A stretch of 32,275 nucleotides of DNA from Methylobacteriaceae bacterium. GTDB taxonomy: Bacteria > Pseudomonadota > Alphaproteobacteria > Rhizobiales > Beijerinckiaceae. The translations under genes were made by a program, and so were the position numbers. Shown in pieces: positions 1 through 32,275 of the stretch (position 1 is the first letter of the stretch; the number at the start of each line of letters is the position of its first letter). The stretch is from positions 1 through 32,275 of the forward strand of contig JAFAME010000149.1 in the NCBI GenBank assembly GCA_019233695.1, given 5' to 3'. The notes beneath the pieces are model-generated. The model did no database searches and had not been told where the DNA came from. It saw nothing but the letters and a program-made list of their open reading frames with translations.

Positions 1-126
1 CCTTCGGCCGGCCCCATCGCTAGTGAGACGGTTCGGATGCTGCTCAGATGACTACGGCGCGACTCATTCCTTTGGCATGTGTCCCGTATGGCCTGAAGGC
101 CTTTAGCAGGCTCGCCGCCCTCAGGG

Positions 127-1083
127 CTACGCCGCCTGGCTCAGCCGCAGCGTCACCATCTCGCGCAGGGCCCGCAGGTCCTTGGCGAAAAGGCGGATGC
201 CTTCAGAGAGCTTCTCGGTCGCCATCTGGTCCTCGTTCATCCCGAACCGGAACCCGGCCTCGTCGAAGCTGATCTTCGGCGGCGCGTTGCGGGCGCTCGA
301 TTCCGGATCGAGGCGGCGCGCCAGCGGGCCGTTGTCGTTTGCCAGCGCCTCGAGAAGCTGCGGCGAAATCGTCAATCGGTCGCAGCCGGCCAGCGCCTCG
401 ATCTCGCCGGTGTTGCGGAAGGAGGCGCCCATCACCACCGTCTTTATTCCGTAGGCCTTGTAGTAAGCATAGATGCTGCGCACCGACAGAACGCCGGGAT
501 CGGTTTCGGCCGTGTAGGTCTTGCCCTCGGCCTTCACGTGCCAGTCGAAGATGCGCCCGACGAACGGCGAGATGAGAAACACCCCGGCCTCGGCACAGGC
601 AATTGCCTGGGTCAGCGAGAACAAGAGGGTGAGGTTGCAGTCGATGCCTTCACGCTGCAAAATCTCGGCGGCGCGGATGCCTTCCCAGGTCGATGCGAGC
701 TTGATCAGAATCCGTTCGCGGGAGACTCCGCGACTTTCGTAGTCGGCGATCAGCGCGCGGGCCTTGGCGATGCTTGCCGGCGTGTCGAAGGAAAGATCGG
801 CGTCGACCTCGGTCGAGACGCGGCCGGGCACGATCTTGGTCAGCTCGGTGCCGAAGTTGACCGCAAGCCGGTCGGTCACGGCACCCGGGCTCGCGTGCTG
901 GCGCCGGCCCCAGCTGATGGCCTCATCGACCAGCGGAGCATAGGCCTTCATTTGAGAGGCCTTCAGGATAAGGGTCGGATTGGTGGTCGCATCCGTCGGC
1001 TTGAAAACCCGGATCGCCTCCATGTCGCCGGTGTCGGAAACGACGACGGTCATGGTTTTCAGCTGTTCAAGCTTCGATGCCAT
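127..1083 (-). CDS. tal: Transaldolase (type 1, TalA/TalB family)
   Basis: This 318-residue protein is a cytosolic transaldolase of the non-oxidative pentose phosphate pathway. It moves a dihydroxyacetone unit from sedoheptulose 7-phosphate to glyceraldehyde 3-phosphate. Length and sequence match the E. coli TalB type (about 317 residues) from end to end. Visible family motifs are [10 protein letters not shown] (31-40), [11 protein letters not shown] (125-135), with the Schiff-base lysine at K128, and [10 protein letters not shown]. The proton-shuttle aspartate is D17 in the VSDTGD motif. The ATG start is preceded by GGAGG about 9 bases upstream. The gene stands alone on the minus strand, divergent from the aldo/keto reductase with only 59 bases between them. 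Transketolase, its pathway partner, lies 12 kb away in the same window. Nothing looks broken, and the identification is secure. Confidence 0.96.
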
Positions 1084-1142
1084 ATTGATGTCCTCCGCTG
1101 CACCGTCCCCTATGTAGTGGAAATCGCCCGCCGAGGGGAGGG

Positions 1143-2240
1143 GTGTTTGACGGCATCGTGCGCAACTCGAGAACGTGGGCCCGATCGATGATGGCCGGCA
1201 GACGCATGGGGGCGGCGTCGACGAGGCGATTCAAGTCGCGCAACGGCTCGCATCTCTTCTTCAGCGAGCTCGGCTTCGGCAGCGCCTCGCTCGGCAATCT
1301 CTATCAGGCGATCAGCGAGAAGGATGCCCGGCGTACGCTCGATGCGGCATGGGCGGCAGGCTGTCGCTATTTCGACACCGCTCCGCTCTATGGGCTGGGC
1401 CTCGCCGAAACCCGCCTGAATTCCTTCCTTCGCGACCGGCGATCCGAAAAATACGTCCTGTCGACCAAGGTGGGCCGTCTCCTGACCCTTGCGCGTCCGG
1501 ATGAGCGCACGGGAACAGGCAAGTTCTTCGATGTGCCGTCGCGGCGCGAAATCTTCGACTATTCGTATGACGGCGTGATGCGATCGGTCGCCTTTTCGCT
1601 GGAGCGGCTCGGTGTCGATGAGATCGACATCCTCTTGGGCCATGACCTCGACATCTTTACGCACGGGTCGAAAGCCGCCTGCGACCAGCGCATCGGGGAA
1701 TTCATGGAGGGCGGCTACAGGGCGCTCGTCAAACTGCGCGACGACAAGGTGGTGAAAGCGATCGGCGCCGGGATCAACGAATGGCAGGTGGCCGAGATGC
1801 TGGCGCACGCCGGCGACTTCGATCTGTTCCTGCTGGCCGGCCGCTACACGCTCCTCGAGCAGCAGGCGCTCGAGAGCTTTCTGCCCTATTGCGTCGAGCG
1901 GCAAATCGGCATCGTCGTCGGCGGCCCGTTCAATTCCGGCATTCTCGCCAGCGGGCCGCGAACCGGCGCCTTCTACAATTATGAGCTTGCCTCCAGGGAC
2001 ATCCGCGACCGGGTCAGCCGCATCGAGGCCGTCTGCCGGGCCCACAAGGTGAAGCTTGCCGCCGCGGCGATCAGGTTTCCGCTCGGCCATCCAGCCGTGG
2101 TCTCGGTCATCCCCGGGGCCAAGAGCCCGGAGGAGATCAGACGCAACGTCGCCATGATGACGGCCACGATCCCGGCCGCGCTGTGGCGCGATTTGAAGAG
2201 TCAGGGGCTGCTGCGGGAGGATGCCCCTATTCCGAAATAG
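1143..2240 (+). CDS. Aldo/keto reductase, aldose 1-dehydrogenase type
   Basis: An NAD(P)-dependent oxidoreductase of the aldo/keto reductase fold, resembling the bacterial D-threo-aldose 1-dehydrogenase (L-fucose dehydrogenase) branch. The core runs from [15 protein letters not shown] (about residues 40-54) to the C terminus. The catalytic tetrad is visible: D78 and Y83 in DTAPLYG, K109 in STKVG, and H167 in LLGHD. The adjacent gene encodes a FucU-type mutarotase, which fits a role in oxidising a free sugar such as L-fucose or a similar aldose to its lactone. The substrate is inferred. The start is uncertain. GTG at 1143 follows a purine-rich GAGG run, but the 28 residues before the core are untypical, so ATG at 1188, 1191 or 1206 is equally possible. 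The longest form is given. Confidence 0.85.
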
Positions 2241-2297
2241 TCCCCCTGGCCGGCGTTCCGAAGCGATCCCCCACCGGCTGCCCAACGGAGCCATCCC

Positions 2298-2732
2298 ATG
2301 CTCAAAGGCATCGACCCGATCCTCTCGCCCGATCTGCTGCGCGTCCTGCGGGCCATGGGCCATGGCGATGAGATCGCCATCGTCGATGCCAACTACCCCG
2401 CCGAGGGCGCCGGCCCGGAGATCGTGCGGCTCGACGGGATCCCCGCGACGCGGGTGCTCGATGCGGTGCTCGCCCTCATGCCGCTCGACGAGTTCGTACC
2501 GGATGCCTGCTGGCGGATGGAAGTGGTCGGGGATGCGAGGAAGGAGGAGCCGATCTTCGAGGAATTCCGCGCCATCATCGCGCGCCGGGAGGGCGGCAAT
2601 TTCAGGCTCGCCTCGCTCGAACGGTTCAAGTTCTATGATCGGGCCAACGCCGCCTTCGCGATGGTGGCGACCGGCGAGAGGCGGCTCTACGGCAACATCA
2701 TCCTGAAGAAGGGCATCATCCGGCCCGAATGA
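2298..2732 (+). CDS. RbsD/FucU family sugar mutarotase
   Basis: A 144-residue protein of the RbsD/FucU family, which interconverts the alpha and beta anomers of a free sugar (L-fucose for FucU, D-ribose for RbsD). Family hallmarks are the N-terminal MGHGDEIAIVDANYP block (residues 20-34), with the catalytic-type histidine H22, and the C-terminal ERFKFYDRANAAFA and YGNIILKKG blocks. The length equals FucU (about 140). GGAG lies 8 bases upstream of the ATG. The gene starts 57 bases after the aldo/keto reductase on the same strand, so the two probably form a unit in which the mutarotase supplies the anomer used by the dehydrogenase. FucU is more likely than RbsD because of the neighbour and the FKFYDRAN block, but the substrate is not proven. 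Confidence 0.88.
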   Translation: MLKGIDPILSPDLLRVLRAMGHGDEIAIVDANYPAEGAGPEIVRLDGIPATRVLDAVLALMPLDEFVPDACWRMEVVGDARKEEPIFEEFRAIIARREGGNFRLASLERFKFYDRANAAFAMVATGERRLYGNIILKKGIIRPE

Positions 2733-2820
2733 CGCGGGGGCCCCGGCTGCCGGTGCGGCAGTCTCGACGCATATCCTGGCGCGCGCTAGAACGAGGCAAC
2801 AGCCAGCGAGGAAAGCGCTC

Positions 2821-4317
2821 ATGATCCAATACGGGCATTTCATTGGCGGCAAGCGCGTCCCCGGCGCTTCCGGCCGCGAGGGCGAGGTCTTCCAGCCGAT
2901 GACCGGCGAGGTTCGCGCCAAGGTCGCTTTCGCGAGCAAGGCCGAGGTGCGCGCCGCCGTCGAGAACGCCAAGGCGGCGCAGCCTGCCTGGGCCGCCACC
3001 AACCCGCAGCGCCGCGCCCGCGTGATGACGCGCTTTCTCGACCTTGCCGCCCGGCACAGCGACGAGCTCGCCGACATTCTGGCGCGCGAGCACGGCAAGA
3101 CCGTCGCCGACGCCAAGGGCGATATCCAGCGCGGCGTCGAGGTGGTGGAGTTTGCGTGCGGCATCCCGCATCTCATGAAGGGCGAGTTCACCGACGGGGC
3201 CGGCCCCGGCATCGACGTCTATTCGATGCGCCAAGCGCTCGGCGTCGTAGCCGGCATCACGCCGTTCAATTTTCCCGCCATGATCCCGCTGTGGAAGGCA
3301 GCACCCGCCATCGCCTGCGGCAACGCCTTCATCCTGAAGCCTTCCGAGCGCGATCCGGGTGTGCCGTTGCGGCTTGCCGAGCTCTTCATCGAGGCGGGCC
3401 TGCCGCCGGGCATCCTCAACGTCGTCAACGGCGACAAGGAGGCGGTCGACGCCATCCTCGACGACCCCGACATCCAGGCAGTCGGCTTCGTCGGCTCGAC
3501 GCCCATCGCGCAATACATCTATGCGCGGGGCACTGCGGCCGGCAAACGCGTACAGTGTTTCGGCGGCGCCAAGAACCACATGATCGTCATGCCGGATGCC
3601 GACATGAACCAGGCCGTCGATGCGCTGGTCGGAGCGGGCTACGGCTCGGCCGGCGAGCGCTGCATGGCGGTGTCGGTGGCCGTCCCGGTCGGGGAGACGA
3701 CGGCGAACGAACTCGTCAAGCGGCTCATCCCGCGCGTCGAAAGCCTGAAGATCGGCCCCTCGACGGACAGTTCCGCCGATTTCGGCCCCCTCGTCACCAA
3801 AGCGCATCTCGACAAGGTGAGGGGCTATGTCGATCTCGGCATTCAGGAGGGCGCCGAACTCGTCGTCGATGGCCGCAATTTCCGCATGCAGGGCTACGAG
3901 AACGGCTTCTACATGGGCGGCTGCCTCTTCGATCACGTGACGTCCGACATGCGCATCTACAAGGAGGAGATTTTCGGGCCGGTGCTGTCGGTTGTGCGCG
4001 CCAAGACCTACAACGAGGGCCTGCGCCTCGCCAACGAGCACGAATACGGCAACGGAGTCGCCATCTTCACGCGCGACGGGGATGCCGCGCGCGACTTCGC
4101 CTCGAAGGTGCAGGTCGGCATGGTGGGCGTCAACGTGCCGATCCCGGTGCCGATCGCCTACTATACCTTCGGCGGCTGGAAGCGCTCAGGTTTCGGCGAC
4201 CTCAATCAGCACGGACCGGATTCGGTGCGCTTCTATACAAAGACAAAGACGGTGACCTCCCGCTGGCCCTCCGGCATCAAGGACGGATCGGAGTTCGTCA
4301 TCCCGACGATGAGTTGA
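2821..4317 (+). CDS. mmsA: CoA-acylating methylmalonate-semialdehyde dehydrogenase
   Basis: A 498-residue aldehyde dehydrogenase superfamily enzyme that turns methylmalonate semialdehyde (or malonate semialdehyde) plus CoA and NAD+ into propionyl-CoA (or acetyl-CoA), CO2 and NADH. It acts in valine, and often thymine and myo-inositol, degradation. The catalytic cysteine is C281 in GSAGERCMAV. The glutamate of the usual ELGGK motif is absent and the region reads CFGGAKNHMIV (246-256), a mark of this CoA-dependent subfamily. Other matches are GITPFNFPAMIPLW (145-158), EEIFGPVLSV and the C-terminal YYTFGGWKRSGFGD. A GAGGAAAG ribosome site precedes the ATG. mmsB follows after 21 bases, giving the classic mmsAB valine-catabolic operon. 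Confidence 0.95.
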   Translation: MIQYGHFIGGKRVPGASGREGEVFQPMTGEVRAKVAFASKAEVRAAVENAKAAQPAWAATNPQRRARVMTRFLDLAARHSDELADILAREHGKTVADAKGDIQRGVEVVEFACGIPHLMKGEFTDGAGPGIDVYSMRQALGVVAGITPFNFPAMIPLWKAAPAIACGNAFILKPSERDPGVPLRLAELFIEAGLPPGILNVVNGDKEAVDAILDDPDIQAVGFVGSTPIAQYIYARGTAAGKRVQCFGGAKNHMIVMPDADMNQAVDALVGAGYGSAGERCMAVSVAVPVGETTANELVKRLIPRVESLKIGPSTDSSADFGPLVTKAHLDKVRGYVDLGIQEGAELVVDGRNFRMQGYENGFYMGGCLFDHVTSDMRIYKEEIFGPVLSVVRAKTYNEGLRLANEHEYGNGVAIFTRDGDAARDFASKVQVGMVGVNVPIPVPIAYYTFGGWKRSGFGDLNQHGPDSVRFYTKTKTVTSRWPSGIKDGSEFVIPTMS

Positions 4318-4338
4318 GGGGCCGCCGGGCGCTTCGAC

Positions 4339-5259
4339 ATGGCAAGCATCGCCGTGATCGGCCTCGGCAACATGGGCGGCCCGATGGCTGCCAACCTCGC
4401 TCGGGCCGGGCTTGTGGTGCACGGCTTCGATCTTGTCGCGGAGCTGCGGGAGGCGGCGGCGGGCAATGGGGTTGTGGTCGCAGCCTGTGCGACCGCGGCG
4501 GCAGGGGCAGCCGACATCGTCCTGACCATGTTGCCGGCGGGCAGGGACGTCCTTGGAGTGTGGGGAGAGGCGATCCCGGCGGCAAAGCCGGACGCGCTGT
4601 TCATCGATTGCTCGACGATCGACGTCGAGAGCGCGCGCCAAGCTCATGCCATGGCGAGCACGGCGGCCATCCGTTCGCTCGACGCGCCGGTCTCCGGCGG
4701 CACTGCGGGCGCCAAGGCCGCGACACTCACCTTCATGTGCGGCGGCGAAGCTTCAGCCTTCGATGCCGCCAAGCCCATTCTCGAGAAGATGGGCCGCAAG
4801 ATCGTCCACTGCGGGGGGCCCGGCGCGGGGCAGGCGGCCAAGATCTGCAACAACATGATTCTCGGGGCGACGATGATCGTCACGGCCGAGGCTTTCGTGC
4901 TCGCCGAGAGGCTCGGGTTGTCGCATCAGGCTCTGTTCGATGTGGCCGCCAATTCGTCAGGACAGTCCTGGTCGCTTACGGTCAATTGCCCGGTCCCCGG
5001 CCTCGTGCCGACGAGCGCCGCCAACCGCGACTACAAGCCGGGCTTTGCCGCCTCGCTGATGCTCAAGGACCTGAAACTTGCGCAGGACGCCGCCTCTGCC
5101 TGCGGCGCTTCGACGCCGCTCGGCAGCGCTGCCGCGCAACTCTATGGCCTTTACAACGCCTGGGGAGAGGGCGGGGCCGATTTCTCCGGCATCATCCATC
5201 TGATCAGGGGAACGGCAGAGGGGCGTGAGACTTGGCGGGGGAGCGCCCCCAAGACTTGA
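4339..5259 (+). CDS. mmsB: 3-hydroxyisobutyrate dehydrogenase
   Basis: A 306-residue beta-hydroxyacid dehydrogenase that oxidises 3-hydroxyisobutyrate to methylmalonate semialdehyde with NAD+, the step before MmsA in valine degradation. The N-terminal Rossmann motif is IGLGNMGGPMAANL (7-20), the substrate-binding block is APVSGGTAGAK (116-126), and the catalytic lysine is K168 in GQAAKICNNM with N172 nearby. The C-terminal dimerisation helix region contains KPGFAASLMLKDLKLA. The length is normal for the family (about 295-300). It sits 21 bases after mmsA on the same strand and is surely co-transcribed. The related tartronate semialdehyde reductases share these motifs, but the mmsA neighbour and the NRDYKPGF region favour this call. 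Confidence 0.93.
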   Translation: MASIAVIGLGNMGGPMAANLARAGLVVHGFDLVAELREAAAGNGVVVAACATAAAGAADIVLTMLPAGRDVLGVWGEAIPAAKPDALFIDCSTIDVESARQAHAMASTAAIRSLDAPVSGGTAGAKAATLTFMCGGEASAFDAAKPILEKMGRKIVHCGGPGAGQAAKICNNMILGATMIVTAEAFVLAERLGLSHQALFDVAANSSGQSWSLTVNCPVPGLVPTSAANRDYKPGFAASLMLKDLKLAQDAASACGASTPLGSAAAQLYGLYNAWGEGGADFSGIIHLIRGTAEGRETWRGSAPKT

Positions 5260-5379
5260 GGGTCTTGACGCCGATTCTGCCTCCTTGCATCGAGATTTGC
5301 TCGGGTGTTGCCAAAGCCCCACAGTGCAATCGCGGGTCCGGCTGTAGATTGTCGGCGACCGGTCGAGATCCTGCCTGCA

Positions 5380-6633
5380 ATGTCGCTCATGCCGCCCCGC
5401 ACCTTCCAGGCGTCCGAAGACCCAGCGCTGCTGACGGCGCAGCTTCTCGTTCGTATCGGGTTCGGCGTCCTTGCCATTGCCGTACCGGTAACCGCCGCAT
5501 TTTCGCGTCGGGCGCTGTTCGTGCTTCTTCCGTTCGGTGCCGCGCTTATCCTGATCGCCGCCGTGCTGTCCCAGCCCCGGCGGGGCTGGGACAGGCTTCT
5601 TTCAGCTCTTCGCTCGCCGATCGGCATCGCCGCGTTGTTTCTCTGCCTGTGGTCGGCGCTGTCGCTGTTGTGGACCCCCTATCCGGTCGATGGCATGCAG
5701 CGCCTTCTCAAGGTCGTCAGCACGCTGGCACTTGCGACCGTCGCCGCCGCGTTCCTCCCCGAGCGGATGCGGCTCTCCTCCCTCTATCTGCTGCCGATCG
5801 GAGTGGCCCTGGCCTCAGTGATGACCTTTGTCATCGCTCTCAACGGCGGCGCGCACATCTCCGGCACCCCCGAGGGCGACTCGTTTACCCTGCAGCGCGC
5901 CGTCATCGCTCTCATCATCCTGGTATGGCCGGCTCTGGCGATGCTGACGACGAGAGGGCGGGGGCCTCATGCCGGCGCTCTCGCCGTCGGTGTCGCCGCG
6001 GGCGCCATCGCGGCAAGATCGCCGCCCGCGCTTCTCGCCCTCAGCGTCGGAGCGCTCGCCTACGCGGCGTCCAGATTCGACCTGCGTCGGACCGCGTTGG
6101 TCCTTGCCCTGGCGGCTGCCATGCTGTTTATCGCGGCGCCGGCGCTGCCGTTCCTGATCAAGGCCACTGCATCATTCTCGACCGGGGCCGAGCCGCATTG
6201 GATGCGTACCGTCGATGTCTGGGTCGACATTGTGCGGCCCCAAAAGGCGCGGCTGATCACCGGGCATGGCCTGGAGACCATGTTGCGCGGCATGCTGGCG
6301 GGCTATCTGCCGCCAGGAACGCCGAGGAGCATCCTTTTCGAGGTCTGGTATGAGCTCGGCGTCGTCGGCGCGGTCACGATGGCGTTCCTCCTCGCGCGGG
6401 CATTTTGGACGGCCGGCAAGGGCACCCCCGGCGTCGCACCGTTCCTTGTCGCCGCGCTCGCCGCCGCCGTGACGCTCGCCGTGCTCGATGCCAACATGGC
6501 ACAGCTCTGGTGGGTGACCTTGCTCGGCATCGCGGCGATCTGCTTTGCGGCGGTCCTCAATGGCCAATACCGAACGAAGCGTCCGGTGGCGCGTCCGTCT
6601 ATCGATTCGCCCCCGCGATCGACGGCCTTTTGA
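5380..6633 (+). CDS. O-antigen ligase / polymerase-like membrane protein (Wzy_C type)
   Basis: A polytopic inner-membrane protein of about 417 residues with roughly ten hydrophobic segments. It resembles the WaaL/Wzy superfamily of O-antigen ligases and polymerases. Supporting features are the RSPPALLALSVGALAY block in the middle and the C-terminal half containing HWMRTVDVWVDIV and GHGLETM, followed by LFEVWYELGVVGAV, the usual layout of the Wzy_C periplasmic loop. It probably transfers or polymerises a surface glycan, but the substrate cannot be told. ATG 5380 was chosen because upstream sequence is not protein-like. GTG 5305 (442 residues) is open and in frame. The 3' end overlaps the convergent ABC exporter gene by 35 bases. 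The adjacent MsbA-like exporter makes an envelope role plausible. Confidence 0.72.
   Translation: MSLMPPRTFQASEDPALLTAQLLVRIGFGVLAIAVPVTAAFSRRALFVLLPFGAALILIAAVLSQPRRGWDRLLSALRSPIGIAALFLCLWSALSLLWTPYPVDGMQRLLKVVSTLALATVAAAFLPERMRLSSLYLLPIGVALASVMTFVIALNGGAHISGTPEGDSFTLQRAVIALIILVWPALAMLTTRGRGPHAGALAVGVAAGAIAARSPPALLALSVGALAYAASRFDLRRTALVLALAAAMLFIAAPALPFLIKATASFSTGAEPHWMRTVDVWVDIVRPQKARLITGHGLETMLRGMLAGYLPPGTPRSILFEVWYELGVVGAVTMAFLLARAFWTAGKGTPGVAPFLVAALAAAVTLAVLDANMAQLWWVTLLGIAAICFAAVLNGQYRTKRPVARPSIDSPPRSTAF
5566..5594. repeat. Perfect 14-bp inverted repeat inside a coding region
   Basis: The arms CTGTCCCAGCCCCG (5566-5579) and CGGGGCTGGGACAG (5581-5594) are exact reverse complements around a single central base. 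They lie within the membrane-protein gene and encode the segment LSQPRRGWDR between two hydrophobic stretches. There is no T-run, so it is not an intrinsic terminator. It may be a chance product of high GC, a protein-binding palindrome or a strong RNA hairpin. Confidence 0.6.
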
Positions 6634-8458
6634 CCGCATCGTCGTCTGGCTCGGTCGTCGCCCGGAGCAGCGATCGAGTATTGGCTCCGAATTGCGCCGC
6701 GAAGAATGCCTGATACGAGCCGCCGCGGGCAATCAGCTCCTGATGGGTGCCGCGTTCGACCGCCCGGCCGCCCTCGATCACGCAGATCGTGTCGGCATTG
6801 ATGATCGTCTGCAGCCGATGCGCCACGACGACCACGGTGCGTCCGAGCCGCAGTTCGTCGAGTGCCTTTTGGACTTCGCGCTCCGATTCCGAATCAAGCG
6901 CCGCCGTCGGTTCATCGAGCAGGATGATGTGCGCATCCTTCAGGATCGCGCGGGCAATCGCAATGCGCTGCCGCTGCCCGCCGGAAAGCTGCGCACCCTG
7001 CTCGCCGACGCTCGTGGCATATCCGGCCGCAAATCCGCTGATGAACTCGTGGGCGTGCGCCTTGCTGGCGGCGGCGCGGATTTCCGTGTCGGTCGCGCCC
7101 GGCTTGCCGAGCGCAATATTGTCGCGGATCGTCCCGCGAAACAGGAAGACGTCCTGCGAAACGAAGGCGATCCTTGCCCGCAGCGAGGCAAGATCGACTT
7201 CGCCGATGTTCTGCCCGTCAATGCGCATCGTCCCGGCGCAGGGGTCGTAGAAGCGCTGGATGAGATTGATGATTGTCGTCTTGCCGGCGCCCGATGGTCC
7301 GACGAGCGCGGTCATGCGGTTGGGCTCCACCACAAGCTCCAGACCGCGCAGAACCGGCTCTCCTGCCCGATAGTGGAAGTCGACGGCCTCGAAGACGATG
7401 CGCCCTTCCGCGACCGCAAGCGGGGGTTTGCCGGGCGTGTGGTCCTCGCGGGCTGGCATGTCGATGATCTCGTAGATCAGGCGCGCACCGACGAGGCCGC
7501 TCTGGACGTCGAGGTTGAGGCGCCCCAAGCGCCTGGCTGGCTCGTAGGCCATCAGGAGCGCGGCCATGAAGGCGAAGAACGAGCCCGGGTCGGCGTTGGC
7601 GAGCGTGACACGCCAGCTGCCGTAGAGGATGATGGCGGCAACGGCCAAGCCTCCCAGCGTATCCGAGAGCGGGCCCGAGAGCGCCACGCCGGCGGCCATC
7701 CGATTGGCCGACCGCTGCACCTCGCGGATCGCGGCGGCCATGCGGCTGCGCATGGTCTCTTCAAGACCGAAGGATTTGATGATCCTGATGCCGAGAACGG
7801 TCTCCTGCATGGTTTGCATGATCCGCGTCGAGCCGTCAAAGGAACGGCGTGCGAACTTGCGCACTCGGCGGATGACCTGGCCGAGGGCCGCTGCCGCCAC
7901 CGGGACGACGGAGATGGCGAGAATCGCCATGAGGGGATCCTCGACGAGCATCACTATCGCGAGGGCAATCACCGTGAGGATGTCGCGACCGAGGCTGGAG
8001 ATCAACAGCTGCAGCGTGTCGCGCACGCCGTTGGCAGCCATGGCGAGCCGCGCCATGAACTCGCTTGAATGGTGAGTTTGAAAGAAATCCACGTCCTGGC
8101 GCAGGAGATGGTCGTAGACGCGCGCCTGGACCGTCGCGACGATCTTGTTGCCGGTACGCGACATGATGACCAGTTGTCCGTAGGTCGCCACGCCGCGAAG
8201 CATGTAGAGACCGGCCGTGACGAACGCGAGCCAGCGTAAATGCTTGAAGTCGGACGCACTCATCATGCCGTTGACGATGGGCCGCAGGAGCGACACCGAC
8301 GCGCCGGTCGCCACCGCGCTCACCGCCATCAGCAATCCCGCGGCCGCATAGGCCAGAACATACGTCCGGCCATGTTCCCCGATCAGCCGGCGGATCATGG
8401 CAAAGGTGCCCGTCTGCTGCAGCAGCAGGACTTCAGTCGAGGGCTCGGCCGGCAGCAT
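6599..8458 (-). CDS. MsbA-like ABC exporter (fused permease and ATPase)
   Basis: A 619-residue half-transporter with a six-helix exporter membrane domain (about residues 25-325) followed by a complete ATPase domain (about 350-590). Catalytic motifs are intact: Walker A GPSGAGKT (387-394), Q-loop VSQD, signature LSGGQ (491-495), Walker B IILLDEP (511-517) and H-loop H547. The sequence resembles lipid A/lipid exporters of the MsbA group, which flip lipid-linked substrates across the inner membrane as homodimers. The neighbouring O-antigen-ligase-like gene, with which it overlaps tail to tail by 35 bases, supports an envelope role, but the substrate is inferred. A serine/aspartate-rich tail of about 25 residues follows the ATPase domain. 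The start is ATG at 8458. The upstream 183 bases separate it from the divergent amidohydrolase gene. Confidence 0.88.
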   Translation of the reverse strand: MLPAEPSTEVLLLQQTGTFAMIRRLIGEHGRTYVLAYAAAGLLMAVSAVATGASVSLLRPIVNGMMSASDFKHLRWLAFVTAGLYMLRGVATYGQLVIMSRTGNKIVATVQARVYDHLLRQDVDFFQTHHSSEFMARLAMAANGVRDTLQLLISSLGRDILTVIALAIVMLVEDPLMAILAISVVPVAAAALGQVIRRVRKFARRSFDGSTRIMQTMQETVLGIRIIKSFGLEETMRSRMAAAIREVQRSANRMAAGVALSGPLSDTLGGLAVAAIILYGSWRVTLANADPGSFFAFMAALLMAYEPARRLGRLNLDVQSGLVGARLIYEIIDMPAREDHTPGKPPLAVAEGRIVFEAVDFHYRAGEPVLRGLELVVEPNRMTALVGPSGAGKTTIINLIQRFYDPCAGTMRIDGQNIGEVDLASLRARIAFVSQDVFLFRGTIRDNIALGKPGATDTEIRAAASKAHAHEFISGFAAGYATSVGEQGAQLSGGQRQRIAIARAILKDAHIILLDEPTAALDSESEREVQKALDELRLGRTVVVVAHRLQTIINADTICVIEGGRAVERGTHQELIARGGSYQAFFAAQFGANTRSLLRATTEPDDDAVKRPSIAGANR

Positions 8459-8619
8459 AAGCCGTTGCTAGCCGTCCGGCGCCTTCTATTCAAGGCGATT
8501 TGCGACCATCGCCCCCGGAATGCGGCAGTTGTACCGACGACAAAGGCGGGCGGATTGCGGCCGCCGGCTGCACCCGCGCCTCTTTCGTCTTGCAGTCGGC
8601 ACCGACCTCACATCGTGAT

Positions 8620-8637
8620 AGTCTCCACGCGGAGACT
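8620..8637 (+). promoter_or_regulatory. Hairpin that would pair the ribosome binding site
   Basis: AGTCTCC (8620-8626) and GGAGACT (8631-8637) are exact complements with a four-base ACGC loop. The right arm contains the GGAG ribosome site of the amidohydrolase gene, seven bases before its ATG at 8642. If formed in mRNA, the hairpin would hide the ribosome site. It could equally be a short protein-binding dyad. Confidence 0.4.
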
Positions 8638-8641
8638 CCTC

Positions 8642-9808
8642 ATGCCCATCATCAGCACGGTCACCGATCTTGTCGACGACGTTGCCACTTGGCGACACGA
8701 CTTTCACATGCATCCGGAGCTTCTCTATGAGGTGCATCGGACCGCCGCCATCGTTGCCGAGAAGCTGAACGGCTTCGGTTGCGATGAGGTCGTCGCGGGG
8801 ATCGGCCGCACTGGCGTCGTCGGGATCATCCGCGGCCGCCGCCAGGCGTCGCGCAAGACGATTGCGCTTCGCGCCGACATGGACGCCCTGCCGATCCAAG
8901 AAGACACTGATGTTCCGTATAAATCAACCATCGACGGCAAGATGCACGCCTGCGGCCACGACGGACACACGGCGATGCTGTTGGGCGCCGCCCGACATCT
9001 TTGCGAGACACGCAATTTCGACGGGACGGCCGCCATGGTCTTCCAGCCGGCGGAGGAGGGTGGCGCCGGCGGCAAGGCGATGCTCGACGATCGCCTCATG
9101 GACCGCTTTGGGATCGGTGAGGTCTATGGAATGCATGCGATGCCCGGGTTGCCGGTCGGAGCCTTCGCCATCTGCGCCGGGCCGATCATGGCGGCGGCCG
9201 ACCGTTTCGAGATCACCGTCAAGGGCGTCGGCGGCCATGCCGCGCGGCCGCACGAATGCATCGACCCCATCATGGTCGGCGCTCAGATCGTTGGTGCCTT
9301 GCAGACGATTGCGGCGCGCGGCGTCGATCCGCTCGATGCCTGTGTGGTGTCCATCACGCGTTTCCACGCGGGCGAGGCGGTCAACGTCATTCCGACGAGC
9401 GCGCAGCTCGGCGGGACCATTCGCGCCCTGTCGGAACCGGTTCGCAGCTTCGCCGAGACGCGCCTGCATGAGATCGTCGAGGGAACTGCCGCCACGCATC
9501 GCACGACGGCCACGATCGCCTACCAGCGCGGCTATCCCGTCACGATCAACGATGCGGAAAAGACGAACTTTGCCATCCAGGCCGCCTGCGACATCGTCGG
9601 TGCCGATCGCATCGATACGGCACTGCCTCCCTCGATGGGAGCCGAGGACTTTTCCTACATGCTCGAAGCTTGCCCAGGCGCCTATATTTTCATCGGCAAC
9701 GGTGACGGAGCGAGCTGGCATCATCCGGCGTTCGACTTCAATGATGCAGCCCTGCCGTTCGGCATCAGCTATTGGGCGCGGCTCGTCGAGAATCGGCTGC
9801 CGCTTTAG
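8642..9808 (+). CDS. M20-family metallo-amidohydrolase (hippurate hydrolase type)
   Basis: A 388-residue zinc-type peptidase/amidohydrolase of the M20D branch (hippurate hydrolase, N-acyl amino acid and IAA-conjugate hydrolases). It hydrolyses an N-acyl amino acid to the acid and free amino acid in the cytosol. Metal and catalytic residues are visible: C104 and H106 in HACGHDGH, the catalytic/metal pair E138-E139 in QPAEEGG, H165 in YGMHAMPG, and a late histidine in SWHHPAF. The dimerisation domain (about 180-290) includes KGVGGHAARPHECIDP. The ATG was chosen because an in-frame extension upstream to 8240 is antisense to the exporter gene, and because GGAG lies seven bases before it. The stop lies three bases from the stop of the convergent LysR gene. 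The substrate is not known. Confidence 0.9.
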   Translation: MPIISTVTDLVDDVATWRHDFHMHPELLYEVHRTAAIVAEKLNGFGCDEVVAGIGRTGVVGIIRGRRQASRKTIALRADMDALPIQEDTDVPYKSTIDGKMHACGHDGHTAMLLGAARHLCETRNFDGTAAMVFQPAEEGGAGGKAMLDDRLMDRFGIGEVYGMHAMPGLPVGAFAICAGPIMAAADRFEITVKGVGGHAARPHECIDPIMVGAQIVGALQTIAARGVDPLDACVVSITRFHAGEAVNVIPTSAQLGGTIRALSEPVRSFAETRLHEIVEGTAATHRTTATIAYQRGYPVTINDAEKTNFAIQAACDIVGADRIDTALPPSMGAEDFSYMLEACPGAYIFIGNGDGASWHHPAFDFNDAALPFGISYWARLVENRLPL

Positions 9809-9811
9809 AAG

Positions 9812-10708
9812 CTATTGGCTCGCCGCGACATAGTCCGACAATGTCGCTGCGAGGTGATCGAACAACAGGCGCACGCGCCGGCTGCTGCGCAGATCCTCGT
9901 GCATGGCAAGCCACATGTCGAGCTCGAATCTCAGGCTTTCAGGGAGCACGGGGACCAGGTTCGGATCGCGCCTTGCAATGCCGAGTTGGCATCCTCCGAT
10001 GCCGAAACCTGCGCGCAAGGCCGCAAGCTGTGCAACGTCGCTGTCGCAACGGAACGCGAAATCATCGCGAGCGAGTTCGAATCCCGCCCTCGCTGCAATC
10101 CTTGCATTGCTCATGTCCCGGTCAAAGCCGATGAGCGGATGATCGACGATCTCGCCGAGGTCGCGGGGCAGAGGATGGCGGTCGGCGTAGGCCTTGTGCG
10201 CATAGAGGCCGACGGCAATCGGCCCGATGTGGCGGGCGACGAGAGCATCCTGGGACGGGCGCATCATGCGCACGGCGATGTCGGCGTCGCGCCGCAGCAG
10301 ATCCTGCGTCCGGTTCGACAGCACGAGCTCGATGACAATTCCCGGATGCATCTCGCGAAAGGCAGCGAGGATTTGCGGCAAGACCTCATTGCCGATGACC
10401 TCGCTTGCCGTGATCCGAACGGTTCCGCGCTCCTCGGCGGCCTCGCCGGAGGCCGCTCGAACCAGCGCATCCGCTGCCGCCGCCATCGCCTCGGCGTGGG
10501 CGACGAGCTCCAGGGCGCCCGCGGTCGGCTCAAGGCCTCTCTGCGAACGCGTGAACAGCGGGATTTTGAGTAGCGCCTCGAGCTCATCGACGTGCCGACC
10601 AACGGTCGGCTGCGTCAGTCCGAGGGAGCGAGCCGCGGCCGAAAGGCTGCCCTCCCTGATGACGGCAAGAAATGAACGATGGAGATCCCAGCTGGGGTCG
10701 TGAGTCAT
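9812..10708 (-). CDS. LysR-family transcriptional regulator
   Basis: A 298-residue LysR-type regulator. The N-terminal winged helix-turn-helix (about residues 8-65) contains the typical GSLSAAARSLGLTQPTVGRH block (20 residues), and the effector-binding domain covers roughly 90-290. Such proteins usually control a divergent gene and themselves. Here the divergent gene is the epimerase-like protein at 10806, which is the most likely target. The adjacent amidohydrolase is convergent and a less obvious target. No ribosome site precedes the ATG, and a dyad overlaps the start codon (see the separate entries), which suggests autoregulation and perhaps a leaderless transcript. Length and domain order are normal. 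Confidence 0.92.
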   Translation of the reverse strand: MTHDPSWDLHRSFLAVIREGSLSAAARSLGLTQPTVGRHVDELEALLKIPLFTRSQRGLEPTAGALELVAHAEAMAAAADALVRAASGEAAEERGTVRITASEVIGNEVLPQILAAFREMHPGIVIELVLSNRTQDLLRRDADIAVRMMRPSQDALVARHIGPIAVGLYAHKAYADRHPLPRDLGEIVDHPLIGFDRDMSNARIAARAGFELARDDFAFRCDSDVAQLAALRAGFGIGGCQLGIARRDPNLVPVLPESLRFELDMWLAMHEDLRSSRRVRLLFDHLAATLSDYVAASQ

Positions 10709-10721
10709 ACGAAATCGTATG
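10706..10721. promoter_or_regulatory. Candidate LysR operator overlapping the LysR start codon
   Basis: CATACG (10706-10711) and CGTATG (10716-10721) form an exact dyad around AAAT. Its left end is the LysR start codon. It contains a T-N10-A core, one base shorter than the textbook T-N11-A LysR box, in the only spacer between the regulator and its divergent neighbour. Binding by this LysR protein is inferred from position. Confidence 0.45.
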
Positions 10722-10743
10722 GCATCGATATGCTTTTCGGCAA
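10714..10743 (-). promoter_or_regulatory. Candidate promoter of the LysR gene, possibly leaderless
   Basis: Read on the minus strand, TTGCCG (10743-10738) and TACGAT (10719-10714) are separated by 18 bases and resemble sigma-70 hexamers (four of six matches each). The start codon A at 10708 is the sixth base after the -10 hexamer, where transcription would begin. The absence of a ribosome site fits a leaderless message. Confidence 0.35.
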
Positions 10744-10805
10744 TTTATTTATGAAGGCATGAGGCACACCTTGGCCTTCGAGAATTTTCTCTCGGAGACT
10801 AACCC

Positions 10806-11825
10806 ATGACTCAGGCAATCGATAGAACGGCGCGCCGGCGCCTTGCGCTCGTGATCGGGGCGACCGGAACCATCGGCAGCGCTGCGGCCGCGGCGCTTAA
10901 GACGCACGGCTGGGCCGTCCGAGCGCTGACCCGCGATCCCGGGCGCATCTCCGGCGGCCCTGCCGGGATCGATTGGGTGAAGGGCGACGCCATGGTCGCC
11001 CGCGATGTCGTCAGGGCCGCCGAGGGCGTGACCCTCATCGTTCACGCCGCCAATCCTCCCGGCTACAGGAACTGGCGCGGTCTTGCCATCCCGATGCTGC
11101 AGGCCTCCATCGCGGCGGCCCGCGCCAGCGGCGCGCGTCTCGTGCTTCCGGGCACCGTCTATAACTTCGGCGCCGATGCGGGCCCGGTCATCACCGAGGC
11201 ATCACCGCAGCATCCGACGACTCGAAAGGGTGCCGTGCGGGTCGAGATGGAGCGCCTGCTGGCGGAGGCGGCCCGCACGGGCGTGCGCTCGCTCATCGTT
11301 CGCGCCGGCGACTTTTTCGGCCCGCATGCAAAGAACAGCTGGTTCACGCAAGGGCTCGTCCGCGGAAGCCGACCGCTGCAATCGATTCCCTACCCTGGCC
11401 CCCGCCACGTCGGACATACCTGGGCCTATGTGCCGGATCTCGCCGAGACGATCACGCGCCTCGCCGAGATCGAGGCCGATCTCCCGGACCACGAGATGTT
11501 CAATTTCGGCGGGCACTGGATGGAGCCGGGGGTCGAAATGGCGCATGCGGTGCGCCGGGCTTTGGGGGCTCCCGAGCTGCCGATTCGCGGCTTTCCTTGG
11601 TACGCGGTCTATCTCGCCGCACCTTTCGTGACCATGATGCGCGAGATGATCGAAATGCGCTATCTCTGGAAGGTGCCCCTGCGGCTTGACAACCGCAAGC
11701 TTGTCAGCGTGCTTGGCACGGAGCCGCACACGCCGCTCGATCAGGCAGTGCGCGCGTCGCTGCAAAGTCTTGGACATCTCGAACCGACGGCGGTTGAACG
11801 CGAGCGTACTCTGACGGCGCTGTGA
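10806..11825 (+). CDS. NAD-dependent epimerase/dehydratase-like SDR protein
   Basis: A 339-residue extended short-chain dehydrogenase-like protein. The nucleotide-binding motif GATGTIG is at residues 18-24, followed by a Rossmann pattern. Blocks such as VRAGDFFGP and GHTWAYVPDLAET are typical of a subfamily annotated only as NAD-dependent epimerase. The catalytic YxxxK dyad of classical SDRs is not seen where expected; the region reads TTRKGAVRVEMERL. The protein may therefore bind NAD(P) without classical SDR chemistry, or use other residues. GGAGA lies just upstream of the ATG. It is divergent from the LysR gene, with 97 bases between, and is its likely target. The function is unknown beyond the fold. 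Confidence 0.82.
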   Translation: MTQAIDRTARRRLALVIGATGTIGSAAAAALKTHGWAVRALTRDPGRISGGPAGIDWVKGDAMVARDVVRAAEGVTLIVHAANPPGYRNWRGLAIPMLQASIAAARASGARLVLPGTVYNFGADAGPVITEASPQHPTTRKGAVRVEMERLLAEAARTGVRSLIVRAGDFFGPHAKNSWFTQGLVRGSRPLQSIPYPGPRHVGHTWAYVPDLAETITRLAEIEADLPDHEMFNFGGHWMEPGVEMAHAVRRALGAPELPIRGFPWYAVYLAAPFVTMMREMIEMRYLWKVPLRLDNRKLVSVLGTEPHTPLDQAVRASLQSLGHLEPTAVERERTLTAL

Positions 11826-11899
11826 CTGTGCGGTGCTCAGCCGAGTCGGAATTGGCCAGGTGCAAGCTTCCGGTCATGGGTGGCGCTAGATCCGCCTAT

Positions 11900-12310
11900 T
11901 CAGGATGCGGGTTCGCCATCCTGCGGAAAGATGCCTGCGGCTTCCTTCGCCGCGGCGCCGCCCAACTGGTGCGACACCCGCTCAATGCGCGCGGCGGCAC
12001 GCGACAGCGCCTGAGCAACGGAATCGGTCCAACCATCGCTTGAGGCCTGGGCGGCGCCGTGTGCGAGCTGCAGCTCCGACTTCTCCTCCTCGAGGGCAGC
12101 AATCCGCTTGCGCGCCTCGACGAGCTCATCGGCAAGGGTCAGCGCCGCCATCACGGTGATACGCTGATCGCCGATCTCGCCGAAGGAGCCCCGCAATTCG
12201 GTGATCTTCCGTTCGAGGGTGCGGGCCAATTCCTCCAGATGCGGTTCCTCGCCATCGCCACACGCCATCCGGTATGGGCGTCCGGCGATCGTGACCGTCA
12301 CGTGCGCCAT
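11900..12310 (-). CDS. zapA: Cell division protein ZapA
   Basis: A 136-residue ZapA homologue, a cytosolic protein that bundles FtsZ filaments and supports the Z-ring. The N-terminal globular part starts [15 protein letters not shown] and continues into [14 protein letters not shown], followed by the [16 protein letters not shown] block, all typical of ZapA. A coiled coil (about 65-95) leads to a variable tail. ATG 12310 is preferred to GTG 12313 because GGAGA lies at a better distance. It follows the DUF4164 coiled-coil gene by 20 bases on the same strand, an arrangement common in Hyphomicrobiales. Only 74 bases separate its stop from the convergent epimerase-like gene, leaving no room there for a 6S RNA gene. 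Confidence 0.9.
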
Positions 12311-12330
12311 CACGATTCTCCCCGACGGAT

Positions 12331-12627
12331 CTACCCGGCCTCCTCGGCCGGCTCGATTGTGTCAAGCACGGCGCGGATCGTCGCGCTCGCCCGCTCCAGC
12401 CGGCGCGCCACCTCCCCGTTGGCGGTCGCCAACGCCTTGTTGCGCGCGATCGTCCCGTCGAGTTCGACCGCCAACCGCGAGCGATCGTCCTGCATGACGG
12501 CGTATTCCTCTTCGAGGTTGGCGCGCTCGGCCTCCGCCTGGGCGCGCCTTGCCTCGGCCGCTTCCAGCATTTCGATGGCGGCCGCCAGCCGCTTCAATGC
12601 GCTATCGAGGTTGTCGCGTGGGGTCAT
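12331..12627 (-). CDS. DUF4164 coiled-coil protein
   Basis: A 98-residue protein that is almost wholly coiled coil and rich in Ala, Glu and Arg (for example [20 protein letters not shown], about 24-43). It has no membrane segment or signal peptide. It matches DUF4164, a small family found directly upstream of zapA in Rhizobiales. Co-transcription with zapA (20-base gap) suggests a cell-division-related role, but no function is established. It is divergent from tkt, with 247 bases between. Confidence 0.82.
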
Positions 12628-12749
12628 CGGATTTCAATGGCTTCGCGGCGGGACCTTAGGCTTCGCACGAACCCTGCGTCAACGCGAGATCGAATCTCCC
12701 CACAGTTTAGACGCGACACTTTGGGCAATTGTCGGGCCGGTCCGGTGCG

Positions 12750-12777
12750 TTGACACAAGGGGGCGAGGTGCTATCAA
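12750..12777 (+). promoter_or_regulatory. Candidate sigma-70 promoter of tkt-gap-pgk
   Basis: TTGACA (12750-12755), an exact -35 consensus, is followed after 16 bases by TATCAA (12772-12777), with four of six -10 matches. It faces tkt and predicts a leader of about 90 bases. It lies in the 247-base spacer shared with the divergent DUF4164-zapA pair. Confidence 0.55.
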
Positions 12778-12874
12778 GCGCGCGGGCGTGGCGCCCGGCC
12801 GCGCCGCCCCACCGTTTTCGTGCGCCCCCGTTTCGAGTTCAGCCTCGAACGCCGCCCGCCAACCGGACCGAAAC

Positions 12875-14863
12875 ATGGCACCGAGCGTCTCCCATTCCTC
12901 GATGGCAAATGCCATCCGTGCGCTCGCCATGGACGCGGTCGAGTTGGCGAAGTCGGGCCATCCGGGCCTGCCGATGGGGGCCGCGGACGTGGCAACCGTC
13001 TTGTTCGCGCACGTCCTGAAATTCGATGCGGCAGCGCCGCACTGGCCGGATCGCGATCGTTTCGTCCTGTCGGCCGGACACGGCTCGATGCTGCTCTATT
13101 CCCTCCTCTACCTGGTGGGGGAAGGCGGCATGACCATCGACGATCTGAAGCATTTCCGCCAGGTCGGCTCCAACACGCCGGGGCATCCCGAATATCATCA
13201 TACAATTGGCGTCGAGACGACGACGGGTCCGCTCGGCCAGGGCATATCGACAGCCGTCGGCATGGCGCTGGCCGAACGCATGCTCGCCGCTGAATTTGGC
13301 CCGGTCGTCGATCACATGACCTACGTCCTCGCCTCGGACGGTGATCTTATGGAGGGCATCTCGCACGAGGCGATCTCGATTGCCGGGCATCTGCGCCTGA
13401 ACAAGCTGATCGTGCTTTATGACGACAACGGCATCTCGATCGACGGCCCGCTGTCGCTTGCCGATTCCGTCGATCAGGTGAAGCGCTTCCAGGCGGCCAA
13501 CTGGAATGCCGAGCGCATCGACGGGCAGGATCCCGAGGCGATCCTGCATGCCATCTGCAAGGCGCAGGCGTCCGACAAGCCGAGCCTGATCGCGTGCCGA
13601 ACTACGATCGGCTACGGCGCGCCGAAGCGGGCGGGCACCAACAAGGCACACGGGGAAGCGCTCGGCGCCGAGGAGGTCGCTGGCGCGCGCAAGAACCTGC
13701 ACTGGCCGTACCCGCCCTTCGAAATCCCGGACGAAATTCTGGAGGCTTGGCGGGCGGTCGGCCGGAAGGGCGCCGTCGCTCATGCCGCCTGGAAGACGGC
13801 GCATGCGGCGCTTCCGATGGAAAGGCGGGCCGAGTTCGATCGCCGCCTTGCCGGCAATCTGCCGCGGACATTCGATGCTGTGGTCAAGGCCTACAAGGAG
13901 AAGCTTGCGGCTGAACCGGTGGAAATCGCCACGCGAAAAGCGTCGGAGGCGATGCTGAAAGTGCTCGCGCCTGCCGTCCCCGAGCTCATCACGAGTTCGG
14001 CCGATCTTACTCCCTCCAACAATACCAAGGTCGAGGCCACGCACGACATCTCGCCTGGCAGTTACGGCGGTCGCTACGTGCACTGGGGAGTGCGCGAACA
14101 TGGCATGGCGGCAGCGCTGAACGGCTTGGCTGTGCACGGCGGATTTGCGCCCTCGGGAGCGACGTTCCTCGTCTTTACCGACTATTGTCGCCCGGCGATC
14201 CGCCTTGCCGCCCTGATGGGCATCCGCGTCATCCTGGTGATGACGCATGATTCCATCGGCCTTGGCGAAGACGGCCCGACGCATCAGCCGATCGAGCATC
14301 TCGCAGCCCTGCGCGCCATCCCCAACCTCCTCGTATTCCGGCCGGCGGACTCGACCGAGACGGTCGAGTGCTGGGAACTTGCCCTCAAGACGACGACCTC
14401 GCCCTCGATCCTGGCGCTGACCCGCCAAAACCTTCCGGCCGTGCGGCGCAAGATGACGGATGAGAACCTGTGCGCCCGGGGCGCCTACGAGGTCTCTCCG
14501 GCGAGCGGCACCGCGGCGGTTTCCTTGTTTGCCTCCGGCTCGGAGGTGTCGATTGCGCTCGATGCGCAAAAGCTCCTCGGCGATGAGGGCGTGAGCGCCC
14601 GGGTCGTGTCGGTGCCCTGCATGAATCTCTTCGACCAGCAGGACGAGGTCTATCGGCGCACCGTCATCGGCGACGCGCCGATCCGGGTCGGCGTCGAGGC
14701 AGCCGTTCGCCAGGGCTGGGATCCGATCATCGGCGTCGACGGCGCCTTCATCGGCATGTCCACGTTCGGCGCGAGTGGTCCCTACAAGAAGGTCTACGAA
14801 CATTTCGGCATCACGCCGCAGGCGGTGGCCGCCGCGGCGCTCAGGCGCCACAATCTCGCCTGA
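12875..14863 (+). CDS. tkt: Transketolase
   Basis: A 662-residue thiamine-diphosphate enzyme that transfers two-carbon ketol units between sugar phosphates in the non-oxidative pentose phosphate (and, where present, Calvin) pathway. Visible motifs are [10 protein letters not shown] (26-35), [10 protein letters not shown] (66-75) with H69, the thiamine-diphosphate/metal motif around SDGDLMEG (154-161), [12 protein letters not shown] with catalytic E408, and [15 protein letters not shown]. Length matches bacterial transketolases. ATG 12875 was chosen because the protein pattern begins there, although the frame is open much farther upstream; ATG 12902 is an alternative. The ribosome site is weak. 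It heads a plus-strand run with gap (66 bases later) and pgk, the usual alphaproteobacterial central-carbon order. Confidence 0.96.
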
Positions 14864-14929
14864 TATTCGCGAAGATCGTGCCGCTCGCCACCTGCGGATC
14901 ATCCGCTGATCCTTGTCGAGGAGACTGCA

Positions 14930-15937
14930 ATGACGGTCAGGGTCGCAATCAACGGGTTTGGACGCATCGGACGCAACGTCCTTCGCGCCATTGTGGAATC
15001 GGGTCGCAGCGACATCGAGGTCGTCTCGGTCAATGACCTCGGGCCGGTCGAGACCAATGCGCATCTGCTGCGGTTCGATTCGGTGCACGGCCGTTTCCCG
15101 CATGAAGTGACCGTCAAGGGCGATACGATCAGCTGCGGCAATGGCGCGATCAAGGTGACGGCCGTCAAGAACCCGGCCGAGCTGCCGCACAAGGAGCTCG
15201 GCATCGACGTGGCGCTCGAGTGCACCGGCATCTTCACCTCCAAGGACAAGGCGAAGATGCATCTCGATGCCGGCGCCAGGCGGGTCCTGGTCTCGGCGCC
15301 CGCGGACGGCGCCGACATGACGGTCGTCTACGGCGTCAACCACGACAAGCTGACGAAGGACCACCTCGTCGTCTCGAACGGCTCATGCACGACCAATTGC
15401 CTGGCGCCGGTCGCCAAAGTCCTGAACGATTCCGTCGGTATCGAGACGGGCTTCATGACGACGATCCATTCCTATACCGGCGATCAGCCCACGCTCGACA
15501 CCTTGCACAAGGACCTCTACCGCGGCCGCGCCGCTGCGCTGTCGATGATCCCGACCTCGACCGGTGCGGCCAAGGCCATCGGCCTTGTCCTGCCGGAACT
15601 CAAAGGCAAGCTCGACGGCGTTGCCGTTCGCGTGCCGACGCCGAACGTCTCGGTGATCGATCTCAAAATCGTTGCGCAACGCGCGACGAGCAAGGAAGAG
15701 ATCAACGAAGCGATGAAGCGCGCGGCCGAACAGGAGCTGAAGGGCATTCTCAACTACACCACGCATCCCAACGTTTCGGCGGACTTCAACCATGATCCGC
15801 ATTCGGCTACCTTCCACATGGACCAGACCAAGGTCTTGAACGGCACGTTCGTTCGCGTCATGAGCTGGTATGATAACGAATGGGGCTTTTCCAACCGTAT
15901 GGCAGACACTGCCGTCGCCATGGGAAAGACGGTTTGA
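14930..15937 (+). CDS. gap: Type I glyceraldehyde-3-phosphate dehydrogenase
   Basis: A 335-residue cytosolic enzyme that oxidises glyceraldehyde 3-phosphate to 1,3-bisphosphoglycerate in glycolysis, or runs in reverse in gluconeogenesis. It begins with the INGFGRIGR nucleotide-binding motif (7-15). The NAD-preferring aspartate is D36 in VNDLG. The catalytic cysteine is C153 in [12 protein letters not shown] and its base is H180 in [10 protein letters not shown]. The C-terminal motif [13 protein letters not shown] is complete. A strong GAGGAG ribosome site precedes the ATG. It lies between tkt and pgk and is probably co-transcribed with them. No irregularity is seen. Confidence 0.97.
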
Positions 15938-16001
15938 ATGATCTGCGCTTCGGCGCGGACGTTGGGGGCGCGGACCAGACGGCCAACCCCGAGGTGCGGA
16001 C

Positions 16002-16391
16002 ATGAACGAGAACACATCGCAGAAGATCGAGCCGGTGATCGTCGCAAGACCGGGTTCCGGCGACAGTATCGCCGTCGACCCGGCGCTTGCTGGGCGGCCA
16101 GGGGCTGAACAGCTCGCCCGCATCGAGGAGAAGGCGGCCCGCATCGAGGACAAGTTCGCGCGGTCGGAAGCCCTGCTGCTGCGCGTGCAGGCGACCTTCG
16201 AGGATGCCATGACGGAGTTCGGGGACTTGGCGCGCCGTGGCGACGTTGCGGCCGTCGAGCAGCGCATCCGTCAGGTTCCGGGTTTCGGCGGTCTTTTCGT
16301 GCTGGCGATCCTGGCGGCGGTGCTCGGTGCAGGCCTCACGATCGCCGCGCTGAAGTTCGGCGTTCCCTGGCCCGTCCTCCAGCCAAGATAG
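16002..16391 (+). CDS. Small tail-anchored coiled-coil membrane protein, function unknown
   Basis: I do not recognise the family of this 129-residue protein. It has a polar, flexible N terminus, a probable short coiled coil with a repeated [16 protein letters not shown] pattern (about 39-54), and a single hydrophobic segment near the C terminus ([20 protein letters not shown], about 94-113). It is therefore likely tail-anchored in the inner membrane with its N terminus in the cytosol. GAGG lies upstream of the ATG. It sits between gap (64 bases before) and pgk (113 bases after) on the same strand, so it is probably transcribed with glycolytic genes. No catalytic motif is visible. A link to glycolysis is inferred only from position. 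Confidence 0.75.
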
Positions 16392-16504
16392 GCCGTTCGG
16401 CCGCCGCCCGCGAATTCTCGTATCCATTCGGTCGGGCGGCCATCATCCTGACGTCGGGGCGACAACCAGCCGCGAGCCATGCGGCTTTGGAGGCACGACC
16501 GATC

Positions 16505-17728
16505 ATGCCGAGTTTCCGCACCCTCGACGACCTTGACCCCAAGGGCAAGCGCGTTCTCGTGCGCGTCGACCTGAACGTGCCCATGGAGGACGGCAAGGTG
16601 ACGGACGCAACGCGCATCGAGCGCGTCGTGCCCACCATCCGGGAGCTGGCCGACAAGGGGGGCAGGGTGATCCTGCTTGCCCATTTCGGTCGCCCGAAGG
16701 GGCCTGACACGGAAAACTCGCTGCGTCCGGTCGCAACAGCCGTCGCAGGCAGCCTCGGAAAGCCGGTCGCCTTCGCCGAGGATTGCGTCGGCGAGACGGC
16801 GGCCGCCGCAATTGCCCAACTGCACGACGGCGACGTGCTGCTGCTCGAAAACACGCGCTTCCACAAGGGCGAGGAAAAGAACGATCCGGGCTTCGTCGGG
16901 GAGCTCGCCAAGCTCGGCGATGTCTACGTCAACGACGCCTTCTCGGCCGCCCATCGCGCCCATGCCTCGACCGAGGGCCTCGCGCACAAGCTGCCGCCCT
17001 ATGCGGGACGCGCCATGCAGGCCGAACTCGAGGCTCTCGCTGCAGCGCTCGAACGCCCGGCCCGGCCGGTCGTGGCCATCGTCGGGGGCGCGAAGGTCTC
17101 CTCGAAGCTCGAGCTCCTTGGCAACCTCGTCAACAAGGTCGACGCCCTCGTCATCGGCGGCGGCATGGCCAACACCTTCCTCGCGGCACTCGGCAAGCCG
17201 GTCGGCAAGTCGCTTTGCGAACACGACCTTGCCGATACGGCCCGGCAGATCCTGACGGCAGCAAAGACTGCGGGCTGCGACATCGTGCTCCCCGCCGACG
17301 GCGTCGTCGCCCAGGAGTTCAAGGCGCATGCCGCCTCCCATGTCGCCGCCGTCGATGAGGTCGGTTCCGGCGAGATGATCCTCGATATCGGGCCGCGCTC
17401 GCTGCGCAGCGTCGAGGAGAAGCTCGACGCCGCCAAGACGCTGGTGTGGAACGGGCCGCTCGGCGCCTTCGAATTGTCTCCGTTCGACGCCGCGACAAGC
17501 GCTGCCGCCGCGTGTGCGGCGCGCCTCACGCGGGCGGGAAAGCTGGTCTCAGTCGCGGGCGGCGGCGACACGGTTGCGGCCCTCAATCACGCTGGTGTGG
17601 CCGACGCTTTCACCTATGTTTCCACCGCCGGCGGCGCCTTCCTTGAGTGGCTCGAGGGCAAAACGCTGCCGGGCGTCAAGGCATTGCAGAAGATAGAGAA
17701 CGGACAACAGAGGACAGATGAGCGATGA
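16505..17728 (+). CDS. pgk: Phosphoglycerate kinase
   Basis: A 407-residue two-domain kinase that makes ATP from 1,3-bisphosphoglycerate and ADP, or runs in reverse. Family motifs are [13 protein letters not shown] near the N terminus, [22 protein letters not shown] at the start of the nucleotide domain, and GGGDTVAAL with [12 protein letters not shown] at the end. ATG 16505 was preferred to an in-frame TTG at 16487 because the GGAGG ribosome site lies within and just after that TTG. The last dozen residues after LPGVKAL ([12 protein letters not shown]) extend beyond the usual end and run into poorly conserved DNA, which may mark a junction with the decayed region downstream. It follows gap and the small membrane protein on the same strand. 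Confidence 0.96.
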
Positions 17729-17774
17729 CAAATCCGCTTTCTGCCCTGTATCGTCTGTCCCTCGCTGCATCGGC

Positions 17775-17894
17775 ATGTCGCTTGGCTGCAACATCGGCGT
17801 GCCGGTCTTTGGCGGCTTTGCGTCGCTGGTCGTGACCCGGCTGATTGGGGTGACCGGCAGGAAGCTCGCGCCGAGCTTTTATCCGATCACCACC
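17775..17894 (+). pseudogene. Remnant of an MHS-type (proline/betaine-like) MFS transporter
   Basis: A stretch of about 40 codons reads like the C-terminal quarter of a metabolite:H+ symporter: SLGCNIGVPVFGGFASLVVT, followed by RLIGVTG and LAPSFYPIT. Family members have a segment of the form SLGYN-AVFGGFAPL-TWLI-TG-APAFY at this place. Key positions are altered, for example Y to C after SLG and A to P before VFGG. The preceding domains are absent and the frame runs on into sequence with no resemblance. The rest of 17729-18067 shows nothing recognisable. It appears to be a decayed transporter gene left between pgk and the ABC-like gene. The family match is from memory of the motif and not from a search. 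Confidence 0.5.
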
Positions 17895-18067
17895 CCTGAT
17901 CAGCGCGTCTGCCCTCGTCGTGCGCCGTCGCGCGGGGCTGCGATAGGCTTGGCCCGGTCGGTGAGGCTCGCGACCTTGAGGCGGTTGCGCGCCGCGATTC
18001 GACCCAAGGTTGACCCGAAGGCGCCGATGCCGGATTGAAGTGATCCGAGGCTTCGAGGAAGGGCTCG

Positions 18068-21000
18068 ATGAGCAGCCTGGTCATGACGCGATCTGCCGAT
18101 CGCTCCCGCCCGTCGGCGGGCAGGCAACCGATGCTTGACGGGCTATTCGCCTACATCTGGAAGAACAGTCGCAAAGAGCAGCTGACCATCCTGGCCATCG
18201 TCCTTGTGTCGTTCCCGTTCTACTATATTTCGCTCGATCTCCCGAAAGCCATCGTGAACGATGCGATCCAGGGCCATGCCTTCGCTAATGGTCGGGAACA
18301 GGCGGTCCTGTTTCACCTGAGCCTGAGCCTCCCCGCCTTCCTGGGCGGCGGGACATGGACCATTTTTCCGGGCATGCCACTGTCCCGGCTCGATTATCTG
18401 TTGTGGTTGAGCGGCGCCTTCCTCGTCCTCACCCTCATCAACGGCGCCTTCAAATACGTCGTCAACATGAGGAAGGGGAAGCTCGGCGAGCGCGTTTTGC
18501 AGCGCCTGCGCCTCGATCTCTTCACGCTGCTCCTGCGCTTCTCCCCGGAAGCCATCCGCAACGTGAAGGCCTCGGAAACGGCAACCATCATCAAGGACGA
18601 AGTTGAGCCGATCGGCAATTTCGTTGGCGACGCCTTCATCCAGCCGGCCTTTCTCGGCGGACAGGCGGTCACCGCGCTTGCCTTCATTCTTCTGCAGAGC
18701 CCCTCGCTCGGCATCATCGCGGGCGGCATGGTCCTCGTGCAGGGCTTCATCATCCCACGCATGCGCCGCGAGCAGCTGCGCCTCGGCAAGCAGCGCCAGC
18801 TGCAATCGCGCTCGCTCGCCGGGCGCATCGGCGAGATCGTCGAGGGCATGGCCGAGGTCGACAACCATGGCACCTCGAACTATGAGCGGCACAAGATCTC
18901 GCGCCTTCTCGATCAGCTGTTCTGGATCCGCTACAAGCTGTACGGGCGCAAGTTCATGGTGAAATTCATCAACAATACTTTGGCCCAGATCACGCCCTTT
19001 ATGTTTTACTCGATCGGCGGATATTTTGCGCTGCGCGGCTCGCTCGACATCGGGCAGCTCGTGGCCGTCATTGCCGCCTATCGCGACCTGCCGCCGCCGG
19101 TAAAGGAGCTGATCGACTGGGACCAGCAGCGGCTCGATGTCGAAGTGAAATACCAGCAAGTCATCGAGCAATTCTCCGGCGGCGATCTGGCGTCAGCAGC
19201 TGGCGAGTCCCTGCCGCCGATGACGACCGGCTCGATCGAGCTGCAGGGCTTGCGGGTCGTCGGCAGCGGCGGCGATGTGCTGCTCGACGGCGTCAACGCC
19301 GCCATTCCGCTTGGCTCCCATACCGCTCTCCTAGCGCTTTCAGGCGATGGGGCGAGCGTGCTGGCGCAGGTCATCGGCCGCCGCATCGCGGCCTATTCGG
19401 GCTCGGTGCGCATCGCCGGCCGCGACCTTGCGGCGCTCTCGGGCGCATCGATCGGGCCGCGGATGGCCTATGCCGGCCCCGAGGCGACGATCTTTCAGGG
19501 GACCATTCGCGACAACGTCGTCTACAGCCTGAAGCGCCAGCTCTCCGACGATGAGCGGGCGGCAAGAAGCCCCGGCAATCTGCCGGCAGGCGCCGCCGAC
19601 GACTGGATCGACTATGCCGCCGCGGGAGCGACCGGCCCCGGGGATATCGATGCGGCGGTCGTCGAGGCAATGGGCGCGGTCGGCATGGACGAGGCGGTGT
19701 ACCGCTTCGGCCTCGGCCAGAGCATCGATCCCGAGCGCGACGCGGCGCTTGCCATGCGCCTGGTCGAGGCAAGGCGGGCGCTGAGCGATGTCCTCGTTGC
19801 GGACGGCGCCAAAGACCTCATCGAGCCCTTCGACCCCAAGCTATTCAACCGCAACGCCACGGTTGGCGAAAATCTCGTCTTCGGCGTCGCCCGTGAGCCG
19901 GCCTTTGCTCCCGACCGGCTTGCAGAGCAGGAGTTCGTGCGCGCCATCCTCGACGACAGCGGCCTGACCCCGATGCTGGCCCAGATGGGCCTGCGGATCG
20001 CCGAGATGATGGTGGAGATCTTCGCCGGGCTCTCCGGCGACCATTTCCTGCTCGAACAATTCTCCTTCATTTCGGTCGACGAGCTGCCGGCCTACGAAGA
20101 GATCCTGGCGCGCACCAAGGGGCGCGGCCGTGGCGAGCCTGCGGAAGCCGACGTGCCGCGCCTCATCGCGCTTTCGCTCATGTATGTGGAGCCGCGCCAT
20201 CGGCTCGGCCTGCTGATCCCCGAGTTCGCAAGCCGCATCGTTGAGGCGCGCGCCGCCTTCATCGCGTCCGCCCCGCAGGGGCTGCGCGAGGCTGTCGAGT
20301 TCTACGATCCCGACCGATATTGCGCCGCCGCGCCGCTGCGCGACAATCTTTTCTTCGGTCGTATCGCCTACGGTGTCGCCGGCGCCTCGGAGCGCGTGAT
20401 CGGCGCGGTTCGCCGGGTCCTGGCCGAACGGGACCTCGATCGGGAAGTGTATCGACTGGGCCTTGATCATCAGGTCGGCCCCGGCGGCAGGCTCCTGTTC
20501 CCGTCGCAGCGAAACGCCATCGCCCTGGCGCGCTGCCTGATCAAGCGACCCGATATTCTCGTCCTGAACCAGGCGACGACGCCGTTCGGGGATGTCGAGG
20601 GGAGCGCGATCTTCCGCCGCATCAAGGAGAGGATGGCGGGGCGAACCCTCATGGTGGTAACGCGCGATCCGGAGGTGGCCGCAGCGTTCGACGGCGTGCT
20701 AGCGTTGCAGGACGGCAAGATCCGGCCGGCAAAGCCCGCGCCAAGGGCGGCAGCTGCGCCACCACACCCGCACGAGAGCGATACGGGCGCCAGCGCCGAG
20801 CTCAGGTCCTTGCGTGCCGTGCCGATGTTTGCGGAGATCGATACACCCCGGCTGAAGCTGATCGCATTTGCGAGCGAGCGCGTCGTCTTTGCGGCCGGTC
20901 AGATCGTCTTCCATCAGGGCGGCTCGCCCGATGCAGCCTACATCGTTCTCGATGGGGAAACCGACGCCCTCCTCGAGACCCCGGCGGGACGGATTGCACT

Positions 21001-21271
21001 GTCGCGCCTTGGCCCCAATTGCATCATCGGCGAGATGGGGGTCATCACGGGCGCACCGCGATCGGCCACCGTCATCGCCGCCACCGATACGACAGCCTTG
21101 CGCGTGCCCAGAGAGGTGCTCTTGGGGCTGCTCGCCGAATTTCCGCAGATGGCGCTCGCCCTGATGCGCGATCAGATAAGGCGGATCGTTTCCGCCGAAG
21201 CGCGGCTTGCCGAGGCGACCCAGGGCAAGGAACCGGTGGTCGTCCGTCCGGTCGGCGTCGAAGGCGAATAG
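18068..21271 (+). CDS. Degenerate ABC-exporter-like protein with cyclic-nucleotide-binding domain
   Basis: A 1067-residue protein. Residues about 38-340 look like an ABC exporter membrane domain. From about 388 an ATPase-like domain begins, but its catalytic residues are lost: the Walker A position reads ALSGDGASV (423-431, K to A429), the signature LFPSQR (810-815), Walker B ILVLNQAT (830-837, D to N834, E to Q835), and the H-loop VVTRD (H to R866). Between Q-loop and signature lie about 330 extra residues holding three related Q-loop/helical modules. Residues about 915-1040 form a cyclic-nucleotide-binding-like domain with IIGEMGVITGAPRSATVIA (986-1004). ATP hydrolysis seems unlikely. A regulatory or scaffold role in the membrane is an inference. 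AGGAAGG precedes the ATG. The PdxA-like gene follows with no spacing. The frame is intact, so it is probably functional. Confidence 0.85.
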   Translation: MSSLVMTRSADRSRPSAGRQPMLDGLFAYIWKNSRKEQLTILAIVLVSFPFYYISLDLPKAIVNDAIQGHAFANGREQAVLFHLSLSLPAFLGGGTWTIFPGMPLSRLDYLLWLSGAFLVLTLINGAFKYVVNMRKGKLGERVLQRLRLDLFTLLLRFSPEAIRNVKASETATIIKDEVEPIGNFVGDAFIQPAFLGGQAVTALAFILLQSPSLGIIAGGMVLVQGFIIPRMRREQLRLGKQRQLQSRSLAGRIGEIVEGMAEVDNHGTSNYERHKISRLLDQLFWIRYKLYGRKFMVKFINNTLAQITPFMFYSIGGYFALRGSLDIGQLVAVIAAYRDLPPPVKELIDWDQQRLDVEVKYQQVIEQFSGGDLASAAGESLPPMTTGSIELQGLRVVGSGGDVLLDGVNAAIPLGSHTALLALSGDGASVLAQVIGRRIAAYSGSVRIAGRDLAALSGASIGPRMAYAGPEATIFQGTIRDNVVYSLKRQLSDDERAARSPGNLPAGAADDWIDYAAAGATGPGDIDAAVVEAMGAVGMDEAVYRFGLGQSIDPERDAALAMRLVEARRALSDVLVADGAKDLIEPFDPKLFNRNATVGENLVFGVAREPAFAPDRLAEQEFVRAILDDSGLTPMLAQMGLRIAEMMVEIFAGLSGDHFLLEQFSFISVDELPAYEEILARTKGRGRGEPAEADVPRLIALSLMYVEPRHRLGLLIPEFASRIVEARAAFIASAPQGLREAVEFYDPDRYCAAAPLRDNLFFGRIAYGVAGASERVIGAVRRVLAERDLDREVYRLGLDHQVGPGGRLLFPSQRNAIALARCLIKRPDILVLNQATTPFGDVEGSAIFRRIKERMAGRTLMVVTRDPEVAAAFDGVLALQDGKIRPAKPAPRAAAAPPHPHESDTGASAELRSLRAVPMFAEIDTPRLKLIAFASERVVFAAGQIVFHQGGSPDAAYIVLDGETDALLETPAGRIALSRLGPNCIIGEMGVITGAPRSATVIAATDTTALRVPREVLLGLLAEFPQMALALMRDQIRRIVSAEARLAEATQGKEPVVVRPVGVEGE

Positions 21272-22279
21272 ATGCGGCCGATCGGCATCACGATGGGCGA
21301 TCCGGCAGGGATCGGTCCCGAGATCATCGCCAAGGCCCTCGCGCAGAGCGCTTCGGCTCCTGCCCTTGTGGTCGGTGATGTGGCGATCATGCAGCGGGCC
21401 ATCCGGATCACCCGGGTCGACCTGACGGTCCACCCGATCGATCGGCCCGGGGAGGCGCGATTTGGGCCGCGAACGATCGAGGTCGTGCGCGCGAGCAATC
21501 TTTCTCCCGACCTGCCGTTCGGGCAGGTTCTGAGGGAGGCGGGCCTTGCCGCCCACCACTACGTCGAGAGCGCAATCGATTTGGCCCTCCAAGACGCAAT
21601 CGGCGCCATCGTCACGGCGCCGATCAGCAAGGAGGCCTGGAAGGTGGCAGGCATCAACTATCCCGGCCATACGGAAATCCTCGCCGAGAAGACCGGTGCA
21701 AAGGATTTCGCGATGATGCTCGCCAACGATGATCTGCGCGTACTCCTGGTAACGATTCACGTCGCGCTCGCCGAGGCGATCAGGGCGCTCACGATCGAGA
21801 CGGAGCTGCGCGCCATCCGCTTGGCCGATGCCGCGTGCCGGAATTTCGGCGTGATAACGCCACGCGTTGCCGTCGCCGGTCTCAATCCGCACGCCGGCGA
21901 GAATGGGATGTTTGGCCGCGAGGATCTCGACATCATCGCGCCGGCCATCGCCTTGGCGAGGCAGGAGCGCATCGAGGCGAGTGGTCCCTGGCCGCCCGAC
22001 ACCGTCTTCATGCGCGCCAGGCGCGGCGAATTCGACGTCGTCGTGGCGCAATATCATGACCAGGGGCTAATTCCGGTGAAATATCTCGGCCTCGACCGCG
22101 GCGTGAACATCACGGTCGGCTTGCCGTTCGTGCGCACCAGCGTCGACCATGGCACCGCCTTCGACATCGCCGGCACCGGCAAGGCCGATCACGCCTCGCT
22201 GCGGGCGGCGATCGACCAGGCGATCGCCTTGACGCAAGCACGTCAAAACCAGCAATCGAGCGCCCGGCATGGCTCCTGA
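21272..22279 (+). CDS. PdxA-family 4-hydroxythreonine-4-phosphate dehydrogenase-like protein
   Basis: A 335-residue metal- and NAD-dependent oxidative decarboxylase-type enzyme of the PdxA family. PdxA proper acts on 4-phosphohydroxy-L-threonine in vitamin B6 synthesis, and the PdxA2 branch acts on sugar-acid phosphates such as D-threonate or D-erythronate 4-phosphate. Motifs are ITMGDPAGIGPEI (6-18), GHTEIL (132-137), and the metal histidines H163 (IHVAL), H207 (NPHAGENG) and H262 (YHDQG). GLPFVRTSVDHGTAFDIAG (283-301) completes the site. All catalytic residues are present. Its ATG abuts the stop of the ABC-like gene, and its 3' end overlaps the TIM-barrel gene by 11 bases. The usual pdxA neighbour ksgA is absent, so a role other than B6 synthesis is possible. 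Confidence 0.88.
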   Translation: MRPIGITMGDPAGIGPEIIAKALAQSASAPALVVGDVAIMQRAIRITRVDLTVHPIDRPGEARFGPRTIEVVRASNLSPDLPFGQVLREAGLAAHHYVESAIDLALQDAIGAIVTAPISKEAWKVAGINYPGHTEILAEKTGAKDFAMMLANDDLRVLLVTIHVALAEAIRALTIETELRAIRLADAACRNFGVITPRVAVAGLNPHAGENGMFGREDLDIIAPAIALARQERIEASGPWPPDTVFMRARRGEFDVVVAQYHDQGLIPVKYLGLDRGVNITVGLPFVRTSVDHGTAFDIAGTGKADHASLRAAIDQAIALTQARQNQQSSARHGS

Positions 22280-22952
22280 TTTCATCTTCATGCTGACGCG
22301 ACGCGATCGCACCATCGCCGATGCGCATGCGCGGCTCAAGGATGTCTTCGCCGAGGGCGTCAAGCACGTGGGCTTCAAGGACGTCGGCCTGCCCATCGCG
22401 GAGCTTCGCCGCATTGCCGATGCGGTCCACGCAGCCGGTCTTGCTCTCTACCTCGAAGTCGTGAGCCTCGATGCCGCGAGCGAAGTCGCGTCGGCCGAAA
22501 TAGCCTTGCAGCTTGGCGCCCACGTGCTGATGGGCGGCACGCATCCGCAGGCGGTCTTGCCGGTCGTGCGAGGCACGCCGATCAGATACTACCCGTTTGC
22601 GGGACGCGTCTCGGGGCACCCGAGCGTGCTGCACGGCACCATCGATGAGATCGTCGAGAGCGCCCGGCGCCTGGTCGAGACCGAAGGCGTGCACGGCCTT
22701 GATCTCCTGGCGTACCGCTTCGCGGGCGATGCACCCGCCCTCATCGCGCAAGTCTGCCGTGCCGTTTCAAAGCCGGTGGTCGTGGCGGGCTCGATCGATC
22801 GGGCGGCACGGCTGGCGAGCGTGGCAAGCGGCGGCGCTGCCGCCTTCACCGTCGGCACCGCCGTGCTCGATGGCGTGTTCCCGACCGGGCAGGGGCTGCG
22901 CGACCAGCTTGCCTTCGTCGTCGCCGCCGTGTCGAGCATGGGGCAACTCTGA
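22269..22952 (+). CDS. Uncharacterised phosphate-binding TIM-barrel protein
   Basis: A 227-residue protein in which eight beta strands of a TIM barrel can be picked out: FIFMLT, HVGFKDVG, LYLEVVS, HVLMGGT, IRYYPFAG, GLDLLAYRF, PVVVAGSI and AFTVGTAV. The last two, with AGS (173-175) and GTAVLDG (196-202), resemble the phosphate-binding ends of HisA-, NanE- and ThiE-like barrels. Candidate active-site residues are K37 and D38 (strand 2), E63 (strand 3) and H92. I cannot name the family. It overlaps the PdxA-like gene by 11 bases, so translation is probably coupled, and an isomerase or aldolase acting on a phosphorylated substrate or product of that enzyme is the best guess. Confidence 0.8.
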   Translation: MAPDFIFMLTRRDRTIADAHARLKDVFAEGVKHVGFKDVGLPIAELRRIADAVHAAGLALYLEVVSLDAASEVASAEIALQLGAHVLMGGTHPQAVLPVVRGTPIRYYPFAGRVSGHPSVLHGTIDEIVESARRLVETEGVHGLDLLAYRFAGDAPALIAQVCRAVSKPVVVAGSIDRAARLASVASGGAAAFTVGTAVLDGVFPTGQGLRDQLAFVVAAVSSMGQL

Positions 22953-22994
22953 GTGACCCGGCGCAAGGTCGCGCTTTCGCCAGAATTTCGCTGA

Positions 22995-23672
22995 ATGAGT
23001 TTCGATATTTCGTTTGCGATCGCCAGCCTGATGCCGAGCGACCCTCCGCGCCTCTACCTGATCACGCCGCCGCTCGCCGACCTCTCCGGCTTCATGCCGA
23101 TGTTCGCGGCGGCGCTTGCGGCAGGCGACCTCGCCTGCGTGCTGCTGCGGCTCGCGGTGCGCGACGAGACGGAGGCCAAGCGCATCGTGCGCGGCTTGCG
23201 TGAGGCCGCCTCGTCACGCGACGTGGCGTTGCTTGTCGAAGGCGATGCCAAGCTCGCCGCCCGCTCCGGCGCCGATGGCGTTCACATCCGACGCGGCGGC
23301 GGTGCACTGCAGGAGGCGCTCGACAGCCTGAAGCCCGAGCGCATCGTCGGGTGCGGCGGGCTGGAGCTGCGCCACGATGCCATGCTGGCCGGGGAGGCGG
23401 GCGTCGACTACGTGATGTTCGGCGATCCCGACACCAGTGGTCGCAAGCCGTCATTCTCCGACACGCTGGCGCGCACCGCCTGGTGGGCGGAGATTTTCAC
23501 GGTTCCTTGCGTCGCCTGTGCCTCCCGGCTGGAAGAGCTCGGCGACCTGGCCGAGGCGGGTGCCGACTTTGTTGCCCTGCGCGAGACTGTGTGGAGAGAT
23601 CCGCGCGGCGTTGCGGCTGCCCTCGATGAGGTCCGTGCCGCGCTCGCCGAAGGCGCCGGGGCCGCGGGGTAG
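22995..23672 (+). CDS. Divergent ThiE-like TIM-barrel protein
   Basis: A 225-residue protein with the ThiE (thiamine phosphate synthase) fold: RLYLITPP (19-26), LLVEGDAKLAARSGADGVHI (79-98), IVGCGG (117-122) and AGVDYVMFGDPD (135-146). Classical catalytic and phosphate-binding motifs are changed. NDR is VEGDA, GVHLGQ is GVHIRR, the GVSTH loop reads GCGGLELRH, and the final TxTK is replaced by DTSGRK. Thiamine phosphate synthesis is therefore doubtful. Such paralogues are usually annotated thiamine phosphate synthase and occur near pgk in Rhizobiales. It follows the TIM-barrel gene after 42 bases and precedes the Sel1 gene by 6 bases. The start is uncertain, with no clear ribosome site; ATG 23031 is an alternative. 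Confidence 0.75.
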   Translation: MSFDISFAIASLMPSDPPRLYLITPPLADLSGFMPMFAAALAAGDLACVLLRLAVRDETEAKRIVRGLREAASSRDVALLVEGDAKLAARSGADGVHIRRGGGALQEALDSLKPERIVGCGGLELRHDAMLAGEAGVDYVMFGDPDTSGRKPSFSDTLARTAWWAEIFTVPCVACASRLEELGDLAEAGADFVALRETVWRDPRGVAAALDEVRAALAEGAGAAG

Positions 23673-23678
23673 GCGGGA

Positions 23679-24638
23679 ATGCTGCGCCTGCTTCTCATCG
23701 CCGCCGGCATTGCCGCGGCAGGCGCCTGCGCCGCACAGACCAGCGCCCCGCCCGCAGCACCTTTTGCCGGAACGCTGGCCCTGCCGCCGAAGTCCGAGCC
23801 GCCGCCTGATCTTGCGTTCGGCGCCTTCCAGCGCGGTTACTATGTGACGGCACTGAAGGAGGCGATGAAACGCCTTGCCGCCAATCCTTCTGACGCCCCG
23901 GCGATGACGCTCGTCGGCGAAATCTACGATCAGGGCCTCGGCGTGCGGCCCGATCCTGTCGAAGCGGCAAAATGGTTTCGGCTCGCCTCCCGTCTCGGCG
24001 ACCGGGAGGCGACGTTTGCCCTCGGCCTGAAGCTCCTCGAAGGGCGCGGCGTCGAGAAGGACCGCAAGACGGCCATCGACCTTTTCGAAAAGGCGGCGGC
24101 GGCCGGGCATCCCGGCGCGCTCTACAACCTCGGCGTGCTCGCCGTCGATGGCAACGGCGTCAGCCGCGATTTCAACCGCGCCGCGACATTGTTCCAGCGC
24201 GCCGCCGAACTGGGCGATATCGACGCGGCCTACTCGCTCGCCGTTCTCTACAAGGAGGGCAAGGGGGTGGGACAGGATATCGAAAGGGCGGCCGAATGGA
24301 TGGGCCGTGCGGCGCGCGAGCAGAACATCGCCGCCGAGGTCGAGTACGGCATCATGCAATTCAATGGCGAGGGCGTCCCCAAAGACGAGAAGGCCGCTGC
24401 CGGATGGTTCCTGAAGGCGGCAAATCGTGGCAATCCGATTGCCGAGAACCGCATCGCTCGCCTCTATGCCGCCGGCCGCGGCGTCGACCAGGACACGGTC
24501 GAGGCAATGAAGTGGCACCTCCTCGCACGCGCCGCCGGCCTCAAGGACGACTGGCTCGATTCGATCCTCAACGGATTGACGCCGCAAGAGAGCGCCAAGG
24601 TCGAGGCGGCGGTCCGCAAGCAGGTGAGCGACCAATGA
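23679..24638 (+). CDS. Exported Sel1-like repeat (TPR) protein
   Basis: A 319-residue protein with an N-terminal signal peptide (hydrophobic residues about 2-16, probable cleavage near AGACA-AQ at 19-20), a Pro/Ala-rich linker, and six Sel1-like helical repeats of about 36 residues from roughly residue 73 to 290. Each has the pattern of AxxxLGxLYxxGxGVxxDxxxAxxWFxxAAxxG, for example ALYNLGVLAVDGNGVSRD. Sel1 repeats are protein-binding scaffolds, so a periplasmic adaptor or envelope role is likely, but the partner is unknown. The cysteine at 17 is not in a convincing lipobox. It starts six bases after the ThiE-like gene and is probably co-transcribed with it. Confidence 0.86.
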   Translation: MLRLLLIAAGIAAAGACAAQTSAPPAAPFAGTLALPPKSEPPPDLAFGAFQRGYYVTALKEAMKRLAANPSDAPAMTLVGEIYDQGLGVRPDPVEAAKWFRLASRLGDREATFALGLKLLEGRGVEKDRKTAIDLFEKAAAAGHPGALYNLGVLAVDGNGVSRDFNRAATLFQRAAELGDIDAAYSLAVLYKEGKGVGQDIERAAEWMGRAAREQNIAAEVEYGIMQFNGEGVPKDEKAAAGWFLKAANRGNPIAENRIARLYAAGRGVDQDTVEAMKWHLLARAAGLKDDWLDSILNGLTPQESAKVEAAVRKQVSDQ

Positions 24639-24816
24639 GGATCGGGTGAGGCGGGCGCCTTCCGCCCTCTGACCGGTCGGAGCCCGCGCCATCGCTTGAC
24701 GCCGTCGGCGCGTTGCGGGCACATCGCGGCGGCCACACGCCTGCGTGCGGTCCCGATCGTCGGGCTCCCGACCAGGAGGGAGGCGATGTCGGTTGCCGCT
24801 CGTCACCGAAGGTACC

Positions 24817-25608
24817 ATGCTTCGCTCCGCCCTCATGAACGTCATGACCGCGACGGCCATCAAGGCCGGCCGCGGCCTCAAGCGTGACCTTGGCGAAATC
24901 GAGAATCTCCAGGTCTCGCTCAAGGGGCCCGGGGATTTCGTCTCCGCCGCCGACCGGCGGTCGGAGAAGATCATCTTCGAGGAATTGTCGAAGGCACGGC
25001 CCGGCTATGGATTCGTGCTGGAGGAGGCAGGCACCGTCGAGGGCAGCGACAAAACGCACCGCTGGTATGTCGATCCCCTCGACGGCACCACGAACTTCCT
25101 GCACGGCATTCCGCAGTTTGCCGTCTCCATTGCCCTCGAGCGGGAGGGCCAGCTGGTGGCAGGCGTCGTCTACAATCCCGCCACCGACGAAATGTACGTT
25201 GCCGAGAAGGGGCAGGGGGCCTATCTCAACAATCGGCGGCTGCGGGTGGCCGCACGCCGCGATTTTGCCGATGCGCTCATTGCCTGCGGGGTCCCGCTCC
25301 TCGGCAAACCGGAGGAGCATGCCCGTTTCCAGCGGGAGCTTGCGCTGATGATGACAAAGGCCGGCAACGTGCGACGGATGGGAGCAGCGGCGCTTGATCT
25401 CGCCTTCGTCGCAAGCGGGCGGTTTGACGGGTTCTGGGAGCGAGGCCTCAGCCCGTGGGACATGGCCGCGGGCATGGTGCTGGTGCGTGAGGCGGGCGGC
25501 TTCGTGACCGACGCCGACGGCGGCGACAGGGTCCTGACGGAGGGCACGATTTGCGTGGGGAACGAGATCATGCACCGCGAATTGATCAAGACCCTGCGAA
25601 TGGCCTAG
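24817..25608 (+). CDS. suhB: Inositol monophosphatase family protein (SuhB type)
   Basis: A 263-residue Mg2+-dependent phosphatase of the inositol monophosphatase family. It dephosphorylates inositol 1-phosphate or related sugar phosphates, and in some bacteria SuhB also aids rRNA transcription. Metal-site motifs are intact: LEEAG (68-72), WYVDPLDGTTNF (83-94) with D86 and D89, and SPWDMAAG (212-219) with D215. Length fits SuhB (about 267). ATG 24817 was chosen because AAGG lies six bases before it and the family pattern starts there. An in-frame extension to 24745 is not protein-like. It is separated from the Sel1 gene by 178 bases with no convincing terminator or promoter, so independent transcription is undecided. 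Confidence 0.92.
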   Translation: MLRSALMNVMTATAIKAGRGLKRDLGEIENLQVSLKGPGDFVSAADRRSEKIIFEELSKARPGYGFVLEEAGTVEGSDKTHRWYVDPLDGTTNFLHGIPQFAVSIALEREGQLVAGVVYNPATDEMYVAEKGQGAYLNNRRLRVAARRDFADALIACGVPLLGKPEEHARFQRELALMMTKAGNVRRMGAAALDLAFVASGRFDGFWERGLSPWDMAAGMVLVREAGGFVTDADGGDRVLTEGTICVGNEIMHRELIKTLRMA

Positions 25609-25731
25609 AGCGGCGCGGGACGATCGGCGTCGGCGGGTAACCAACGGCCGGCGCAATGCCCTATTCTCGCCGCTAATGTGCTAGTTTGTCACGAATCAAA
25701 GGCAAGGGCTTGATATCGAGACGCACGGGAC

Positions 25732-26739
25732 ATGTTACAACGGCGGCAGGACATGGCGCGCGAAAGAGGCAGCGACTTTGACCCTTACCGGCTTTCGTCT
25801 CCGCGTATCTTCCTGTTGCGGATGGCGCTTTTTCTTATCCTGATCGGGTTTGCCGTATTCATTCTCAACCAGCAGATCCGTGACGCGTTCATGCGCAATC
25901 CCGGCCTCAACGGGCTGATCATTTGCGTGCTCGTCATCGGCATTCTGCTGGCGTTTCGGCAGGTGTTGCGGCTTTTCCCCGAAATTCGTTGGGTCAACGG
26001 TCTGCGCCATCGCGATCCCGACGCGCCGCTCACCCACATTCCGACCCTGCTGGCGCCTGTGGCGATGCTGATCGGCGAGCAGCCGGGCACGCGGCCGATC
26101 TCGACCGTGACGCTGCGCGTCATCCTCGATTCGGTCGCCACCCGGCTCGATGAAGGGCGCGAGATCAACCGCTACCTCATCGGACTGCTCGTCTTCCTCG
26201 GCCTCCTCGGCACGTTCTGGGGCCTCATCGAGACGGTCGGGGCCATCGGCAACGTGCTTGCATCCATGCAGAGCGGCAGCGACACCACGGTGATGTTCGA
26301 CGAGCTGAAAGAGGGCCTGTCGAAGCCGATCGGCGGCATGAGCATCTCCTTCACCTCCTCGCTGTTCGGTCTGTCGGGCTCGCTCATTCTCGGCTTTCTC
26401 GATCTGCAGGCGGGCCAGGCGCAGAGCCGCTTCTATAACGAGATCGAGGACAACATCTCGATGCTCGCCACGGATGCACCCATCGAGGTCGTCGCGCCCC
26501 CGCCGATCCCGGCCGAATTTCGCGCTGCCATCGACCGGATGGCTGCCCTTAACGATCCGGCCAATTCGCGCGCGACGACGACTGCGATGGCCAACCTCGC
26601 CGAAGGCATCCAAGGCCTCGTCCATCACATGCGCTCCGAGCAGCAATTGATCCGCCGGTGGGTGGAGGCGCAGGCTGAGCAGCAGCAGGAGGTCAAGCGC
26701 CTCCTCGAGCGGCTGACCTCGGAGACCGAGCGGCGCTGA
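25732..26739 (+). CDS. MotA/TolQ/ExbB-type proton-channel protein
   Basis: A 335-residue inner-membrane protein with four likely membrane segments (about 26-46, 59-80, 148-170 and 203-225). The last two carry the conserved MotA/TolQ/ExbB core (LIGLLVFLGLLGTFWGLIET, and SISFTSSLFGLSGSLILG). A long cytosolic C-terminal tail ends in a charged, glutamine-rich coiled coil (about 295-335). With the MotB-like protein encoded 19 bases downstream, it should form a proton-conducting stator-like complex that couples ion flow to work across the envelope. There are no flagellar genes nearby. The operon pair is familiar in Rhizobiales, where its role is not well defined. The start is ATG 25732; ATG 25753 is possible. 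A TTGTCA hexamer at 25686 lacks a convincing -10 partner. Confidence 0.88.
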   Translation: MLQRRQDMARERGSDFDPYRLSSPRIFLLRMALFLILIGFAVFILNQQIRDAFMRNPGLNGLIICVLVIGILLAFRQVLRLFPEIRWVNGLRHRDPDAPLTHIPTLLAPVAMLIGEQPGTRPISTVTLRVILDSVATRLDEGREINRYLIGLLVFLGLLGTFWGLIETVGAIGNVLASMQSGSDTTVMFDELKEGLSKPIGGMSISFTSSLFGLSGSLILGFLDLQAGQAQSRFYNEIEDNISMLATDAPIEVVAPPPIPAEFRAAIDRMAALNDPANSRATTTAMANLAEGIQGLVHHMRSEQQLIRRWVEAQAEQQQEVKRLLERLTSETERR

Positions 26740-26758
26740 GGCGCCCGAAGGGGGCCTC

Positions 26759-27784
26759 ATGGCACTTGCCCGCGCTCGCCGCGACCGAACATTCAATTAT
26801 TGGCCAGGCTTCGTCGATGCGTTGTCGACGATGCTGCTCGTCATCATCTTCCTGCTCTCGGTGTTCATGATGGCCCAATTCTTCTTGTCGCGAGCCGCGA
26901 CCGGGAAGGATGCAGCCCTCCAGAAGCTCAACGCCCAGATCCAGGAGCTCACCCAGCTCCTCGCGCTCGAACGTGCCGGCAAGTCCGAGAGCGAGGGCAA
27001 TGTCGCCGCCCTCCAGGCAACGCTCGATGCAACCGAGAAGGAGAAGGCGAAGCTGCAGGGCGAGGCCGAATCGAGTTCGACCGCTCTTTCGAGTGCCAAT
27101 GGCCGAGCCTCGGGAGCTGCCCAGGAGCTCGACACCGAAAAGCAGATTTCGGCGCGTGCGCTTGCCCAGGTCGACATCCTCAACCAGCAGCTTTTGGCGC
27201 TGCGCCGCCAGCTTGCCGCCATCGAGGATGCCCTTGCCGTCTCGGAGAACCGCGACAAGGAGAGCCAGGCCAAGATCGCCGACCTCGGCTCGCGCCTCAA
27301 TGTCGCCCTGGCGCAGAAAGTGCAGGAACTGTCGCGCTATCGGTCCGATTTCTTCGGCCGCCTGCGCGAGATCCTCGGCAATCGGCCCGACATTCGCGTC
27401 GTCGGCGACCGGTTCGTGTTCCAGTCGGAGGTGCTGTTCAGCTCGGCCCAGGCAACGCTCAATCCTGAAGGCAAGACCGAGCTCGACAAGATCGCCTCGG
27501 CGATCAGCGATCTGGAGCGCGAGATCCCGCCGGAAATCCCATGGATCCTGCGGATCGACGGACACACCGACAAGCATCCGATTCAGTCGACGCAGTTTCC
27601 GACGAACTGGGAACTCTCGGCGGGGCGCGCCATCGCGGTCGTGCAATACCTTGTCTCGAAGGGCGTCTCACCCCAACGGCTGGTGGCTGCGGGCTTTGGC
27701 CAATACCAGCCGCTCGAACCGGGCGACGACGACGAATCGCTGCGCAAGAACCGCCGCATCGAGATGAAGCTGACCGAGCGGTAA
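26759..27784 (+). CDS. MotB-like OmpA-domain protein with membrane anchor
   Basis: A 341-residue partner of the preceding channel protein. A short cytosolic N terminus is followed by one membrane segment (about 18-43) that begins FVDALSTMLLVIIF. D20 sits where the proton-carrying aspartate of MotB/TolR/ExbD lies. A long periplasmic coiled coil (about 50-195) leads to an OmpA/MotB peptidoglycan-binding domain (about 205-341) with RIDGHTDKHPI, NWELSAGRAIAVVQYL and LRKNRRIEMKL. The layout is that of a stator subunit anchored to the cell wall, with a spacer much longer than that of flagellar MotB. GAAGGGGG precedes the ATG. Its stop faces the TadG-like gene, 42 bases away. Confidence 0.9.
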   Translation: MALARARRDRTFNYWPGFVDALSTMLLVIIFLLSVFMMAQFFLSRAATGKDAALQKLNAQIQELTQLLALERAGKSESEGNVAALQATLDATEKEKAKLQGEAESSSTALSSANGRASGAAQELDTEKQISARALAQVDILNQQLLALRRQLAAIEDALAVSENRDKESQAKIADLGSRLNVALAQKVQELSRYRSDFFGRLREILGNRPDIRVVGDRFVFQSEVLFSSAQATLNPEGKTELDKIASAISDLEREIPPEIPWILRIDGHTDKHPIQSTQFPTNWELSAGRAIAVVQYLVSKGVSPQRLVAAGFGQYQPLEPGDDDESLRKNRRIEMKLTER

Positions 27785-27799
27785 CGCCCGGTGTCACTT

Positions 27800-27820
27800 C
27801 TCTCCGGTCACCGGGGAGAG
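27800..27820. terminator. Hairpin between convergent genes, possible terminator
   Basis: CTCTCC (27800-27805) and GGAGAG (27815-27820) can pair around GGTCACCGG in the 42-base gap between the converging MotB-like and TadG-like genes. No clear T-run follows on either strand, so intrinsic termination is only possible. Position is the main argument. Confidence 0.3.
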
Positions 27821-27826
27821 GTACGG

Positions 27827-29188
27827 TCACTTTGTAAGGCGCGCGACCGACAGCGCCTGCTCGAACATCTTCGTCATGGCATCGCCGATGCCCTGGGAGG
27901 GATTGACCTCGAAATAGAACCCGGGCGTCGCGCAATACTGCAGCTGCGTGGGAATCGAGCTCGAAATTGGCGCAACCCATTGGTTGTAGAAGGCATTTAC
28001 CGTCACCGGCAGATAGGTGGTGTAAAGCACGGCGATCTTGATGCCGCGTGCCTTGATGGCGGTGCACAAGGAGGGGTTGATCGTCGTGATCAGCCGTTTC
28101 GAATTGACGTTGCCGGCAAGGAGATTGCCGAGGTTCGGCTGCGTGTTCGGCGGCTGGTAGCTCGAGGGCTTGTCGGCTTGATCGCCGCCGCCCGAGCCGT
28201 TGCCGGCGGGCTCATCCTCGACACCGTCGGTGACGAAGAACAGGAACTCCTGCGGCGCGGAGGAGTTCGAGCCATCGCCCGGATCGGGCATGATCGTGTT
28301 GATGTAGCTCAACGCGGTATCAAACGACGTCTGCGCGTCGCGCTGATCGTAATAGGCATAGGCAAGATCGATCGCGTTGGCGTTGGCGGCGACGGTCGAC
28401 AGGTCGGACGACAGGCCGGCGATGGTCTGAAAGGTGTCGCTGAAGGTATAGATCGCCATGCGGAACTGATTGCTGATCGTTTCGGAACCCTTGGCAGTGG
28501 TGGTCAAGCTTTGGGAGGCCGAGCGCAGCACATCGATTCGCGTGGTGATGTTGTTGTTCTTGGCAAGATGGTAGTAATCGTTGAGGTTGTCGCCGATGAT
28601 GTTGCCGCTGCCGTCGAAGCTGTGCTGATGGCAGGCGAATGCACAGGAATCCGGCGTCAGCGCCTGCATGTTGGAGATATCGGTCGGCGTGGCGGCAAGC
28701 CCCATGGATGGCGAATTGTCGAGAAGCAGGTAGAAGTCGACGTAGGCCGGCAATTTGCGCGCCGACGACGCAGAGCCGCCGAGCGAGAGCGTCGGGATCC
28801 CGATGAAGTTCGCAAAGAAGGTGTCGATTGTGGCCGTGTAGTTCACCGTGACCGACAGTCCCGACACCCCGGGAGTGGAGGTGAGCGATACGTTCGTGAG
28901 CGTCACGCCGGGAATGTTCGCAGCCGCCGCCTGGAACATCGCCTGCGCCTGCGCCTGGTTTGGCTGGTTCAGATTGGGATTGCCCGAAACCGAGACCGCC
29001 GCAAGCGCGACCGAATCGGCGGTGCTGTTGAGTTGGACCTCGGCCGAGGACGCCCGGCTGTAGTCGATTGCAAATCCGCCGAGCGCCACCATCATGACCA
29101 TGATGAGGCCGAACATCATGGCCACGTTGCCATTCTTGTCAGAGGCGAAGCCTGTCAACGCCTCCCCCAACCGCGAGACATTCGGCAT
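27827..29188 (-). CDS. TadG-like pilus-associated protein with von Willebrand A domain
   Basis: A 453-residue protein with the TadE/TadG-type N terminus: DKNGNVAMMFGLIMVMM leading into a single membrane segment (about 21-42), then IDYSRASSAEVQLNSTADSV and ALAA (the Tad pseudopilin-like region). From about residue 150 a von Willebrand A domain begins with a MIDAS motif DNSPS (157-161, the DxSxS pattern). Cysteines near 182, 186 and in the C-terminal third could form disulfides outside the membrane. Such proteins belong to Flp/Tad pilus loci, but no other tad gene is in this window, so it is an orphan copy. The sequence is rich in Asn, Gln, Ser and Thr, as expected for an exported protein. The ribosome site is weak. 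Confidence 0.86.
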   Translation of the reverse strand: MPNVSRLGEALTGFASDKNGNVAMMFGLIMVMMVALGGFAIDYSRASSAEVQLNSTADSVALAAVSVSGNPNLNQPNQAQAQAMFQAAAANIPGVTLTNVSLTSTPGVSGLSVTVNYTATIDTFFANFIGIPTLSLGGSASSARKLPAYVDFYLLLDNSPSMGLAATPTDISNMQALTPDSCAFACHQHSFDGSGNIIGDNLNDYYHLAKNNNITTRIDVLRSASQSLTTTAKGSETISNQFRMAIYTFSDTFQTIAGLSSDLSTVAANANAIDLAYAYYDQRDAQTSFDTALSYINTIMPDPGDGSNSSAPQEFLFFVTDGVEDEPAGNGSGGGDQADKPSSYQPPNTQPNLGNLLAGNVNSKRLITTINPSLCTAIKARGIKIAVLYTTYLPVTVNAFYNQWVAPISSSIPTQLQYCATPGFYFEVNPSQGIGDAMTKMFEQALSVARLTK

Positions 29189-29288
29189 GCTACTGCGCCC
29201 ATGAATTGAGGAGGGGTGGCTCGTCCCGCTTCAGATCGGATCGAGGCCCCTCCGCGCTCGCAACTGCGAACGGCATCAAGCTATGCAG

Positions 29289-29308
29289 ATTAAAGCGAGC
29301 GCGTTAAT
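29289..29308. promoter_or_regulatory. Imperfect 20-bp palindrome upstream of the TadG-like gene
   Basis: ATTAA (29289-29293) and TTAAT (29304-29308) flank a GC-rich centre, and eight of ten positions pair. It lies in an unusually AT-rich part of the 213-base spacer, about 100 bases upstream of the TadG-like start. The TTAA spacing (10 bases) is not the CtrA pattern (7), so the binding protein is unknown. Confidence 0.35.
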
Positions 29309-29401
29309 TCATCGTTTGCCGGCGCTGCGAATTCCGGTAAATTTTAAATGCATTTCAGTATGTAGGCCGATGCATCGAGCCGCAGTGCCGCCCTCGCGCG
29401 G

Positions 29402-31231
29402 TCATTCTGCCGCTTTCGGCGAGGCGAGCGCAGCCGCGCCCGACGCGAACTGCAAGCGGGCCAGGCGCTCGTAGAGGCCATGCCGCTCGACGAGCACGGC
29501 GTGGGTGCCTTCTTCGACGATCCGGCCCTCGTCCATGACCAGAATGCGGTCGGCCGACAGAACCGTCGCAAGGCGGTGGGCGATGACCAGGGTGGTGCAA
29601 TGGCGCATCAGCTCGTCGAGCGCCGCCTGCACCTGGGTCTCGTTCTCGGCATCGAGCGCCGATGTCGCTTCGTCAAGCAGAAGCACCGGCGTGTTCTTGA
29701 GAATGGCTCTGGCGATGGCAAGTCGCTGGCGCTGGCCGCCCGACAGTGTGACGCCGCGCTCGCCGACCGCCGTCGCATATCCCTCAGGCAAGGCTGCGAT
29801 GAAGCCGTCGGCGGCAGCCTGTTCGGCCGCCGCGCGAACGTCAGCGTCGCTGGCCCCCGGCCGGCCGTAGCGGATGTTCTCGGCAATGGATGTATCGAAG
29901 ATCACCGCGTCTTGCGGCACCAGGGCGATACGATCACGCAACAACCGGGGGTCGACCGTGCGGATATCGACGCCATCGAAAAGGACGCGGCCCTCGCTCG
30001 GATCATAGAAGCGCATGGTGAGCTGGAAGACCGTCGACTTGCCGGCCCCCGACGGCCCGACGATCGCCACCGTCTCGCCTGGAGCCACCCGGAACGACAG
30101 ATCGGTCACGACCGCGTCCTGCGGCCGGGTCGGATAGAAAAAGCCGACGGATTCGAAAGCGATGTCACCCGAAGTCGCAGGGAGAAGGTTGGGGGCGGCC
30201 GGCGCGGTGATGCGCGATTTCACGGCAAGGATGTCGGCAATCCGCCCGGCAGCGCCCGCGGCTGCCGAAACCTCGCTCCACACTTCCGACAATTCGCCGA
30301 GCGCGCCCGCGCCGAAGACGGCGTAAAGCACGAACTGGGACAGCGCGCCGCCCGACATGCGATGGGCAAGCACGTCCTGCGCGCCGAGCCACAACACGGC
30401 AACGACGCTGGAAAACGCGAGAAAAATCGCAACCGCCGTCAGCCTCGCCCGCGCCCTGGCGGCGAGGCGGGCCCCGTCATAGGCGGCATCGGCGGCAGAC
30501 TTGAAGCGGTCGGCGCTCCGCTCCTGCGCACCGAAGGCCTGCATCGTGCGCACGGCCCCGATGCTCTCGGCGGCATAGGCGGTGGCCTCCGCCAGGCGAT
30601 CCTGGGCTCGGCGTGATCGGTTGCGCACGGCCCGACCGGCCGCATAGAGCGGCAGGACGATCAGCGGAATGGCAACCAGCACCAGCCCGGAAAGCTTCGG
30701 GCTCGTCACGACCATCATCGCTACCGCGCCGATGAACATGAAGCTGTTGCGCAGCGCAATCGACGCCGATACGCCGAACGCCGATTTGATCTGCGTCGTA
30801 TCGGCGGTGAGCCGCGACACGAGCTCGCCCGTCTTCGCCGTGTCGAAGAACGATGCATCGAGCTGCGTCAGATGTCGGAACACCGCATCGCGCAGGTCGG
30901 CCACAACGCGCTCGCCGAGGGTCGTGACGACATAGAAGCGCGTCGCGCTGGCGAGCGCCAGGACACCGACCACTCCGACCATCGCCGCAAAATATGCATC
31001 GATCAGTCCGGCGCCCTGTGGGGAGAAGCCGAAGTCGATCATTCGCCGTACGGCGATCGGCACGGTCAACGTTGCCGCCGCCGCGATGACAAGGGCCACT
31101 AGCGCCACGCCAATGCGGCGCTTGTAGCGCAGCGCGAACGGAACGAGGGGCGCGAGCGCCCGGAGCGAGGTTCGGGGCGATGCCTCGCTGCTGCCCTCGG
31201 TCGGCGATCGCTCCGATGATGTCGCGTTCAT
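29402..31231 (-). CDS. ABC exporter (fused permease and ATPase), lipid/multidrug type
   Basis: A 609-residue half-transporter. A polar N-terminal tail is followed by a six-helix exporter membrane domain (about 35-325) and a complete ATPase domain. Motifs are intact: Walker A GPSGAGKS (392-399), Q-loop LVPQD, signature LSGGQ (496-500), Walker B LLLDEA (517-522) and H-loop H552 in IAHR. It would work as a homodimer exporting lipids, drugs or peptides; the substrate cannot be told. ATG 31231 was chosen because AAGGGAG precedes it, and the upstream in-frame TTG at 31261 has none. It is divergent from the TrcR gene, with 249 bases between. It is clearly distinct from the MsbA-like exporter at 6599-8458 and contrasts with the degenerate protein at 18068. 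Confidence 0.9.
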   Translation of the reverse strand: MNATSSERSPTEGSSEASPRTSLRALAPLVPFALRYKRRIGVALVALVIAAAATLTVPIAVRRMIDFGFSPQGAGLIDAYFAAMVGVVGVLALASATRFYVVTTLGERVVADLRDAVFRHLTQLDASFFDTAKTGELVSRLTADTTQIKSAFGVSASIALRNSFMFIGAVAMMVVTSPKLSGLVLVAIPLIVLPLYAAGRAVRNRSRRAQDRLAEATAYAAESIGAVRTMQAFGAQERSADRFKSAADAAYDGARLAARARARLTAVAIFLAFSSVVAVLWLGAQDVLAHRMSGGALSQFVLYAVFGAGALGELSEVWSEVSAAAGAAGRIADILAVKSRITAPAAPNLLPATSGDIAFESVGFFYPTRPQDAVVTDLSFRVAPGETVAIVGPSGAGKSTVFQLTMRFYDPSEGRVLFDGVDIRTVDPRLLRDRIALVPQDAVIFDTSIAENIRYGRPGASDADVRAAAEQAAADGFIAALPEGYATAVGERGVTLSGGQRQRLAIARAILKNTPVLLLDEATSALDAENETQVQAALDELMRHCTTLVIAHRLATVLSADRILVMDEGRIVEEGTHAVLVERHGLYERLARLQFASGAAALASPKAAE

Positions 31232-31339
31232 GGGCTCCCTTACATCGGCTCGCGACAGCAACCCAAGGGCACGCCGCCTCGGACGATCAGATCACGCGAC
31301 CCAAGTTGCCAAAGCGCTGCAAATAGCGCCTGAAGCGAA

Positions 31340-31368
31340 TTGCCTTTGGTCGGACAAGATCATATATA
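31340..31368 (+). promoter_or_regulatory. Candidate sigma-70 promoter of trcR
   Basis: TTGCCT (31340-31345) and TATATA (31363-31368) are 17 bases apart, with four of six matches each to the alphaproteobacterial housekeeping consensus. They lie in the spacer between the divergent ABC exporter and TrcR genes and predict a leader of about 105 bases before ATG 31481. Confidence 0.5.
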
Positions 31369-31480
31369 CGCTGCCATCCCGTCATGGATTGAGAACTTGA
31401 GGCACCGCCTCGGCTTGGCCGGAGCCTGCAGGGACACGTCCGCAAGCGCCGGCAAAGGCCCGCGGACACAGGAGAAATCA

Positions 31481-32185
31481 ATGAGCAATGCGCCGCTGAT
31501 GCCCAAGGCGACCGCCGTCTGGCTGGTGGAGAATACTTCGCTGTCGTTCGACCAGATCGCCGATTTCTGCAAATTGCATCCGCTGGAAGTCAAGGGCATA
31601 GCTGACGGCGAGGTCGCAGCCGGCATCAAGGGGCTCGACCCGATCACCTCGGGCCAGCTCACGCGCGAGGAAATCGCCAAGGCGGAAGCCGACCCGAACT
31701 ATCGTCTGCACCTCGCCGTTTCCAAGGTCCGCCTGCCGCCCGTCAAGAAGACGCGCGGGCCGCGCTACACGCCGCTCTCGCGGCGCCAGGACCGGCCGAA
31801 CGCCATCCTTTGGCTGCTGCGCAACCACCCGGAGCTCAAGGACGCCCAGATCATGCGCCTTATCGGCACGACCAAGGCCACGCTGCAGGCGATCCGCGAC
31901 CGCACGCACTGGAATTCGGCGGCACTGACGCCGATGGATCCGGTCACCCTCGGTTTGTGCTCGCAGATGGATCTCGATTTCGAGGTGAACCGGGCGGCAA
32001 AGGAACGGCCTCCGGTCGTCGAAAGCCAGGGTCAGACGCTCGTTCCGGCCGAGATCACGACCGCGCGGCCGCCGGCTCCCCCTCCCTCGACGCCGGCCGA
32101 GGTGTTCGGGGAGGCACCGGCCAAGCCGCGCGAAGAGCCCGAGGAGATCGACATCGATTCGGTCTTCTCGAAGATCAAGGAATGA
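31481..32185 (+). CDS. trcR: Cell-cycle transcriptional regulator TrcR (DUF1013)
   Basis: A 234-residue protein of the alphaproteobacterial DUF1013 family, annotated as TrcR. Highly conserved blocks are LMPKATAVWLVENTSLSFDQ (6-25), the region around HPLEVKGIADGE, LDPITSGQLTREEI, GPRYTPLSRRQDRPNAILWL and DAQIMRLIGTTKATLQAIRD, and the THWNSAALTPMDPVTLGLCS block. Two segments look like helix-turn-helix units, which fits a DNA-binding role. The C-terminal 50 residues are a Pro/Ala/Glu-rich variable tail ending in IDIDSVFSKIKE, also seen in the family. ATG 31481 follows an AGGAGA ribosome site at seven bases. An in-frame extension upstream to 31340 overlaps the promoter and is not conserved-looking. 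Confidence 0.9.
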   Translation: MSNAPLMPKATAVWLVENTSLSFDQIADFCKLHPLEVKGIADGEVAAGIKGLDPITSGQLTREEIAKAEADPNYRLHLAVSKVRLPPVKKTRGPRYTPLSRRQDRPNAILWLLRNHPELKDAQIMRLIGTTKATLQAIRDRTHWNSAALTPMDPVTLGLCSQMDLDFEVNRAAKERPPVVESQGQTLVPAEITTARPPAPPPSTPAEVFGEAPAKPREEPEEIDIDSVFSKIKE

Positions 32186-32226
32186 TCACAACGGTTCGGG
32201 GCCGCCGCGAGCGCGACAAAGGCTCC

Positions 32227-32263
32227 GGTTCGCTCTGAGCAGTCACCCACCTTCGGGCGAACC
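32227..32263 (+). terminator. Hairpin after trcR, weak terminator candidate
   Basis: GGTTCGC (32227-32233) and GCGAACC (32257-32263) are exact complements with a 23-base loop, about 40 bases after the trcR stop. The loop is long and no T-run follows before the window ends. It may instead belong to a feature beyond the edge. Confidence 0.25.
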
Positions 32264-32275
32264 CGGTCTCACGCC

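Follow-up and report, generated by a model that had tools for sequence, protein, structure and literature searches.

Type I ABC exporters such as MsbA, TM287/288, TmrAB, and TAP share a membrane domain and an ATPase fold, and their ATP sites are composite, with the signature motif provided by one subunit and the Walker A and Walker B motifs by the other. Catalytic residues have been lost and function retained in exporters with one degenerate site, i.e., TM287/288 and TAP, as well as in CFTR and the sulfonylurea receptors (SUR); the last two are non-pump relatives of ABC exporters, and sulfonylurea receptors control a partner channel. Outside this fold, BcsA-PilZ is a polysaccharide synthase gated by a second messenger. 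HetC of Nostoc PCC 7120 is described in the available part of PMC10986499 as an ABC exporter with an N-terminal cyclic-nucleotide-type domain, a peptidase domain, and an ATPase catalytic residue that is needed.

The window analyzed here, a stretch of 32,275 nucleotides from a Methylobacteriaceae bacterium (contig JAFAME010000149.1), encodes a protein whose best structural matches are Type I exporters but which, unlike them, has no intact catalytic motif, carries a large insert, shows an inverted conservation pattern, and ends in a cyclic-nucleotide-binding (cNMP) domain. In TM287/288, TAP, CFTR, and SUR one canonical site is left, at least in large part, whereas most members of the family to which the window protein belongs would have neither composite site intact. 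Compared to HetC, the cNMP domain is C-terminal, a Pfam scan of the window protein found no peptidase domain, and the ATPase residues are lost, so the protein is not HetC-like. The likeness to BcsA-PilZ is that a messenger would control a device in the membrane that is linked to glycosyl transfer; the fold and the messenger domain are different, and the family does not belong with that synthase. Judged from its sequences, the family combines a predicted ABC-exporter fold with lost ATPase motifs, a putative helical-repeat insert, and a cNMP domain, fused or encoded next door.

Results

The window gene and its neighborhood

The preliminary description of this DNA had called the reading frame, more than 3 kb long, undamaged, and the open reading frame is indeed intact (Table 1). 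Translation may nevertheless start at the position of residue 22 instead of the ATG of the open reading frame, because the open frames of many homologues begin where this residue aligns. The gene is placed between pgk and a pdxA-like gene that begins at the base right after its stop codon and is probably cotranscribed with it. Two exporters lie 8 to 10 kb from the gene, one on each side; both carry K, Q, SGG, D, E, and H and are canonical, as had been stated.

Table 1. Features of the pseudo-ABC gene and of neighboring genes in the window
Feature	Residues	Position	Strand	Basis or remark
Canonical exporter		6599..8458	-	
Whole pseudo-ABC ORF		18068..21271	+	ATG start, 1067 codons/aa, frame intact
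ABC exporter membrane domain	22-372	18131..19183	+	Pfam ABC_membrane 88-336, conservation, model
Pseudo-ATPase, N-terminal half	385-488	19220..19531	+	Pfam ABC_tran 406-498, alignment, structure comparison
Degenerate Walker A (A429 at the lysine column)	423-430	19334..19357	+	Alignment
Repeat copy A, helical-subdomain unit (putative)	462-592	19451..19843	+	Profile-profile comparison
Degenerate Q-loop	P471	19478..19480	+	Alignment
Family-specific insert	489-769	19532..20374	+	Model
Repeat copy B (putative)	582-750	19811..20317	+	Profile-profile comparison
Repeat copy C (putative), spanning the canonical signature and Walker B positions	740-840	20285..20587	+	Profile-profile comparison
Pseudo-ATPase, C-terminal half	770-890	20375..20737	+	Alignment, structure comparison
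Degenerate signature (SGG columns)	F811-P812-S813	20498..20506	+	Alignment
Degenerate Walker B (N834 and Q835 at the D and E columns)	829-836	20552..20575	+	Alignment
Degenerate H-loop (histidine column)	R866	20663..20665	+	Alignment
Cyclic-nucleotide-binding domain	906-1050	20783..21217	+	Pfam cNMP_binding 939-1024, E 2.9e-19
Phosphate-binding cassette	988-1000	21029..21067	+	Alignment of 73 sequences
pdxA-like gene		21272..22279	+	Begins at the base right after the pseudo-ABC stop codon
Canonical exporter		29402..31261	-	

Synteny was searched in 78 relative loci, excluding matches to the pseudo-ABC gene and to frames antisense to it. In four loci (L058, L068, L086, and L087), an ORF just downstream matched the inositol-monophosphatase ORF of the window (35 to 36% identity); the aldehyde dehydrogenase was matched in two loci, the canonical exporters matched a single ORF, in L085, and no counterpart of pgk or of the pdxA-like gene was found in these 78 loci. 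The paralogue in the window is of the fused type, with the cNMP domain as part of the same protein; a second, unfused one, 50% identical, is found on another contig of the same genome. Rather than the lone oddity as which it had been treated, the gene is, by homology, a member of an alphaproteobacterial family. The features described at first all stand; overlooked were the cNMP domain, the second copy in the genome, the helical-subdomain repeats, and the association with cyclases and glycosyltransferases.

Graded loss of the ATPase motifs

Replacement of the Walker A lysine, the Walker B aspartate and glutamate, the SGG signature, and the H-loop histidine had been assigned by eye; an alignment that included 96 homologues and both exporters of the window, and a second one of 161 members, returned exactly the same residues (Table 1). 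The Q-loop glutamine is lost as well, which had not been reported. With six catalytic features (K, Q, SGG, D, E, and H) scored in the 161-member alignment, window included, the window protein retains none and thus lacks the Walker A lysine, Walker B D/E, SGG, and H-loop histidine of an active ATPase, and a score of zero is shared by 94 others (95/161). The Walker A lysine is kept in 34 members, Q in 16, the Walker B aspartate in 34, E in 22, and H in 10. The SGG signature is absent from all 160 members with letters at those columns; GG without the S is present in L111 and L147 and missing in the remaining 158. No member keeps more than four features or is fully canonical at these columns.

By this scoring, catalytic loss is graded across the family, because up to four of the six features survive in some members that fall outside the crown clades, and two members have GG. 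Parts of the family may still bind nucleotides, since the lysine is present in 34/161 members, K, D, E, and H are all present in L118 and L124, and GG is present in two members; an S or T follows the Walker A lysine in only 2 of the 34 lysine-keeping members (L141 and L166).

Distribution, conservation, and selection

The family was found in 146 of 387 sampled genomes, spanning 53 families, and its distribution is patchy, with 22 of 60 close relatives carrying it. Most of the listed genome matches are full-length open frames; some are partial or contain a stop, and in the S. meliloti Rm1021 record the gene is split into two frames. For 121 pairs of close homologues, dN/dS over the whole protein had a median of 0.075 and a range of 0.031 to 0.181, no relative being close enough for the window copy itself. 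These values indicate strong purifying selection on the family, not the relaxed selection that would have spoken for decay, and most of the motif losses recur family-wide. By part, the medians were 0.048 for the membrane domain (121 pairs), 0.083 for the ATPase remnant (110 pairs), and 0.087 for the insert (114 pairs).

Median identity to the window protein is 0.545 in the membrane domain versus 0.31 in the ATPase remnant, the reverse of three pairs of canonical exporters (membrane domain, 0.15 to 0.21; ATPase, 0.52 to 0.54), and the membrane domain holds 45 of the 60 near-invariant positions. By these measures conservation is inverted, the membrane domain being the best-conserved part of the family. 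The family's origin among canonical exporters is not placeable in our tree, because the branches to the outgroup reach about 10 changes per column and one canonical row grouped with L173 and L174.

Predicted structure and the insert

The AlphaFold (AF2) model of the window protein (pLDDT 86.6) supports a Type I ABC exporter fold, a membrane domain followed by an ATPase fold, which together with the Pfam hit agrees with the early statement that the membrane domain is kept. The model aligned with 3qf4_A with a Z of 25.4 (rmsd 4.7 over 428 residues), and the ATPase remnant superposed on the TAP1 ATPase domain with a Z of 24.5 (rmsd 2.4, 233 residues). TM287/288 and TmrAB, both heterodimeric, rank among the top matches, and SUR chains were matched as well. 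The Pfam scan returned three general domains only, and the best 25 of 82 NCBIfam matches were all under the cut-offs.

Inside the pseudo-ATPase lies an insert of about 280 residues, missed at first, which looks like two extra copies of the pseudo-ATPase's own helical subdomain. Profile comparisons between copies gave 92 to 98%, compared to at most 1.2% for 15 controls; one comparison (B3 vs C) was ignored, since it matched the shared overlap only. Against canonical sequence, the values were 99.5% for copy C, 97% for copy A, and only 75% for copy B, which makes copy B the least sure. The repeat assignment rests on the profile comparisons, because Foldseek with the insert alone against the PDB returned nothing at E ≤ 0.001 and a structural second look, in which ABC ATPase helical subdomains ranked first (2cbz; Z 4.8, 71 residues), is weak alone.

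The cyclic-nucleotide-binding domain

Both the Pfam fold of a cNMP protein and the cassette Glu and Arg are present in the window protein. G988, E989, R998, and A1000, which we take to be the cassette residues, are invariant in 73/73 sequences. Across 75 relative loci the cNMP domain is encoded by a separate ORF directly downstream in 65 and is fused in 7; no cNMP gene was detected in L085, L090, and L095, the last two of which end at contig edges. In a further set of mostly diverged loci it is present in 17 of 21. We infer that cAMP or cGMP would be bound by the C-terminal or partner domain, although such a domain need not bind cAMP, as that of HetC binds ppGpp in vitro according to the available part of PMC10986499.

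Association with glycosyltransferases, cyclases, and a polysaccharide cluster

The pseudo-ABC gene and one glycosyltransferase family co-occur near one-to-one; in raw counts that ignore kinship, 142 of 387 genomes have both, 4 and 3 have one only, and 238 have neither. Among the 61 loci of more than 18 kb, 35 have a cyclase (kinship ignored), and in the other 26 the models used found none; for comparison, the 5.36-Mb genome that carries the window encodes 13 cyclase domains in all. DUF3095, present in 31/387 genomes, about 25 of which have the pseudo-ABC gene, was rejected as a partner, the association being enriched but loose.

In annotated rhizobial loci, the cyclase, glycosyltransferases, pseudo-ABC, and cyclic-nucleotide protein occur together. 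In S. meliloti, gene order as read from tag numbering would put the pseudo-ABC gene, its cNMP gene, and the smb21265-type glycosyltransferase within smb21252-smb21271, and the family member thus appears to lie within the cluster for the phazolicin-protecting polysaccharide (PPP); the smb tags themselves were absent from the sequence records consulted. The available part of PMC10128002, which makes no mention of the pseudo-ABC gene, links a surface polysaccharide to smb21252-smb21271, of which nine genes are required, refers to cAMP regulation of genes that may take part in it, and reports a small effect of a cyaA mutant. The window copy is outside any PPP-like cluster and adjoins neither a cyclase nor a glycosyltransferase; no cyclase domain was found on its contig, and the glycosyltransferase pair is on another contig.

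Discussion

A non-hydrolytic role is the best reading, because the loss is common to a mostly intact family under purifying selection. The preliminary description had proposed selection for such a role, for example as a sensor or scaffold, instead of simple decay: the argument against decay stands, while a sensor or scaffold role is not established, a gated conduit being equally allowed. We give about even chances to a conserved pseudo-ABC exporter that does not hydrolyze ATP and has a cyclic nucleotide as its controlling ligand instead. Most likely, it would serve a surface glycan as a membrane gate or scaffold that works without ATP and under the control of a cyclic nucleotide. cAMP or cGMP would bind the C-terminal or partner cNMP domain, the signal would pass through the enlarged pseudo-ATPase region and the coupling helices to the membrane domain, and the gate or scaffold so switched would serve glycosyltransferases whose product is a surface glycan comparable to the PPP of Sinorhizobium meliloti. 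Most family proteins should then not act as ordinary ATP-driven pumps, despite their annotation, and the family, ranging from four features to none, would be a natural experiment in turning an ATPase into a non-hydrolytic signaling device. It would also offer a candidate route for protein-level cyclic-nucleotide control of surface polysaccharide in alphaproteobacteria, rhizobia included.

Whether a conduit is involved separates two narrower readings. A regulatory scaffold, in which the membrane domain only anchors a cyclic-nucleotide switch that controls the glycosyltransferases, much as in SUR, is possible though on the unlikely side: the loss of catalytic motifs, the glycosyltransferase co-occurrence, the intact cNMP cassette, and the SUR chains among the structural matches all agree with it, but the near-invariant positions concentrated in the membrane domain are more than an anchor should need. 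Rather doubtful is a messenger-gated channel or secretion conduit of exporter fold for a surface glycan, which would be driven by polymer synthesis of the co-inherited glycosyltransferases and not by ATP hydrolysis, the tandem helical subdomain carrying the new signal.

The protein could instead be the degenerate half of a heterodimeric exporter whose canonical half supplies ATP hydrolysis. There is ample precedent for exporters with a single degenerate site (PMC7756269, available part), TM287/288 and TmrAB match structurally, L111 and L147 keep GG, and the two flanking exporters are candidate partners. In a search with these two (E ≤ 1e-40; hits of 500 to 800 aa with both Walker A and LSGGQ, so that more distant exporters escape), however, a canonical exporter was detected among 178 loci only in the window's own locus (L007) and in L085, which is one of the 61 long loci. 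A normal composite site with a canonical partner is also impossible for the 158 of 160 members in which GG is missing, and a degenerate half appears quite improbable. A residual ATP-dependent exporter with unusual motifs, to which the four features of L118 and L124 and the GG of L111 and L147 could point, is very unlikely, given that no member has SGG, that the window protein and 94 others have no feature left, and that the lysine is so rarely followed by S or T. Recent decay of an ordinary exporter into a pseudogene, for which the missing motifs, the split S. meliloti frame, and the partial or interrupted matches might speak, is rejected for the family by dN/dS and seems extremely improbable with most listed matches being full-length open frames.

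A literature search, with most subscription journals outside its scope, found no paper describing this family, which is apparently common yet undescribed. Several of the plasmid records in which the gene is listed label its product "ABC transporter ATP-binding protein."

Motif loss in an intact exporter-like gene

As the preliminary description had held, the pseudo-ABC gene was found to be an open, undamaged frame. An alignment that included 96 homologues and the window's two exporters bore out every residue that description had called by eye (A429 at the Walker A lysine, FPS at 811-813 in place of the SGG signature, N834 and Q835 at the Walker B aspartate and catalytic glutamate, and R866 at the H-loop histidine), along with its statement that the other exporters of the window are fully canonical, as these carry the complete motif set. 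In the same alignment, the Q-loop glutamine of the pseudo-ABC protein is absent too (P471). An AlphaFold model of the protein (pLDDT 86.6, pTM 0.78) matched type I exporters in Foldseek, with a best E of 2e-15 but a global rmsd of 15.7; structural alignment gave a Z of 25.4 and rmsd of 4.7 over 428 residues with 3qf4_A, and a Z of 24.5 and rmsd of 2.4 over 233 residues for the ATPase remnant with TAP1 (2ixe_A).

Coordinates of the pseudo-ABC gene, its domains and associated features
Sequence	Position	Feature	Remarks
Window	18068-21271 (+)	pseudo-ABC gene	1067 codons
Window protein	residues 88-336	ABC_membrane	Pfam
Window protein	residues 406-498	ABC_tran, first part only	Pfam
Window protein	residues 939-1024	cNMP_binding, C-terminal	Pfam, E 2.9e-19
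Window	21272-22279	pdxA-like gene	
Window	24745-25608	inositol-monophosphatase-family gene	3.5 kb 3' of pseudo-ABC
Window	25732-27784	MotA/ExbB-like, then OmpA-like peptidoglycan-binding protein	ZorA-type match weak, below cut-off
L080 (Rhodospirillales)	8001-11552	pseudo-ABC member	GGDEF after cNMP domain
L108 (S. meliloti RCAM1750)	2148-3113	predicted polysaccharide lyase	annotated hypothetical
L113 (S. meliloti 1021, pSymB record)	19667-22433	split pseudo-ABC frame	two overlapping ORFs, 243 + 805 aa
L173	2434-5022	strongly diverged relative	379 bits
L174	2039-5086	strongly diverged relative	372 bits

The homologue search showed the same losses to be common to a family, though graded. Among 161 distinct aligned members including that of the window, none of the six canonical features is kept in 95, one in 34, two in 16, three in 14 and four in 2; retention per feature was 34 for the Walker A lysine, 16 for the Q-loop glutamine, 0 for SGG, 34 for the Walker B aspartate, 22 for the catalytic glutamate and 10 for the H-loop histidine, counts that are not population frequencies because the set over-weights high-scoring and hand-picked diverged members. 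The Walker A lysine, where present, is followed by S or T in only 2 of 34 members. The signature glycine pair is absent in 158 of 160 members (L178 ends before the signature and was left out), whereas loci L111 and L147 have GG preceded by a residue other than S. These two keep at most one of the six features, their glycines being retained or regained. The normal ATP sandwich is a composite site that needs the signature glycines; thus, for most of the family and for the window protein, no such sandwich is expected, either in a homodimer or with a canonical subunit.

A membrane-domain tree was built from 109 rows, i.e., 106 members thinned at 88% identity and 3 canonical sequences. Feature-rich members sit on intermediate branches, and the crown holds two large clades, of 20 and 33 rows, that retain at most two features. 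Since several of the deepest branches (e.g., L159-L165, L167 and L168) also lack nearly all features, the losses have recurred; the tree requires a minimum of 10 changes in presence of the Walker A lysine and of 3 in fusion with the cyclic-nucleotide-binding (cNMP) domain. The window copy groups with a Labrys member (L035; SH-aLRT 96). The root is unsure, as branches to the outgroup are very long and no single branch sets the outgroup apart as one side.

Selective constraint and an insert of repeated helical units

At the family level, dN/dS agreed with the earlier proposal of selection and not simple decay. Among closely related sequences (75-97% identity), dS was usable (0.1-1.6) in 121 of 131 pairs; in these 121 pairs, which share branches and are non-independent, the whole-protein median was 0.075 (range, 0.031-0.181), with medians of 0.048 for the membrane domain (121 pairs), 0.083 for the ATPase remnant (110 pairs) and 0.087 for the insert (114 pairs; maximum, 0.279). 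The groups nearest the window copy, Labrys and Ancylobacter, gave 0.104-0.166 (six pairs), the window copy itself being too distant from all relatives for an estimate of its own. Compared to canonical exporters, conservation is inverted: median identity to the window protein was 0.545 in the membrane domain, 0.375 in the insert and about 0.31 in each ATPase half (159-160 members), whereas canonical pairs (n = 3) showed 0.15-0.21 in the membrane domain and 0.52-0.54 in the ATPase. Positions at least 95% conserved (n = 60) fell in the membrane domain (45), insert (10) and ATPase remnant (5).

The insert, placed between the helices of the Q-loop and the signature, spans 263-298 residues in 97 members (282 in the window). 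Profile comparison resolved three copies (A, B and C) of one unit, the Q-loop strand and helix running into the helical subdomain, at 92% for A-B, 95% for A-C and 98% for B-C. Three canonical sequences matched copy C at 99.5% (95 columns), A at 97% (38 columns) and B at 75%, while other protein parts used as controls reached at most 1.2% in 15 comparisons. Modeled alone, the insert was confident (pLDDT 87.1), and its first structural matches were ABC ATPase helical subdomains, with a Z of 4.8 that is weak taken alone.

Retention of a cyclic-nucleotide-binding domain

A scan of species genomes yielded 78 loci, 75 of which hold pseudo-ABC over more than 500 aligned residues. At these 75, the cNMP domain was a separate ORF in 65 (its start offset by -112 to 232 bases from the pseudo-ABC end), fused in 7 and undetected in 3, two of them cut by contig ends. 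G988, E989, R998 and A1000 were invariant in 73 of 73 sequences. The domain was also present, fused or adjacent, at 17 of 21 further, mostly diverged loci (fused forms checked by Pfam), and was not found at L170, L173, L174 and L178, the last cut by a contig end. Judged from sequence, the family retains a predicted nucleotide-messenger site while the ATP site is lost. L173 and L174, from genomes of the window's family, are possibly a separate subfamily; an MBL-fold gene lies directly 3' of the L174 pseudo-ABC. L080 may unite cyclic-nucleotide sensing with a diguanylate cyclase on one pseudo-exporter.

Distribution and genomic setting

Profile search (E ≤ 1e-120) detected pseudo-ABC in 146 of 387 alphaproteobacterial genomes, and in 142 of 378 with completeness ≥90% and contamination ≤5%, across 90 of 264 genera and 53 families by our own count. 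Occurrence is patchy, 22 of 60 close relatives being positive at E ≤ 1e-100. In a phylum sample, 27 of 299 genomes matched at E ≤ 1e-90, the window genome among them and 4 over a partial profile only; all 27 belong to the window's class or closer, the listing not giving the share of the 299 outside it. The family is likely, though not proven, to be confined to Alphaproteobacteria. Plasmid records with pseudo-ABC numbered 263, chiefly Rhizobium (144) and Sinorhizobium (80). The window genome holds a second copy, a paralogue of 50% identity with a separate cNMP gene behind it, and genome G189 holds three fused members (L159, L160 and L161), indicating expansion by duplication in some lineages.

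Domain models matched a cNMP domain in 60 of 61 loci longer than 18 kb, a GTx- or GT4-type glycosyltransferase in 39, a peptide-type importer in 38, and a class III cyclase and an MBL-fold hydrolase in 35 each. As background, 13 cyclase domains in the 5.36-Mb window genome would give about 0.05 per 19 kb if evenly spread. Cyclases lie next to pseudo-ABC in two relatives with the fused form, L031 (Labrys) and L032 (Ancylobacter), and orthologues of those genes occur in L035, L101, L033 and L034; no cyclase domain was found on the contig of the window copy. Across the 387 genomes, the glycosyltransferase GTx (E ≤ 1e-60) and pseudo-ABC (E ≤ 1e-120) occurred together in 142, pseudo-ABC only in 4, GTx only in 3 and neither in 238 (Fisher p 7e-97, without phylogenetic correction). 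In the window genome, GTx adjoins GT4 on a third contig. DUF3095, another neighbor, is a looser companion, found in only 31 of the 387.

Possible link to the phazolicin-protecting polysaccharide of S. meliloti

In S. meliloti RCAM1750, GTx (annotated as hypothetical) is followed in order by GT4, an unlisted tag, an opposite-strand methyltransferase, pseudo-ABC, the cNMP protein, an FkbM methyltransferase and a LacI regulator. SM_b21272 is described as a LacI-family regulator in the available portion of PMC11387232, and smb21265 as a "glycosyltransferase family protein" of the phazolicin-protecting polysaccharide (PPP) in that of PMC10128002. Counting tags along this order would assign smb21265 to GTx, smb21269 to pseudo-ABC and smb21270 to the cNMP gene, all within smb21252-smb21271, where the same portion of PMC10128002 reports nine genes necessary for PPP. 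A further statement cited there is that cAMP controls genes with a possible role in PPP; cyaA was depleted in the paper's screen, but a cyaA mutant on its own showed little change. The pseudo-ABC frame, split in the record of strain 1021, is a single open frame of 922 codons in strains 2011 (L109) and RCAM1750. The predicted lyase gene lies behind the cyclase of this cluster.

A possible messenger-driven switch

With a normal ATP sandwich unlikely in most of the family and the cyclic-nucleotide domain still offering a putative ligand site, we infer a conformational switch that would be driven by a nucleotide messenger. It may be relayed via the enlarged pseudo-ATPase region to the conserved membrane domain, which could serve surface-glycan enzymes as a gate or a scaffold, either being possible. 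Pseudoenzymes and degenerate ABC sites are already known, and HetC, according to the available portion of PMC10986499, is an ABC exporter bearing a cyclic-nucleotide-type domain; our literature search found no description of a family that joins broken motifs throughout to repeats of the helical subdomain and a partner of the cyclic-nucleotide type.

Neighbors of the window gene

The window pseudo-ABC is flanked by pgk and pdxA. The pdxA-like gene begins at the base directly after the pseudo-ABC stop codon, so that the two are probably co-translated; no counterpart of it was found in the 78 relative loci. Four Agrobacterium vitis/Allorhizobium loci (L058, L068, L086 and L087) carry a counterpart of the inositol-monophosphatase-family gene, 35-36% identical, just 3' of the cNMP gene. 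The MotA/ExbB-like and OmpA-like genes are a possible proton-channel pair.
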